Assembly (NCBI RefSeq): GCF_001428895.1
Contig: NZ_LMJA01000030.1
Span: forward strand, 222,896-286,895
Length of the DNA: 64,000 nt
Source: Mycobacterium sp. Root265
GTDB lineage: Bacteria; Actinomycetota; Actinomycetes; Mycobacteriales; Mycobacteriaceae
Reading direction: 5' to 3'
The position numbers and the translations under genes are program-made. Positions 1 through 64,000 of this stretch are shown in pieces (the stretch's first letter is position 1; each line of letters opens with the position of its first letter). A model generated the notes under the pieces. The model searched no databases. It saw only the letters and a program-made list of their open reading frames with translations, and was not told where the DNA came from.

Positions 1-518
1 TGGACCGCGCAATCCCGGAAGATCCCGCCGGAGCCCTTGATGTAGTCCATCGGCGGGGGAGCGGGATCCATCGTGGTGCTCCGCACGGTGTGCAGGATGC
101 CCAAGGTGCCTGCGTCGACCGCATCCTTGGCCGCGGCGAAGGCGGCGTCGAAGCGGCGCTGGTAACCGACCTGCACCGGCACGCCGGAGCGGCTGATGAT
201 TTCGGCGACCCGGGCGCTCTCGGCGGCGGTGGAGGCGATCGGCTTCTCGCAGAACGTGGGGATGCCGCGCTCCACGGAGGCCAGGGTGAGGTCGGCGTGC
301 GCCGGAGTGGCCGCGGCCACCACGACGCCGTCGACGCCCGAGGCCAGCAGTTCCTCGACGGAGCCGACGGCCCTGGCGCCGTGCTTGGCGGCGACCGACG
401 CTGTCACGTCGGCGCGTTCATCGGTGATCACCAACCCGTCGATTCCGGGCAGCCCGGTGAGGGTTTCGGTGTGGAATGCGCCGATGCGGCCCAGTCCGAT
501 CACGCCGATGGTGGTCAT
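1..518 (-). CDS. Gfo/Idh/MocA-family oxidoreductase (inositol 2-dehydrogenase-like), 3' end beyond window
   Basis: Probably an NAD(P)-dependent dehydrogenase of a polyol, sugar or inositol-type substrate. The visible 172 residues begin MTTIGVIGLGRIG, a Rossmann GxGxxG motif, followed by the family EKP motif (within FCEKPIAS) whose Lys is catalytic. The window edge cuts the gene right after GGIFRDCAV, which in inositol dehydrogenases is the DxxxH catalytic stretch; the Asp is present and the His falls on the edge. The ATG (518-516) overlaps the stop of the upstream dioxygenase gene by four bases (ATGA), so the two are translationally coupled. Substrate unknown; the LacI regulator next door suggests a sugar-like compound. 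Confidence 0.85.
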   Translation of the reverse strand, partial: MTTIGVIGLGRIGAFHTETLTGLPGIDGLVITDERADVTASVAAKHGARAVGSVEELLASGVDGVVVAAATPAHADLTLASVERGIPTFCEKPIASTAAESARVAEIISRSGVPVQVGYQRRFDAAFAAAKDAVDAGTLGILHTVRSTTMDPAPPPMDYIKGSGGIFRDCAV

Positions 519-1672
519 GGGGTTCTCCGTTCGTCTTGTGCGTCCATTACTGCAATGAGTCCGTCGAGTTCGAGTCCGTCGGCCAGGGCGGCCAGCACGG
601 TGTCGACCTGGCTGGGCGGGGCGAGGCTGCCGATCGGTTGATCGCTGTCCAGGTTGGTGGGGAAGGCGTAGCCCTCGGCGGTGGCATTGACGGTGTTGAC
701 CAGGTCGGCGGCAGGGCGGCCGGCCCGCTGCATCCGCAGCAGTGCCGGGTAGACGGCCTTGACCATGGCCGTCCGGTCCAGCGATTCCATCGCCCGGCCA
801 AACGGTGACGAGATCTGCAGCAGATTGGCCATCCGGCTGATATCGGCCGAAGTATTCTCTCCCGCACCGTGATACAGCGCCGGATTGAAGAACACCGCGT
901 CTCCCTTGCGTAGTGGCACCTGGACGTGGTGCTCGGCGAAGAACTCGATGAACTCGGGCCGGTAGAAGGCGACGTAGCCGGCTTCGAACTGCTGCGAGTA
1001 CGGCAGCAGCATCGTCGGCCCGCTCTCCAGCGGCATATCGCAATGCGCGACCGCGCCCTGCAGCGTCAGTGCCGCGGACATCCGGTGCAGGTGCGCCGGA
1101 TAGTGCGTCAACTGGTCGACATCGACGAAACCGAGGTGGTAATCCCGATGCGGAACCTGCGCGGCGCCACCGGGATTGACGACATTCACCTGTGAGGTGA
1201 CCTGGTAGCGCGGGCCCAGCCAGGCCTGCGACACCAGCGCCAGGGTGTCCGCGGCGTAATACTCGGCGTACACCTCGGGCGCGTGCAGGGCGAGCTTCTG
1301 CGCGGCGTTCCAGACCCGGTCGTTGGCGCCGGCCTTGCCGAAGTGGTCTCCGGCCACCCCGCCCAGGGCACGCTGGGCGGCGATGATCTCGTCGAACGCC
1401 GCGGACGCGCGGTCGGTGACCCCATCGTCGAAGGCGCCCTCGAAAACCACGACGCCGGGGCCGTCGGTGAGCGCGCGGATCACCTCGGACTGCAGTGCCC
1501 GGCGATCGGCATCGGCGATACCGGCGGCCGAGTACACCAGGACGTTGCGCCGTACGTCGACGGCGTGCGGGTAGTCGGCCAGGTCGGTATCGCGCAGTAC
1601 CTGATGGCGGAAATCCGCGAGGTCGCAGGCGGACTCGGTGATCCAACCGGAAGTGGTGAGTGAAGCGGGCAT
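515..1672 (-). CDS. phytanoyl-CoA dioxygenase (PhyH) family Fe(II)/2-oxoglutarate oxygenase
   Basis: A 385-residue non-haem iron oxygenase. The metal triad is visible as HRD within VPHRDYHLGF and the distal His in LYHGAGENTS. Start chosen at ATG 1672 (MPASLTTSG); a further in-frame start at 1714 would add 14 residues running into the inverted repeat upstream, so it is less likely. It is the first gene of a leftward operon with the Gfo/Idh dehydrogenase (ATGA overlap) and is divergent from a LacI-type regulator. Hydroxylation of a small substrate followed by oxidation is a reasonable reading of the pair, but the substrate cannot be inferred from sequence. Confidence 0.82.
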   Translation of the reverse strand: MPASLTTSGWITESACDLADFRHQVLRDTDLADYPHAVDVRRNVLVYSAAGIADADRRALQSEVIRALTDGPGVVVFEGAFDDGVTDRASAAFDEIIAAQRALGGVAGDHFGKAGANDRVWNAAQKLALHAPEVYAEYYAADTLALVSQAWLGPRYQVTSQVNVVNPGGAAQVPHRDYHLGFVDVDQLTHYPAHLHRMSAALTLQGAVAHCDMPLESGPTMLLPYSQQFEAGYVAFYRPEFIEFFAEHHVQVPLRKGDAVFFNPALYHGAGENTSADISRMANLLQISSPFGRAMESLDRTAMVKAVYPALLRMQRAGRPAADLVNTVNATAEGYAFPTNLDSDQPIGSLAPPSQVDTVLAALADGLELDGLIAVMDAQDERRTP

Positions 1673-1683
1673 GGCAGTTAGTC

Positions 1684-1714
1684 TTGCTGTGATACCGACC
1701 GCAATCAACAGCAA
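1684..1714. promoter_or_regulatory. Inverted repeat, candidate LacI-family operator
   Basis: TTGCTGT (1684-1690) and ACAGCAA (1708-1714) are perfect inverted 7-mers 17 bases apart. Allowing one bulged base the match extends to TTGCTGTGAT / ATCAACAGCAA. It lies in the 77-base gap between the divergent PhyH and LacI-family genes, where an autoregulatory operator is expected. Assignment to this regulator is inference. Confidence 0.5.
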
Positions 1715-1749
1715 AAAACCGTCAAAAACACCTCACCGCGGGAGGCGGG

Positions 1750-2751
1750 ATGCACCGCTACAAGGTTCGCGAGATCGCTCAGCAGTCCGGCCTGAGCGAG
1801 GCGACGGTCGACCGGGTCCTCAACAACCGGCCCGGGGTGCGCGAGAACACCAGGGCCGAGGTGATGCAGGCCATCGCCGACCTGGACAAGCAGCGAGCGC
1901 AGTTGCGGCTCAACGGTCGTCGCTACCTCATCGATGTGGTGATGCAGACCCCGCAGCGGTTCTCCGACGCTTTCCGGGCGGCGATCGAGGCCGAACTGCC
2001 CGCTTTTGCCCCGGCCGTGCCGAGGGCCCGGTTCCATCTGTGGGAGTCGGGCTCGGCAGCGCAGACCGCGGATGTGCTGGCCCGCATCAAAGGCAGCCAC
2101 GGCGTCATCCTCAAGGCCCAGGACGAACCCGAGGTCGCCGAGGCCGTGGATCGGGTCGTCGCCGCCGGCGTGCCGGTGGTCACCTACTCCACCGACGTGG
2201 CCAACAGTGATCGCTGCGCCTATGTGGGCATCGACAATCACGGTGCCGGCCTGACAGCGGCGTTCCTGGTGGATCAATGGCTCGGTGAGGCGCCATCCGG
2301 CGTGCTGATCACGTTGAGTCGCACGGTATTCCGCGGCGAGGGCGAGCGTGAGGTGGGATTCCGGTCCGGGCTGCGCGGCACCGGACGCGAGATCGTGGAG
2401 GTGAGCGACAGCGACGGTATCGACGCCACCAACGAACGGCTGGTCCTCGACGCGCTGAAACGTCATCCCGGGATCGAGGCGGTGTACTCGCCCGGCGGTG
2501 GCAACGACGCGACCGTCGGGGCATTCGACACGCTGAATCGGCGCTGCCGGGTCTTTGTCGCCCACGATCTTGATGTCGACAACCGCAGGCTGCTCCGGCA
2601 GGGCAGGCTCTCGGTGGTGCTACACAACGATCTGCGAGCCGACGCGCGCCTGGCCATCCGGGTCATCTTCGCGCAGCACCGGGCCCTGCCCGAGGAGCCG
2701 GTACGGCCCACTCCGATCCAGGTCGTCACCCCGTACAACCTGCCGGGGTGA
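1750..2751 (+). CDS. LacI-family transcriptional regulator
   Basis: A 333-residue regulator. The N-terminal helix-turn-helix and hinge helix are clear at residues 1-55 (VREIAQQSGLSEATVDRVLN, with RPGVRENTR after it). The rest is a periplasmic-binding-protein-like sensor domain (about residues 60-330) expected to bind a sugar or related ligand. The start is fixed by a strong purine-rich ribosome site (GGGAGGCGGG) just before ATG 1750. Divergent orientation to PhyH and Gfo/Idh, with a PfkB kinase gene downstream, suggests it controls this catabolic locus. Length is normal for the family. Confidence 0.9.
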   Translation: MHRYKVREIAQQSGLSEATVDRVLNNRPGVRENTRAEVMQAIADLDKQRAQLRLNGRRYLIDVVMQTPQRFSDAFRAAIEAELPAFAPAVPRARFHLWESGSAAQTADVLARIKGSHGVILKAQDEPEVAEAVDRVVAAGVPVVTYSTDVANSDRCAYVGIDNHGAGLTAAFLVDQWLGEAPSGVLITLSRTVFRGEGEREVGFRSGLRGTGREIVEVSDSDGIDATNERLVLDALKRHPGIEAVYSPGGGNDATVGAFDTLNRRCRVFVAHDLDVDNRRLLRQGRLSVVLHNDLRADARLAIRVIFAQHRALPEEPVRPTPIQVVTPYNLPG

Positions 2752-2754
2752 TGA

Positions 2755-2772
2755 TCGGCACACGGTTGCCGA
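2755..2772 (+). terminator. Small hairpin after the LacI-family gene
   Basis: TCGGCA-cacggt-TGCCGA forms a 6-bp stem just after the stop codon. No T-run follows, so it is at most a weak terminator. Confidence 0.3.
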
Positions 2773-2877
2773 CACTGCGGAATCGCTGAAAGGGTGCGAC
2801 GCGGACTACCATTTCCGCGCACGGCCACGTCAACATGTGCCGACGACAGGACAAACCACAAGCAGGGGAATCGATTG

Positions 2878-3723
2878 ATGGCGCCAGAGCTCGTCCCGGG
2901 CGTGACAGTGCTGGGGAACCTGGCCATCGACGTCATCAATGGGGCTCCGCCGAGCCCAGGTGGGTGCGCTTCGTTCGCCGGGGTGGCGCTGGAGGCCGCG
3001 CCGGGCACCGCCCACATCGTGGCGATGGGCGAGGAGAAGCATCACGAGCTCTTCGACCCGGTGCTGGAGCGGTTCGGCTCTCTGGTGCGCCTACTGCCGT
3101 CGGACCGGACCAGTGGATTCAGCCTGGACTATGACGACACCGATCACCGGCACATGGGCGTCCAGGCGATCGGCCCGGTGTGGACGCCGCGCGATGTGGA
3201 CACCGACGATCCCCGCACCACCTGGATCCATCTGGCCCCGCTGCTGCGTACCGACTTTCCCGCCGACACCCTCGCTCATCTGGCGGCCCGCGGCCATCGG
3301 ATCGCCTATGACGGCCAGGGCCTGGTGCGCGCCGACAACGTCGGCCCGCTGAAACTGGACCGGCATTTCTCCCCGGAGCTGCTGCGCCACCTCGATGTGC
3401 TCAAGCTCGCCGAGGACGAGGCCGTCATCGTCGCCGACGGCGCCTTCGACCTCGCGACGGCCCAGGCGCTCGGGGTGCCCGAGATCCTGGTGACCTACGG
3501 CTCCGAGGGCTGCGACATCTATAAGGACGGCACCGTGGTGCGGGTACCCGCGGCGTGGCGCGTGATGGATGTGCAGACGACCGGTGCCGGCGACATGTTC
3601 ACCGCCTGTTACGTCGCCCACCGGGCGGCCGGGGCCGATCCGCGCCGCGCCGTCGAGATCGCCAGCGAGCTGGTGGCCCGCGAATTGCAGAAGCGCGTGC
3701 AGGTGCGCTCGGCGCCGGCGTAG
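2878..3723 (+). CDS. PfkB/ribokinase-family carbohydrate kinase
   Basis: A 281-residue sugar kinase. The C-terminal PfkB signature is present as VQTTGAGDMF, with the catalytic base Asp at about residue 239; the N-terminal region (GNLAIDVINGAPPSPGG) fits the substrate-binding strand. The start ATG 2878 follows AGCAGGGGA. The protein is somewhat shorter than typical ribokinases (about 300). It lies 126 bases after the LacI-type regulator on the same strand, so it may phosphorylate the sugar or polyol handled by the PhyH/dehydrogenase operon. No transporter gene is visible in this locus. Substrate unknown. Confidence 0.85.
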   Translation: MAPELVPGVTVLGNLAIDVINGAPPSPGGCASFAGVALEAAPGTAHIVAMGEEKHHELFDPVLERFGSLVRLLPSDRTSGFSLDYDDTDHRHMGVQAIGPVWTPRDVDTDDPRTTWIHLAPLLRTDFPADTLAHLAARGHRIAYDGQGLVRADNVGPLKLDRHFSPELLRHLDVLKLAEDEAVIVADGAFDLATAQALGVPEILVTYGSEGCDIYKDGTVVRVPAAWRVMDVQTTGAGDMFTACYVAHRAAGADPRRAVEIASELVARELQKRVQVRSAPA

Positions 3724-3742
3724 GCCCTGGTTGAAACGATCC

Positions 3743-3760
3743 ACTTGACACCCGTCAAGT
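3743..3760. promoter_or_regulatory. Perfect palindrome ACTTGAC-N4-GTCAAGT
   Basis: Seven-base perfect arms around ACCC, 274 bases before the korA start. The shape fits a dimeric repressor (for example TetR-type). The binding protein is unknown. Confidence 0.5.
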
Positions 3761-3800
3761 TTGACCGGCAGAGTGCTACTGCACGGTAACCAGTTCCTTA

Positions 3801-3815
3801 GAGAATGACATTCTC
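3801..3815. promoter_or_regulatory. Perfect palindrome GAGAATG-A-CATTCTC
   Basis: Seven-base perfect arms with one central base, 219 bases before the korA start and 41 bases after the first palindrome. Candidate operator of an unidentified dimeric regulator. Confidence 0.5.
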
Positions 3816-4033
3816 CAAAAGTGATGAAGACCACATCGCGCCGGGAACTCGTCTTGCTTCACTGCGCTGAACAGGCAGTTCTTCTCGACGAAACCCGCGT
3901 GTCGCCGGCTCGCCCGGCATTGGTCACCCTAAGAGAAGTGCCATACTGGTTACCGGCAGTGACACCAAAAGTTTTTGACGCAAACGCCCCGCGACTTGAG
4001 CGCGATTCGTGCGGGTGTGAAAGGCAGGAAGTC

Positions 4034-5958
<1,925 letters not shown>

Positions 5959-5962
<4 letters not shown>

Positions 5963-7038
5963 CGGACCTGATCGGCTCTGACCTGGGCCTGACCGAAGCC
6001 CTCAGCAAGACTGCGCTGGTACCGACGACGGACCAGCCGCAGAAGGGCAAGGACTTCACCAGCGACCAGGAGGTGCGCTGGTGCCCGGGTTGCGGTGACT
6101 ACGTCATCCTCAACACGATCCGCAACTTCCTGCCCGAGCTCGGCCTGCGTCGGGAGAACATCGCGTTCGTCAGCGGTATCGGCTGCTCCAGCCGATTCCC
6201 GTACTACCTGGAGACCTACGGTTTCCACTCGATCCACGGTCGCGCGCCGACCATCGCCACCGGTCTGGCGCTGGCTCGCGAGGACCTGTCGGTGTGGGTG
6301 GTCACCGGTGACGGTGACTCGCTGTCCATCGGCGGTAACCACCTCATCCATGCGCTGCGACGCAACATCAACATCACGATCCTGTTGTTCAACAACCGGA
6401 TCTACGGCCTGACCAAGGGTCAGTACTCGCCGACCTCCGAGGTCGGCAAGGTCACCAAGTCCACGCCGATGGGCTCGGTGGACTACCCGTTCAACCCGGT
6501 GTCGCTGGCGCTGGGCGCCGAGGCCACCTTCGTCGGGCGTGCGCTGGACTCCGACCGTAAGGGCCTGACCGAGGTGCTGCGCGGCGCGGCAGCCCACCGT
6601 GGTGCCGCACTCGTCGAGATCATGCAGGACTGCCCGATCTTCAACGACGGATCGTTCGACGCGCTGCGCAAGGAAGGCGCCGAGGACCGGCTGATCAACG
6701 TCTCCCACGGCGAGCCGATCACCTTCGGTGCCGACGGTGAGTATGCGGTGGTCAAGTCCGGGTTCGGCCTGGAGGTCGCGAAGACCGCCGATGTGCCCGC
6801 CGATCAGATCGTGGTGCACGACGCGACGATCGACGACCCGGCGTACGCCTTCGCCCTGTCGCGGCTGTCCGAGCAGAACCTGGACCACATGGTGATGGGC
6901 ATCTTCCGCCAGGTGAGCAAGCCGACCTACGACGACGCGGCGCGCCAGCAGATCAGCACCGCACGTGAGGCCAAGGCGCACGACACGGCCGCACTGCAAT
7001 CGCTGCTTCGCGGCAAGGACACCTGGTCGGTCGACTAA
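5959..7038 (+). CDS. korB: 2-oxoglutarate:ferredoxin oxidoreductase, beta subunit
   Basis: The 359-residue beta subunit carries thiamine diphosphate. Seen directly: the Cys cluster WCPGCGDY near residue 41 and a further Cys in GIGCSSRFP, typical of the beta-subunit [4Fe-4S] site; the ThDP motif [15 protein letters not shown]; and [16 protein letters not shown]. Translation is coupled to korA through an ATGA overlap. Together the two subunits form the heterotetrameric enzyme in the cytoplasm. The mobA promoter hexamer overlaps this gene's TAA stop. Confidence 0.94.
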
Positions 7039-7041
7039 CGT
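7036..7041 (+). promoter_or_regulatory. -10 element for leaderless mobA
   Basis: TAACGT lies seven bases before the GTG start of mobA and overlaps the korB stop; no ribosome site is visible. Candidate leaderless promoter. Confidence 0.45.
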
Positions 7042-7048
7042 CAGCGGG

Positions 7049-7633
7049 GTGACCGCACCCCAGGGGCCCGCCACCGGTACGGCCCTGGCTGGGATCGTGC
7101 TGGCCGGGGGCGCTTCGCGCCGCATGGGGCGGGACAAGGCCACCCTCGTGATCCGGGGTCAGACACTCGTGGAACGGGTGGTGACCACCGTCGGCACCCG
7201 CTGCGGTCCGGTGTTTGTCGTCGCGGCGCCCGGCCAGGCGCTTCCCGAATTGTCTGCCCAGATCCTGCGCGACGAGGTCCGCGGCGTCGGCCCGCTGTTG
7301 GCGACGGCTCGCGGGCTGAGGGCCGCTGCGGACGCGGGCCGGGAATGGGCATTCGTCTGCGCGGTCGACATGCCCCACCTCAACGCCCGCATCATCGATG
7401 AACTGGCCGTCGCCGCCGCATCGACCGCGGCCGATGTGGTGCTGCCCTGGGACGGGCGGGACCACTACCTGGCCGGCCTGTATCGCACTGCGCTGTCGGT
7501 ACGGGCGGACGAGTTGGTGGCGGCCGGCGAGCGCAGCATGCGCGCCCTGGTCGACGACGGCGACACCCAGCGCATCGTCATGGAGCAACGGCTCGAGTTG
7601 ACCAACGTCAACACGCCGCAGGATCTGGGCTGA
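7049..7633 (+). CDS. mobA: molybdenum cofactor guanylyltransferase
   Basis: Transfers GMP to molybdopterin to give the guanine-dinucleotide form of the cofactor. The nucleotide-binding signature [13 protein letters not shown] is at residues 18-30, followed by the metal-binding CAVDMPHL segment and a typical [14 protein letters not shown] stretch. With GTG 7049 as start the protein is 194 residues, the normal size. It follows korB closely and keeps the position seen beside korAB in M. tuberculosis. Confidence 0.88.
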
Positions 7634-9015
<1,382 letters not shown>

Positions 9016-9035
9016 CCCGATATCAGACGAATCAC

Positions 9036-9072
9036 AATGGCGCCGGGCTTTACGCCCGGCGCCATTGTTTTC
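9036..9072 (+). terminator. Strong intrinsic-type terminator after the first rpf gene
   Basis: AATGGCGCCGGGC (9036-9048), loop TTTAC, and GCCCGGCGCCATT (9054-9066) give a perfect 13-bp stem followed by GTTTTC. It separates the two rpf genes into independent transcripts. Confidence 0.85.
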
Positions 9073-9138
9073 TCATAGACACCGCTGATATCCCCCTGTC
9101 TCATAAGAAACTGCTAAAACTTCCGTCCCCTCCGTAAC

Positions 9139-9738
<600 letters not shown>

Positions 9739-9740
9739 TA

Positions 9741-10895
9741 TCAGTCGCCGGGTAATACGAAGGCCGAGCGCCCGGCGATCGAGGCCAGGTGCCGGGCCAG
9801 TACCGCCTCCGGGATCAGAGCCGTGGCCCGGCTGGCCAGCCCACTGAGTACGGCCGGTCGCATGTTCACGACGCGGCCTACGGTCCGTGACTCGAGGACC
9901 AGCGCGCGCACCCGACGCCTGCGGAAATCGGCGAAACGCGCGAATGCGCTCGACAGATCGGTCTCCCCGCCGACGGTCAGCGCCGCCAGAATCGCGGCAT
10001 CCTCCAGGCCCTGGCAGCCGCCCTGGCCCAGGTGCGGACGCATCGGATGCGCGGCATCACCGACGATCACCGCCCTGTCACGCGCCCACGTGGCAGCGGG
10101 AGCGCGATCGTAGAGGTCGTTGCGAAGCACCGCCGCCGGGTCGGTGGACGCCAGCAGGCCGGGAATCGGTTCCGGCCAGTCGCCGAAGACACGCTGCAGA
10201 TGTGCGTGCTCTCCGCCCGCCGCCATCTGCCCCTGCGGCACCCGCTGGGTCGCGAACCAGTAGGTGTGCGTGGGGCCCATCGGCACGTGACCCACCTCGA
10301 GGCCCGGTCCCATGGTCTCTCCGGCGAGATCGGGATCCAGTGCGTACGAGGCGATTCCGCGCCAGGCCGTGTACCCCGCGTACCGCCGGGGAAGATCGCC
10401 GTTGAGGTGGCGTGCCACCGGCGAGTCGACCCCATCTGCGCCCACCACGGCGTCCACGGTGGCAACGGTCCCGTCCGACACGGTGATTCGGGCTCCGGTG
10501 CGGGACACCTCGACGGCGGTGGCTGCCACGCCGTGCGTCACCGTACCCGCGGGCAGGGCGCCGGCCAGGATTTCGGTGAGCGTGCCGCGGTGGATGATGA
10601 CCAGCGGTTCGCCCAGGGCCCGCACGATCCGGTCGGCGGCCGGCCTGCGCAGCCAGCGGCCGTCACGCCAGCGCACCGCACCGGCGCTGACCCTGCCGCC
10701 GGCGGCACGCACCTGCTCACCCAGGCCCAGCACGTCCAGGGCGGCCAGGGCATTGGGCCAAATGCTGATGCCGGCACCGGTGGCGGTATCCGTGCGCTGT
10801 TCGATCACGGTCACGTCATGGCCCACCCGGCGCAGGGCGACGGCGGTGGCCAGTCCGGCAATACCTGCGCCGACGACCATGATGCGCTCGGACAT
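9741..10895 (-). CDS. FAD-dependent aromatic-ring-hydroxylase-type monooxygenase
   Basis: A 384-residue single-component flavoprotein monooxygenase. The N-terminal FAD site is VVGAGIAGLATAVAL (GxGxxG at 9-14), and the second flavin motif is VIVGDAAHPM followed by HLGQGGCQGLEDA. The DG fingerprint appears as VVGADGVDSPVA. ATG 10895 is chosen because TATGGT lies exactly seven bases upstream, a leaderless arrangement; longer in-frame starts at 10907 and 10991 lack support. It is divergent from the dimethylamine-type operon. The substrate cannot be told from sequence. Confidence 0.87.
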   Translation of the reverse strand: MSERIMVVGAGIAGLATAVALRRVGHDVTVIEQRTDTATGAGISIWPNALAALDVLGLGEQVRAAGGRVSAGAVRWRDGRWLRRPAADRIVRALGEPLVIIHRGTLTEILAGALPAGTVTHGVAATAVEVSRTGARITVSDGTVATVDAVVGADGVDSPVARHLNGDLPRRYAGYTAWRGIASYALDPDLAGETMGPGLEVGHVPMGPTHTYWFATQRVPQGQMAAGGEHAHLQRVFGDWPEPIPGLLASTDPAAVLRNDLYDRAPAATWARDRAVIVGDAAHPMRPHLGQGGCQGLEDAAILAALTVGGETDLSSAFARFADFRRRRVRALVLESRTVGRVVNMRPAVLSGLASRATALIPEAVLARHLASIAGRSAFVLPGD

Positions 10896-10902
10896 GCCGC
10901 CG

Positions 10903-10908
10903 ACCATA
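10903..10908 (-). promoter_or_regulatory. -10 element for the flavin monooxygenase
   Basis: TATGGT on the minus strand, seven bases before ATG 10895, consistent with a leaderless transcript. Confidence 0.5.
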
Positions 10909-11017
10909 TCGGGCGCCGCGTCAACCAGACGAGACAGCGAGGTCACATCACCGAAACGCAGCTTTGGTTTCCTGAAGGGCAACGTCGTCAACCACTGGTG
11001 TCCACGGGAAAGGGCTC

Positions 11018-11557
11018 ATGCGACCGGACCTCGAGCTGACAAGTGTGCCCGGATGGGCACTGACCCCCACCCGACCCGATGCTGATCTGTCCGGGCGTGC
11101 GTGGACCATCATCGCGTTCGGGCCGGGCGGCGCCGATGTCGCACGGGACTGGGTAGCCCAGATCGACTCGGCCGGTGGTGAATCGGCGGTACGCCTGCAC
11201 CAGGTCGACGCCGGGCAGGCGATCGAGGTGCTGACGGCCGACCTGGCCGATGCCCGGGTGGGCTGGCGGTTGATGATGGCCGGCCCCGCCGACGCCTGCC
11301 TGCACCTGCGCGGCGCCGCGACGGGCCTCGGTGTCGCCGACGACGAGATGACGGTGGCGTCCACCGAGGTCGATTCACGCGCGGTGCACTGTGTGCACTG
11401 CGGGGCCGTCACCCGGGCGCGGGTCCAGCTGGACGAAGTGCTGCCGTGCGGATCGTGCGAGCGGAAACTCCTGGTTTATTACCATGTTTCGCGTCGCGGC
11501 GGAACATATCTGGGCTTCATGGTCGATGCCGAAGAGCCGGCCGGGGCCGTCTCGTGA
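11018..11557 (+). CDS. dmmA: Dimethylamine monooxygenase subunit, DmmA family
   Basis: A 179-residue protein ending in a four-cysteine, zinc-ribbon-like element (HCVHCGAVTR near residue 128, then CGSCERKLLVYYHVSRR). I recognise the family from its context: it is followed without gaps by a ferredoxin-type reductase and a DUF3445 haem-type oxygenase, the set that demethylates dimethylamine in methylotrophs. ATG 11018 follows GGGAAAGGG. The next gene starts inside its stop (GTGA). The family name is inferred from length, Cys pattern and neighbours, so moderate confidence. Confidence 0.65.
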   Translation: MRPDLELTSVPGWALTPTRPDADLSGRAWTIIAFGPGGADVARDWVAQIDSAGGESAVRLHQVDAGQAIEVLTADLADARVGWRLMMAGPADACLHLRGAATGLGVADDEMTVASTEVDSRAVHCVHCGAVTRARVQLDEVLPCGSCERKLLVYYHVSRRGGTYLGFMVDAEEPAGAVS

Positions 11558-12489
11558 ACACTCTCAAACTCGTCGTCACCGCGGTCGATGACACGATCGG
11601 CGGCATTCGGACCCTCACCCTGGCCTACCCCGACGGGGCGGCCCTGCCGTCGTTCACGCCCGGCAGCCACATCGTCGTGGACTGCGGTGGCAGTGCCAAC
11701 GCCTATTCACTGACCGGCGATGGTAATTCGCCTACCGCGTATGTGATCTCGGTGCTGCGCTGTGACGAGGGCGCCGGGGGCTCGCGGTGGATCCACGACG
11801 AGCTGGCGCTGGGCGACACCGTCGCCGCCGGACTGCCGCGCAGCGCGTTCGCTCCGGTGCTGCGGGCGCGCCGGCACCTGCTCGTCGCCGCGGGCATCGG
11901 CATCACCCCGATGGTGTCGCACCTGCGCAGCGCGCAGCTGTGGGGACGGGACGTCCGGGTGCTCTACATCCACCGGGAGGGCCGGGCGGCCTACGCTGAC
12001 GTCGTCGCAGGACTCGGCGAGCACGCGTCGATGCATACTGCGCGTGCGGCCTTCACCGACGAGCTGCTGGCCGCGCTGGCCGACCAACCCTTCGGCACCC
12101 ACCTCTATGTGTGCGGACCGGCCTCGTTCATCGAGTACGTCACCGGTGCGGCCGCGGATCTGGGATGGCCGGCCAGCCGGATTCACCTGGAACACTTCGG
12201 ATCCGACGCGCTCGATCCGGGTGAGCCGTTCGCGGCCCGGGTCACCTCCACCGGTGAGGAGTTCGTCGTCGACGCCGGTGTCTCGCTGCTGGAGGACTTG
12301 GAGCGCCGTGGCTTCGAGGTGCCCAATTTGTGCCGCCGGGGGGTGTGCGGAGAATGCCGACTCCCGGTCTCGGCCGGAACGATCACCCACCGCGATCTGT
12401 ACCTGACCGACGCCGAGAAGGAGGCCGGCGACGCGCTGATGGCCTGCGTGTCGCGCGGTGGCGACGAAACCCTGGAGGTAGCACTGTGA
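11554..12489 (+). CDS. PDR/VanB-family oxidoreductase (reductase of the N-demethylase)
   Basis: A 311-residue electron-transfer protein passing reducing equivalents from NAD(P)H to the oxygenase. Domains in order: flavin-binding barrel with NAYSLTG (normally RxYS), NAD-binding domain with LLVAAGIGITPMVSHLR and YVCGPASFIE, and a C-terminal plant-type [2Fe-2S] ferredoxin with CRRGVCGEC (CX4CX2C) and the fourth Cys in LMACVSR. GTG 11554 overlaps the previous stop by four bases, and the next gene starts the same way, so the three genes form a tight operon. Confidence 0.85.
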   Translation: MNTLKLVVTAVDDTIGGIRTLTLAYPDGAALPSFTPGSHIVVDCGGSANAYSLTGDGNSPTAYVISVLRCDEGAGGSRWIHDELALGDTVAAGLPRSAFAPVLRARRHLLVAAGIGITPMVSHLRSAQLWGRDVRVLYIHREGRAAYADVVAGLGEHASMHTARAAFTDELLAALADQPFGTHLYVCGPASFIEYVTGAAADLGWPASRIHLEHFGSDALDPGEPFAARVTSTGEEFVVDAGVSLLEDLERRGFEVPNLCRRGVCGECRLPVSAGTITHRDLYLTDAEKEAGDALMACVSRGGDETLEVAL

Positions 12490-13460
12490 TCTCGACACCC
12501 GATCTCGTTCGTACCTTTCCTTTCCCGTTCGCCGCGGACACCTACCGCTACAGCACCAATGTCGAGCCCGCAGGCTCGGCGGTCCCCACCCCGGTCGGGC
12601 GCTGGGGTGAGCGGGTGGTCGATGTCGACAGCGAATACGAACACGAACTGGCCGAGCGGGCAGCCGTTCTCGCGACCGATCCCACCCGCAGCGCGGTGCT
12701 GCCACACATGCGCCCAGCCTGCTGGGACGCCATGCTGACCCTGATGCGCGAGCTCGCGAGCGGCTACCCCGACAGCATGTCCCTGCAGCGACACGGCACC
12801 GGGTGGCGCTGGCGCAACGACAGACTGGGCATCGAACAGGACTTCATCCTCGGCGATGAGAGCACGCTGCCCGCCGAACCGCTTGCCTATATCGCCGGCC
12901 AGGTGCAGGAGGACATCGTCCTGCTCGACCAACGCGACGGTGACCTGTTCGGTGACGCCGGCGTGGTCACCTTCGCCGCGGACTGGTCGTTCGGGTTCGA
13001 CGTCGGCATGACGTTTCTGGAGATCCACGGGCCGGTGCCCCGGCTGCGGGCCACCGGCGTCATCACCCGCGCCAGGGATTTCCTCATGCGGTTGCAGCCC
13101 GGTGAGACCTACCGGCGCACCAACTGGACGTTGACCATCGGTCGCCGCCTTGACGTCTCGACCGAGCTGTATCACGAGTGGGGGCCCGACCGCACGATGA
13201 TCAACGGCGTCACCGACGAGGAGTTCGGTCGGCTGGTGCATCTTCGGGTCGAGGTGCAGCACCTGATCCGGTTGCCGGAGTCGGGGTCGATCTGCTTCCT
13301 GATCCGCACCTATATGTTGCCGCTGGCCGATATCGCCGCCGTCGACGCCTGGCGGGTGCGCGCGGCGGCGGTGCTGGCCGAACTGCCCGAGGACATCGCC
13401 GACTACAAGGGCATCATCGGGTACCGCGACCGTGCGGTCCAGTGGCTGCGGTCCGCCTGA
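12486..13460 (+). CDS. DUF3445 haem-dependent oxidative N-demethylase-type protein
   Basis: A 324-residue protein of the DUF3445 family, the oxygenase-type partner in dimethylamine monooxygenase systems, which converts dimethylamine to methylamine and formaldehyde. Features seen are the opening FPFPF segment, the central GVVTFAADWSFGFDVGMTFLEIHGPVP region, NWTLTIGRR, and conserved RVEVQHLIRLPESGSICFLIRTY. GTG 12486 overlaps the reductase stop (GTGA). It ends the operon; a perfect palindrome follows. The convergent ammonium-transporter gene suggests nitrogen scavenging. Substrate is inferred from context only. Confidence 0.75.
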   Translation: MISTPDLVRTFPFPFAADTYRYSTNVEPAGSAVPTPVGRWGERVVDVDSEYEHELAERAAVLATDPTRSAVLPHMRPACWDAMLTLMRELASGYPDSMSLQRHGTGWRWRNDRLGIEQDFILGDESTLPAEPLAYIAGQVQEDIVLLDQRDGDLFGDAGVVTFAADWSFGFDVGMTFLEIHGPVPRLRATGVITRARDFLMRLQPGETYRRTNWTLTIGRRLDVSTELYHEWGPDRTMINGVTDEEFGRLVHLRVEVQHLIRLPESGSICFLIRTYMLPLADIAAVDAWRVRAAAVLAELPEDIADYKGIIGYRDRAVQWLRSA

Positions 13461-13480
13461 CAGCCAGGCCGACTGTACGA

Positions 13481-13516
13481 GAAATCGCCCGGATCCTCGA
13501 GGATCCGGGCGATTTC
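13481..13516. terminator. Perfect 36-base palindrome, bidirectional terminator candidate
   Basis: Two 18-base arms with no spacer (left arm GAAATCGCCCGGATCCTC) are exact reverse complements. It sits between the convergent dmm-type operon and the amt operon, 20 and 11 bases from their stops. No T-run follows on either strand. Confidence 0.75.
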
Positions 13517-13527
13517 GGTGTGCTCGA

Positions 13528-13746
13528 TCAGTAGGTCGTCGGTTCTCCTTCGGCCACCGGGCCGGGCTCCACCGGCTTGTGCTCGATGATCGCCCGGTAC
13601 GCGGCGTTCTCGTGCTGGATCATCCGGACGAAGAACCCGATGAAGAGCAACACCGCGAGGATGAACACGATCCACACGCCGAGCGAGTATCCGCCGAAGG
13701 TGAAGACCACGCCCGCGTCGTCGTAGCTGTCGATGGGACTGAACAT
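13528..13746 (-). CDS. Small single-span membrane protein linked to the ammonium transporter
   Basis: A 72-residue protein not recognised as a known family. It has one hydrophobic segment (about residues 20-42, LGVWIVFILAVLLFIGFFV) with an acidic N-terminus and a proline- and glutamate-rich tail (KPVEPGPVAEGEPTTY). Its ATG abuts the TAA of the ammonium-transporter gene with no gap, so the two are co-transcribed and probably coupled. A role as accessory subunit or regulator of the transporter is an inference from position. Confidence 0.8.
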   Translation of the reverse strand: MFSPIDSYDDAGVVFTFGGYSLGVWIVFILAVLLFIGFFVRMIQHENAAYRAIIEHKPVEPGPVAEGEPTTY

Positions 13747-15078
13747 TTACTTGACCTCCTCGGTGACCACCAGCACGGCACCGTTGGTGCGCATCGCGGT
13801 GATCGGGATACCTTCCGGGTACGGCGTGGCCGGAACCTCGCTGAGATCCAGCCCCTGCTCCTCGACCTCCGGCGGAATACGCAGCAGGCCAACCTTCTTC
13901 AGGCCCAGCGAGACCAGATAGGCGGGGATGAAGCCGAGTGCGGCGAAGACTACCGCGCCGACCGCCTGGCCCCAGAACGAGACGGACGGGTTGCCGTCGG
14001 TGTTCGGGTAGCCCGAGAGGAAGACGCCGGCCATCAGCACCGAGTACAGGCCGATGCCGCCGTGCACGGAGACCGCGCCGACCACATCGTCGATCTTGAA
14101 CTTTTCCAACAGCTTTCCGAGGTACGGCGCGAGAGCGCCGGCGCCCAGCGCGATGAGGAAGCCCAGCGCCGGGTGGTACAGATCCATTCCGGATGCCACG
14201 CCGATGACGCCACAGAGGCCACCGGAGATGGTCCAGAACGGCTCGCCCCGCGATGTGACATAGGCGCCGATGATGCCGCCGGCCAGGCCCATCAGGGTGT
14301 TGAAGGCGAAGGCGCTCAACGTCGTCGGGCTTCCGTAGATGGTGGCGTAGCCGCTGGGACCGTAGATGACACAGCCCATCAGGAAGCCGAAGAAGCCGGT
14401 GAAGATCATCATCAGTCCGACCATGGTCAGCGGCAGGTTGTGCGGGCGGATGGTCACCGGAGTGCCGTCGGGCAGGAAACGCCCGATGCGCGGCCCCAGG
14501 TTGATCAGGATGCCCAGCGTCGCGAAACCGGCGATCATGTGCACGCACCCGGCCGCACCGACATCGTGGAATCCGAGCTTGGTGAGCATCCAACCGGCGC
14601 CGTGCCACCCCCAGGCTGCACCGATGATCCACGTGACCGACCCCACCATGACGGTGAGCACCAGGAAGCCGCTGGTCCGAATGCGTTCCAGCACAGCACC
14701 GGACATGATCGAACCGGTGGTGGCGGCGAACAGCGCGAAGGCCCCCCAGAAGATGCCGCTCGCCGGGTCCTGGACGTTCGGGCCCATATTGTCGCTCCAC
14801 GGGAGCGCAGCCCTTGCGGCGTCGGTCATCTCGATGAAACCGCTGGGCATCGCGTTGTACAGGAACCAGCCGACGAAGAAGAACGATGCCACGATGGTGG
14901 CGAAGGCCAGCAGATTCTTCATCGCCGTGGCGAGCACGTTCTTGGACCTCGACGCGCCGACCTCGTAGGCGAGGAAGCCTGCGTGGATGAGCATCATCAA
15001 GGCGATGGACATCCAGTAGAAGAACTCGTTGTTGACGGCCGCCATCGTCGAGAGGGCGTCCTCCACTTCAGGTGTCAA
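13747..15078 (-). CDS. amt: Ammonium transporter (Amt family)
   Basis: A 443-residue integral membrane protein of the Amt/MEP/Rh family that carries ammonium or ammonia across the inner membrane. About eleven hydrophobic segments are visible. The twin pore histidines are in AGCVHMIAG and GAVSVHGGIG, and GASRSKN is typical of the family. The start is TTG 15078 (TTGACACCTG), preceded by GGAGGTCC at good spacing. The C-terminal tail is long and cytoplasmic. It faces the dimethylamine-type operon convergently, fitting ammonium scavenging. Control by GlnR is usual for mycobacterial amt genes, but I see no convincing box. Confidence 0.93.
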   Translation of the reverse strand: MTPEVEDALSTMAAVNNEFFYWMSIALMMLIHAGFLAYEVGASRSKNVLATAMKNLLAFATIVASFFFVGWFLYNAMPSGFIEMTDAARAALPWSDNMGPNVQDPASGIFWGAFALFAATTGSIMSGAVLERIRTSGFLVLTVMVGSVTWIIGAAWGWHGAGWMLTKLGFHDVGAAGCVHMIAGFATLGILINLGPRIGRFLPDGTPVTIRPHNLPLTMVGLMMIFTGFFGFLMGCVIYGPSGYATIYGSPTTLSAFAFNTLMGLAGGIIGAYVTSRGEPFWTISGGLCGVIGVASGMDLYHPALGFLIALGAGALAPYLGKLLEKFKIDDVVGAVSVHGGIGLYSVLMAGVFLSGYPNTDGNPSVSFWGQAVGAVVFAALGFIPAYLVSLGLKKVGLLRIPPEVEEQGLDLSEVPATPYPEGIPITAMRTNGAVLVVTEEVK

Positions 15079-15148
15079 AAGGACCTCCGCCGATCGTTTC
15101 TGGGGGATGGGGTGGGGGAGGCACTGCGTTTAACGACAGTGGCCTTGA

Positions 15149-15165
15149 GGTACTGACGGTGTACC
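15149..15165. promoter_or_regulatory. Small inverted repeat in the amt/lipoprotein divergent region
   Basis: GGTAC-N7-GTACC lies 71 bases upstream of the amt TTG and is followed by GAAAC at 15171-15175. The spacing does not fit a GlnR box properly. Regulator unknown. Confidence 0.3.
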
Positions 15166-15286
15166 GGATTGAAACTAACTGCGCGAATGTGTCCGAGCGG
15201 TCAAGGCGAGTTAATTCCGCGTGAAGAGGTGCGACGCACTCCGAAGTTGGGATCGGTAGCGTCGGCCACCCAACACGCTCTGTGCC

Positions 15287-15907
15287 ATGACGACATTCAC
15301 CCGCCTGGGCCTCGGCCTGGCCGCCACCGCACTCTCGATCTCGGTACTGACCGGATGCTCCAAGATCGACGACATCCGGGCCATCACCGACGCCGCGACC
15401 ACCGGCGTCGAGCAACTGAGCGACAACGCCGACGGACTCACCGAGATCGCCGCCGGCGACCTGGTGACCGTCGAGGGAATCGACACGGCGCTCGGCGCCA
15501 TCTCCGAGCGTGTCGGTGCCGGCCCGATGAATGTGGTCGAGATCGTCATCACCCAGCAGTTGATCACCGTGCAGGCCATCGACCCGGCCGCGCCCACGGA
15601 GCTCAACCAATGGACCTACACCGCGGGCCACGTTGGCGACCTGCGCCCCGTCGACTACGACGACGACACCGAGGCGCTGCAGCAGAACCTGTTTGCGGTG
15701 ACCGACGTGCCCGCCACCGCGATCATGACCGCGATCGGCAATGCGATCGGGGCCAGCGGTATCGCCGACGGCGATGTGCAGTCCGTCGTCGTCAAGCGCA
15801 ATCTGCCCTTCGGCGATGAGCTGCAGATCCTCATCAACGTGCAGGGTGAGCGCAGTGACAAGCAGGTGCGTGCGGACGCCACCGGTCGGGTCACCGAGGT
15901 CCTGTAG
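15287..15907 (+). CDS. Predicted lipoprotein of unknown function
   Basis: A 206-residue exported lipoprotein. The N-terminus has an uncharged hydrophobic signal (LGLGLAATALSISVL) and a lipobox LTGC with the modified Cys at about residue 24. The mature part is about 180 residues, rich in Asp and Ala, with no domain I recognise. It is divergent from amt and precedes the S9 peptidase by 44 bases. No catalytic motif seen; a binding or sensor role in the cell envelope is possible but unsupported. Confidence 0.8.
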   Translation: MTTFTRLGLGLAATALSISVLTGCSKIDDIRAITDAATTGVEQLSDNADGLTEIAAGDLVTVEGIDTALGAISERVGAGPMNVVEIVITQQLITVQAIDPAAPTELNQWTYTAGHVGDLRPVDYDDDTEALQQNLFAVTDVPATAIMTAIGNAIGASGIADGDVQSVVVKRNLPFGDELQILINVQGERSDKQVRADATGRVTEVL

Positions 15908-15939
15908 GCCACAGAGAACCCGGGAGAGGGGTCCAGCGA

Positions 15940-15945
15940 TACGGT
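15940..15945 (+). promoter_or_regulatory. -10 element for the leaderless S9 peptidase gene
   Basis: TACGGT lies six bases before ATG 15952, within GATACGGT. The purine run further upstream is too distant to serve as a ribosome site. Confidence 0.5.
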
Positions 15946-15951
15946 GATGTC

Positions 15952-17931
15952 ATGACACCGTTCCATGACCTGGATGCCTATTTCGCGTTGCCCAGGGTGG
16001 CCGGGCTCGCCGTCGCCCCGGGCGGTGACCGGGTGGTGACCACGATCAGCGAACTGAACCACGACAGCACCGAATACATCACCGCCCTATGGGAATTGGA
16101 CCCACAAGGCGTCGAGCCCGCCAGACGGCTGACCCGCGGCGCCAAGGGAGAGTCCGCACCCGTCTTCACCGCCGGCGGTGACCTGTTGTTCGTCGCGGTC
16201 CGGCCACGGGCCGGGGAGGACGAGCCGCCGGCGGCACTGTGGCGATTGCCGGCGGCCGGCGGCGAGGCGGTCCAGGAGCTCGCGCTGCCGGGCGGGGTCG
16301 CCGCGGTGCACACCGCGCAGCGCGCGGCGCGGACCGTCGTCACCGCACCGGTCCTGCCCGCGGCGAGGGATCTGGACGAGGACAAGCGGCTTCGCGCGCT
16401 GCGCAAGGACAACAAGGTGTCGGCGATCCTGCACACCGGATATCCGGTGCGGCACTGGGATCACGACCTGGGACCCGGCCAGCCGCACCTGTTCGACGCC
16501 GACGGCCAGCGCGACCTGACTCCCGGACCGGGCGGCGCCCTGCGCGATACGGCACTCGATGTCAGCGCCGACGGCAGTTTCGTGGTCACCGCATGGAACG
16601 CCGCGGCACCCGGGGTGGCGCTGCGCTCGCACCTCGTGCGTATCGATGCCGCCACCGGCCGGCACACCACGGTCGCCGAGGATCCCGGCGCCGATCTGGG
16701 GGAGCCCGCCATCTCTCCGGACGGAAGCCGGCTGGCCTTTCTCCGCGAGACAACCTCCACGCCGACCCGGGCGCCGCGGATCACTTTGTGCTGCATGAGC
16801 TTCGGCGAGGCGTGGGTGGAACTCGGCGACTGGGACCGCTGGCCGACATCGGTGACCTGGTCCGCCGACGGCGCACAGTTGATCGTCACCGCCGACGAGG
16901 GCGGGCGCGGACCGGTCTTCGCCGTCGATCCCGGCACGGCCGCGGTGACCCGGCTGACCGCCGACGATTTCACCTACAGCGATGTGCAGGCCGCCGCCGG
17001 CGGGGCGATATTCGCCTTGCGCAGTTCCTATCTGAGCCCGCCGCACCCGGTGCGCATTGACCCCGGCGGTTCCGTCACGGTGCTGCCCTGCGTCCAGCTG
17101 CCCGAGCTGCCCGGGCACGTCGAAGAAGTGACGGCCACCGCGCAGGACGGCGCCACGATCCGGTCCTGGCTCGTGCTGCCCGACGGCCTCGGCGAACAAG
17201 GTCCCGATCCGGCGCCGTTGCTCCTCTGGATTCACGGTGGACCGTTGGCCAGTTGGAACGCCTGGCACTGGCGGTGGAACCCATGGCTGCTCGCAGCGCA
17301 GGGTTACGCCGTGCTGCTGCCGGACCCGGCGCTGTCGACCGGATACGGCCAGGCCTTCATCCAACGCGGCTGGGGAGCATGGGGTGCGGCGCCCTACACC
17401 GATCTGATGGCGGTCACCGACGCCGCCTGCGCGCACCCCCGGGTCGACGAGTCGCACACCGCGGCGATGGGCGGATCCTTCGGCGGCTACATGGCCAATT
17501 GGATCGCCGGACACACCGACCGCTTCGATGCCATCGTCACCCATGCAAGCCTGTGGGCACTGGATCAGTTCGGGCACACCACCGACGGCGCCTACTGGTG
17601 GGTGCGCGAGATGACCGAGGAGATGACGCAGCGCAATTCCCCGCACCACCATGTGGCGAACATCCGCACACCGATGCTGGTCATCCACGGTGACAAGGAC
17701 TACCGCGTGCCCATCGGGGAGGGCCTGCGGCTCTGGTACGAGCTGCTGAGCCTGTCCGGTCTGCCCGCCGACGACGACGGCAACAGTGCCCACCAGTTCC
17801 TCTATTACCCGTCGGAGGGGCACTGGGTCGGGGCCCCGCAGCACGCCAAGATCTGGTACCAGGTGGTCACCGCATTCCTGGGCAACCATCTGTTCGGTCG
17901 GGAGGTGGGCCCGCCGGAAGTCCTCGGGTAG
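15952..17931 (+). CDS. Prolyl-oligopeptidase-family (S9) serine peptidase
   Basis: A 659-residue acylaminoacyl-peptidase-like enzyme. Residues about 1-370 resemble a beta-propeller with repeated xxSPDG/SADG motifs (for example AISPDGSRLAFL). The C-terminal alpha/beta-hydrolase domain carries the nucleophile in GGSFGGYM (Ser about 509), Asp in HGDKDYRVP (about 583) and His in SEGHW (about 624), so the triad is complete. No signal peptide is visible, so it is cytoplasmic. It trims or degrades short or N-acylated peptides. Confidence 0.9.
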   Translation: MTPFHDLDAYFALPRVAGLAVAPGGDRVVTTISELNHDSTEYITALWELDPQGVEPARRLTRGAKGESAPVFTAGGDLLFVAVRPRAGEDEPPAALWRLPAAGGEAVQELALPGGVAAVHTAQRAARTVVTAPVLPAARDLDEDKRLRALRKDNKVSAILHTGYPVRHWDHDLGPGQPHLFDADGQRDLTPGPGGALRDTALDVSADGSFVVTAWNAAAPGVALRSHLVRIDAATGRHTTVAEDPGADLGEPAISPDGSRLAFLRETTSTPTRAPRITLCCMSFGEAWVELGDWDRWPTSVTWSADGAQLIVTADEGGRGPVFAVDPGTAAVTRLTADDFTYSDVQAAAGGAIFALRSSYLSPPHPVRIDPGGSVTVLPCVQLPELPGHVEEVTATAQDGATIRSWLVLPDGLGEQGPDPAPLLLWIHGGPLASWNAWHWRWNPWLLAAQGYAVLLPDPALSTGYGQAFIQRGWGAWGAAPYTDLMAVTDAACAHPRVDESHTAAMGGSFGGYMANWIAGHTDRFDAIVTHASLWALDQFGHTTDGAYWWVREMTEEMTQRNSPHHHVANIRTPMLVIHGDKDYRVPIGEGLRLWYELLSLSGLPADDDGNSAHQFLYYPSEGHWVGAPQHAKIWYQVVTAFLGNHLFGREVGPPEVLG

Positions 17932-17942
17932 CTTCGGGACCC

Positions 17943-19199
17943 ATGACCTCCTCACAGCGCGAATTCGACATCGTCCTGTACGGCGCCACCGGGTTCGCCG
18001 GCAAGCTCACCGCGCAGTACCTGGCCGAGGCCGGGAAAGGTGCCCGGATCGCGCTGGCCGGCCGCTCGCTGGTCAAGGTCCGCGATGTCCGGGACACCCT
18101 GGGCGCCGAGGCGCAGGACTGGCCGCTGATCGAGGCCGACACCGCGCAACCGTCCACGCTGGCCGATATGGCGGCGCGCACCCAGGTGGTCATCACCACC
18201 GTCGGGCCGTACACGAAGTACGGACTGCCGCTGGTGCAGGCGTGTGTGGCGGCCGGCACCGACTACGCCGATCTGACCGGTGAGACGCTGTTCATCCGGG
18301 ACAGTGCCGAACAGTTCCACAAGCAGGCCGTCGACACCGGTTCGCGCATCGTGCATTCCTGTGGATTCGATTCCGTCCCTTCGGATATCACCGTCTACGC
18401 GCTGCACGACCGGGTGCGCAAGGACGGCGCGGGCGAACTCGCCGAGACCAGCCTGGTGCTGCGCTCGTTCGCCGGAGGCGTGTCCGGCGGCACCGTTGCC
18501 TCGATGGTCGAGTTCATGCGGACCGCCGCGGAGAACCCGCAGTCACGCGGCGATCTCGCAGACCCCTATACGCTGACCACCGACCGCGGGGCCGAGCCGG
18601 ATCTGGGCCACCAGTCCGACAATCCGTGGCGGCGCGGCCGGGAGATCGCCCCCGAACTCGACGGCGTCTGGACCGGTGCGTTCGCGATGGCCGCACCCAA
18701 CTCGCGAATCGTGCGGCGCAGCAATGCCCTGCTGGACTGGGCGTACGGGCGCACGTTCCGGTACTCCGAGCAGATGAGCATGGGCTCCTCGGTCATCGCG
18801 CCGGTGGCTGCCGCGCTGGACACCGCGGTCAACGTGGGGATGTTCGGGCTGGGCACCCGTTACATCAACAAGGTTCCCAGCGGCCTGCTCGAGCGCGTGC
18901 TGCCCAGGGCCGGCACCGGTCCCAGCGAGCGCACCCGGGAGAAGGGGCATTACCGCGCCGAGACGTACACCACGACCACCACCGGCGCACGGTACCGGGC
19001 CACCATCGCCCAACAGGGCGACCCCGGGTACAAGGCCACCGCGGTGCTGCTCGGCGAGTGCGGGCTCGCGCTCGCGCTCGACCGCGACAAGCTCTCGGAT
19101 CTGCGGGGGGTGCTGACCCCGGCCGCCGCCATGGGCGATGCGCTGCTGACCCGGCTGCCCGCCGCAGGGGTGACTTTGGAGACCGCTCGCCTCAACTGA
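17943..19199 (+). CDS. Saccharopine-dehydrogenase-like (trans-acting enoyl reductase family) protein
   Basis: A 418-residue NAD(P)-binding protein. The Rossmann motif is IVLYGATGFAGKL near the N-terminus, and TVGPYTKYGLPLVQACVAAGTDYADLTGE matches the mycobacterial saccharopine dehydrogenase-like family that includes the trans-acting enoyl reductase of phthiocerol lipid synthesis. Its place upstream of valS corresponds to Rv2449c. TAGCTT eight bases before the ATG may be a -10, since no ribosome site is evident. The real substrate of this paralogue is unknown. Confidence 0.85.
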   Translation: MTSSQREFDIVLYGATGFAGKLTAQYLAEAGKGARIALAGRSLVKVRDVRDTLGAEAQDWPLIEADTAQPSTLADMAARTQVVITTVGPYTKYGLPLVQACVAAGTDYADLTGETLFIRDSAEQFHKQAVDTGSRIVHSCGFDSVPSDITVYALHDRVRKDGAGELAETSLVLRSFAGGVSGGTVASMVEFMRTAAENPQSRGDLADPYTLTTDRGAEPDLGHQSDNPWRRGREIAPELDGVWTGAFAMAAPNSRIVRRSNALLDWAYGRTFRYSEQMSMGSSVIAPVAAALDTAVNVGMFGLGTRYINKVPSGLLERVLPRAGTGPSERTREKGHYRAETYTTTTTGARYRATIAQQGDPGYKATAVLLGECGLALALDRDKLSDLRGVLTPAAAMGDALLTRLPAAGVTLETARLN

Positions 19200-19304
19200 T
19201 TCGGGCGGTATGAACCGGGGCCGCGCCGAACGCCTGTGGGCCATGATCGATAAGGGCTAGGGTCCCTCTCAGGGGTACCTGACATCGACAGAGGTGAGTG
19301 GGAA

Positions 19305-19916
19305 ATGGCCGGTCTGGATGAACTCTTCGCACAAATTCCCGTACAGGACATTGCGGCGAAACTGGGGGCAGACCAGGGCGAGGTGAACAGCGCCATCCGG
19401 ACGCTGGTGCCGGCTTTGGTGGGTGGATTGCAGGCCAACGTCCAGGCCGATGACATCGACTCGACCGACCTGGAGGCCGCGGTGGGCTCGCAGGCGGCCA
19501 GTGGTCTGCTCGACGGCGGGGTCAAGGTCGACGATGTGGACGCCGGTGAGGGCGACAAGATCGTCGCCAACATCTTCGGCGGCAACGACAGCAACTCGGT
19601 CGCCTCGGCGCTGGCCGGCACCGGCGCCGGAAGCGGCGACCTGATCAAGAAGCTTTTGCCGATCCTGGCGCCGATCGTGCTGGCCTATATCGGCAAGCAG
19701 TTCTCCGGCAACTCCGCCCCCACGCAGCCGCAGTCCGCGCCGTCCGGCGGTGGGCTCGGCGATGTGCTCGGCAGCATTCTCGGCGGCGCCGGTGGCGGTG
19801 GTAACAATCCGCTGGGCAGCATCCTGGGCAGCGTGCTCGGTGGCGGCGGCCAGGGCGGCAATCAGGGCAATGTCATCGGGGACATTTTGGGTGGCCTGTT
19901 GGGTGGGAAGAAATAG
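19305..19916 (+). CDS. DUF937 domain protein
   Basis: A 203-residue protein. Residues 1-135 form the DUF937 region (begins MAGLDELFAQIPVQDIAAKLG, with VPALVGGLQANV and KKLLPILAPIVLAYIGKQF). The C-terminal third is a glycine-rich repeat with GSILGG, GSVLGG and GDILGG units ending in GGKK. Related proteins fold through such glycine/leucine repeats, but the role is unknown. It stands alone between the dehydrogenase-like gene and valS, with GTGAGTGGGAA upstream. Confidence 0.8.
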   Translation: MAGLDELFAQIPVQDIAAKLGADQGEVNSAIRTLVPALVGGLQANVQADDIDSTDLEAAVGSQAASGLLDGGVKVDDVDAGEGDKIVANIFGGNDSNSVASALAGTGAGSGDLIKKLLPILAPIVLAYIGKQFSGNSAPTQPQSAPSGGGLGDVLGSILGGAGGGGNNPLGSILGSVLGGGGQGGNQGNVIGDILGGLLGGKK

Positions 19917-19932
19917 CCCGGCGCGGTTTCCC

Positions 19933-19938
19933 TAGAAT
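19933..19938 (+). promoter_or_regulatory. -10 element for leaderless valS
   Basis: TAGAAT, a near-consensus hexamer, lies exactly six bases before the GTG start at 19945. No ribosome site is present in the gap. Confidence 0.6.
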
Positions 19939-19944
19939 CGACGG

Positions 19945-22602
19945 GTGACCGACAGCCCGCGTGACCGTGCCGATGCCCTCCCCAAGTCCTGGGAGCCGAG
20001 CGCGGTAGAAAGCGAGCTGTATCAGGGCTGGGTCGACGCCGGCTATTTCACTGCCGATCCCAAGAGTGACAAGCCCGCCTATTCGATCGTGCTGCCGCCG
20101 CCGAATGTGACCGGCAGCCTGCACATGGGCCATGCGCTGGACCACACCCTGATGGATGCGCTGACCCGGCGCCGCCGCATGCAGGGCTACGAGGTGCTGT
20201 GGCTGCCGGGGATGGACCATGCCGGTATCGCCACCCAGTCGGTGGTGGAGAAGCAGCTCGCGGTCGACGGGAAGAACAAAGAGGAGTTCGGTCGCGAACT
20301 GTTCATCGACAAGGTGTGGGACTGGAAGCGTGAATCCGGCGGCACCATCGGCGGGCAGATGCGCCGCCTCGGTGACGGCGTGGACTGGAGCCGCGACCGG
20401 TTCACCATGGACGAGGGTCTGTCCCGCGCGGTGCGCACCATCTTCAAACGGCTCTACGACGCTGGGCTGATCTATCAGGCCGAACGGCTGGTCAACTGGT
20501 CCCCGGTACTGCAGACGGCCATCAGCGACCTCGAGGTCAAGTACGAGGACGTCGAGGGTGAACTGGTGTCGTTCCGGTACGGCTCCATGAAGGACGATGA
20601 GCCGCACCTCGTGGTCGCCACCACCCGGCTGGAGACGATGCTCGGGGACACCGCCATCGCGGTGCACCCCGACGACGACCGCTACCGTGCCCTGGTCGGC
20701 CAGACGTTGGCGCACCCGTTCCTGGACCGGCAGATCATCGTGGTGGCCGACGGCCACGTCGACCCCGAGTTCGGCACCGGCGCAGTCAAAGTCACCCCCG
20801 CCCACGACCCGAACGACTTCGAGATCGGGGTGCGGCACAACTTGCCGATGCCGTCGATCCTGGACAAGGCCGGCGCCATCACCGGCACCGGGACCCGGTT
20901 CGACGGGATGGACCGCTTCGAGGCCCGCGTCGCGGTGCGCGAGGCGCTCGCGGCCGAGGGGCGCATCGTGGCCGAGAAGCGCCCGTACCTGCACAGCGTC
21001 GGGCACTCCGAGCGCAGCGGCGAACCGATCGAGCCGCGGCTGAGCCTGCAGTGGTGGGTCAAGGTCGAATCGTTGGCCAAGGCCGCCGGTGACGCGGTGC
21101 GCAACGGCGACACCGTGATTCACCCCGCCAGCCTGGAACCGCGCTGGTTCGCCTGGGTGGACAACATGCACGACTGGACCATTTCGCGGCAGCTGTGGTG
21201 GGGCCACCGCATCCCGATCTGGCACGGGCCCGACGGGCAGCAGGTGTGCCTCGGTCCTGACGAGACCCCGCCCGAGGGCTGGGAGCAGGATCCCGACGTG
21301 CTGGACACCTGGTTCTCCTCGGCGCTGTGGCCGTTCTCCACCATGGGCTGGCCCGAGCGCACACCCGAGCTCGAGAAGTTCTATCCGACAAGTGTTCTGG
21401 TCACCGGTTACGACATCTTGTTCTTCTGGGTGGCGCGCATGATGATGTTCGGCACCTTCGTGTCCGGCGATGGCACAGTGCCCGAGGGGGAAACCGGTCG
21501 GCCCCAGGTCCCGTTCCAGAACGTCTTCCTGCACGGGCTGATCCGCGACGAGTTCGGCCGCAAGATGAGCAAGTCCAAGGGCAACGGCATCGACCCGCTG
21601 GACTGGGTGGAGAAATTCGGTGCGGACGCGCTGCGCTTCACCCTGGCCCGCGGGGCGAGCCCAGGCGGGGACCTTTCCATCGGTGAGGATCACGCCCGGG
21701 CGTCGCGCAACTTCGCCACCAAGATCTTCAACGCGACGAAGTTCGCCTTGATGAACGGTGCGGAGCTGGCCCCACTGCCGGCACCCTCGGAGCTCACCGA
21801 CGCCGACCGCTGGATCCTCGGTCGGCTGGAAGAGGTTCGCGCCGAAGCCGATTCGGCTCTGGAGGGTTACGAGTTCAGCCGGGCCTGCGAGGCGATCTAC
21901 CACTTCGCCTGGGACGAGTTCTGTGACTGGTACCTGGAGCTGGCCAAGGTGCAGTTCGGGCAGGACGACCATGCCACCCACACGGCCACGGTACTGGCCA
22001 CGGTGCTGGACAGTCTGCTCAAGCTGCTCCATCCGGTGATGCCGTTCGTCACCGAGACGTTGTGGAAGACGCTCACCGACGGGGAGTCCATCGTCATCGC
22101 CGAATGGCCGTCGCCATCCGGTGTCGCTGTGGACTCCGTTGCCACGCAACGCATCACCGATATGCAGAAGCTGATCACCGAGGTGCGCAGGTTCCGCAGC
22201 GACCAGGGTCTCAATGACCGGCAGCGGGTGCCGGCGAAGGTGGTCGGTATCGATGCCGTGGGTCTGGACGCCCAGTTGCCTGCGATCGCCGCGTTGGCCT
22301 GGCTCACCGAGCCCGCGGACGGGTTCACCCCGTCGGCGGCCGTCGAGGTGCGGGTGACCGGGGGCACGGTGCTCGTCGAACTCGACACCTCGAGCACCGT
22401 CGACGTCGCTGCCGAACGCAAACGGCTGGAGAAGGATCTGGCCGCCGCGCAGAAGGAACTCGCCCAGACCGCAGGCAAACTCGGCAACGAGGCCTTCCTG
22501 GCGAAGGCGCCCGACGCGGTCGTCGACAAGATCAAGGCACGCCGGCAGTTGGCGGCCGAAGAGGTCGAGCGGATCACCGCCCGCCTCGCGGGTTTGCAAT
22601 GA
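19945..22602 (+). CDS. valS: Valyl-tRNA synthetase
   Basis: Class I aminoacyl-tRNA synthetase, 885 residues, charging tRNA-Val. Class signatures are HMGH (residues 60-63 in [14 protein letters not shown]) and KMSKS (540-544 in [12 protein letters not shown]). The CP1 editing domain lies between them, and a C-terminal coiled coil ([20 protein letters not shown]) is present as usual. GTG 19945 directly follows a strong -10 hexamer. The stop overlaps the folC start (ATGA). A long open frame on the opposite strand is only a shadow of its codon bias. Confidence 0.97.
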
Positions 22603-24002
22603 CCCAACCCGCACCGGACGAGATCGCGGCGCTGCTGCAGGTCGAGCATCTGCTCGACCAGCGGTGGCCCGAGACCAAGATCGAGCCCAGCACCACCCGC
22701 ATCTCCGCACTGCTGGAGTTGCTCGGCTCACCACAGCGCAACTATCCGGCGATCCACATCGCCGGCACCAACGGCAAGACCTCGGTGGCCCGCATCGTCG
22801 ATGCCCTGCTGACCGCACTGCACCGGCGCACCGGGCGCACCGTGAGCCCGCACCTGCAGTCGGCGGTCGAGCGCATCTCCATCGACGGCAAACCGATCAC
22901 TCCGGCCCAGTACGTCGAGACCTACCGGGAGATCGAACCGTTCATCGAGTTGGTGGACCAGCAGTCCGAGGCGGCCGGTGGTCCGCGCATGAGCAAGTTC
23001 GAGGTGCTCACCGCGATGGCCTTCGCCGCGTTCGCCGACGCGCCGATCGATGTGGCGGTGGTGGAGACCGGGCTGGGTGGGCGCTGGGACGCCACCAATG
23101 TGATCGCCGCGCCGGTCGCGGTGATCACCCCGATCGGGCTGGACCACACCGACTATCTCGGTGACACGATCGCCGAGATCGCCGGGGAGAAGGCCGGAAT
23201 CATCATCAAGGCCGAGGACGACCTGGTTCCCGTCGATACCGTGGCGATCATCGGCCGGCAGGTCCCCGAGGCGATGGAAGTGCTGATGGCGGAGGCCGTG
23301 CGCGCCGATGCCGCGGTGGCGCGCGAGGATTCGGAGTTCGCGGTGCTGGAACGCCACGTCGCCATCGGCGGTCAGCTGCTGACCCTGCAGGGCCTGGGCG
23401 GGGTGTACCCGGAGATTTTCCTGCCGCTGCACGGTGAGCACCAGGCGCACAACGCCGTGCTCGCGCTGGCCGCGGTCGAGGCGTTCTTCGGGGCCGGCGC
23501 CGACCGTCAGCTCGATGTCGACGCGGTGCGCACCGGCTTCGCCTCGGTGAGCAGTCCAGGCCGGCTGGAGCGGGTGCGCAGCGCGCCGACGGTGTTCATC
23601 GATGCCGCCCACAACCCGGCGGGCGCCGCGGCGCTGAGCCAGGCCCTGGGCGACGAGTTCGATTTCCGCTATCTGGTCGGCGTCGTGTCGGTGATGGCGG
23701 ACAAGGACGTCGACGGCATCCTCGCGGCCCTGGAGCCGGCCTTCGACATGATTGTGGTGACCGACAACGGTTCACCCAGGGCGATGGACGTGGAACTACT
23801 CGCCGCCAAGGCCGAGGAACGATTCGGCCCGGAACGGGTGGTCGTGGCCGCCGCGCTACCCGATGCCATCGAGACCGCGACGGCTCTGGTCGAAGAATCG
23901 GGCAATGACGGCGAAGGATATTCGGGGAGCGGCATGGTCATCACCGGTTCGGTCGTCACGGCGGGTGCAGCGCGCACCCTGTTCGGCCGGGACCCGCAAT
24001 GA
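22599..24002 (+). CDS. folC: Folylpolyglutamate synthase / dihydrofolate synthase
   Basis: Adds glutamate to dihydropteroate or folates with ATP. At 467 residues it is normal length for the Mur-ligase-like family. Visible motifs: P-loop [14 protein letters not shown] (about residues 52-65), the omega-loop region, [13 protein letters not shown], and the [20 protein letters not shown] metal/ATP segment. It is coupled to valS by a four-base overlap and to the next gene by another ATGA, forming a three-gene unit valS-folC-DUF4233. Confidence 0.95.
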
Positions 24003-24442
24003 GCACCGCACCGGGCGGGGATGTGCCCGATCCCGACGCGACACCGCAGGCGCCGGTTCCCGGCGACCCGTGGCGCAGCTTCCGCGGCATCATGGCCGCC
24101 GCGCTGATCCTGGAGGCCATCGTCGTGCTGCTGGCCCTGCCGGTGGTGTCGGCGGGGGAGAACGGTCTGACCGCGCTGAGCGGAACGTTCCTGATCGGCA
24201 TGGCGGTGGTGCTGGTGCTGATGTCCGGGGTGCAGGGCAGGCCCGGCATCATCTGGGTGAACCTCGGGATCCAGGCGGTGTTCATCGCCGGTGCGCTGAT
24301 CCACGGCGCGATCGGGTTCATCGGCGTGGTCTTCGCCGGGGTGTGGGCGCTGATGATCTACCTGCGTAGCGAGGTCAAACGCCGTCAGGACCGCGGCCTG
24401 CTGCCCTTTCAGCAGGCTGCTCCGCCACCCGAGCGGGACTAG
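23999..24442 (+). CDS. DUF4233 membrane protein
   Basis: A 147-residue membrane protein corresponding by position to Rv2446c. After a short polar N-terminus (PGGDVPDPDATPQAP) four hydrophobic spans are visible, roughly residues 27-50, 55-77, 84-100 and 101-122, and a basic C-terminus (RSEVKRRQDRG). It starts inside the folC stop (ATGA), so it is translated with it. Function unknown. Confidence 0.82.
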   Translation: MSTAPGGDVPDPDATPQAPVPGDPWRSFRGIMAAALILEAIVVLLALPVVSAGENGLTALSGTFLIGMAVVLVLMSGVQGRPGIIWVNLGIQAVFIAGALIHGAIGFIGVVFAGVWALMIYLRSEVKRRQDRGLLPFQQAAPPPERD

Positions 24443-24456
24443 TCATTACTGCCCGG

Positions 24457-24462
24457 TAGGCT
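24457..24462 (+). promoter_or_regulatory. -10 element for leaderless ndk
   Basis: TAGGCT lies seven bases before GTG 24470 with no ribosome site between. Confidence 0.5.
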
Positions 24463-24469
24463 GTGCGCC

Positions 24470-24889
24470 GTGACTGAGCGGACCCTTGTTTTGATCAAGC
24501 CTGACGGCGTACAGCGGCACCTGATCGGTGAGATCATCGGCCGGATCGAGCGCAAGGGGCTGACGTTTGCCGCTCTCGAACTCAAGGTCGTCTCCGACGA
24601 CCTCGCCCGGCAGCATTACGCCGAGCACGACGGCAAGCCGTTCTTCGGTTCGCTGCTCGAATTCATCACCTCCGGTCCGGTGGTGGCCGCGGTCGTCGAG
24701 GGCCCGCGTGCCATCGCGGCCTTCCGTCAGATCGCCGGCGGGACCGATCCGGTGGAGAAGGCGACCCCCGGCACCATCCGTGGTGACCTGGCACTTGTCA
24801 CCCAGGACAATCTGGTTCACGGCTCCGATTCGCCCGAGTCGGCGGCCCGTGAAATCGCCCTCTGGTTCCCGGAACTGACCGGCGCTTAA
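24470..24889 (+). CDS. ndk: Nucleoside diphosphate kinase
   Basis: Transfers the gamma phosphate between nucleoside triphosphates and diphosphates through a phosphohistidine. The 139-residue chain has the N-terminal [12 protein letters not shown], the Kpn-loop-like region, and the active-site [12 protein letters not shown] with catalytic His at about residue 117. It is a standard short bacterial Ndk. The start GTG 24470 sits right behind a -10 hexamer. The gene is monocistronic between the DUF4233 gene and rne, as in M. tuberculosis. Confidence 0.97.
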
Positions 24890-24900
24890 CCCCACGTTCT

Positions 24901-24930
24901 CACCGCTTCGTCAGATTCTGGCGAGCGGTG
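24901..24930 (+). terminator. Hairpin after ndk
   Basis: CACCGCTTCGTCAG (24901-24914), loop ATT, and CTGGCGAGCGGTG (24918-24930) pair over about 13 positions with one bulged T and one G-U pair. No T-run follows; the rne promoter hexamer begins four bases later. Confidence 0.5.
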
Positions 24931-25184
24931 TGGGATACTTACCCCGGGAGACCGGCGCCACAACAGGGTCGGTCACCCGGATGAAGACTTCGACGAGCGC
25001 GACCATCGCGTTAGCGGTGCGGCGCCAGAGCGTCCAGCCATCATTCAGCCAGGCGCCGAGTTTGTTCATCGCGAACCGCTCGGGGCGAGACCATAACAAG
25101 TTCGGGAGAAGCTCCCCGGACCCATAGCGGAAGCCCTCGCGTGGCCGCGTCATTACGACGCGCCCGGGGGCTTGAGGAGAATTT
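24931..25184 (+). promoter_or_regulatory. rne promoter and long 5' untranslated leader
   Basis: An extended -10, TG-G-GATACT (24931-24939), predicts transcription from about 24946, giving a leader of about 240 bases before the rne GTG. A long rne leader is reported in M. smegmatis, and RNase E commonly feeds back on its own leader. No open frame in this stretch is convincing. The stretch AATTTGTGGCC at its end carries the start, preceded by GAGGAGA. Confidence 0.5.
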
Positions 25185-28100
25185 GTGGCCGAAGATGCCC
25201 CTACCCAAGACCTGTCCGAGAACACCCAGAGCAGCGAAGAGTTGCCCGCGAAGCTGAGAGTCCACTCTCTGGCCCGCGTGCTGGGAACCACCAGTAAGCG
25301 CATCGTCGATGCACTCGCCGAGTTGGACGGTCGCGCGCGCAGCCCACACTCGACGGTCGAGCGGGCCCAGGCCGAACAGGTCCGCGAGGTCCTCAACGCC
25401 GAAGCCGCCGCATCCGCGGTCGAGGTCCCGGCCACCGACACCCCGGCGGACGTCGCAGCCCCGGAGCCGCCGGTGGCCGAGACGCCCGCCGCGGAGGCGC
25501 CGGCCGCCGAGCCGGAGCCCGCGCAGCCGGTCGTCGAGGAGCCCGAGTCCCGGCTGCTGCTGGAGGCCCCGCCGGTCGCCGAGGCGGCTGACGAGGATGC
25601 CGAGAAGTCCGCTGAACCCGCGCCGTACCTGCCGCTGTTCGTGGCGCCGCAGCCGGTCACGGCGTTCAAGCCGCGTCCGGTACCCGTACCCGACGACGTC
25701 GATGACGCCGACGACGACACCGACGAAGCCGACAGCGCTGACGGTGACGATGCCGGCGACGATGACCAGTCCGAACGGCCCGCCGCCCGGCGGCGTCGCC
25801 GTGGCCGCCGTGGCCGTGGCCGTGGACGCGGTGAGCAGAGCGCCGAGGACGGCGAAGACGCCGATGACGACGCCGCGACCGATGGCGCCGAGCAGGCCGG
25901 TTCCGAGGATTCCGATGGCGAGGATTCCGAGGGCGAGGACAACGATTCCGATGATGACGGCGGTGAGGACGGCACGGGCTCGGAGGCGGGCAGCCGTCGC
26001 CGTCGACGTCGCCGCCGCCGCAAGTCGGGTGCGGGCGACTCCGACGAGGCCGTGGCACCCGACGATCCGCCCAACACCGTCGTGCACGAGCGTGCCCCCA
26101 GGGAGAAGGCGGCCAAGGCCGGCCGCGACCCCGACGAGATCCAGGGCATCTCCGGGTCCACCCGGCTGGAAGCCAAGCGTCAGCGTCGCCGCGATGGCCG
26201 CGACGCCGGCCGCCGGCGTCCGCCGATCCTGAGCGAGGCCGAGTTCCTGGCCCGCCGCGAAGCCGTCGAACGCACCATGATCGTGCGGGACAAGATCCGC
26301 ACCGAACCGCCGCACGAGGGCGCCCGCTACACCCAGATCGCGGTCCTCGAGGACGGCGTCGTGGTCGAGCACTTCGTCACCTCGGCCGCCTCGGCCTCGC
26401 TGGTCGGAAACATCTATCTCGGCATCGTGCAGAACGTGCTGCCCTCGATGGAGGCGGCGTTCGTCGACATCGGCCGTGGCCGCAACGGCGTGCTGTACGC
26501 CGGTGAGGTCAACTGGGAGGCCGCCGGTCTCGGTGGTGCCCAGCGCAAGATCGAACAGGCCCTCAAGCCCGGCGACTACGTCGTCGTCCAGGTCAGCAAG
26601 GACCCGGTCGGCCACAAGGGTGCCCGGCTCACCACGCAGGTCTCGCTGGCCGGCCGCTACCTGGTGTACGTGCCGGGTGCGTCCTCGACGGGGATCAGCC
26701 GCAAGCTGCCCGACACCGAACGCCAGCGCCTCAAGGAGATCCTGCGCGAGGTCGTCCCGGCCGGAGCCGGCGTGATCATCCGCACCGCGTCCGAGGGCGT
26801 CAAGGAAGACGACATCCGCTCGGACGTGAACCGGTTGCAGGAGCGCTGGACAGAGATCGAGGCCAACGCCGCCGAGGTCACCAAGAAGAAGGCCGGCGCC
26901 GCGATAGCGCTCTACGAAGAGCCCGATGTGCTGGTCAAGGTCATCCGCGACCTGTTCAACGAGGACTTCTCCGGTTTGATCGTGTCCGGCGACGATGCCT
27001 GGAAAACCATCAGTGACTACGTGAATGCCGTTGCGCCGGAACTGGTTCCGCGGATGACCAAGTACGAGCCGAGCGCGCCCGACGGCCCGGATGTGTTCGC
27101 GGTGCACCGCATCGACGAACAGCTGGCCAAGGCGATGGACCGCAAGGTGTGGCTGCCCTCGGGCGGCACCCTGGTCATCGACCGCACCGAGGCGATGACC
27201 GTCGTGGACGTCAACACCGGCAAGTTCACCGGCTCGGGCGGCAACCTCGAGCAGACGGTGACCAAGAACAACCTGGAAGCCGCCGAGGAGACCGTGCGCC
27301 AGCTGAGGCTGCGCGATATCGGCGGGATCATCGTGATCGACTTCATCGACATGGTGCTGGAGTCCAACCGGGACCTGGTGCTGCGCCGGCTGACCGAAGC
27401 GCTGGCCCGCGACCGCACCCGCCACCAGGTGTCGGAGGTGACCTCGCTCGGGTTGGTGCAGCTGACCCGCAAGAAGCTCGGCACCGGCCTGATCGAGGCG
27501 TTCTCCACGACCTGCACGCATTGCGCGGGCCGCGGCATCCATCTGCACGCCGATCCGGTGGACTCGTCGGCGCCGTCCGGAAATGGCGGTGGGCGCAAGT
27601 CCGAACCGGGCTCCGGCAACAGCCGGCGCAGCAAGCGTGGCAAGAAGGCGGCCAAGCCCGAAGAGGTCGCCGACGACATCCAGATGGCGAAGGTGCCCGC
27701 CCACGCGGCCGGAGAGCATCCGATGTTCAAGGCGATGGCGGCCGGCCATCACGGGCCGGATGACGAGGTGCCCGCCGACGCCGACGACGACGCCATCGAA
27801 TCCGACGAGCCGACCGTTGACGGTGCAGAGACCGACGACACCGAGGAATCGACCGCCGACTTCGAGGAGTCCGGCACCGCCGAGGACTCGGACGACTCCG
27901 ATGACGAGTCCGACGAGGACGATCTCGACCTCGACGATGACGACGACGAAGAGGACGACGACGAGATCGAGGTCCTCGACGACGACGATGACTCGGACGA
28001 GGACGATTCGGACGAGGACGACGACTCCGATGACGAGGACGACTCGGACGACGATGACGACGAGGACGATTCCGATGAGGATGACGACTCCGAGGACGCC

Positions 28101-28193
28101 GAATCGGCCGCCTACGAGCCTGCGGTCGCTGCCCCTAGGGGCCGGGTCCGCAGGCGGGCGGCGGCCCGACCGGCAGGTCCACCGGCCGGATAG
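25185..28193 (+). CDS. rne: Ribonuclease E/G
   Basis: Main endoribonuclease of mRNA turnover and rRNA processing, 1002 residues. Residues about 24-75 (LRVHSLARVLGTTSKRIVDA and following) resemble the IF2_N module of translation initiation factor 2. Next comes an acidic/basic low-complexity arm to about 360, then the S1-like part (from GNIYLGIVQNVLPSMEAAFVDIG, about 407) and the catalytic core with metal Asp in VVDVNTG (675) and IDFIDM (719/722) and the zinc-link Cys pair in CTHC (777, 780). The C-terminal 150 residues are almost pure Asp/Glu/Ser with a basic tail. GTG 25185 follows GAGGAGA. Confidence 0.95.
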   Translation: MAEDAPTQDLSENTQSSEELPAKLRVHSLARVLGTTSKRIVDALAELDGRARSPHSTVERAQAEQVREVLNAEAAASAVEVPATDTPADVAAPEPPVAETPAAEAPAAEPEPAQPVVEEPESRLLLEAPPVAEAADEDAEKSAEPAPYLPLFVAPQPVTAFKPRPVPVPDDVDDADDDTDEADSADGDDAGDDDQSERPAARRRRRGRRGRGRGRGEQSAEDGEDADDDAATDGAEQAGSEDSDGEDSEGEDNDSDDDGGEDGTGSEAGSRRRRRRRRRKSGAGDSDEAVAPDDPPNTVVHERAPREKAAKAGRDPDEIQGISGSTRLEAKRQRRRDGRDAGRRRPPILSEAEFLARREAVERTMIVRDKIRTEPPHEGARYTQIAVLEDGVVVEHFVTSAASASLVGNIYLGIVQNVLPSMEAAFVDIGRGRNGVLYAGEVNWEAAGLGGAQRKIEQALKPGDYVVVQVSKDPVGHKGARLTTQVSLAGRYLVYVPGASSTGISRKLPDTERQRLKEILREVVPAGAGVIIRTASEGVKEDDIRSDVNRLQERWTEIEANAAEVTKKKAGAAIALYEEPDVLVKVIRDLFNEDFSGLIVSGDDAWKTISDYVNAVAPELVPRMTKYEPSAPDGPDVFAVHRIDEQLAKAMDRKVWLPSGGTLVIDRTEAMTVVDVNTGKFTGSGGNLEQTVTKNNLEAAEETVRQLRLRDIGGIIVIDFIDMVLESNRDLVLRRLTEALARDRTRHQVSEVTSLGLVQLTRKKLGTGLIEAFSTTCTHCAGRGIHLHADPVDSSAPSGNGGGRKSEPGSGNSRRSKRGKKAAKPEEVADDIQMAKVPAHAAGEHPMFKAMAAGHHGPDDEVPADADDDAIESDEPTVDGAETDDTEESTADFEESGTAEDSDDSDDESDEDDLDLDDDDDEEDDDEIEVLDDDDDSDEDDSDEDDDSDDEDDSDDDDDEDDSDEDDDSEDAESAAYEPAVAAPRGRVRRRAAARPAGPPAG

Positions 28194-28212
28194 ACGGTAT
28201 CGAACAGGCGGT

Positions 28213-28242
28213 TTGACCCTCTACCCGCTGGTCACGTACCCT
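28213..28242 (+). promoter_or_regulatory. Promoter of rplU-rpmA
   Basis: TTGACC (28213-28218), an 18-base spacer and TACCCT (28237-28242) form a good SigA-type promoter. It predicts a leader of about 110 bases before rplU, space for r-protein feedback control. Confidence 0.55.
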
Positions 28243-28360
28243 TGACCAGTTGTCGCGGGGCTTGCAGCCGCAACTGCTGGCTCGGCCCGCACCCAAGACC
28301 CGCACGTGCATGTTCGAAATTTGCGCGCGCCCAGACGAACGAAGCAGAGGTAGATCCACG

Positions 28361-28684
28361 ATGGCAGCCGATAACGCCACGTACGCAGTCGTCAAGACTG
28401 GCGGCAAGCAGTACAAGGTCGCCGTCGGGGACATTGTCAAGGTAGAGAAGATCGAGTCCGAGCCCGGCTCGTCGGTCTCTCTGCCGGTTGCTCTCGTCGT
28501 CAACGGCGCCGATGTCACCACCTCGGCCGACGACCTGGCCAAGGTCGCCGTCACCGGCGAGATCCTGGAGCACACCAAGGGCCCCAAGATCCGTATCCAC
28601 AAGTTCAAGAACAAGACCGGCTATCACAAGCGCCAGGGCCACCGTCAGCAGCTGACGGTGCTCAAGGTCACCGGAATCAAGTAA
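28361..28684 (+). CDS. rplU: 50S ribosomal protein L21
   Basis: 107-residue large-subunit protein that binds 23S rRNA. Signature residues: [17 protein letters not shown] at the N-terminus and [21 protein letters not shown] near the C-terminus. ATG 28361 gives the standard length; AGCAGAGG upstream is the likely ribosome site. It is followed 18 bases later by rpmA, the universal L21-L27 pair. Confidence 0.97.
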
Positions 28685-28702
28685 GAACGGGAGCGAACAG
28701 AC

Positions 28703-28969
28703 ATGGCACATAAGAAGGGCGCTTCCAGCTCTCGCAACGGTCGCGACTCAGCCGCCCAGCGGCTCGGCGTCAAGCGTTTCGGCGGCCAGGTGGTCAAGGC
28801 CGGCGAGATCCTGGTCCGTCAGCGCGGCACCCACTTCCACCCGGGCGTGAACGTCGGCCGCGGTGGCGACGACACCCTGTTTGCCACGGCGCCCGGCGTC
28901 GTGGAATTCGGCGCCAAGCGCGGCCGCCGGACGGTCAACATCGTCCGTCTCGTGCGCTCGGAAGCCTGA
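28703..28969 (+). CDS. rpmA: 50S ribosomal protein L27
   Basis: 88-residue protein whose N-terminus reaches the peptidyl-transferase centre. [20 protein letters not shown] and [17 protein letters not shown] are family signatures. The N-terminus begins directly with AHKKG, without the cleavable extension found in Firmicutes. ATG 28703 follows GGGAGCG. A hairpin with T-run separates it from obg. Confidence 0.97.
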
Positions 28970-28994
28970 TAAACCGAGGACTTTCTGCGAACGT

Positions 28995-29042
28995 GAAGCT
29001 GCTGCGGGTTCTCTGAAGAAACTCGCAGCAGCTTTCGTTTTT
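28995..29042 (+). terminator. Terminator or attenuator between rpmA and obg
   Basis: AAGCTGCTGCG (28996-29006) and CGCAGCAGCTT (29024-29034) form an 11-bp stem with a 17-base loop, followed by TCGTTTTT. The obg ribosome site GGAAGGA begins immediately after, so it may lower rather than stop read-through. Confidence 0.7.
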
Positions 29043-29058
29043 CGGAAGGACTTATCTC

Positions 29059-30507
29059 ATGCCCCGTTTCGTCGATCGCGTGGTCATCCATGCGCAGGCC
29101 GGCAACGGCGGCAACGGCTGTGCCTCGGTGCACCGCGAGAAGTTCAAACCCCTCGGTGGACCCGACGGCGGCAACGGTGGCCGCGGTGGCTCCATCGTGT
29201 TGGTGGTGGACCCGCAGGTGCACACCCTGCTGGACTTCCATTTCCATCCGCACATCGTCGCCTCGTCCGGTAAGCCGGGCGCCGGCAGTAACCGTGACGG
29301 CGCCATCGGCGGCGATCTCGAGGTCAGGGTTCCCGACGGCACCGTGGTGCTCGGCGAAGACGGCCGGATGATCGCCGACCTCGTCGGTGCGGGCACCCGC
29401 TTCGAAGCCGTGGTCGGTGGCCGCGGCGGTCTGGGCAACGCGGCACTGGCCTCACGTGCCCGCAAGGCCCCCGGGTTCGCCCTGCTCGGCGAGAAGGGCC
29501 AGGCCCGCGATCTCACCCTGGAACTCAAGACCGTCGCCGATGTCGGCCTGGTCGGGTTCCCGTCGGCGGGCAAGTCCTCGCTGGTCTCCACCATCTCGGC
29601 GGCCAAACCCAAGATCGCGGATTACCCGTTCACCACCCTGGTGCCCAATCTGGGCGTGGTGTCCGCCGGTGACCACACCTTCACCGTCGCCGATGTGCCC
29701 GGCCTGATTCCCGGCGCCTCCGCCGGCCGCGGTCTCGGCCTGGATTTTCTGCGTCACCTGGAACGGTGTGCGGTGCTGGTCCACGTCGTCGACTGCGCCA
29801 CCATGGAACCCGGCCGTGACCCGATCTCCGATATCGAGGCCCTGGAAGCCGAGTTGGCCGCCTATCAGCCGACCCTGCAGGGTGACTCGACGCTCGGGGA
29901 TCTCGCCGACCGTCCGCGCGCGGTGGTGCTGAACAAGATCGACGTTCCCGACGCCCGCGAGCTCGCCGGTTTCGTCCACGAGGAGGTCGCCGAGAAGTTC
30001 GGCTGGCCCGTCCTGGAGATCTCGGCGGTGAGTCGGGATGGTTTGCGGCCGTTGATCTTCGCTTTGTGGGACATGGTGGCCGCCTACCGTGCCGCGCAGC
30101 CCGAGGTGGCTCCGCGCCGCCCCGTGATCCGCCCGATCGCGATCGACGAGACCGGTTTCACCGTGACCCCGGACGGCCAGGGCGGTTTCGTGGTGCGTGG
30201 CGCCCGGCCCGAGCGCTGGATCAACCAGACCCAATTCGACAACGACGAGGCCGTCGGCTACCTCGGGGATCGCCTCGCTCGCCTCGGCGTCGAGGACGCG
30301 CTGCTCAAGCAGGGCGCCAAGCCCGGGTGCGCGGTCACCATCGGCGACGTCACCTTCGACTGGGAGCCGCAGACCCTGGCCGGAATCGACACCCAGATGT
30401 CCGGTCGCGGAACCGATCTGCGCCTGGAGCAGACCGACCGCATCGGTGCGCCCGAACGTAAGGCTGCCCGCCGGGAGCGTCGTCTCCCCGACGTGGACGA
30501 GTCGTGA
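29059..30507 (+). CDS. obg: GTPase Obg (CgtA)
   Basis: Essential ribosome-associated GTPase, 482 residues. Domains in order: the glycine-rich Obg fold (1-160, with [12 protein letters not shown]-like turns), the G domain with P-loop [10 protein letters not shown], switch region [10 protein letters not shown] and base motif NKID, and the C-terminal OCT domain (about 350-430, from [16 protein letters not shown]). ATG 29059 follows GGAAGGACTT. The stop overlaps the proB GTG. It acts in 50S assembly and stringent-type control. Confidence 0.96.
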
Positions 30508-31616
30508 GCCTGCACCGGGAGGCCGTCCGGACAGCACGCAGTGTCGTCGTCAAGATCGGCACCACGGCACTGACCACCCCGTCCGGGGTGTTCGACGCCG
30601 GGCGACTGGCCGGGCTGGTCGAGGCCATCGAAGGCCGGATGAAGGCCGGCTCCGATGTCGTCATCGTGTCCTCGGGCGCGATCGCGGCGGGCATCGAACC
30701 GCTCGGATTGAGCAGGCGCCCCAGCGATCTGGCGACCAAGCAGGCCGCCGCCAGCGTCGGGCAGGTGGCTCTGGTCAATGCCTGGAGCGCGGCGTTCGCG
30801 CGCTACGAGCGCACCGTCGGGCAGGTATTGCTGACCGCGCATGATATCGCGATGCGGGTGCAGCACAACAACGCTCAGCGCACACTGGATCGGCTGCGGG
30901 CACTGCACGCGGTGGCGATCGTCAACGAGAACGACACGGTGGCCACCAACGAGATCCGCTTCGGTGACAACGACCGGCTCTCGGCACTGGTGGCACACCT
31001 CGTCGGCGCGGACGCGCTGGTGCTGCTCTCCGATATCGACGGTCTCTACGACGGTGACCCGCGCAAGGCCACGGCCGACAAGCCCGCCCGGTTCATCCCC
31101 GAGGTGGCCGCCGACGGTGACCTCGACGGTGTGATCGCCGGGCGGGGGAGCAGTCTGGGCACCGGAGGGATGGCCTCGAAGCTGTCCTCGGCCCTGCTCG
31201 CCGCGGACGCCGGGGTGCCGGTCCTGTTGGCCGCAGCGGCCGATGCCGCGGCCGCTCTGGACGACGCGTCGGTGGGCACGGTCTTCGCTCCGCGCTCCGA
31301 ACGCATGTCGGCGCGGCGGTTCTGGGTGCGCTACGCGGCCGAGGCCAGCGGCGCGCTCACACTGGACGAAGGTGCGGTGCACGCGGTCGTGCGGGGCAGG
31401 CGATCGCTGTTGCCCGCCGGCATCACCGCGGTATCCGGCAAATTCCACGGCGATGACGTCGTCGAACTGCGCGGGCCGGATGGGGAGACGGTCGCCCGCG
31501 GTGTGGTGGCCTATGACGCGGCCGAATTGGCCGACATGATCGGCCGCTCCACCCGCGAACTGCCACCGGAATTACGGCGTCCCGCCGTGCACGCCGACGA
31601 CCTCGTCGCGACCTGA
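30504..31616 (+). CDS. proB: Glutamate 5-kinase
   Basis: First step of proline synthesis, phosphorylating glutamate. The kinase domain (residues about 1-260) has [26 protein letters not shown] and the [17 protein letters not shown] segment; the C-terminal PUA domain (about 275-365) is present with [11 protein letters not shown]. 370 residues is typical for the long form. GTG 30504 overlaps the obg stop (GTGA). proA lies about 10 kb downstream, split from proB by nadE, rbsK and accessory genes. Confidence 0.96.
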
Positions 31617-31852
31617 CCTGAAACCGCCGAATCCGGCATTTCACAGGTACCTGTGATTTCCAGCTAATTCTGGTTGGCAAATTTGCCGCAGACAAATGGG
31701 GCGTTGCCTGCAACTTTGCGTTCGCCCCGCGTTGTCGCTGATCATGATCACAATGCCCCTGCATGACGATGCCTTGAGCTAATGCCGCCATGGTGCCGAA
31801 TATCGCGGTATGCTCCCTCCCAATAAAGTGTCAGCAAAGGGGAAGTAGGGGC
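31617..31852. promoter_or_regulatory. Intergenic region with two perfect palindromes before the PIG-L gene
   Basis: TCACAGGTACCTGTGA (31641-31656) and TGATCATGATCA (31739-31750) are exact palindromes without spacers. The first lies 25 bases after the proB stop and could end that transcript or bind a regulator; the second is about 100 bases before the PIG-L start. TATGCT (31809-31814) is a possible -10, and AAGGGGAAG a good ribosome site for ATG 31853. No gene in this stretch. Confidence 0.5.
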
Positions 31853-32476
31853 ATGACACGTCGATCGGTACTCGCGGTAGGGGCGCATCCCGACGATATC
31901 GAACTTGGCTGCGGGGGCGCCTTGGCTAAGCATGTCGCGGCCGGTGACAAAGTCGCGATGCTGGTGGTGACCCGCGGTGAGGAAGGCCCCGGCCGGTCGG
32001 CCCAACGTGTTTCCGAGCAGCTGGCAGCCGTCGAAGTACTCGGCGTGGACACCTTGCTGTGGGGCGAAGGGTTCCTGGACTGCCGGGTGTCACTGCAGGA
32101 ATTCGAACTCGTGCACCTCATCGAGGACGCCATCGAGCAGGTTTCGGCCACCGTCATCTACACCCATATGGCCAATGACAGCCACCAGGATCACCGGGTC
32201 GTCTCGCGGTGCACCATGGGTGCGGCGCGCTGGGTGTCGACCATCATGGCCTACGGCGGACCGTCGGCGGTCAGCTTCAACCCCACCTCGTTCATCGACA
32301 TCTCCGATTCCCTCGACAAGAAGGTCGAGGCCCTGATGTGCCATGTCTCGCAGGCCGAGGCCAGCGAGAAGGTCAGCGCGTCGTGGGTGCGCAGCGCGGC
32401 CGAGCATTACGGATTTCTGTGCAGGCGCCCGTTCGCCGAGGGTTTCGAACCGATCCGCCAGGTCGTCGATTTCTGA
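31853..32476 (+). CDS. PIG-L (LmbE-like) N-deacetylase
   Basis: A 207-residue zinc-dependent deacetylase of N-acetyl sugars. The metal-binding AHPDDIELGCGG (residues 11-22) and the second motif HQDHRVV (about 109-115) are both complete. ATG 31853 is preceded by AAGGGGAAG. The next gene, a UDP-galactopyranose-mutase-like flavoprotein, starts only four bases after its stop, so the two likely act on the same nucleotide- or lipid-linked sugar, perhaps in a cell-surface glycan. It is not MshB or Mca by length or context. Confidence 0.87.
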   Translation: MTRRSVLAVGAHPDDIELGCGGALAKHVAAGDKVAMLVVTRGEEGPGRSAQRVSEQLAAVEVLGVDTLLWGEGFLDCRVSLQEFELVHLIEDAIEQVSATVIYTHMANDSHQDHRVVSRCTMGAARWVSTIMAYGGPSAVSFNPTSFIDISDSLDKKVEALMCHVSQAEASEKVSASWVRSAAEHYGFLCRRPFAEGFEPIRQVVDF

Positions 32477-32480
32477 GGCT

Positions 32481-33797
32481 GTGCCGAACATCGATCCTGT
32501 CGCTGTGCCAACGTTTCTCGTAGTGGGCGCCGGCACCACCGGTATCGGCGCCGCGGTCCGCCTCACCGAACTCGGTATCGACCACCTCGTGGTGGACGCC
32601 GGGGATCGGCTCGGCGGGATGTCCGCCTCGGTCACCGACGACGCCGGCTTCACCTGGGATCTGGGTGGCCATGTGCTGCACAGTCACTTCGCCGACTTCG
32701 ACCGTGCCGTCGAGGCCAGCGGCGTCCGGCTCAACCACGTCACCCGCAACGGCTGGGTGTGGCTGTACGGCGACGGGCCACAAAGCCTGGTGCCCACGCC
32801 GATTCAGCAGCAGCTCACCGAGTTGCCCACGGATCTGGACCCTGACGCCCCGGTCGACCATCTTGCCGACTACTACCGCAACAACTTCGGCAGCCGGCTC
32901 TATGACGAGTTCTTCGAGCCGTACAACCGCAAGATGTGGACCCTGCCGCTGGAGGACGTCGACCACGAATGGACCTCGCTGCGCAGCGGAAGCGCCGCGC
33001 GCAATGTCCCGGTGCTCGGGTTGGCCGGCGGGCCGCCGCCACCGGCGTCGACGTTTCCGTATCCGGTCGGGGGGACCGGAGCGCTGTGGCAGGCGGTGCA
33101 CGACCGGTTGATGACACCGGCTTCGGTCCGGCTGCGGACCCGGGTGCTCGATGTGGACCCCGTCGCCCGGGAGGCGCACCTGGACGACGGCAGCACGGTG
33201 GCGTTCCGGTTCTGTATCAGCACCGCCCCGGTCACCGCCGCGTTGGGCTGGATCGGCTGGTCCGAGCCGGCGCAGACCCTGCGCGCCAGCAGAGTTCACG
33301 CAGTCGGCCTGGGATATGACGGTCCGCCACCGGCGACGCTGGCGGACAAGACCTGGCTGTACTGCCCGGCGGAATCGGTGCCCTGGTACCGCGCGACGAT
33401 GCTGAGCAATTACGACCCGGCCAACGCCGGACCCGGCCGGTGGAACATCCTGTGCGAGGTACCGGTTTTCGCCGACGACGCGATATCGGCGCAGGACGCG
33501 GTCGAGGGTGTGCAACGCTCGCTGCAGCTGCTCGGCGCCGACCCGGCACGGGTGGTCGGCCGCTTCGCCGACACCCTGGACTTCGGCTACCCGGTGCCCA
33601 CGCTGGGGCGGGATCGACTACTGCGCGAAGCCGACGAGCGGTTACGCGCGCACGGCATCTACAGCCGGGGCCGCTTCGGGGGCTGGCGGTACGAGTCGTC
33701 GAACCAGGACTACGGCTACGTCCAGGGCCGCCAGGCCGTCGACAATGCGCTGTCGGGCACGCCCGAGGATGTCTACTGGCACCCGGAGCGGTTCTGA
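32481..33797 (+). CDS. UDP-galactopyranose-mutase-like / amine-oxidase-fold flavoprotein
   Basis: A 438-residue FAD protein. The dinucleotide site is FLVVGAGTTGIGAAVRL, followed by VVDAGDRLGGMSAS and DLGGHVLHSH. The central FFEPYNRKMWTLPLEDVDHEW resembles the FxPYNxKxW signature of UDP-galactopyranose mutase relatives used in surface-sugar synthesis. GTG 32481 gives the best N-terminus, though GAGG lies close; GTG 32505 is an alternative eight codons in. It forms a pair with the PIG-L deacetylase. Exact reaction unknown. Confidence 0.78.
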   Translation: MPNIDPVAVPTFLVVGAGTTGIGAAVRLTELGIDHLVVDAGDRLGGMSASVTDDAGFTWDLGGHVLHSHFADFDRAVEASGVRLNHVTRNGWVWLYGDGPQSLVPTPIQQQLTELPTDLDPDAPVDHLADYYRNNFGSRLYDEFFEPYNRKMWTLPLEDVDHEWTSLRSGSAARNVPVLGLAGGPPPPASTFPYPVGGTGALWQAVHDRLMTPASVRLRTRVLDVDPVAREAHLDDGSTVAFRFCISTAPVTAALGWIGWSEPAQTLRASRVHAVGLGYDGPPPATLADKTWLYCPAESVPWYRATMLSNYDPANAGPGRWNILCEVPVFADDAISAQDAVEGVQRSLQLLGADPARVVGRFADTLDFGYPVPTLGRDRLLREADERLRAHGIYSRGRFGGWRYESSNQDYGYVQGRQAVDNALSGTPEDVYWHPERF

Positions 33798-33812
33798 GCA
33801 CGTCCGCATCGG

Positions 33813-34448
33813 CTAACCCTCCAGATACAAAGCACCCCTGATGATTTCGGTCAGCGTGCCCGCCAGTTCGGCGTCATAGGAACTGGGCTGTAACGGCAGG
33901 TTCTGCTGGCATACCCGCTCCACCATCCACACCAGGCTGCTGGCCGTGGTGGCCGCGGGCAGCGCGGCGCGGATGGATCCGTCGGCTTGGCCGGCCTCGA
34001 TGACACCGGCGAACTGCGCGCCGATCCCGGTGAGCAGTTCGCGGTAGGTCTCACCGACCTGCGCGTCGTAGCCGGCCATCTCGTTGAGTGCGATGAGCAC
34101 CGGTTGGTGGCGCCGGTAGCTGGCGATGATGCGGGCCATGGCCGAGCGGATGTCGGTGGGGTCGCGGCGTCCGGCCACCGTCCACCACTGGGCGGCGTCC
34201 TCGGTCAGGTCGCCGAACACCTGGCGCGCCAACCGGCGCAGCAGATCGCCCTTGTCCTCGAAGTAGATGTAGAAGCTGGCCCGGGATATCCCGGCCTCGG
34301 TGGCGAGGCGGTCGACGCTGAGCTCGGTGAAACTGGTGCCATCGGTCATCAGCCGGTCGGTCGCGTCCAGCAGCCGGCGTTCGATCTGTGCGCGGCGCTC
34401 CTGGCGGTTGGCCTGCGACTTGCGCGTTGCCCGTGTCACCGATGGCAT
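33813..34448 (-). CDS. TetR-family transcriptional repressor
   Basis: A 211-residue regulator. The N-terminal helix-turn-helix is clear (FTELSVDRLATEAGISRASFYIYF, residues about 40-63), followed by a ligand-binding domain without recognisable signature. The DNA-binding region is preceded by a basic arm (TRKSQANRQERRAQ). TACGCT lies six bases before ATG 34448, so it is probably leaderless. It is divergent from a cytochrome P450, and a perfect palindrome lies in the shared promoter, implying it represses both genes. Confidence 0.9.
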   Translation of the reverse strand: MPSVTRATRKSQANRQERRAQIERRLLDATDRLMTDGTSFTELSVDRLATEAGISRASFYIYFEDKGDLLRRLARQVFGDLTEDAAQWWTVAGRRDPTDIRSAMARIIASYRRHQPVLIALNEMAGYDAQVGETYRELLTGIGAQFAGVIEAGQADGSIRAALPAATTASSLVWMVERVCQQNLPLQPSSYDAELAGTLTEIIRGALYLEG

Positions 34449-34454
34449 GTGCCC

Positions 34455-34507
34455 AGCGTATCGGCCACCGCATCATCTTGACTAGACACGCTGTCTAGAC
34501 TTATTGT
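34455..34507. promoter_or_regulatory. Divergent tetR/P450 promoters with TetR operator
   Basis: Rightward: TTGACT (34479-34484), a 17-base spacer, TATTGT (34502-34507), then seven bases to the P450 ATG. Leftward: TACGCT (34460-34455, minus strand), six bases before the TetR ATG. The perfect palindrome CTAGACA-CGC-TGTCTAG (34482-34498) occupies the P450 spacer and the leftward -35 zone, ideal for blocking both promoters. Confidence 0.75.
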
Positions 34508-34514
34508 CGCAGAC

Positions 34515-35780
34515 ATGACTGTGTCACCGATCACAACCGCTCGGCGCTCCTATGACCCCATCGACATCTCGTCGAAGGTGTTCTGGGCGACCACGGCTGC
34601 TGAGCGAGAGAAGTCCTTTGCTCAACTGCGGGCGCAACGACCGGTGAGCTGGCACCGGCCGGTCGAGGAGACGCTCCTGCCCGACCCCGAGGATCCCGGC
34701 TATTGGGCCGTCACGCGCCATGCCGACATCCAGGCCGTGAGTCGCGACAGCGAGACGTTCCTGTCCGGGAAGGGCGTGCTGTTCGACAGCGTGCCCGAAG
34801 AGCTGCTGGAGGCCTCGCAGTCGTTTCTGGCCATGGATGCGCCGCGGCACACGCTGATCCGCAAGGTGGTGCATTCGGCGTTCACACCGCGGCAGGTGGC
34901 CCGGATCGAAACCTCGATCAAGGCCAATGCCCGCGCGATCGTCGAGGAGCTCAAGGCCGCAGGCAGCGGGGTCGATTTCGTCGACCAGTGCGCCAAGGAA
35001 CTTCCGATCCGCACGCTCTCGGACATGGTGGGCATCCCGGAATCAGAGCGCCAGCAGGTCGCCCACGCTGCCGATGCGTTGGTGTCCTGGGCCGATCCGA
35101 TCTACCTGGACGGCCGCAATGCACTGGAAGTACTGCTGACCAGCCAGTTCTATCTGCATCAGGTCGCTCAGGCGCTGGCCGCCGATCGCCGGGAGACCCC
35201 GGGTGACGATCTGATCAGTGCGCTGGTGCACGCCGAGGTCGACGGGGATCGGCTCACCGACGCCGAGGTGTCGGCGTTCTTCGTGTTGCTGGCGGTCGCC
35301 GGTAACGACACCACCCGACAGGCCAGCAGCCACGCGCTGAAGGCGCTCACCGACTTCGGTGACCAACGGGCTTGGCTGATGGAGGATTTCGATGACCGCA
35401 TCGGCGGCGCAGTCGAGGAGTTCGTGCGGTGGGCCAGCCCGGTGATGACGTTCCGGCGCACCGCCGCCGTCGACGTCGAACTCGGCGGCCAGCAGATCGC
35501 GGCCGGTGACAAGGTCGTCATGTTCTACGCATCGGGCAACTGGGACACCGAGGTCTTCGACCGCCCCGAACGGTTCGACCTCAACCGGAAACCCAACGCC
35601 CATCTGAGTTTTGGCGGCGGCGGACGGCACTTCTGCCTGGGCGCGCATGTGGCCCGGACGCAGCTTCGGGCGTTGTTCGGTGAGCTGCTGAACCAGTTGC
35701 CGGATATCGCCGCCGGTGAACCCGCCTACCTGCAGGGCAATTTCGTGCACGCCATCCGGGCCATGCCCTGCACTTTTTAG
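34515..35780 (+). CDS. Cytochrome P450 monooxygenase
   Basis: A 421-residue soluble P450. Visible: I-helix AVAGNDTTRQ, K-helix ExxR in EEFVRWASP, and the haem loop FGGGGRHFCLG with the thiolate Cys at about residue 374. The sequence style (LFDSVPEELLEASQSFLAMDAPRHTLIRK) is close to mycobacterial P450s that act on lipids and steroids, but the subfamily cannot be fixed. No redox partner lies next to it. Transcript apparently leaderless and under TetR control. Its stop overlaps the convergent sirtuin gene by four bases. Confidence 0.93.
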   Translation: MTVSPITTARRSYDPIDISSKVFWATTAAEREKSFAQLRAQRPVSWHRPVEETLLPDPEDPGYWAVTRHADIQAVSRDSETFLSGKGVLFDSVPEELLEASQSFLAMDAPRHTLIRKVVHSAFTPRQVARIETSIKANARAIVEELKAAGSGVDFVDQCAKELPIRTLSDMVGIPESERQQVAHAADALVSWADPIYLDGRNALEVLLTSQFYLHQVAQALAADRRETPGDDLISALVHAEVDGDRLTDAEVSAFFVLLAVAGNDTTRQASSHALKALTDFGDQRAWLMEDFDDRIGGAVEEFVRWASPVMTFRRTAAVDVELGGQQIAAGDKVVMFYASGNWDTEVFDRPERFDLNRKPNAHLSFGGGGRHFCLGAHVARTQLRALFGELLNQLPDIAAGEPAYLQGNFVHAIRAMPCTF

Positions 35781-36610
35781 CCTGTCGGCGTGGATGCGAG
35801 CTCGCCGGCGAGCAGCGTCAGCAGCTCCGAGCAGCCCGCCTCCAGCTTCACCGTGGCCAGCGCGTCACCGCGGGTGGGTCCGCGGTTGATGATGGCGATC
35901 GGCATACCCGCGGCGGCCGCATGCCGGACGAACCGGTAGCCGGAGAACACCGTCAGCGACGAGCCCGCGACCAGCAGGGCATCGGCGGCGTCGACCAGTG
36001 AAAAAGCTTGCTGCACACGCTCCTTGGGCACGCTCTCGCCGAAGTAGACGATATCGGGTTTGAGCATGCCGCCGCAGCGCGGGCAGTCGAGATACCGGAA
36101 GCTGGAGGTGTCGTCCACCACGGCGTCCGCGTCGGGGGCGACTGCGATACCCCCCACCTGTTCGGCACGTTCGGCGAACCCCGGGTTGAGCGCCTCCAGT
36201 TCGTCGGCCAGTGCCTCGCGGGACATGGTGCGCCCGCAGTTCAGGCACACGACCTGGGCGTAGGTGCCGTGCAGGTTGACCACGTGCGTGCTGCCGGCCT
36301 TCGTGTGCAGCAGGTCGACATTCTGGGTGATCAGCCCCGTCACCACCCCGGCGGACTCCATGCGTGCCAGCGCGCGGTGGCCGGCATTCGGAACGGTATC
36401 GTCCATGTGGCGCCAGCCGAGATGATTACGCGCCCAGTAGCGCTGCCGGAACACCGGGTCGGAGCGGAACTGGCCGATCGTCATGGGATTGCTGGGCGGG
36501 GAATCGGGCCCACGGTAATCAGGGATTCCCGAATCGGTGGACATCCCCGCACCGGTGAGGACCGCCACCCGGCATCCGGTCAGAGCCGCGACCAATTCGG
36601 GAGCATCCAC
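35777..36610 (-). CDS. Sir2-family NAD-dependent protein deacylase
   Basis: A sirtuin removing acyl groups from lysines with NAD. Motifs: GAGMSTDSGIPDYRG, TQNVDLLH, catalytic His in NLHGTY, and zinc Cys pairs CLNC and CPRC. I prefer GTG 36610 (277 residues, MDAPELVAALTG) because TATCCT lies seven bases upstream as a leaderless promoter; ATG 36652 would add 14 unremarkable residues and leave only nine bases to the divergent gene. It overlaps the P450 stop at its 3' end. Confidence 0.88.
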   Translation of the reverse strand: MDAPELVAALTGCRVAVLTGAGMSTDSGIPDYRGPDSPPSNPMTIGQFRSDPVFRQRYWARNHLGWRHMDDTVPNAGHRALARMESAGVVTGLITQNVDLLHTKAGSTHVVNLHGTYAQVVCLNCGRTMSREALADELEALNPGFAERAEQVGGIAVAPDADAVVDDTSSFRYLDCPRCGGMLKPDIVYFGESVPKERVQQAFSLVDAADALLVAGSSLTVFSGYRFVRHAAAAGMPIAIINRGPTRGDALATVKLEAGCSELLTLLAGELASTPTG

Positions 36611-36661
36611 CTCATCGAGGATAGGCGCGTCCAGCCCATCGACGCATGGCATGGTGGCCCC

Positions 36662-37591
36662 ATGGCGTGGCTCTCACCCGATCAGCTGGCCGATCGCTGC
36701 CGGCGCGCCGCGGCGGCGGCTCTGGCGGCCGGTCGTGCGCTCGGACTGCAGGCCGAGTCCGCGACCGTCCTGCACGACGTGTTCTCGGTCGTGGTGCGAC
36801 TGGATCCGACTCCCGTGGTGGCGCGGGTGCCGGTGGTGCTGCCGCAGGGTTACACGCCGGACCTGCAGCAGGCCCGTCAGCAGCGTGAACTCGACGTGGT
36901 CGCCTGGCTCGACGCCCAGGGTGTGCCGGTCATACCACCCAGCCCGCTGGTGCCGCGGACCCCGGTGCGCCACGACGGATTCCCGATGACGTTCTGGGAG
37001 TTGGCCGACGTGGCACCCGATCACGAGCCCTACTCCGGTGTGGCCATCACCAAGAGCGCCGAACTGCACGCCGGGCTCTCCGGGTACCGCGCGCCGCTAC
37101 CGTTCCTCGCGCCGTTCAACGAGGCGGCGCCGGGCATGTTCGCCGCACTCGAGGAGTCCGAGCTGTTGAGCTCCGCCGACATCGACCGGGCTCGTGCCGA
37201 ATACGCCGCGTTGCGCACGGAGCTCTGCGACTCGGCCGCGTTCGCCGCGCGGCATCCCGGTGTCACGGTGCAGGCCGTGCAGGGAGATGGCCCGTCACAC
37301 AACGTCATCCGCACCACCAGCGGCATCAAGTTCTCCGATTTCGAGGACGTGTCACTCGGTCCCGTCGAATGGGATCTGGCGATGCTGGGCCCCGAAGCGG
37401 TCGCCGAGTACGACGCCGCCGCGGTCCGGCTCGGGCTGCGGCCCACCGATCCGCAGGTGCAACGCCTCATGGACACGGCCCGCGCCATGCAGTTCATCAG
37501 CTGTGCGACGTTGGTGCCCCAGCTGCCGGTGCTGGCAGATGGGCTGGCCTCGGTGATTGCGAGCTGGCGGGCATCGGCGCCCCTGACCTGA
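36662..37591 (+). CDS. Aminoglycoside-phosphotransferase-like (APH fold) protein
   Basis: A 309-residue protein of the APH/choline-kinase fold. The catalytic loop reads VQGDGPSHNVI, where the Asp and Asn are kept but the usual His before GD is Gln; the metal-binding motif is KFSDFEDVSLGPVEWDLA. An ATP-binding N-lobe is suggested by SVVVRLDPTPVVARVP. ATG 36662 is the only good start. It is divergent from the sirtuin and precedes nadE by 34 bases. Many such proteins phosphorylate unknown metabolites, so no resistance role should be assumed. Confidence 0.78.
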   Translation: MAWLSPDQLADRCRRAAAAALAAGRALGLQAESATVLHDVFSVVVRLDPTPVVARVPVVLPQGYTPDLQQARQQRELDVVAWLDAQGVPVIPPSPLVPRTPVRHDGFPMTFWELADVAPDHEPYSGVAITKSAELHAGLSGYRAPLPFLAPFNEAAPGMFAALEESELLSSADIDRARAEYAALRTELCDSAAFAARHPGVTVQAVQGDGPSHNVIRTTSGIKFSDFEDVSLGPVEWDLAMLGPEAVAEYDAAAVRLGLRPTDPQVQRLMDTARAMQFISCATLVPQLPVLADGLASVIASWRASAPLT

Positions 37592-37613
37592 CCTGAGTTG
37601 TTGCGCGCAATGC

Positions 37614-37619
37614 CAGAAT
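37614..37619 (+). promoter_or_regulatory. -10 element for leaderless nadE
   Basis: CAGAAT lies six bases before GTG 37626 and no ribosome site is visible. Confidence 0.4.
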
Positions 37620-37625
37620 GGCCGG

Positions 37626-39698
37626 GTGGACTTCTACTCCGCCTACCGACACGGCTTCGTCCGCGTGGCCGCCTGTACACACCACACCGCCCTGGCCGAT
37701 CCGGCTGCCAACGCCGAATCGGTGCTGCGGCTGGCCCGGGAATGCCATGACGAGTCCGTCGGGCTGGCGGTGTTCCCGGAACTGACGCTGAGCGGCTACT
37801 CGATCGAGGACATCCTGCTGCAGGACACCCTGCTCGACGCCGTCGAAGACGCGCTGGCCACCGTGGTCGCCGCATCCGCGGATCTGCTGCCGGTGCTGGT
37901 CATCGGCGCACCGTTGCGGCACCGCAACCGGGTCTACAACACCGCCGTGGTGATTCACCGCGGTGCGGTGCTCGGAGTGGTGCCCAAGTCCTACCTGCCG
38001 AACTACCGCGAGTTCTACGAGCGTCGGCACTTCGCGCCCGGTGACGGGGTGACCGGAACGATCCGGCTCCACGGGGACGCCGGGGCGAGCGGAGCGGCGG
38101 GGGCCAGTGATGTGCCGTTCGGGTCCGATCTGCTGTTCGCCGCCGCCGACCTCCCGGACTTCGTGCTGCACGTCGAGGTCTGCGAGGACATGTGGGTGCC
38201 CGTGCCGCCGAGCGCGCAGGCGGCTCTGGCCGGTGCGACGGTGCTGACCAACCTGTCCGGCAGTCCGATCACCATCGGCCGGGCCGATGACCGCAAGCTG
38301 CTGGCCCGCTCGGCGTCCTCGCGGTGCCTGGCCGCCTACGTCTATGCCGCTGCCGGTGAGGGTGAGTCGACCACTGACCTGTCCTGGGACGGGCAGACGA
38401 TGATCTACGAAAACGGGGTGCTGCTCGCCGAGTCCGAACGCTTCCCCAAGGGGGAGCGGCGCAGCGTCGCCGATGTCGACGTCTCGATGCTGCGCGGCGA
38501 GCGGTTGCGGATGGGCAGTTTCGACGACAACGCCCGTGCGCACCGCGGCACCGTGGACGCGTTCCGCACGGTCGAGTTCACCCTCGACCCGCCCGACGGT
38601 GATATCGGGCTGCGCCGTCAGGTGGAGCGGTTCCCGTTCGTACCGTCGGATCCCACTCGGCTGCAACAGGATTGCTACGAGGCCTACAGTATCCAGGTCG
38701 CCGGCCTGGAGCAGCGGCTACGCGCACTGAACTTCCCCAAGATCGTGATCGGCGTCTCCGGCGGACTGGACTCCACCCACGCCCTGATCGTCGCCGCCCG
38801 CGCGATGGACCGGGAAGGCCGGCCGCGCAGCGACATTCTCGCGTTCACCATGCCGGGGTTCGCGACCGGTGATCGCACCAAAGGCAACGCCATCGCGCTC
38901 AGCCGGGCACTGGGGGTGACGTTCGCCGAGATCGACATCCGGGAGACCGCACAGCTCATGCTCACCGAGATGGACCACCCGTTCGGCCGTGGCGAGAAGG
39001 TCTACGACGTCACCTTCGAGAACGTGCAGGCCGGGCTGCGCACCGACTACCTGTTCCGGCTGGCCAACCAGCGTGGCGGCATCGTGCTGGGCACCGGCGA
39101 TCTCTCCGAGCTGGCGCTGGGCTGGTCCACCTACGGCGTCGGTGACCAGATGTCGCATTACAACGTCAACGGCGGTGTGCCGAAGACGTTGATCCAGCAC
39201 CTGATTCGGTGGGTCATCTCATCGGGTCAGTTCGACGATGCGGTCGACGAGGTGCTCCAGTCGGTGCTCGACACCGAAATCACCCCGGAGCTCGTGCCCA
39301 CCGGCGAGGACGAAGAGATCCAGAGCAGCGAGGCCAAGGTGGGGCCCTATGTGCTGCAAGATTTCTCGTTGTTCCAGGTGCTGCGCTTCGGATTCAGTCC
39401 GTCGAAGGTGGCGTTCCTGGCCTGGCACGCGTGGCACGACGCCGAACGTGGACACTGGCCGCTGGGCTACCCGCTGGACAAACGGCCCGCCTACTCCCTC
39501 AAGGAGATCCGGCGCTGGTTGCAGGTCTTCGCGCAGCGCTACTACTCGTTCTCCCAGTTCAAACGATCGGCGCTGCCCAACGGTCCCAAGGTCTCGGCCG
39601 GCGGTGCGCTGTCGCCGCGCGGCGACTGGCGGGCACCCTCGGACATGTCCGCCCGCATCTGGCTCGACGAGATCGAGCGCAACATTCCGGAGAGTTAG
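37626..39698 (+). CDS. nadE: Glutamine-dependent NAD synthetase
   Basis: Last step of NAD synthesis: amidation of nicotinic acid adenine dinucleotide. At 690 residues it has an N-terminal nitrilase-type glutaminase (triad Glu52 in FPELTLSG, Lys121 in [14 protein letters not shown], Cys186 in VEVCEDMW) and a C-terminal synthetase with PP-loop [12 protein letters not shown]. Glu52 and Lys121 match the M. tuberculosis numbering; the Cys is about ten residues later because of an Ala/Gly/Ser-rich insert (about residues 151-160). GTG 37626. Confidence 0.96.
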
Positions 39699-39700
39699 TC

Positions 39701-40513
39701 CTACAACCGGCCGTCGACACGAAGGTCGGGGTGCACCCAGTCGGGGGAGCGGCGCTCCTTGAAGGCCACGAAACCTTGGCGTGCCTCGGGTCCGCTGTAG
39801 CTGGCCTTCATGCCGATGCGGTCGAACAGACCCAGGTAGTTGTCCAGGCTGGACTTGATCACCGAACGGGCCGCCGGGGCGGTCCGGCAGACCTGTGCCA
39901 GCACCTCTTTGGCCTCGGCGAGCAGATCGTCATGGGCCACCACCCTGGTCACCAGACCCCACTCGAGGGCCTCGGCGGCGGTCAGGACGCGGCCGGTGAA
40001 CATCAGGTCGCGGGTGCGCACCGGGCCGATGAGCCGGGCCAGCATCTGGCTGTAGTAGGTGTCGGCGATCCCGCGGAACAGTTCGGGTACCCGGAAGGTC
40101 GCGCGGTCGCTGACCACCGCCATATCGCTGCACAGCGCGATCTGCATGCCGCCGCCCTGGGCCAGGCCGTTGACCGCCGATACCACCGGCTTGACCGATT
40201 GGCGCAGCGTCTCGAACGGCGTCACATCCATCGACAGCGCCGAGCCCCACGTCATCCAGTCATCGGAACCGTCACCGCCTCCCAGATCGCCGCCGGGGGC
40301 GAAGACGTCGCCGGTTCCGGTGATCAACAGGCCGGCCAGGTCGGGATCGGTCTCGACATGACTGATCGCGTACCGGATGCCGAAGTACATCGCAGGCGTC
40401 ATCGCGTTGCGCGCCTCGGGCCGGTCCAGGCGCACCACCCCGAACGGGCCCTGCCGCTCGAATTTCAGGAACGGGGTACCGAGCCAGTCGCCCTCGGGCG
40501 GTCGCGGTGTCAT
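39701..40513 (-). CDS. Enoyl-CoA hydratase/isomerase (crotonase) family protein
   Basis: A 270-residue crotonase. The oxyanion-hole region is TGTGDVFAPGGDLGG, then NGLAQGGGMQIALCSDMAV and VPELFRGIADTY. The second catalytic Glu (PEL) is present, but the position of the first (GGGCELA in typical hydratases) holds Gln, so it may be an isomerase or other crotonase activity rather than a standard hydratase. TATAGT lies eight bases before ATG 40513. It is convergent with nadE, two bases apart. Confidence 0.85.
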   Translation of the reverse strand: MTPRPPEGDWLGTPFLKFERQGPFGVVRLDRPEARNAMTPAMYFGIRYAISHVETDPDLAGLLITGTGDVFAPGGDLGGGDGSDDWMTWGSALSMDVTPFETLRQSVKPVVSAVNGLAQGGGMQIALCSDMAVVSDRATFRVPELFRGIADTYYSQMLARLIGPVRTRDLMFTGRVLTAAEALEWGLVTRVVAHDDLLAEAKEVLAQVCRTAPAARSVIKSSLDNYLGLFDRIGMKASYSGPEARQGFVAFKERRSPDWVHPDLRVDGRL

Positions 40514-40521
40514 GGCAGCCG

Positions 40522-40527
40522 ACTATA
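40522..40527 (-). promoter_or_regulatory. -10 element for the crotonase gene
   Basis: TATAGT on the minus strand, eight bases before ATG 40513. Confidence 0.45.
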
Positions 40528-40545
40528 ACGGCAACTGTTGGTGAT

Positions 40546-41397
40546 TCAGTTCAGTGCATCCTCGATTGCCTCGTCATCGGGCGCGCAATCACCGGCCCCC
40601 GGGACCAGCGTCGCGAGCGCGCCCGCGGCGCACGCGCGGCGCAACGCGTGCGCGGGGTCGGCGGCCCAGCCCGCGGCCAGCACACCGGCGAAGACATCCC
40701 CGGCGCCGGTGGTGTCCACTGCCTCGACGGCCGGGGCGGCGACCCGGGCCTCCCCGTCGGCGCTGCGGTGCACGGCTCCTCGTGCACCGAGCGTGGTGAC
40801 CAGGTGGGGCACCGGCCAGTCCCAGCGCTGCGCCTCGTCCTCGTTGACGATCACGACGTCGGTGACCTCGGCCAGCTGCGCCAGCGCGGCCGGGTCGGCG
40901 CCCACCGGGGAGGCGTTGAGCAGCACCGCCGCGCCGGCGCCCCGGGCGACCCGGGCCGCGGCGAGCGCGGTGCCGATGGGAATCTCCAACTGCATGAGCA
41001 GCACCTCGCAGCCGGCGACCAGATCGCGCAGACGCGGCGAGCTCAGACTGAGATGTCCGTTGGCACCCGGCGCCACCACGATCACGTTCTCGGCGTGCGC
41101 ATCCACCACGATGCTCGCCGTCCCGCTGGGCACCGGCAGTGCGATGACACCGCCGACGTCGACCCTGTTGGCTTCGAGATGGGCACGCAGCGCCGCACCG
41201 GTGTCGTCCTCGCCGACCGCGGCCACCAGCACTACATCGGCGCCGGCGCGGGACGCGGCGACGGCCTGGTTGCCGCCCTTGCCGCCGGGGGACCGGGCCA
41301 TCGAGGAGGCCAGCACCGTCGCGCCGGGCGCAGGCAGTGCCTGCACGGCGAAAACGAAGTCCATGTTCACGCTGCCCACCACACACACCCGCGCCAC
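40546..41397 (-). CDS. rbsK: Ribokinase
   Basis: Phosphorylates ribose (or a related sugar) at C5; 283 residues. Motifs: VVGSVNMDFVF at the N-terminus, the GG signature SPGGKGGNQAVAASRAGADV, NASP, NEDEA and the catalytic VDTTGAGDVFAGVLA. GTG 41397 is chosen because the protein then begins MARVCVVGSVNMD and TACGGT lies six bases upstream; longer in-frame extensions run through the inverted-repeat element and proA. Position between nadE and proA matches rbsK in M. tuberculosis. Confidence 0.9.
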   Translation of the reverse strand: MARVCVVGSVNMDFVFAVQALPAPGATVLASSMARSPGGKGGNQAVAASRAGADVVLVAAVGEDDTGAALRAHLEANRVDVGGVIALPVPSGTASIVVDAHAENVIVVAPGANGHLSLSSPRLRDLVAGCEVLLMQLEIPIGTALAAARVARGAGAAVLLNASPVGADPAALAQLAEVTDVVIVNEDEAQRWDWPVPHLVTTLGARGAVHRSADGEARVAAPAVEAVDTTGAGDVFAGVLAAGWAADPAHALRRACAAGALATLVPGAGDCAPDDEAIEDALN

Positions 41398-41403
41398 GCG
41401 CTC

Positions 41404-41409
41404 ACCGTA
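41404..41409 (-). promoter_or_regulatory. -10 element for leaderless rbsK
   Basis: TACGGT on the minus strand, six bases before GTG 41397. Its -35 zone falls inside the left arm of the inverted-repeat element. Confidence 0.5.
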
Positions 41410-41423
41410 GTCACCATCGGCGT

Positions 41424-41507
41424 CCCATGGGCGAGATCGAACTGAGGGTCGTCCAGGCCCGGGATCGAAGAAGAAATCGCAACCCTGTGTTCGATCTCGC
41501 CCATGGG
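41424..41507. repeat. 84-base element with perfect 19-base inverted ends
   Basis: CCCATGGGCGAGATCGAAC (41424-41442) and its exact reverse complement (41489-41507) flank a 46-base interior; AGGGT/ACCCT just inside extends the potential stem. It lies between the divergent rbsK and proA promoters. No clear target-site duplication is visible. It could be a regulatory hairpin, a small non-autonomous mobile repeat, or a dimer-binding site. Confidence 0.8.
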
Positions 41508-41551
41508 GTGACCTCGCGGGACCCCACCGGGCTGGACCCGGGGATGCCCGA

Positions 41552-41557
41552 TACCCT
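41552..41557 (+). promoter_or_regulatory. -10 element for leaderless proA
   Basis: TACCCT lies six bases before ATG 41564, within GATACCCT. Confidence 0.55.
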
Positions 41558-41563
41558 GGCTTA

Positions 41564-42811
41564 ATGAGTGTACAGACACCTGTCACGACCGACCTGCGGC
41601 AGCAGGTCCACGATGCTGCGGCGGCCGCCCGGATCGCGGCTCGCGCGCTGGTCACCCTGAGCACCGTCGCCAAGAATCGCGCGCTGCATGCCGCCGCCGA
41701 CGCCGTGCTGTCCCACGCGCACGACATCCTGGCCGCCAACGCCGAGGACCTGGATGCCGCGCGTGCCGCGGGCACCGCCGAATCGATGCTGGATCGCCTC
41801 GCCCTGAACCCGCAACGCATCGACGGGATCGCCGCCGGGCTGCGCCAGGTGGCCGGCCTGCCCGATCCGGTGGGTGAGGTGCTGCGCGGCAGCACCTTGC
41901 CCAACGGCCTGCAGCTACGCCAGCAGCGGGTGCCCCTCGGCGTGGTCGGCATCGTCTACGAGGGCCGCCCCAATGTCACCGTCGACGCCTTCGGGCTCAC
42001 CCTGAAATCCGGCAACGCGGTGCTGCTGCGCGGGAGCTCGTCGGCGGCACGCTCGAACGCGGCGCTGGTGTGGGCGCTGCGCGAGGCCCTGGTCGCCGAG
42101 GGGCTGCCCGCCGACGCGGTGCAGCTGCTGCCCAGCGCGGACCGGTCCAGTGTCACCCATCTGATCCAGGCCCGCGGACTCGTCGATGTCGTGATCCCGC
42201 GCGGCGGCGCCGGATTGATCGCCGCGGTGGTCCGCGACGCCACCGTGCCCACCATCGAAACCGGCGTCGGCAACTGTCACGTCTTCGTGCACGCCGCGGC
42301 CGATCTCGATGTGGCCGAACGCATCCTGCTGAACGCCAAGACCCGGCGGCCCAGCGTCTGCAATGCCGCCGAGACCCTGCTGGTGGACAGGTCCGCCGCC
42401 GACACCGCGCTGCCCCGGCTGCTCAACGCGCTGCAGGACGCCGGGGTCACCGCGCACCTCGACCCCACCGACGAGGAGCTGCGCGCGGAATTCCTGTCCA
42501 TGGACATCGCGGTGCAACTCGTCGACGGCGTCGACGGCGCCATCGAGCACATCAACGAATACGGCACCGGCCACACCGAGGCCATCGTCACCACGGAACT
42601 TGCTGCCGCGCAACGATTCACCGAGCAGGTCGATGCGGCCGCGGTGATGGTGAACGCGTCGACCGCCTTCACCGACGGTGAGCAGTTCGGCTTCGGCGCC
42701 GAGATCGGCATCTCCACCCAGAAACTGCACGCCCGGGGGCCGATGGGGCTTCCCGAACTGACCTCCACCAAATGGATCGTGTGGGGCGACGGCCAGACCC
42801 GCCCCGCCTGA
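41564..42811 (+). CDS. proA: Glutamate-5-semialdehyde dehydrogenase (gamma-glutamyl phosphate reductase)
   Basis: Second step of proline synthesis; reduces glutamyl phosphate with NADPH. The 415-residue chain has the aldehyde-dehydrogenase fold, with [35 protein letters not shown], and the catalytic Cys at about 266 in [16 protein letters not shown] 41564 directly follows a -10 hexamer. Opposite strand shadows are ignored. The following MoxR gene starts 23 bases after its stop. Confidence 0.96.
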
Positions 42812-42834
42812 ACACCGCTGCGAAAAGAGAACAT

Positions 42835-43719
42835 GTGAGCCTCCCTGCCCGCCCGGCCCCGCTGTTCGCCGATATCGACGATGTCGCCAAGCGGCTCGCC
42901 GAAACCGGCTACCTACCCGACAAGGCCACCGCCACTGCCGTTTTCCTGGCCGACCGGCTCGGTAAGCCGCTGCTGGTGGAAGGTCCCGCCGGCGTCGGAA
43001 AGACCGAACTGGCCCGCGCCGTCGCGCAGACCACCGGATCGGAACTGGTTCGCCTGCAGTGCTATGAGGGCGTGGACGAGGCACGTGCCCTCTACGAGTG
43101 GAACCACGCCAAACAGATCCTGCGGATCCAGGCCGGAACCGCGGGCACCGGCGACTGGGACCAGACCAAGACCGACGTGTTCAGCGAGGAGTTCCTGCTG
43201 AGCCGTCCGCTGCTGACCGCGATCCGGCGCACCGAGCCGACCGTGCTGCTCATCGACGAGACCGACAAGGCCGATATCGAGATCGAGGGCCTGCTGTTGG
43301 AGGTGCTCTCCGATTTCGCGGTCACCGTGCCCGAACTCGGCACCATCAAGGCCGAACGCACCCCGTTCGTGCTGCTGACCTCCAATGCCACCCGCGAGTT
43401 GTCCGAGGCGCTCAAACGGCGTTGCCTGTTCCTGCACATCGACTTCCCCGACCCCGATCTGGAACGGCGCATCCTGCTGTCCCGGGTGCCCGAGCTGCCT
43501 GAGCGCATCGCCTCGGAGCTGGTGCGGATCATCGGTGTGCTGCGCGGCATGCAGCTCAAGAAGGTGCCATCGGTGGCCGAGACGATCGACTGGGGCCGCA
43601 CGGTGCTGGCACTGGGCATGGACACCATCGACGACGAACTGATCGCGGCGACGCTCGGAGTGGTCCTCAAGCACCAGTCCGATCAGGTCAAGGCGGCCGG
43701 CGAGCTCAGGCTGAACTGA
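42835..43719 (+). CDS. MoxR-family AAA+ ATPase
   Basis: A 294-residue AAA+ chaperone-like ATPase. Walker A is LLVEGPAGVGKTELAR, Walker B is VLLIDETDKADIE, and sensor/arginine features follow in LTSNATRELSEALKRRCLF. GTG 42835 gives MSLPARPAPLF; ATG 42833 is out of frame. It overlaps the next gene by one base (TGATG), the usual MoxR-VWA pair, which helps insert metals or assemble enzyme complexes. Corresponds to Rv2426c. The client protein is not known. Confidence 0.9.
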   Translation: MSLPARPAPLFADIDDVAKRLAETGYLPDKATATAVFLADRLGKPLLVEGPAGVGKTELARAVAQTTGSELVRLQCYEGVDEARALYEWNHAKQILRIQAGTAGTGDWDQTKTDVFSEEFLLSRPLLTAIRRTEPTVLLIDETDKADIEIEGLLLEVLSDFAVTVPELGTIKAERTPFVLLTSNATRELSEALKRRCLFLHIDFPDPDLERRILLSRVPELPERIASELVRIIGVLRGMQLKKVPSVAETIDWGRTVLALGMDTIDDELIAATLGVVLKHQSDQVKAAGELRLN

Positions 43720-45164
43720 TGGTCTCCCGCCGGACCCGCCCGCCGCAGCCGCTGGCCCCCAACGGAATCCCCGGACACCTGGTGGAGTTCGTGGAGGCGT
43801 TGCGCGGTGTGGGCATCGCGGTGGGTCCATCGGAGACGGTGGACGCCGGCCGGGTGATGACCGTGCTCGGGCTGGGCGACCGGGAGGCCCTGCGCGAAGG
43901 CCTGGCGTGCGCGGTGCTGCGCCGCGCCGACCATCGCGACACCTACGACGCCATGTTCGACCTGTGGTGGCCGGCCGCGTACGGCGCGCGGACCGTGATC
44001 GACGAGGAACCCGATCCCGAGGCCGGCCCGGAGGGGATGCCGCCCGAGGACATCGAGGCGATGCGCGCGGCACTGATCGACATGCTGGGCTCCGACAGCG
44101 ATCTGGAGAACCTCGACGACCGGTTGGCCGCCATGATCGCCCGGATCGTGGAGGCCTACGGCCGGTACAACTCCAGCCGCGGCCCCTCGTACTCGTCGTA
44201 TCAGGCACTCAAGGCGATGGCGCTGGACGAGCTGGAGGGACGCCTGCTGGCCGGGTTGCTCGCGCCCTACGGCGAGGAACCGACTCCGACCCAGGAGGAG
44301 ATCGCCAAAGCGATGGCCGCGCAGCGTGTTTCGCAGCTGCGCCGGATGGTGGAGGCCGAGACCAAGCGGCGCACCGCCGAACAGCTGGGCCGCGACCACG
44401 TGCAGATGTACGGTGTGCCGCAGCTCGCCGAGAACGTGGAGTTCCTGCGCGCCTCCGGTGAACAGCTGCGCCAGATGCGCAAGACCGTTCAGCCGCTGGC
44501 CCGCACGCTGGCCACCCGGCTGGCCGCCAAGCGGCGGCGGTCCGCGCACGGCCAGATCGATCTGCGCAAGACGCTGCGCAAGTCGATGTCGACCGGCGGC
44601 GTACCCATCGAAGTCGTCCTCAAGAAGCCACACCCGGCCCGGCCGGAACTCGTGGTGCTCTGTGACGTCTCGGGCTCGGTGGCCGGTTTCAGCCACTTCA
44701 CGCTGATGCTGGTGTCGGCACTGCGCCAGCAGTTCTCTCGGGTACGGGTGTTCGCCTTCATCGACACCACCGACGAGGTGACCCACATGTTCGGGCCGGA
44801 CGCCGACCTGGCCGTCGCCGTGCAGCGCATCACCCGCGAGGCCGGCGTCTACACCCGCGACGGGCACTCCGACTACGGGCACGCGTTCGTGTCGTTCGCG
44901 CAGAACTTCCCCAACGTGCTGTCGCCGCGTTCCTCGCTGCTCATCCTCGGTGACGCCCGCAACAACTACCGCAACCCCGAGACCGAGCTGCTGACCCGGA
45001 TGGTGAACGCCAGCAGGCACGCACACTGGCTGAACCCCGAACCCAGGCACCTGTGGGGCAGCGGCGACTCCGCCGTCCCGCGCTACACCGACCTGATCCC
45101 GATGCACGAATGCCGGTCGGCCAAGCAGCTTGCCGCGGTGATCGACGCCCTGCTGCCGGTCTGA
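43719..45164 (+). CDS. CoxE-like von Willebrand factor A domain protein
   Basis: A 481-residue partner of the MoxR ATPase. The C-terminal VWA domain carries the metal-ion-dependent adhesion motif [12 protein letters not shown] (DxSxS, at about residue 313) and later [12 protein letters not shown]. The N-terminal half is helical and charged, with a [22 protein letters not shown] region typical of CoxE-like proteins. Translation is coupled to the MoxR gene by a one-base overlap. Corresponds to Rv2425c. Confidence 0.88.
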
Positions 45165-45200
45165 CCCGTCGGCACGTTCGAGCGGCCCCGAACCCTGCCG

Positions 45201-45206
45201 TAAGCT
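45201..45206 (+). promoter_or_regulatory. -10 element for nadD
   Basis: TAAGCT lies eight bases before GTG 45215; no ribosome site in the gap. Leads the nadD-rsfS-gpgP-octT-degV operon. Confidence 0.4.
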
Positions 45207-45214
45207 GGCTCTTC

Positions 45215-45877
45215 GTGGCAGCACGGCGCAGGTTGGGTGTGATGGGTGGGACGTTCGATCCCGTGCATCACGGACATCTCGTGGCTGCCAGTGAAGTGGC
45301 CGATCAGTTCGAGCTCGACGAGGTCGTCTTCGTGCCGACCGGGCAGCCCTGGCAGAAGCGCGAACGCCACGTCACCGCCGCCGAGGACCGCTACCTGATG
45401 ACGGTCATCGCCACCGCGGCCAACCCGCGGTTCTCGGTGAGCCGGGTCGACATCGAACGCGGCGGCGCCACCTACACCAAGGACACCCTGCGCGATCTCG
45501 CCGCCCAGAATCCCGACACCGACCTCTACTTCATCACCGGCGCGGACGCGCTGGCCTCGATCCTGTCCTGGCAGAACTGGGAGGAACTGTTCTCCCTGGC
45601 CCGTTTCGTCGGGGTGAGCAGGCCCGGCTACGAACTCGACGGCGAGCACATCGCCGAGGCCATGAAGGAACTGCCCGAAAACGCCCTCACCCTGGTGGAG
45701 GTACCCGCATTGGCGATCTCGTCGAGTGACTGCCGGCTGCGTGCCCAGCAGTCCCGGCCCATCTGGTACCTGGTGCCCGACGGTGTCGTGCAGTACGTGT
45801 CCAAACGCAACCTCTACCCCGCATCGGCGGGCAGGGGCGCAGCGACCGGGGACAACGAACAGGAGACACCTTCATGA
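45215..45877 (+). CDS. nadD: Nicotinate-mononucleotide adenylyltransferase
   Basis: Adenylates nicotinate mononucleotide in NAD synthesis, the step before NadE; 220 residues. Motifs: [19 protein letters not shown] (contains the HxGH nucleotidyl-transfer signature) and the C-terminal ISSSDCR. GTG 45215 gives [12 protein letters not shown], matching the M. tuberculosis N-terminus; later starts would remove the first strand. The C-terminus extends about 20 Ala/Gly-rich residues past the core. Overlaps rsfS by four bases. Confidence 0.95.
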
Positions 45878-46260
45878 CCGCCACCCAGGAAGCCATCGAG
45901 ATGGCCACCGTCGCTGCCCGCGCCGCCGCGGACAAGCTCGGCAACGACGTCCTCGTCATCGACGTATCCGAGCAGTTGGTCATCACCGACTGCTTCGTGA
46001 TCGCCTCGGCGTCCAACGAACGTCAGGTCAACGCGATCGTCGACGAGATCGAGGACAAGATGCGCGCCGCCGGGCACAAGCCCGCGCGCCGCGAGGGCAC
46101 CCGGGAAGGGCGCTGGACCCTGCTCGACTACGTGGACATCGTGGTGCACGTCCAGCACACCGACGAGCGCGAGTTCTATGCGCTGGAGCGGTTGTGGCGG
46201 GACTGCCCGGTCGTGCCGGTGGATCTCGAAGCCGGTGACGCGCCGCAGGACGGCGAGTGA
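45874..46260 (+). CDS. rsfS: Ribosomal silencing factor RsfS
   Basis: Binds L14 on the 50S subunit and blocks subunit joining in starvation; 128 residues. The DUF143 core shows [26 protein letters not shown] and [22 protein letters not shown], followed by [12 protein letters not shown]. Starts inside the nadD stop (ATGA), and its own stop overlaps gpgP (GTGA). Confidence 0.95.
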
Positions 46261-46913
46261 GCGTGCGCCGGCTGGTGCTGTTGCGCCACGGCCAGACCGA
46301 GTGGAACGCCGGCAGCCGGATGCAGGGCCAGCTCGACACCGATCTGACCGACCTGGGGCGCGAGCAGGCCAATGCGGCGGCCGAGGTGCTGGCCAAGCGC
46401 CAGCCCCTGGTCATCGTGTCCTCGGATCTGCGTCGTGCCCTGGACACCGCCACCGCACTCGGCGAGCGATCCGGCGTCGAGGTGTCCGTCGATGAACGCC
46501 TGCGCGAAACCCATCTGGGCGACTGGCAGGGCCTGACCCACCTCGATGTCGACGCGGTGGCGCCGGGTGCCCGGCTGGCCTGGCGCGATGACGCCCGGTG
46601 GGCCCCGCACGGCGGTGAGAGCCGGGTCGACGTCGCGCAGCGCAGCGTCCCGCTGGTCACTGAAATTCTTGCCGCGCAGCCGGGCTGGGGTGCAGACGAG
46701 CCCGACCGCCCGGTGGTGCTGGTGGCGCACGGCGGACTGATCGCCGCGCTGACGGCCGCACTACTGGATCTGCCGGTGGACAACTGGCCGGTGCTGGGCG
46801 GTATGGGCAATGCCAGTTGGGCGCAGCTGTCCGGCCACGATGTGGGCGACACCATCAAGTGGCGCCTGGACGTGTGGAACGCCTCGGCGCAGGTGGCCAA
46901 CGATGTCCTCTGA
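46257..46913 (+). CDS. gpgP: Glucosyl-3-phosphoglycerate phosphatase
   Basis: Dephosphorylates glucosyl-3-phosphoglycerate to glucosylglycerate, the second step toward methylglucose lipopolysaccharide. A 218-residue histidine phosphatase: RHGQTEWN with phospho-acceptor His11, the acid catalyst region [10 protein letters not shown], and the second His in VAHGG. The gpgP call rests on family plus position before octT (Rv2419c/Rv2418c order); by sequence alone it is a phosphoglycerate-mutase-like phosphatase. Overlaps octT by 11 bases. Confidence 0.88.
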
Positions 46914-47652
46914 CAGCCCCCGCCGGAATACACTGCTGGTCTTTTGCGATTCGCTGTCCTACTACGGCCCGACCGGCGGACTGCCCGCCGACGATCCCAG
47001 GATCTGGCCGAATATCGTTGCCGAGCAACTCGGTTGGGATGTCGAACTGATCGGCCGGATCGGGTGGACCTGCCGCGACGTGTGGTGGGCGGCCACCCAG
47101 GACCCGCGTTCCTGGGCGGCTCTGCCGCGCGCCGGAGCGGTGATCTTCGCGACCTGCGGCATGGATTCGCTGCCCTCGCCGCTGCCCACCGCGGTGCGCG
47201 AACTGATCCGTTACGTCCGGCCGCCGTTCCTGCGCCGGTGGGCCCGCGACGGTTACGGCTGGCTCCAGCCGCGACTGTCCCCGGTGGCGCGACCGGCGCT
47301 GCCCCCGCACCTCAGCGTGGAGTACCTGGAAATGACCAGGGCCGCCTTGGATTTCAACCGACCCGGGTTGCCCGTGGTCGCCACCATTCCCTCGGTGCAC
47401 ATCGCCGAGACCTACGGCAATTCGCACCGGTGGCGTGAGCCCATCGTCAAGGCCATCACCGGCTGGGCCGACGAGCATCAGGTGCCCGTGGTGGATCTGA
47501 AGGCCGCCGTCGGTGCGGAAGTGATGAGCGGGCGGGGCAACCCCGACGGCATCCACTGGAACTTCGAAGCGCACGCCGCGGTGGCCGACCTGATGCTCAA
47601 GGGTCTCGCCGAAGCCGGTGCGTACCAACCGGACACCTCCGACCGGTCATGA
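46903..47652 (+). CDS. octT: Diglucosylglycerate octanoyltransferase (SGNH fold)
   Basis: Transfers octanoate to diglucosylglycerate in methylglucose-lipopolysaccharide synthesis. 249 residues with an SGNH/GDSL fold: nucleophile Ser17 in [21 protein letters not shown], and the C-terminal Asp-His in [12 protein letters not shown] 46903 overlaps the gpgP stop. Its place between gpgP and degV is that of Rv2418c, the characterised enzyme's orthologue. Confidence is from context plus motifs. Confidence 0.85.
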
Positions 47653-48488
47653 CCGTCCAGGTGGTGACGGATTCGTCGTCACGGCTCAGTCTGGACGAAC
47701 TCAAGCAGTGGTCGATCCGCCAGGTGCCGCTGCATGTCCTCGTCGACGACCTCGACCTGCGCGACGGCATCGACGACATTCCCAACGACGTGTTCGACCG
47801 CAGCCAGGTGACGACCTCGGGGGCCTCACCGGCAGACCTGGCGCAGGCCTACCGGGAGGCATTGGCCGACAGCGACGGTGACGGTGTGGTCGCGGTACAT
47901 CTGTCGGCGGCACTGTCCAGCACGTTCAGTTCCGCCGCGGCGGCCGCCAGGGAATTCGGTTCGGCTGTGCGCGTGGTGAACACCCGGTCGGCGGCCATGG
48001 GGGTCGGGTCCGTCGCACTGGCCGCGGCGCGCGCGGCCGCGGCCGGTGCCGAACTCGACGCCGTCGAAGCCACGGCCCGCGCCGCCGTCCCACGGGGGCA
48101 CGTGTTCATCGTCGTGCACCGCCTGGACAACCTGCGCCGCAGCGGGCGCATCGGCACCGCGGCCTCCTGGCTGGCCACCGCGTTGTCGGTCAAGCCGCTG
48201 CTGCACCTGGACGTCGACGGCCGGCTGGTGCTGGCGCAGCGGGTACGCACCGTGTCCAAAGCGCATGCCGCCATGGTGGATTCGATCGCCGAGGTGGTGG
48301 GGGAGCGCTCCGCCTCGATCACCGTGCACCACGTGGACAACCACGATGGCGCCGCCGAGCTGGGTGCGGCGCTGACCGCGCGGCTACCGCAACTGGAGTC
48401 GCTGACGGTGCGCGATATGGGTGCGGTGCTGGCCGTCCACGTGGGTGCCGGCGCCGTCGGTGCGTGCGTCAGCCTCGCCGAGACCTAG
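47649..48488 (+). CDS. DegV-family fatty-acid-binding protein
   Basis: A 279-residue DegV protein that binds a fatty acid between its two domains. Signature [14 protein letters not shown] at the N-terminus, [11 protein letters not shown], and [17 protein letters not shown]. The C-terminal domain holds [14 protein letters not shown]. Translationally coupled to octT (ATGA). It corresponds to Rv2417c and ends the nadD operon, meeting the reductase gene with a four-base convergent overlap. Confidence 0.92.
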
Positions 48489-49531
48489 CCGGCGAAGCGA
48501 CCGGTCACCGGCGGCAGATCCTTGAGGGTGGCGATGCCCGGGGCGGCGGCGACCACCGCGGGCACCGCGTTGGTGACCGGCATGGCGGTGTAGATCATGC
48601 CCAGGCCCATGAATCCCGGTTCGGTCCAGTCCTTCGGCGGCAGGCAGTGCAATACGGTGCGCATATTCGGTAGGCCGAACACCTGGATGACGTGGCCGTG
48701 CTCAAGCGGTTTGGGCGGCGTGACATGGTCACCCATCGTCCAGTTGAACCCCACGCTGACGACATTGCGGTCGCCGACCCAGCCGCGGTGATAGCCGAGC
48801 ACGCTGGCGACGGTGCCCTTCGGGATCGTCATGAAACCGAGGTCGGAGTCGCCGGTCGCGGCGGTGAAGGTGACGTCGAAGGTCATCCGGTCCAACCTCG
48901 CGCCGATCGCGTCGGCCATCATTGCTGCGGATTCGGCGAACACCTCACTTTCCCGGCGCACGCTCTCGGCCAGCCCCGGGGTGTCCGGGTCCTGCGAGAA
49001 TCCCATGGCGGTCTGGGTTTCCGCGGATTCGTAGGTCGAGCAGTCCACCGACTCGGTGATCCTGATCTCATCGACCCGCTCGCACGAGCCCGACAACACC
49101 ATGCCGACCATGTTGGTCATGCCCGGGTGTGCGCCGCTGCCGAAAATGGTCGAATTACCGGCCGCGCAGGCCTTTCTGATGCGATCCAGATCCTCGGGCG
49201 TCTGCTTGCCGCCGGTGATCCAGGCCGCACTCGAGCAGACGTTGACGCCGGCCTCGAGCAGCGCGACGAGTTCGTCGACGCTGGGCCACAGCGGGTTGTA
49301 GCAACAGGCATCCGGCTTGAGGGCGATCAGCGCGTCGATGTCGTTGGTGGCCTTGACGCCGGTCGGGGTCGGCCAGCCGGCGAGTTCGGCGGCATCGACT
49401 CCGACCTTGTCTGCCCCGTGGGCGTAGACGCCGACGAGTTCCATGTCGTCGCGACCGATGATGGCGTGCAGCGAGCGGGTGCCGATGTTTCCGGTGGTCC
49501 ACTGGATGACGCGGAGGGGAGTCTCACTCAT
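48485..49531 (-). CDS. Dihydrodipicolinate-reductase-like NAD(P)-dependent protein
   Basis: A 348-residue protein starting VIQWTTGNIGTRSLHAII, a dinucleotide-binding segment of the DapB-N type common in mycobacteria (the 'amine dehydrogenase/DHDPR-like' family). Central FGSGAHPGMTNMVGMVLSG and GYHRGWVGDRNVVSVGFNW are conserved features. Real substrate unknown; true DapB is shorter and lies elsewhere. The minus-strand -10 TAGTGT, seven bases before the ATG, lies within a palindromic operator, so it is regulated and leaderless. Confidence 0.82.
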   Translation of the reverse strand: MSETPLRVIQWTTGNIGTRSLHAIIGRDDMELVGVYAHGADKVGVDAAELAGWPTPTGVKATNDIDALIALKPDACCYNPLWPSVDELVALLEAGVNVCSSAAWITGGKQTPEDLDRIRKACAAGNSTIFGSGAHPGMTNMVGMVLSGSCERVDEIRITESVDCSTYESAETQTAMGFSQDPDTPGLAESVRRESEVFAESAAMMADAIGARLDRMTFDVTFTAATGDSDLGFMTIPKGTVASVLGYHRGWVGDRNVVSVGFNWTMGDHVTPPKPLEHGHVIQVFGLPNMRTVLHCLPPKDWTEPGFMGLGMIYTAMPVTNAVPAVVAAAPGIATLKDLPPVTGRFAG

Positions 49532-49534
49532 GGC

Positions 49535-49560
49535 GTGAACACTATTCCGACAGTGTTCAC
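49535..49560. promoter_or_regulatory. Palindromic operator over the reductase promoter
   Basis: GTGAACACT (49535-49543) and AGTGTTCAC (49552-49560) are perfect 9-base arms separated by eight bases. The -10 TAGTGT (49544-49539, minus) overlaps the left arm. Typical of a TetR-type repressor; none is encoded next to it. Confidence 0.65.
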
Positions 49561-49592
49561 CGCGGTCCGGAAAAGGGTGAAATGATCGTGGG

Positions 49593-49994
49593 ATGGCTCT
49601 GGATACCGGTTCGGTGCAACGCTGGTTCGACGACTACCTCGCGGTGTTCGCGGCGGCCGTGCGTGGCGAACGCTCGATCTCGGCGCTGCTGGACTGCTAC
49701 GCCGTCCCACTGACCCTCACCACCGATGAGGGCGCGATCAGCCTGGCCACCAGCGACCAGCTCGCCGCCGTGATCCAGGGCCAGGTCGACGGGTTACGTG
49801 CCCAGCGTTATCACCACACCACGCTGTCCAATGCCGAGGTGACGGTGCTCAACGGTACGTCGGCGCTGTACCGGGGAGCGTTCGTGCGCCACGACGCCGA
49901 CGGTGCCGAGCTGGGCCGGGTCGCGGTGACCTACCTGCTGATCGACGGCCCGGAGGCCGCACAGATCGCGGTGCTCGCTTCGCACGGCGACTAG
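49593..49994 (+). CDS. Small NTF2-like (SnoaL-type) protein
   Basis: A 133-residue protein with an NTF2-like pattern: an N-terminal helix pair (VQRWFDDYLAVFAAAVRGER), a short linker (LDCYAVPLTLTTDEG) and antiparallel strands (EVTVLNGTSALYRGAFVRHD, RVAVTYLLID). No catalytic residues are assigned. ATG 49593; no clear ribosome site, and AATGAT six bases upstream might serve as -10. Its stop overlaps the large CheB-CheR-GGDEF-EAL gene convergently by four bases. Function unknown. Confidence 0.75.
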   Translation: MALDTGSVQRWFDDYLAVFAAAVRGERSISALLDCYAVPLTLTTDEGAISLATSDQLAAVIQGQVDGLRAQRYHHTTLSNAEVTVLNGTSALYRGAFVRHDADGAELGRVAVTYLLIDGPEAAQIAVLASHGD

Positions 49995-52900
49995 GTCGGT
50001 CGAGACTCGATCCAGTCGATCAACGCTGCCAGCGGCATCGGCGCGGCCAGAAAATAACCCTGTGCCAGCTCGGCGCCGAGTTCTTTGGCGTAGGTCCACA
50101 TGTGCTCGTCGGCGATACCTTCAATGACGACCCTCGCCTCCATAGCATGAGCGAGTTGCACTGAGGCCGTAAGGATTTTGGCGGCTCGGCCGCCGACCTC
50201 GACGGCTCGCTGGATCATGGACTGATCCACCTTGATGATGTCCGGCTGAAGACGATCGAGGGTTTCCAGATTGGAATAACCGGTTCCGAAGTCGTCGACA
50301 CTGATGGTCGCGCCAAGGCGGCGGAGCACCGAAAGGGTGTGGATCGCCCGCCCCTCGGGAGCCAGCAGCACCGATTCGGTAACCTCGGCGATGACGCGTT
50401 CGAACCCGCCCGCGGGATTCCAGGTCAGCAGCCGTTCGGCGGTGTCGCGCTCCTCGAGTTCGACACCCGAGAGGTTTACCGCCATCAGGGGTTGGCTCTC
50501 GCCGAGGCGATGGTGCAGACGGGTGATGTCCGCATCGAGCAGTTTGAGTACGATTCGGCCGATAGCGCGCAGTTGGCCGGTATCCAGCGCGTGCGTGATA
50601 AAGGTATCGGCGGTGGCCAGTTCACTACCTCGGCGCCATCGCAACAGTGCTTCGACATGGGCGAGCTGGCCGGTTTCCACGTCGATCACCGGCTGGTAGT
50701 GCAATTCGAAGTCACCGGCGCGCACCGCCCCTGCCAGCTCGCGGCGTAACTCGGCGCGCTCGTCGGCACGGTCGTTCATGTCCTGGGTGAAATAGGCATG
50801 CCGGTCACCGCCCTGGCTCTTGGCCGCGTACATGGCGGTATCCGCATTGTCCAGAAGTTCCTCAGCGGTACGACCGTCCTGCGCGTGCACGGCGATGCCC
50901 ACCGATGCCGACACATAGGCCAGCACACCGTCGATGGCCACGGGTTCCCGCACGGCAGTGGAGATCCGGTGGACGAGTGACTCGATGCTGTTCACATCAT
51001 CGACGTGGGTGATGAGCATGGCGAACTCGTCGCCGCCGAGTCGCCCGATGACGTCGTGGCGACGTGCAGCGCGCTGCAGCCGGCCGGCGATTGTTGCCAG
51101 CACCGCGTCTCCGCTGCGGTGACCGAAGCGGTCGTTGATCGCCTTGAATCCGTCCAGGTCGATCCAGAGCACGGCAAAGCCCGACGTGCCCGAAGATGCC
51201 AATTCGTCGGTACGCGAACGGAAGTACGTTCGAGTCAAGAGCCCGGTCTGCTGATCGAACTGTTCGCGCGCGGCGAGGTCGGCACTCACCTGGCGCAATC
51301 TGGTCGCGTCGTGCAGCAGGGCAACCCGCGCGGGCACAGTGTCCGGGTCCGCGGCGTCGGAGGTGATCACAGCGACCGTCTCGATGCTCACCGCCCGGTA
51401 CGTGCCCTCCGGGCCGAGGATCCGTCGCGCATCGAGGGCCAGGCCGGTCGTGGACGGTGCGAGCAGCGATGCGGCCGGGTCGTGTTCGAGGAGCACGTTC
51501 AGTGGGGTTCCGATCATCGCCTCGGGTGAGTACCCGATGATCGCGCCGACCGATCCACTGGCCTGCAGGACGCGATCGTCGGCGTCGAGCACGAGCACGC
51601 CGACGGTCTCGGTGCTCAACAATGCTTCCAGGACGGCGGTTCGACCGGCGGCAGCCGACTGCAGACGATGCCGGTCGGTGACGTCGAGCGCACTTCCGGT
51701 GATCGACGGGACGCCGTGGACCGCGCTGTCGGTGTGGATCGCAGACTCATCGATCCAGCGAATGGTGCCATCGGGCCGGATGATTCGGTATTCGAGTTGC
51801 CAGCGGCGGTCGGTGCTCGCCATGGCTGCAGCCACTCGGTCTCGATCAGCGGGATGTATTGCGGCAGTCAGCAGTCCAGGGTCCGCCAGCACGCGTTCCC
51901 GAGCCAGTCCGTAGATGTCTTCCACCCTTTTGGTGACATAGATCAGCGCGCCGGAATCATCGCGCTGCCAGACGAGTTCGCGTACGGATTCGGCGACCGT
52001 CTCGAGGTTCGCCAGCGCGTGTTCCCGTTCGCGTTGGGCCTGCGCGATGTCGCTGACGTCGATGACCACCACCAGTGCACCGAGCACCTCGCCCGACGAG
52101 CCCGTATAGGGTTGCAGTTGCAGCAGGAAATCGCGGGTCTCGTCGTTCAGCTCGATGAGTCGTGATGCCCTGGTGGCCATGGTTTCACGTAGGTCCATCG
52201 CCAGGCTGGGCACCGCGATCGTGGTGGGCACAGAGGGCAGTGGGCGGCCGATATCCTCCTGAATCAGGGAGAACACCCGCACCGCCAAAGGGCTGTACCG
52301 CACGATTCGCAGCTCGTGGTCCACCATGACCAGCCCGCTGGTCATCGAGGCCTGGATGTTCTCCAGATCGGTGTTGGCGCTGCTGAGTTCGGCGCCGCGT
52401 GCCTCCAGTTGCTGGTTGAGGGTGGTGAGTTCCTCGTTCGCCGTCTCGAGTTCCTCATTGGTGGCTTGCGCCTCCTCGGAGGTGGCTTGCAATTCTTCGG
52501 AACTGGCCTGTAGTTCCTCGTTCAGCGCTTGTAGTTCTTCGTTGGAGTGGCTCAGATCGTCGATGGTGGCCTGCAGCGCATCATGAGCGGCTTCGAGCGC
52601 CGCACTGAGCGGTGAGGAGTCCGGGTCGATGACCACCGGTGGTTCGGACGTCTGGAGTGCCGCCGCGCGGAAGCTGATCACCGCGCCGATCCCGTCGGCG
52701 AGCACCGGGATGAGGCTGACCTCGACGGAGCCGTCAGCACCCGTCGAGACCCGGCGTAAGGCCGCGGTGCCGGCACCCTGCCGGATCTGGCTGAGCATGG
52801 TGCGCACCGCCAACCGGTAGGGCTCACGCAACATCTCGGTGACATGACCCGAGTGACGCCCTTCGCCCAGTGCGCACCAATCGGATACGTCGCCGATCAC

Positions 52901-54514
52901 CTCGATGAGCGTGTCGTCGTCGTCGAGCACCAACGACGGTGCCGCCAAGGTGCGCAACAGCCTGCGGTACATGGCGGGGTTGTAGGCGTGGCGCGGCAAG
53001 GCGACTGCAGCGTTCGGTGCGGGCAGCGCCGTTTGATAGCGCCCGTGGGGGAGAGGTGCCGGTGTCGCGGATTCCAGGCGTCGGTAGATGCGGTGACCGT
53101 CGCCCGTAGCGGAGAACAGCGAATCCACTTGCGGTACTTGTTCGGATTTGCCGAGGATGAGCAACCCGTCGGGCAACAGGGCGAACTGGCACAGTCGCAG
53201 CACCCGGTCCTGAAGGTGCGGCTGAAAGTAGATCATGGTGTTACGCAACGAGATCAGGTGCAGCCGTGGGAATGGTGGGTCGTATGCGACGTTGTGCGTG
53301 GCGATCACGACGCATTCCCGCAGAATCGGCGACACCTCCCACTCGCCGTCGACCGAGCGCATCCAACGGTCGCGCAGTGGTGCTGGTACCGCTGCGACCG
53401 ATTCTTCCGAATAACGCGCTCGCCGCGTCGCCGTGAGACCACGTTCGTCCAGGTCGGTGGCGAAGATCTTGAGTCGCCGGGGAAGATCGCCGGGGCCGGC
53501 GTCCAGTGCGTCGGCGGCGAGCATGGCAACCGTGTAGGCCTCCTCGCCGCTGGCACACCCGGGCACCCACATCCTCAGTTGGGTGTTCGGTGGGAGCTCG
53601 CCGACAGCTTCGCGGAGCAGGACCGACAGCGCTTCCCATACCGGCGCATCGCGGAAGAAGGCCGTCACACCGACCAGGATGCCGCGACTCAACATCGCCG
53701 CCTCGGCGGGGTCCGAGGCGAGGCCGAGGACGTAGTCGGCAGGTGTCTGGTCGGCGATCCGCTGGCGCCGCTCGATCTGCCGGCGCACGGTGGTCCTCTT
53801 GTAACCGGAGTAGTCGATGCCGGTCGCCGAATGCAACGCCACGATCGCCGCTTCGACCGCGGAATCGTCGAGTGCCACCCCGGTGGACCGCTCCGGCTGC
53901 ACCTCTCCGGCAGAGGACGGGTGAACGGTGAGGATGTTCGCCAGCGCCGCCGGGATGTCGTGCGGTGGCAACTGCAGGTCTGTCGACCCGGTGGCATACG
54001 CGGCACCGGGCATCGAGCCGAACGCTGCGCTGGCCTGATCCTGGATGATGACGACGCCCCCGGCAGCCGTGACCGCCTCCACCCCGGCCGCGCCGTCCTC
54101 ACCCGTGCCGGACAGCACCACGGCCACGGCTTCTTCGCCGAGGGCAAGCGCGGCCGAGATGAACAACCGGTCGATGCTCGGCCATGGACGGCGATCTTCG
54201 TCGGGCGCGACGAGGTTCACGGTGATGGCGTTCGATGCGGTCGCGCTGACCGTGATGTCGGTCCTGGGTGGAGTCACGAACACCATGTCCGGTCCGAGCG
54301 CAAGTCCGTCAGTGGCTTCCACGACCCGCAGCGAGGTGGACCGGGTGAGCAGGGACGCCAGGGCACTGGTGTCGTCCGGCGCCAGATGCTGCGCGATGAC
54401 GAAGCACCATCCCAGCCCCGGATGCGCGGCTCCGAGCAACTGCTTCAGGGCGTCGAGGCCACCTGCGGAACTTCCCACCACGATGACCCGCGAAGCATGG
54501 TCATCGTCGGGCAT
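49991..54514 (-). CDS. CheB-CheR-PAS-GGDEF-EAL fusion (methylation and cyclic-di-GMP signalling protein)
   Basis: A 1507-residue cytoplasmic protein without transmembrane segments. Domains: CheB methylesterase (about 1-195; Ser16 in GSSAGG, His43 in AQHLAP, Asp140 in GTGEDG); CheR methyltransferase (about 215-480; SAM site VPGCASGEEAY at 317-327, ISLRNTMIYF); PAS-like segment (about 510-620); long coiled coil of NEELQA/EELETA repeats (about 645-720); three PAS domains (about 720-825, 835-950, 955-1075); GGDEF (about 1088-1240) with GGDEF at 1160-1164 and inhibitory-site RxxD at 1151-1154; EAL (about 1255-1500) with EAL at 1288-1290, Asn1347, Glu1377/Glu1380, DDFG at 1407, Lys1428, Glu1465 and QGY at 1485. 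All catalytic motifs look intact. There is no receiver or kinase domain. GGGAGAGGC precedes the ATG. Confidence 0.93.
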   Translation of the reverse strand: MPDDDHASRVIVVGSSAGGLDALKQLLGAAHPGLGWCFVIAQHLAPDDTSALASLLTRSTSLRVVEATDGLALGPDMVFVTPPRTDITVSATASNAITVNLVAPDEDRRPWPSIDRLFISAALALGEEAVAVVLSGTGEDGAAGVEAVTAAGGVVIIQDQASAAFGSMPGAAYATGSTDLQLPPHDIPAALANILTVHPSSAGEVQPERSTGVALDDSAVEAAIVALHSATGIDYSGYKRTTVRRQIERRQRIADQTPADYVLGLASDPAEAAMLSRGILVGVTAFFRDAPVWEALSVLLREAVGELPPNTQLRMWVPGCASGEEAYTVAMLAADALDAGPGDLPRRLKIFATDLDERGLTATRRARYSEESVAAVPAPLRDRWMRSVDGEWEVSPILRECVVIATHNVAYDPPFPRLHLISLRNTMIYFQPHLQDRVLRLCQFALLPDGLLILGKSEQVPQVDSLFSATGDGHRIYRRLESATPAPLPHGRYQTALPAPNAAVALPRHAYNPAMYRRLLRTLAAPSLVLDDDDTLIEVIGDVSDWCALGEGRHSGHVTEMLREPYRLAVRTMLSQIRQGAGTAALRRVSTGADGSVEVSLIPVLADGIGAVISFRAAALQTSEPPVVIDPDSSPLSAALEAAHDALQATIDDLSHSNEELQALNEELQASSEELQATSEEAQATNEELETANEELTTLNQQLEARGAELSSANTDLENIQASMTSGLVMVDHELRIVRYSPLAVRVFSLIQEDIGRPLPSVPTTIAVPSLAMDLRETMATRASRLIELNDETRDFLLQLQPYTGSSGEVLGALVVVIDVSDIAQAQREREHALANLETVAESVRELVWQRDDSGALIYVTKRVEDIYGLARERVLADPGLLTAAIHPADRDRVAAAMASTDRRWQLEYRIIRPDGTIRWIDESAIHTDSAVHGVPSITGSALDVTDRHRLQSAAAGRTAVLEALLSTETVGVLVLDADDRVLQASGSVGAIIGYSPEAMIGTPLNVLLEHDPAASLLAPSTTGLALDARRILGPEGTYRAVSIETVAVITSDAADPDTVPARVALLHDATRLRQVSADLAAREQFDQQTGLLTRTYFRSRTDELASSGTSGFAVLWIDLDGFKAINDRFGHRSGDAVLATIAGRLQRAARRHDVIGRLGGDEFAMLITHVDDVNSIESLVHRISTAVREPVAIDGVLAYVSASVGIAVHAQDGRTAEELLDNADTAMYAAKSQGGDRHAYFTQDMNDRADERAELRRELAGAVRAGDFELHYQPVIDVETGQLAHVEALLRWRRGSELATADTFITHALDTGQLRAIGRIVLKLLDADITRLHHRLGESQPLMAVNLSGVELEERDTAERLLTWNPAGGFERVIAEVTESVLLAPEGRAIHTLSVLRRLGATISVDDFGTGYSNLETLDRLQPDIIKVDQSMIQRAVEVGGRAAKILTASVQLAHAMEARVVIEGIADEHMWTYAKELGAELAQGYFLAAPMPLAALIDWIESRPT

Positions 54515-54838
54515 AGGCGAGCCTCTCCCGCAATTTGACGGTGTTGATCATTTTCAATGTAACAGCCGTTTCGACGCCCAGACGCACGAATTCGCGCGTG
54601 CAGAAGCGTACGCGGCGGCGTTGCGGCGAGGCGCGCCACGCCGGCGGCTCCCGGTCCCTGATCCGTGTCGTGCCGGGATGTGCACGCCTGGCCTCAGTTA
54701 ATGGTCTGCGCCTCATTCGTTGTTCGAATCGGAGGCAAATCGGTGCCGCTCATTCACAATGCCGGATTCATCCACAGCCTGACCCGTGACGGCCGGCGAC
54801 GAGCTCGGTAGGTCGGTCCAGATGCCTACCGTCGGCTC
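54515..54838. other. Divergent promoter region between the signalling fusion gene and comEA
   Basis: A 324-base non-coding gap. Leftward: TACATT (54561-54556, minus) could be the -10 for the fusion gene, giving a leader of about 35 bases that includes GGGAGAGGC. Rightward: the comEA leaderless promoter (separate entry). ATTCG-N5-CGAAT (54715-54729) is a small inverted repeat. The interior 54600-54700 is GC-rich with no supported gene. Confidence 0.5.
54806..54832 (+). promoter_or_regulatory. comEA leaderless promoter with inverted repeat
   Basis: TACCGT (54827-54832) lies six bases before ATG 54839. CGGTAGG (54806-54812) and CCTACCG (54825-54831) are perfect inverted arms 12 bases apart, and the right arm overlaps the -10, suggesting repression. 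Confidence 0.5.
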
Positions 54839-55651
54839 ATGGATACCGAATCGCCTGCACAGCGTCTGACGCGGCGCATCGGCACCGACCGCGACGCGGC
54901 AACCGAAGTGCCGGAGGAAGAATCGGACACCGCCCTGGCCAGGTGGCTGCCCGACGGTGACAGTCGCTCCGCGCGGGACTGGCTCGGTGCGTTGCGGGCC
55001 GATCCGGGTCGCGCCGGTGTGATCGCGTTGCTGGGCGTCGGGATCATCGCCGTGCTGGTGACGGTGTTCACGGTGATGCGCGATTCTCCGCCGCCGGTCT
55101 CCTCGGCCAATCTTCCTGCCGTGCAGATGGTTTCCTCGGCGAGCGCCACCCCCGGACCGCCGGCGCCACCGGATGGGCCGGTGGTGGTCAGCGTCGTCGG
55201 TCTGGTCAACACGCCGGGACTGGTGACGCTGACGCCGGGGGACCGGATAGCCGACGCGCTGGAGGCCGCCGGTGGCTCGGTGGACGGCGCGGATCTGGTC
55301 GGGCTGAATCTGGCGCGCCGCGTGGTCGACGGCGAACAGATCATTGTCGGGTTGGCCGCCCCGGCAGGATCGCCGTCACCGATGGGCAGTTCGGTGAGTT
55401 CGGCGACTCCGGCCGAGCAAGCCGCCCCGGCGGCACCGGCCGCAACCGCTGTGCCCGGGGGACCTGTCGATCTGAACACCGCGACCCCCGCGGATCTCGA
55501 CGCGCTGCCCGGGGTCGGCCCGGTCACCGCCGCGGCGATCATCGCGTGGCGCGAGGCCAACGGGAAGTTCACCAGCGTCGACCAACTCAGCGAGGTGGAC
55601 GGCATCGGTCCGGCGCGCCTGGACAAGCTGCGTGACCTGGTCGATGTGTGA
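54839..55651 (+). CDS. comEA: ComEA-family helix-hairpin-helix DNA-binding protein
   Basis: A 270-residue membrane-anchored DNA-binding protein. After a charged N-terminus, one transmembrane segment spans about residues 60-78 (VIALLGVGIIAVLVTVFTVM); an SLBB-type domain follows (VVVSVVGLVNTPGLVTLTPGDRIADAL), then a Pro/Ala linker and two HhH motifs at the C-terminus (DLNTATPADLDALPGVGPVTAAAII and DGIGPARLDKLRDL) that bind double-stranded DNA. Overlaps comEC by four bases (GTGA). Natural competence is not established in most mycobacteria, so the role is uncertain. Confidence 0.9.
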   Translation: MDTESPAQRLTRRIGTDRDAATEVPEEESDTALARWLPDGDSRSARDWLGALRADPGRAGVIALLGVGIIAVLVTVFTVMRDSPPPVSSANLPAVQMVSSASATPGPPAPPDGPVVVSVVGLVNTPGLVTLTPGDRIADALEAAGGSVDGADLVGLNLARRVVDGEQIIVGLAAPAGSPSPMGSSVSSATPAEQAAPAAPAATAVPGGPVDLNTATPADLDALPGVGPVTAAAIIAWREANGKFTSVDQLSEVDGIGPARLDKLRDLVDV

Positions 55652-57162
55652 ACCCCGAAGAACGCCAGGTGGATATCCGGCTGGTCCCCGCCGCGGTGAC
55701 CAGCTGGACGGTGACCGCCGCCGGAATCCTCTTCTCACCCTCGGTCATCGTGGCGATCGTGGTCAGCACCATCGCGGCGACGGCGCTGGCCGGACGGTGG
55801 TGCGCCCGGCGCGGGATCCGGCTGGGGGTGGCCGGGGTGGCCGCGGTCGCGGTGATCGGCACGGCGTTCGGCCTGTCGATCGCGATGCGTGCCCACGACG
55901 TGCGGCAGCACCCGATTGCCGCACGCCACGGCCACACCGCCACCGTCGGTGTGGTCCCCACGGAGTCACCGCGCTCATTGGGGCAGGGCCGCATCATGTT
56001 TCGGGCCGGGTTACGCGAGCTCGACGGCAGCCCGCTGAGCGGGATGGTGCTCGTCTTCGCGCCGGTGACGGATTTCGCCGCACTGACCGTGGGCCGCCCG
56101 GCCACCTTCCGGGCCCGCATCGGTCGTCCACTGCGGCGCGATCTCAGCGTCGCGGTGCTCACCGCGATCGGTGAGCCGACGCTCGGAGCCGTACCGAGGG
56201 TGCGCCGGCTGTCCGGGCACATCCGCTCGGAATTCGCCGAAACGGCCCGCCGGGTGCTGCCCGCCGATCAGGCCGCGATGCTGCCCGCCCTGGTGCTCGG
56301 CGACATGTCGGCGGTCACGGCGACGACGGTCGACGACTTCAAGGTCGCGGGCCTGACCCATCTGACCGCCGTGTCGGGCGCCAACGTCACCATCGTGTGC
56401 GGCACCGCCCTGCTGTCGGCCGCGGTGATCGGCCCCCGGCTCGCCGCGCTGCTGGCATTGGTGGTGCTGATCGGGTTCGTCGTCGTGGTCGAACCGTCGG
56501 CGAGCGTGCTGCGCGCGGCCGTCATGGGCGGCATCGCGCTGCTGGCGGTGCTGACCCACCGCCGGCGGCAGGCCATCCCGGTGCTCTCGGCCAGCGTCAT
56601 CGCGCTGATGTCGGTGGCCCCGCAGTTGGCCGTCGACGCCGGCTTCGCGTTGTCGGTGGTGGCGACCGCAGCCCTGGTGGTGGTCGCCCCGATGTGGTCG
56701 GCCCGGCTGATCGAGCGCGGGTGGCCCACACCACTGGCGGCGGCGGTGAGCATCGCACTGGCCGCTCAGCTGGTCACCGCCCCGCTGATCGCCGGGATCT
56801 CGGGTCGGTTCAGCGTGCTCGCGGTGCTGGCCAATCTGGTCGTGGCCGCCGTGGTCCCGCCGATCACGGTGATCGGCACCGCCGCGGCAGCACTGTCGGC
56901 GTTCTCGCCGACGGGTGCGGGCCTGCTGATCCGGTTCACCGGGCCGGAGCTGTGGTGGTTGCTGACGGTGGCGCACCGCATCGCCGCGGTGCCGGGGGCG
57001 TCGGTCACCGTTCCGTCCGGCGCCGCCGGCATGGCATTGGTCACCACGGTGAGCATCGTGGCGATCCTGAGCTGGCGCCGGCGGTGGGGCCGGATGCTGA
57101 GTGCCGGCGCGGCGTGTTGTCTGCTGGCCTGGACCCTCTCCGGTGTTGTCGCCGCGGCGTGA
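55648..57162 (+). CDS. comEC: ComEC/Rec2-family membrane channel protein
   Basis: A 504-residue polytopic membrane protein. Two N-terminal hydrophobic spans and a DUF4131-like soluble region (about 60-190) precede the competence domain (from about 205, LPADQAAMLPALVLGD and LTHLTAVSGANVTIVCG) with many membrane helices to the end. It lacks the C-terminal metallo-beta-lactamase nuclease domain of full ComEC (about 750 residues), a trait shared by actinobacterial short forms. GTG 55648 overlaps comEA. A DNA-uptake role is inferred from family only. Confidence 0.88.
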   Translation: MNPEERQVDIRLVPAAVTSWTVTAAGILFSPSVIVAIVVSTIAATALAGRWCARRGIRLGVAGVAAVAVIGTAFGLSIAMRAHDVRQHPIAARHGHTATVGVVPTESPRSLGQGRIMFRAGLRELDGSPLSGMVLVFAPVTDFAALTVGRPATFRARIGRPLRRDLSVAVLTAIGEPTLGAVPRVRRLSGHIRSEFAETARRVLPADQAAMLPALVLGDMSAVTATTVDDFKVAGLTHLTAVSGANVTIVCGTALLSAAVIGPRLAALLALVVLIGFVVVVEPSASVLRAAVMGGIALLAVLTHRRRQAIPVLSASVIALMSVAPQLAVDAGFALSVVATAALVVVAPMWSARLIERGWPTPLAAAVSIALAAQLVTAPLIAGISGRFSVLAVLANLVVAAVVPPITVIGTAAAALSAFSPTGAGLLIRFTGPELWWLLTVAHRIAAVPGASVTVPSGAAGMALVTTVSIVAILSWRRRWGRMLSAGAACCLLAWTLSGVVAAA

Positions 57163-57174
57163 AACGATCCTTGG

Positions 57175-58134
57175 GTGACCGACACCGCGGAATTGCACCT
57201 CGTCCTCGGCGATGAGGAACTGCTCGTCGAGCGTGCGGTGGCCGGCGTGCTGAAAACAGCCCGGAAGAAGGCCGGCACGGTCGATGTCCCGGTGGACCGG
57301 TTGCGCGCCGGTGAGGTCAGCACCAGCGAGCTCGCCGAGCTGCTGAGCCCGTCGCTGTTCGCCGATGAGCGGGTGGTCGTGCTGGAATCCGCCGGTGAGG
57401 CGGGCAAGGAGGCGGCGTCGCTGATCGTCAGCTCGGCAGCAGACCTGCCGCCGGGCACCCAGCTGGTCGTGGTGCACTCCGGCGGCGGACGCGCCAAGGC
57501 GATGGCCGACCAGCTCAAAAAGCTTGGTGCTCAGGTGCATCCGTGCGCGAAGATCGCCAAGCCCGCCGAACGCGCCGATTTCGTGCGCCGCGAGTTCCGG
57601 TCGCTGAAGGTGAAGGTCGACGATGACACCGTCTCGGCGATCCTCGATGCGGTCGGTTCGGACATCCGGGAGCTGGCGGCGGTGTGCTCACAGCTCGTCG
57701 CCGACACCGACGGCACGGTGGACGCCGCAGCGGTGCGCCAGTACCACCAGGGCAAGGCCGAGGTGAAAGGTTTTGACATCGCCGACAAGGCCGTCCTCGG
57801 TGACGTGTCCGGGGCGGCGGAGGCGCTGCGGTGGGCGATGCTCAGCGGAGAACCCCACGTGGTGCTCGCCGATGCGCTGGCCGAGGCGGTGCACACCATC
57901 GCCAGGGTGGGCCCGATGCGGGGTGACCCGTACCAGTTGGCCGGGGAACTGGGCATGCCGCCGTGGCGGGTGCAGAAGGCGCAGAAGCAGTCGCGGCGTT
58001 GGTCGCCCGACCGGGTGGCCGAGGCACTGCGGGTGGTCGCGTCGTTGAACGCCGACGTCAAGGGCGCGGCGGCCGACGCGGATTACGCGCTGGAGGCCGC
58101 GGTGCGCAAGGTCGCCGAACTCGCTACCGACTGA
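57175..58134 (+). CDS. holA: DNA polymerase III subunit delta
   Basis: Clamp-loader subunit that opens the beta clamp, 319 residues. The N-terminal segment [20 protein letters not shown] and the central [14 protein letters not shown] region are characteristic of HolA; the C-terminal domain has [24 protein letters not shown] 57175 lies 12 bases after the comEC stop, so it is probably in the same transcript. The DELTA-type order comEA-comEC-holA-rpsT is common in Gram-positive bacteria. Confidence 0.92.
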
Positions 58135-58146
58135 GCCCGGACACGC

Positions 58147-58185
58147 AAAAACCCGCGCGTGACGGCGGAGCGTCGACGCGCGGGT
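58147..58185 (-). terminator. Terminator shared by convergent rpsT and holA
   Basis: ACCCGCGCGT (58151-58160) pairs with ACGCGCGGGT (58176-58185); GACG/CGTC extends the stem inside around a GCGGAG loop. Read leftward it is followed by TTTTGC, an intrinsic terminator for rpsT. Confidence 0.8.
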
Positions 58186-58197
58186 GTGCGGAAGAGA

Positions 58198-58458
58198 TCA
58201 GAGCTGGTTGACGGCCAGCGCCAGCGCGGACTTCTTGTTCGCGGCCTGGTTCTTGTGGATGACGCCCGAGCTGGCAGCCTTGTCCAGCTTGCGGTTGGTC
58301 GCGACCAGCAGTTCGCCGGCCTTGTCCTTCTCACCGGCGTCGATGGCCTCGCGCAGCCCGCGCACAGCCGTACGCAGCGACGACCGGACGGACTGGTTGC
58401 GCAGTCGACGGCGCTCGTTGGTCTTGATGCGCTTTTCCTGCGACTTGATGTTGGCCAC
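58198..58458 (-). CDS. rpsT: 30S ribosomal protein S20
   Basis: An 86-residue basic small-subunit protein that binds 16S r[23 protein letters not shown] and [16 protein letters not shown] are family signatures. The start is GTG 58458; GAAGGAAC lies upstream as ribosome site. It is opposite in strand to holA, as in M. tuberculosis, where rpsT is Rv2412. Confidence 0.97.
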
Positions 58459-58601
58459 GCGTGTAGTTCCTTCGTAAAACGTCGGTTGGATACGTAAGTC
58501 TTTGGCCCGGCAACGGGCAGCGGTTGTCCAGGTTACCAGCGGGGGTGCCAATCCCCCAAAGCGGAGCGAGTGGCCTGCCGAAATGGCGGACTTACGGCAG
58601 C
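58459..58601. promoter_or_regulatory. Divergent region with the rpsT leader
   Basis: A 143-base gap. Two small hairpins can form in the rpsT leader direction: GCCCG-N4-CGGGC and GGGGG-N7-CCCCC. S20 is known in other bacteria to regulate its own translation, so the leader may be involved. Clear promoter hexamers were not identified. Confidence 0.35.
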
Positions 58602-60350
58602 ATGGCACCGGTGAGTCTACGAACCCTGCCGAACGAATCAGCCCGTACGTCACGTCCCGGTTCGCGCGCGGTCAAACGCCAGGCCGGCATTTTCGACGGC
58701 TATGAGAATCTGGGCAGATACTCGGCGGCCTTCGACGAGATGTTCGACGCCGAAGGCAACGTCCGCGGACCCTACAAGGGGATTTTCGCTGAACTCTCGC
58801 CGTCGGACGCTTCCGAGCTGGCCGCCCGCTCCGAAGCCCTCGGCCGCGCCTTCATCGACCAGGGCATCACCTTCTCGCTGTCCGGCCAGGAACGCCCGTT
58901 CCCGCTCGACCTGGTGCCGCGCGTCATCTCCGCGGCCGAGTGGTCACGCCTGGAGAAGGGCATCGCGCAGCGGGTCAAAGCGCTCGAGCTCTACCTCGAC
59001 GACATCTACGGCGAACAGGAGATTCTGCGCGACGGGGTGATTCCGCGCCGGCTCATCACCTCCTGCGAGCACTTCCACCGCGAGGCCGTCGGCATCGTGC
59101 CGCCCAACGGCGTGCGTATCCACGTCGCGGGTATCGATCTGGTCCGCGACGCCCAAGGCACCTTCCGGGTGCTCGAGGACAACCTGCGCAGCCCGTCGGG
59201 GGTGTCCTACGTGATGGAGAACCGCCGCACCATGGCGCGAGTGTTCCCGAACCTGTTTGCCTCCCACCGGGTGCGGGCGGTGGGCGATTACTCCTCGCAT
59301 CTGCTGCGCGCGCTGCGCAAGGCGGCGGCCACCAACGAGGCCGACCCGACCGTCGTCGTGCTGACCCCCGGCGTCTACAACTCGGCCTACTTCGAGCATT
59401 CGCTGCTGGCCCGCCAGATGGGCGTCGAACTCGTCGAGGGCCGAGACCTGTTCTGCCGCGACAACACCGTCTACATGCGCACCACCGAGGGGGAGCGGCA
59501 GGTCGACGTCATCTACCGCCGCATCGACGACGAGTACCTGGATCCGATGCAGTTCAAGCCGGATTCGGTGCTCGGGGTGGCCGGGGTCCTGAACGCCGCC
59601 CGGGCCGGCAATGTGGTGATCTCCAGTGCGGTCGGCAACGGCGTCGGGGACGACAAGCTGGTCTACACCTACGTGCCGACCATCATCGAGTACTACCTCG
59701 GCGAGAAGCCGTCGCTACTCAACGTCGACACCTTCCGGTGCTGGCTCGACGACGAGCGCGAGGAAGTGCTCGACCGGGTCGACGAACTGGTGATCAAACC
59801 CGTCGAGGGTTCCGGCGGCTACGGCATCGTGTTCGGCCCCGACGCCTCCGAGAAGGAACTCGCGGCGATCACCAAGAAGGTCCGCGCCGACCCGCGCGGT
59901 TGGATCGCGCAGCCCGTCGTCCAATTGTCCACCGTCCCCACCCAGATCGACGACACGCTGGCACCCCGGCACGTGGACCTCCGGCCGTTCGCGGTCAACG
60001 ACGGCGATGACGTCTGGGTGCTCCCGGGCGGATTGACCCGGGTGGCGCTGCCGGAAGGTTCATTGGTGGTGAACTCCAGCCAGGGCGGCGGCTCCAAGGA
60101 CACCTGGGTGCTGGCCTCGCGGACCTCGGCCGCCGATCGCGAGCTGGCGGCCGCCGAGGTGGTGCGGGCGCTGCCGGATGGCCCCAAGACCGGTAAGCCG
60201 TCGGTGGCCGAAAAGGTCTCCCGCAACGGCAAAGCCGGCCGGGAGGTTAAGGGCGAACAGACCCAGCAGCAGCAGACCCGCGACTTCCGGGGCTCGTCCG
60301 GCCAGAACGAACAACAACAGCAGCAGCAACAACAGGTGGTGGTCGACTGA
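58602..60350 (+). CDS. Circularly permuted ATP-grasp protein (Rv2411c type)
   Basis: A 582-residue circularly permuted ATP-grasp enzyme (DUF404/DUF407). Key stretches are [45 protein letters not shown] and [19 protein letters not shown], the ATP-binding Lys being in the last. ATG 58602 is preferred; GTG 58611 is possible. The C-terminus is an unusual Gln-rich tail (eight consecutive Gln before VVVD). It is coupled to the alpha-E gene (TGATG). The three-gene unit with alpha-E and transglutaminase is conserved, perhaps making a peptide-like bond, but the product is unknown. Confidence 0.9.
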
Positions 60351-61327
60351 TGCTGGCACGTAACGCGGAATCGTTGTACTGGATCGGCCGCTATGTGGAG
60401 CGCGCCGACGACACCGCACGCATCCTCGACGTCGTGGTGCACCAGCTGCTGGAAGATTCCAGCGTGGACCCCGACCAGACTTCACGGGTGCTGCTGCAGG
60501 TGCTCGACATCGAACCACCCGACCAACAGCTGGACGTGTGGTCGCTGACCGACCTCGTCGCTTTCGGCAAGGACACGAAGGGCGGCTGCTCGATCGTCGA
60601 GTCGATCACGGCTGCCCGCGAAAATGCCCGTGGGGCACGCGAAGTCACTTCCACCGAGATGTGGGAGTGCCTCAACACCACCTACAACGCGCTCGCCGAG
60701 CGGGAACGGGCGGCTCGCCGGCTCGGTCCGCACGAGTTCCTGGCCTACGTGGAGGGCCGGGCCGCGATGTTCGCCGGGCTGGCCGATTCGACGCTCTCGC
60801 GCGATGACGGCTACCGCTTCATGGTGCTGGGCCGGGCCATCGAACGCGTGGACATGACGGTGCGCATGCTGTTGTCGCGGGTCGGTGACAGCGGTTCCTC
60901 GCCGGCCTGGGTCACGGTGCTGCGTTCGGCGGGCGCCCACGACACCTACCTGCGCACCTACCGAGGTGTCCTGGACGCCAGCAGGGTGGTCGAGTTCATG
61001 TTGCTGGACCGGCTTTTCCCGCGATCGATCTACTACTCGCTGCGGTTGGCCGAGCACAGCCTCGACGAACTGCTGCACCGCAGGCACAACCGGGTCGGAT
61101 TGACCGCCGAAGCGCAGCGGTTGCTCGGACGGGCCCGCAGCGAGCTGGAGTTCCTGCCGCCCGGCGCGCTGCTGGAATCCCTGGAAGATCAACTGGCAGC
61201 CTTGCAGCAGACATGTGTCGAAGTGGGAGACGCATTGGCACTGCAGTACTTTCACTCGGCACCATGGGTCGCGTGGACCGATGCCGGCCGTGCGGGTGGC
61301 ACCGTCATCGAAGAGGGGGAGATCTGA
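60350..61327 (+). CDS. Alpha-E domain (DUF403) protein
   Basis: A 325-residue all-helical protein of the alpha-E/DUF403 family, always found beside circularly permuted ATP-grasp genes. Signature LARNAESLYWIGRYVERADDTARILDV at the N-terminus and later RFMVLGRAIERVDMTVRMLLSR. ATG 60350 overlaps the upstream stop by one base; its own stop overlaps the transglutaminase ATG by one base. Corresponds to Rv2410c. No catalytic residues are known for the family. Confidence 0.9.
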   Translation: MLARNAESLYWIGRYVERADDTARILDVVVHQLLEDSSVDPDQTSRVLLQVLDIEPPDQQLDVWSLTDLVAFGKDTKGGCSIVESITAARENARGAREVTSTEMWECLNTTYNALAERERAARRLGPHEFLAYVEGRAAMFAGLADSTLSRDDGYRFMVLGRAIERVDMTVRMLLSRVGDSGSSPAWVTVLRSAGAHDTYLRTYRGVLDASRVVEFMLLDRLFPRSIYYSLRLAEHSLDELLHRRHNRVGLTAEAQRLLGRARSELEFLPPGALLESLEDQLAALQQTCVEVGDALALQYFHSAPWVAWTDAGRAGGTVIEEGEI

Positions 61328-62166
61328 TGTGGCGTATGCGGGTGGTCCACGCAACGGGCTATGCGTACAAGTCGCCGGTCACCGCGTCGTTCAACGAGGC
61401 TCGGCTGACCCCGCGGTCGGACTCGCGCCAGAACGTGATCCTCAACCGGGTGGAGACCGTGCCCGCCACCCGGCAGTACCGGTACGTGGACTACTGGGGC
61501 ACCGCCGTCACGACCTTCGACCTGCACGCGCCGCACGTCGAGCTGGAGGTCACCGCCTCCTCGGTGGTCGAGACCGAAAAGCCCGATGCCCCAGAGATAT
61601 CGGTGAGCTGGGCGGACCTGGAATCCGCGGCGGTGATCGACCGTTTCGACGAGCTGCTCACCCCCACGCTCTACACCCCGGCCAGCAAGCGCATCGAGCG
61701 GGTGGGCCGGCGTATCGCCAAGTACCACGAACCGCAGGAGGCCGTCATCGAGGCCGCGCGCTGGGTGCACGGCGAGCTCAAGTATGTCGCCGGTACCACC
61801 GGGGTGCACTCATCCGGGCTGGACGCGCTGCGTGAAGGCAAGGGCGTCTGCCAGGACTTCGCGCATCTGACGCTGATCCTGTTGCGCGGGATGGGTATTC
61901 CGGCCCGCTACGTCTCGGGGTATCTGCACCCCAAGCGCACCGCGAAGGTGGGCGACACCATCGAGGGTCAGAGCCACGCCTGGATCCAGGCCTGGACGGG
62001 GGACTGGTGGCATTACGACCCCACCAACGACAAGGCCATCAACGAGCAGTACATCAGCGTCGGCGTGGGGCGCGACTACGCCGATGTGACGCCGCTGAAG
62101 GGCATCTACTCCGGCGAGGGCTCCACCGATCTGGACGTCGTCGTGGAGATCACCCGGCTGGCTTGA
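61327..62166 (+). CDS. Transglutaminase-like cysteine protease family protein
   Basis: A 279-residue transglutaminase-superfamily protein with an N-terminal beta domain (MRVVHATGYAYKSPVTASFN). The catalytic triad is complete: Cys175 in GVCQDFAH, His217 in SHAWIQAW and Asp231 in HYDPTND. Such proteins usually act as peptidases or amidases. Coupled by a one-base overlap to the alpha-E gene. Corresponds to Rv2409c. The insertion sequence begins less than 30 bases after its stop. Confidence 0.92.
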   Translation: MWRMRVVHATGYAYKSPVTASFNEARLTPRSDSRQNVILNRVETVPATRQYRYVDYWGTAVTTFDLHAPHVELEVTASSVVETEKPDAPEISVSWADLESAAVIDRFDELLTPTLYTPASKRIERVGRRIAKYHEPQEAVIEAARWVHGELKYVAGTTGVHSSGLDALREGKGVCQDFAHLTLILLRGMGIPARYVSGYLHPKRTAKVGDTIEGQSHAWIQAWTGDWWHYDPTNDKAINEQYISVGVGRDYADVTPLKGIYSGEGSTDLDVVVEITRLA

Positions 62167-62193
62167 CGCGATTTGAGGAGTTTTTGTCGGAAT

Positions 62194-62375
62194 GAGTGGC
62201 TGTTGCGAATTGGTTGGGCGGTTTCTTGGTGCTGGCCGTCTGTGGCTGCTGACTCGGGGCTATCCGGTGGCGTGGTGGAGCCTGGAGTGGCTGTTGCGAA
62301 TTGGTTGGGCGGTTTCTTGGTGCTGGCCGTCTGTGGCTGCTGACTCGGGGCTATCCGGTGGCGTGGTGGAGCCTG
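62194..62375. repeat. Perfect tandem duplication of 91 bases at the left end of the IS
   Basis: Bases 62194-62284 and 62285-62375 are identical over 91 positions. Each copy contains the left terminal inverted repeat and the last codons of the transposase gene, so the IS end is present twice. Confidence 0.95.
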
Positions 62376-63998
62376 GTCAGGTTGAGTGCTGCGGCGGCCA
62401 GGTGCAGTTCGGCGGTGACCGCGTTCAGGCCGCGGCGGGCGTAGCAGCGCAATCCGATGCGGTCTTTGAGGTGGCCGATGACGGGTTCGACGGTGGCGCC
62501 GCGGCGTTTGTAGCGCTGCATCTGGTCGGGGTTTCGTAGTCGGTGGCGCATCGCGTCGGTCGGTGAGGCATCCACTGGAGGCGGACCGGGGGTGGGGCGC
62601 TCGATCGCGTCGCGGTGAATCTCGCGGCCCTTGCCAGCGGAGATGAGCCGGTCGGGTCCGGTGCTGGTGAGATTGTCTTCGGTGAAGTAGCCGTTGTCGG
62701 CCAACACGAGCCCGATTGTCTTGCCCAACGCGTCCATGCGGATGGTGGCTTCAGCCAAAGATGGTGTCCAGCAATGCATATCGTTGGCATCCTGAGACAC
62801 GTGAACCGCGATGATGACGTGGTCGTCAGAGCAGACGATCTGGCTGTTGTAGGCCTGCACTGATCCACCGCCGCGGCCCTGGCGCATCAGCCGTGCGTGG
62901 GGGTCGGTCAGGTTGACCAGCGGCCCGTCAGCGGGACCGTGACGGGCCTGTTCGTAATCGCGTCGCCGCGCCGCGGTGCCGCGCTCGTCGATACCCCCGG
63001 CCGCCTGCTGCTGGTGGGCCTTGGCCAACGCCGCCTCGGCGTTACGGATCTGGCGACGGATCTCGCTGCGTTGCCGGGCGTGCCAGGTTCCCCGCACCCC
63101 GATCAGCGGGGCGAGCCGGGCCTGGTCACGGGCCAGTCGGGCCGCCCAGATCTGCACGGGGTCGGTGCCCGCTGGTGGGGACCCCTTCATCGTCTGGCCG
63201 GCTTGCAACCGTGCCAGATACTGCTGTTGGCGTTCGGTATCAGCGGCATCCTCGGCGCTGTGGCGGGCGTCCTGTTCGGCGATCTCTGCCAACGCTTTCT
63301 TGATCGCCGCCGCTCGCCCCGCCCGGTTCTTCAACTCAGGGGGCACCGCCGGTGGTCCGCCGGCGGCGGTTTCGGCGGCGTCCTCAGCGGCATCGACCTT
63401 GGCGGCATCAGCCACCGCGGACTGCGCCAGGCGCTGGGCCTGTTCACGCACCCACTTCTGAGAACGGTTGGCCGACATCGAAGCATTGGCTGCGATCTTG
63501 GTGCCATCGATGGCGATCGAGGCGACATCAACCATCCCTGCCCGATCGCAGAGCCGCAGCACCTGCGCGAACACCCCGACGAAAGCATCGTCATGATCAG
63601 CACGAAACCGAGCAATTGTGCAATGGTCTGGGGCGTCCTGGGCGCACAAGACCCGGTAGGGGACATGATCGGCGCACAACTGCTCGATGCGTCGCGAAGA
63701 CCGCACCCCGGTGGCGTAGGCGTAGATCAACAAAGCCAACAACATGTCGGGGTCATACCCAGCCCGCCCGACCCCACCAGTGCGTCGACGCCGGTGAAAT
63801 GCCGAGGTGTCCAACTGCTCGACCGCGTCCAGAACAAACCAGACCAGATGACCCTCGGCCAGCCAATCAGCCATATTCGGCGCCAACAAGAACTGTTGAT
63901 CACGATCCACCGGGCGATAACCCCTAGCCATCACCCCATTCTCGAGGACACCAACCGCCAAGTCACCCCGACACACTCACCAATTCGCAACAGCCACT
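62195..63998 (-). mobile_element. IS1182-family insertion sequence with duplicated left end
   Basis: Terminal inverted repeat AGTGGCTGTTGCGAATTGGT is at 62195-62214 and, exactly inverted, at 63979-63998; an extra left copy is at 62286-62305. The element spans 1804 bases from the outer left repeat, or 1713 from the inner one. The window stops two bases after the right repeat, so a target duplication cannot be checked. Left flank is AATG. Confidence 0.88.
62351..63931 (-). CDS. IS1182-family transposase
   Basis: A 526-residue DDE transposase. N-terminal MARGYRPVDRDQQFLLAPNM and YATGVRSSRRIEQLC are typical of IS1182/IS1380-like enzymes. Catalytic acids: Asp in IAIDGTKIAANAS, Asp in GLVLADNGYF, Glu in VEPVIGHLKD. 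A charged Ala/Glu-rich insert (about residues 195-300) lies between the first two. ATG 63931 is the start; the frame also opens 15 codons earlier toward the right repeat without support. Complete and apparently functional. Confidence 0.92.
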   Translation of the reverse strand: MARGYRPVDRDQQFLLAPNMADWLAEGHLVWFVLDAVEQLDTSAFHRRRRTGGVGRAGYDPDMLLALLIYAYATGVRSSRRIEQLCADHVPYRVLCAQDAPDHCTIARFRADHDDAFVGVFAQVLRLCDRAGMVDVASIAIDGTKIAANASMSANRSQKWVREQAQRLAQSAVADAAKVDAAEDAAETAAGGPPAVPPELKNRAGRAAAIKKALAEIAEQDARHSAEDAADTERQQQYLARLQAGQTMKGSPPAGTDPVQIWAARLARDQARLAPLIGVRGTWHARQRSEIRRQIRNAEAALAKAHQQQAAGGIDERGTAARRRDYEQARHGPADGPLVNLTDPHARLMRQGRGGGSVQAYNSQIVCSDDHVIIAVHVSQDANDMHCWTPSLAEATIRMDALGKTIGLVLADNGYFTEDNLTSTGPDRLISAGKGREIHRDAIERPTPGPPPVDASPTDAMRHRLRNPDQMQRYKRRGATVEPVIGHLKDRIGLRCYARRGLNAVTAELHLAAAALNLTRLHHATG

Positions 63999-64000
63999 GA

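Follow-up and report, generated by a model that had tools for sequence, protein, structure and literature searches.

A mycobacterial CheB-CheR-PAS-GGDEF-EAL protein with a putative methyl-acceptor array of its own

The MCPs Tsr and Tar of E. coli carry E-[EQ]-x-x-[AST]-[AST] sites, spaced by seven residues, on a long helix. The same kind of sites is found in P0001, a protein encoded in the 64,000-nucleotide stretch of Mycobacterium sp. Root265 DNA analysed here (the window). In contrast to the MCPs, P0001 has no MCPsignal domain, its genome has no CheW and the modifying enzymes are part of its own chain; its CheB also differs from canonical CheB in having no controlling receiver domain. CheB-CheR-PAS hybrids (loci L122, L130 and L083) share the order CheB, CheR, coil and PAS_10 with P0001, and such hybrids have the array in most of the 80 CheB-CheR loci, as P0001 does, but the three end in HisKA-HATPase-receiver or in PAS alone, whereas the output of P0001 is GGDEF-EAL. 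The latter tandem is shared with PAS-GGDEF-EAL enzymes such as the diguanylate cyclase of PDB 5m3c (E of 1.1e-68 to P0001 residues 1086–1496) and DosP, to which P0001 adds CheB and CheR in front and a methylation-type helix. Split mycobacterial sets of CheB, STAS and CheR-PAS-coil-PAS (L197, L199) contain the CheR-PAS-coil module of P0001, with arrays of five, but are made of separate genes, include a STAS partner and have no GGDEF-EAL in those frames. Finally, CheR-TPR and Wsp-type chemosensory pathways control c-di-GMP by linking receptor methylation to GGDEF output; as presented in excerpts of the source (PMC3447774), these are multi-protein systems with chemoreceptors and phosphorylated response regulators, whereas P0001 is a single chain with neither.

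P0001 (1507 aa) is encoded by an uninterrupted ATG-to-stop frame on the minus strand of the window (49991–54514), to which all coordinates below refer. Pfam searches, in which every family was over its curated cut-off, and an AlphaFold2 model give the order CheB, CheR, a hidden PAS domain, a long helix, three PAS domains, GGDEF and EAL. The original prediction of a single-chain CheB-CheR-PAS-GGDEF-EAL protein is thus borne out, the AlphaFold2 model adding the hidden PAS domain and the long helix to the Pfam domains. Eleven full-length orthologues were checked and are 51–68% identical to P0001 from end to end; therefore, the architecture is not a product of chance.

The CheB methylesterase domain (residues 11–191; 53942–54484; Pfam CheB_methylest, 1.9e-47) matches 3sft in Foldseek with a TM(target) of 0.90. 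It starts at residue 11, and no Response_reg domain was found before it among the best 25 of 39 families. The CheR methyltransferase (residues 217–479; 53078–53866), delimited by Pfam (CheR_N, 226–262; CheR, 283–470, 5.9e-37) and the AlphaFold2 model, matches 5ftw with a TM(target) of 0.87. The PAS-like domain at residues 513–617 (52664–52978) has no Pfam row among the P0001 matches listed and was recognised from the secondary structure of the model and from tandem-PAS Foldseek matches. It is followed by one unbroken helix with heptads of the coiled-coil type (residues 650–723; 52346–52567), modelled by AlphaFold2 with pLDDT below 50 at residues 620–658 and with block means of 73–86 from residue 661 onward. 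Next come PAS_10 (residues 717–820; 52055–52366; Pfam, with model strands and helices at 726–819), a further Pfam PAS domain (PAS_9, 851–946; PAS_3, 858–928; 51677–51964) and a third one with its best stretch at residues 962–1012 (51479–51631; Pfam). The C-terminal part consists of the GGDEF diguanylate cyclase domain with its RxxD inhibitory site (residues 1086–1237; 50804–51259; 3.8e-41) and the EAL phosphodiesterase domain (residues 1258–1492; 50039–50743; 6.6e-52).

Within the helix, four successive E-E-x-x-[AST]-[AST] heptads, with Glu pairs at 666/667, 673/674, 680/681 and 687/688, form a putative methyl-acceptor array (residues 666–692; 52439–52519; located with the motif expression). 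When applied to E. coli Tsr as a control, the motif expression matched at 296, 303, 310 and 492, with seven-residue spacing; the matched pairs contain what we take to be the methylated residues Q297, E304, Q311 and E493, while the fifth methylation site, presumably E502, was missed. Two of the three register sites were matched in E. coli Tap.

The strict run of four heptads is present in P0001 and all 11 orthologues, and a run of three in P0002, the second copy encoded by the same genome. A run of at least three was found in 72 of the 80 CheB-CheR frames and in 69 of the 72 frames counted as extending at least 250 aa beyond CheR. The eight CheB-CheR frames with shorter runs comprise four that end before the coil (L074, L103, L112, L120) and four with a run of two (L137, L139, L140, L145). 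Among 2310 other frames, taken as background, only six had a run of at least three, and each of these either is a CheB-CheR gene or adjoins or overlaps a CheB-CheR frame (L060 included).

Conservation was assessed in an alignment (A2) of 68 proteins, namely P0001 and P0002, the 11 orthologues and 55 of the 80 CheB-CheR loci; left out were same-genome duplicates, short frames and, between L083 and L097, seven loci with even numbers. These rows were gathered by CheR patterns from relatives of P0001 and are not a random sample. Of the eight glutamates in the array, six never vary and the other two reach 99% conservation; the sites are almost always Glu in these 68 rows, as opposed to Glu or Gln in the MCPs. 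Entropy is 0.10 and 0.15 bits at heptad positions b and c, where the Glu pairs lie, versus 0.88 and 0.46 bits at the core positions a and d (Leu at d). The suggestion that the coil may be the methyl acceptor is thus supported by family-wide conservation of the array and by its association with CheR.

A different role for the helix has to be weighed. It might be a mere signalling or dimerisation helix between PAS domains, with CheR and CheB acting in trans, for example on P0002 or on another coil-bearing signal protein, and the 25 GGDEF matches in the genome represent many possible partners. A coil search of 346 genomes of the phylum resulted in 31 matches, 25 of them with CheR in the same frame. 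Since 17 of these 25 have a run of at least three and eight have a run of two (L177, L183, L186, L188, L190, L191, L193, L195), not every CheR-coil protein has the long array, which is consistent with action in trans. So are the NEEL-type heptads of signal proteins without visible CheR (L172, L194, L196); two more coil proteins of this kind (L175, L189) are located at contig ends, and among the five a strict run of at least three occurs in L175 alone. However, in a plain coil it is the core that should be conserved, whereas here the Glu pairs are more conserved than the core. Furthermore, the coil search of the own genome (E ≤ 1e-6; 15 of 33 candidates scored) retrieved P0001 and P0002 alone, and where mycobacterial systems are split and CheB has a gene of its own, the coil and its array stay in the CheR frame. 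We therefore regard a target in trans as unlikely.

Alignment to the E. coli K-12 proteins equates CheB S164/H190/D286 with S16/H43/D140 of P0001, the triad originally proposed, and CheR R98/E129/D154/N212/R230/N231/Y235 with R288/E325/D354/N408/R424/N425/Y429. P0001 also has the GGDEF motif, RxxD (R1151..D1154) and each of the eleven EAL residues that were checked, and the original view of these domains as intact holds. In 13 of 13 rows (P0001, the 11 orthologues and P0002) the CheB triad, CheR R288/E325/D354/R424/N425/Y429, the GGDEF motif and the EAL set are invariant, the Asp of RxxD being missing in three; the triad and the same six CheR residues are invariant in the 68-row alignment as well. 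With both motifs intact, P0001 is predicted to be a bifunctional c-di-GMP enzyme. SAM-binding domains can act as sensors, and a CheB without a receiver domain would not be regulated by phosphorylation, so one could imagine that CheR is a SAM sensor and CheB a scaffold, neither of them catalytic any longer, which tune GGDEF-EAL; the invariance of the catalytic residues makes this improbable.

Profile searches of the whole 6.67 Mb genome, for which the listed completeness is 100%, gave no match to MCPsignal and none to CheW, while in control searches each profile had matches in 7 of 14 genomes. Canonical CheA contains a CheW-like domain; therefore, no canonical CheA is expected either. The initial remark that no chemoreceptor lies nearby can accordingly be extended to the entire genome, in which CheB and CheR matches are confined to P0001 and P0002. 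Although CheB and CheR belong to the core enzymes of chemosensory pathways, ordinary chemotaxis is ruled out on these grounds, and membership of P0001 in any such pathway, ordinary or alternative, with receptors and CheA elsewhere is contradicted already and extremely improbable.

The reading that we favour, with moderate confidence and on the basis of sequence comparisons, is that P0001 is a single c-di-GMP enzyme with an MCP-type circuit for methylation adaptation built in. It would be a cytoplasmic sensor in which the PAS domains, through whatever they may sense, set the balance between GGDEF and EAL via a dimeric helix. Its own CheR would add, and its own CheB remove, methyl groups on the paired helix glutamates, in cis or between protomers; the best candidate sites are E667, E674, E681 and E688, where the pairs have their second Glu. 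Methylation would bias the signal that the PAS domains send on to GGDEF-EAL, or reset it, and thereby alter c-di-GMP turnover, so that P0001 may adjust its own sensitivity without any chemoreceptor. As there is no MCPsignal hairpin, the known output coupling of MCPs does not apply; this counts against the reading, as do the predominance of Glu at the array sites, the missing receiver domain of CheB, the RxxD Asp lost in three of 13 rows and the sites of Tsr and Tap that the motif expression missed. CheB and CheR occur without a chemoreceptor in this genome and probably in other bacteria devoid of chemotaxis, and a conserved acceptor-like array in the same proteins offers a specific and testable answer to what these enzymes methylate. 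If true, methylation-based adaptation would reach beyond chemotaxis into c-di-GMP signalling, both in mycobacteria and in other bacteria.

Distribution of the protein was examined in genome samples of the family and order. The CheB-CheR part is present in at least 12 of 401 family-sample genomes, the own genome included (E ≤ 1e-60), which rules out an oddity of a single strain; in the order sample (348 genomes) it was matched in the own genome alone. Both counts are lower bounds because about four candidates per genome were scored. Inspection of 13 regions (11 other family-sample genomes, G152 and G057) revealed full-length orthologues in 10 of the 11 family-sample regions and in G152; the orthologue region of L060 is split into three frames, and G057 has a CheB-like match alone (36% identity). 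A twelfth orthologue, 65% identical, is found in M. sediminis (L071). The same architecture occurs in 28 of the 80 CheB-CheR loci, with carriers in Mycolicibacterium, Rhodococcus, Williamsia, Acidimicrobiaceae, Cyanobacteria, Thiocystis and others, and is not special to this mycobacterium. No description of the architecture or the array was found in the open-access literature, subscription papers being outside the scope of the search.

The gene for P0002, a copy missed by the original prediction, overlaps by ATGA that of a stand-alone bacteriophytochrome sensory module (PAS_2-GAF-PHY, 488 aa) with Cys9, PASDIP and PRRSF; we take Cys9 to be the chromophore cysteine and PASDIP and PRxSF to be phytochrome motifs. 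No output domain is among the Pfam matches of the module, and Heme_oxygenase (PF01126), the one oxygenase family searched as a source of biliverdin, has no match in the genome. The switch had been thought self-contained; given the adjoining module, at least the P0002 copy probably is not. More tentatively, CheR-PAS-coil proteins could constitute a large self-methylating class, organized as one chain or as a CheB/CheR gene pair, with exchangeable outputs (c-di-GMP turnover here, histidine kinases or STAS elsewhere), in which P0002 would additionally be phytochrome-gated, an adapting light-to-c-di-GMP switch. This class-wide reading is rated lower because of the eight CheR-coil matches with a run of two.

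The neighbourhood revealed no functional partner: none of ten neighbours of P0001 in the window had a match in nine ortholog loci (two on the same contig), in all nine of which P0001 itself was matched as a control. The window is not among the 25 largest neighbourhood gene groups, which are mainly common to five related loci. As for a plasmid origin, a search of P0001 against 72,556 plasmid records gave no match at E ≤ 1e-100, although the closest named relative is on a contig titled plasmid pMYP1-18.1.

P0001 is encoded by a single frame of 1507 residues on the minus strand (window 49991–54514), along which Pfam places CheB, CheR_N, CheR, PAS_10, further PAS domains, GGDEF and EAL, every family above its curated cut-off, in agreement with the single-chain CheB-CheR-PAS-GGDEF-EAL order of the original prediction. 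An AlphaFold2 model of residues 1–840, built from an alignment of 68 relatives (mean pLDDT 86.2, pTM 0.64), delimits by secondary structure CheB (residues 9–196), CheR (217–479), a PAS-like fold absent from the Pfam matches listed (513–617), a predicted single unbroken helix (650–723) and the PAS_10 fold (726–819); model confidence is low at residues 620–658. Foldseek matched the modelled CheB to 3sft (target TM 0.90) and CheR to 5ftw (target TM 0.87), and tandem-PAS proteins were also retrieved. The CheB of P0001 is without a receiver domain.

Alignment to the E. coli K-12 proteins equates CheB S164/H190/D286 with S16/H43/D140 of P0001, and CheR R98/E129/D154/N212/R230/N231/Y235 with R288/E325/D354/N408/R424/N425/Y429; R98 and Y235 are given as key residues of S. 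typhimurium CheR in an excerpt of PMC3447774. When P0001 was compared with its 11 full-length orthologues and P0002, a paralogue in the same genome, the CheB triad, six of the CheR residues (R288, E325, D354, R424, N425 and Y429), every GGDEF residue and the eleven EAL positions examined were unchanged in all 13 rows. Substitutions occur at E324 (Q in two), Y327 (F in two), N408 (D in one) and T137 (S in two), and the I-site Asp1154 is present in 10 rows. The alignment and this invariance agree with the claim that the residues of all four domains appear intact.

The predicted helix carries four consecutive heptads of the form E-E-x-x-[AST]-[AST], with glutamate pairs at 666/667, 673/674, 680/681 and 687/688, which we treat as a putative methyl-acceptor array. 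The run of four is found in all 11 orthologues and a run of three in P0002. A scan of titled genomes yielded 165 confirmed relatives, from which 80 loci were taken; in 72 of them the run is three or longer, as it is in 69 of the 72 counted as reaching 250 aa beyond CheR. Four of the eight remaining loci end ahead of the coil and four have a run of two (L137, L139, L140, L145). As a control, the same expression matched E. coli Tsr at 296, 303, 310 and 492, Tar at 294, 301 and 308, and Tap only at 292 and 306. The matched pairs of Tsr contain four of its five known methylation sites, and the Tsr site pairs share the seven-residue spacing of the P0001 array. In a background of 2310 stop-to-stop frames of at least 200 aa (840,213 aa, some genomes being counted twice), a run of three was reached in six: two are further CheB-CheR proteins, one in L146 and one a CheB-CheR-GGDEF-EAL protein of a Thiocystis tandem, and four overlap or lie next to an interrupted CheB-CheR frame (L060 among them). 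No frame with such a run was independent of CheB-CheR.

The main rival explanation is that the helix is purely structural and the methyl acceptor is another protein. A plain coiled coil should conserve its core more than its surface, and the P0001 family does the opposite. In the 68-row alignment, whose sequences were collected by CheR patterns from P0001 relatives, independently of the array expression, Leu was taken as position d, so that b and c are predicted to be exposed. Mean entropy is 0.10 bits at b and 0.15 at c, against 0.88 and 0.46 at core positions a and d and 1.0–1.4 at e, f and g. Wherever the alignment has a letter, six of the eight array glutamates (666–688) never change; the other two stand at 99%. 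Glu 694 and Glu 695 are conserved at 94% and 97%, and the nine CheB/CheR catalytic residues listed are all invariant. The anatomy and conservation of P0001 are direct observations.

Searching 346 genomes of the phylum with the 93-residue coil gave 31 matches in 30 genomes. CheR lies in the same frame in 25 of the matches (24 loci and P0002) and in the adjoining frame in L187. Seventeen of these 25 frames have a run of three or longer; the other eight, with a run of only two, argue against any strict requirement for a long array. No CheR was seen with the five remaining coil matches, of which L172, L194 and L196 resemble signal proteins of other kinds and L175 and L189 sit at the edge of a contig; L175 alone among the five shows three or more strict heptads in a row. 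In each of four mycobacterial loci with a separate CheB (L197–L200) the CheR frame carries a five-heptad array, and in L197 (6964–11527) and L199 (6054–9761) Pfam gives the gene order CheB, STAS protein, CheR-PAS-coil-PAS. Judged by the coil search and the split loci, the array is thus tied to CheR and not to a particular output. Behind the set of L197 comes another CheB gene, on the other strand.

The original prediction noted no chemoreceptor gene near P0001; a scan of the whole genome gave zero matches to MCPsignal and CheW, and CheB and CheR matches there are confined to P0001 and P0002. By analogy with chemoreceptors, the best reading would be PAS-to-GGDEF-EAL signalling with a helix tuned by CheR and CheB: the PAS domains would read a cytoplasmic cue, the helix would pass it on to GGDEF-EAL, and reversible glutamyl methylation may adjust the helix, giving adaptation or memory in the c-di-GMP output. 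Methyl transfer, methyl removal and an effect on c-di-GMP turnover are what we infer here. Hybrid CheB-CheR proteins as such are already known; no description of the CheB-CheR-PAS-GGDEF-EAL architecture or of the array was found in the open-access literature. Self-methylation as a general reading, if proved, would make these proteins more than a variant of the known hybrids.

A genus sample of 298 genomes gave CheB matches in 137. Among the matches listed, most CheB frames are about 200–650 aa, single longer ones measure 871 aa (G002) and 1099 aa (G057), and frames near 1500 aa occur only in the own genome (two) and G152. The CheB-CheR part was matched at E <= 1e-60 in 12 of 401 family-sample genomes and four of 31 genera, the own genome counted, and in one of 348 order-sample genomes, the own. 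Twelve homologous loci were fetched (11 from the family sample, and G152), and 11 hold full-length orthologues 51–68% identical to P0001. The twelfth, the Williamsia herbipolensis copy (L060:8634–13137; also L074), is broken into three frames, through either gene decay or sequencing errors.

Domain calls with profiles made from P0001 and its orthologues placed GGDEF and EAL in one frame with CheB and CheR in 28 of the 80 loci. The carriers include Mycolicibacterium sp. P1-18 (on a contig titled plasmid pMYP1-18.1), M. sediminis, Rhodococcus/Rhodococcoides, Williamsia, Acidimicrobiaceae and other actinobacterial or unassigned MAGs, together with Synechococcus, Cyanobium, Chthonomonas, Thiocystis violacea and Bryobacter. 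Pfam searches of ten C-terminal parts found GGDEF-EAL in two (L131, L132), HisKA-HATPase-receiver in two (L122, L130), PAS plus receiver in one (L139) and PAS alone in five. Given this scattered occurrence over the sampled genomes and the 80 loci, the architecture is therefore widespread yet patchy; the original prediction had proposed a search in other actinobacteria, several of which have it, and it extends to Cyanobacteria, Thiocystis and others. In T. violacea (L132) two CheB-CheR-GGDEF-EAL genes stand in tandem (1200–6716 and 7905–12548). A record titled Bifidobacterium breve MAG (L094) has a 1116-aa CheB-CheR frame in the length class of the cyanobacterial ones; the bin is possibly mislabelled or mixed.

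The paralogue P0002 (L003:8246–12709, contig 22, minus strand) has the architecture of P0001 at 32% overall identity. Its gene overlaps by ATGA that of P0003 (the pair spans L003:6783–12709), a 488-residue PAS_2-GAF-PHY protein with Cys9, PASDIP and PRRSF motifs, that is, a bacteriophytochrome sensory module without an output domain. PHY is present in 69 of 248 mycobacterial genomes; among the matches listed, the only other frames below 600 aa, in G170 and G137, are cut PHY matches. In 335 genomes of the class, the other PHY frames among the matches listed have at least 666 aa, except for a 458-aa frame that is matched only in part. Three of the 80 loci have a stand-alone phytochrome module directly behind a CheB-CheR-PAS gene; they are titled Bacteriovoracaceae (L122:12743–14284), Bdellovibrionaceae (L130:12721–14412) and Silvanigrellales (L135:2993–4723; all stop-to-stop frames), and by eye the modules lack an output domain. 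In L144 an 847-aa phytochrome frame lies about 1.5 kb upstream, with extra sequence past PHY that looks kinase-like by eye. Counting against a light role, a search with Heme_oxygenase (PF01126) found no match in the own genome. No phytochrome was found in the seven neighbours of P0001 scanned; elsewhere on the same contig, roughly 100 kb beyond the window, a 771-aa frame gives the genome's one further PHY match.

P0001 (setting, window 45053–58134) is flanked on one side by CTP_transf_like, GDSL and DegV genes and a DUF6841 gene, and on the other by an SLBB/HHH gene and, after it, a Competence (ComEC-type) gene; in M. tuberculosis the matching interval contains eis. Ten window neighbours had no match in nine ortholog loci, all nine of which P0001 matches, a pattern that fits independent movement of the gene. 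Third-position GC is 0.785 in the P0001 gene versus 0.79–0.92 in nine of ten neighbours. A 297-aa frame at window 48692–49585, without a Pfam match and low in third-position GC (0.61), may be foreign or not a gene; a 348-aa frame lies on the opposite strand (48485–49531). The genome has 25 GGDEF matches, against the few known in M. smegmatis.
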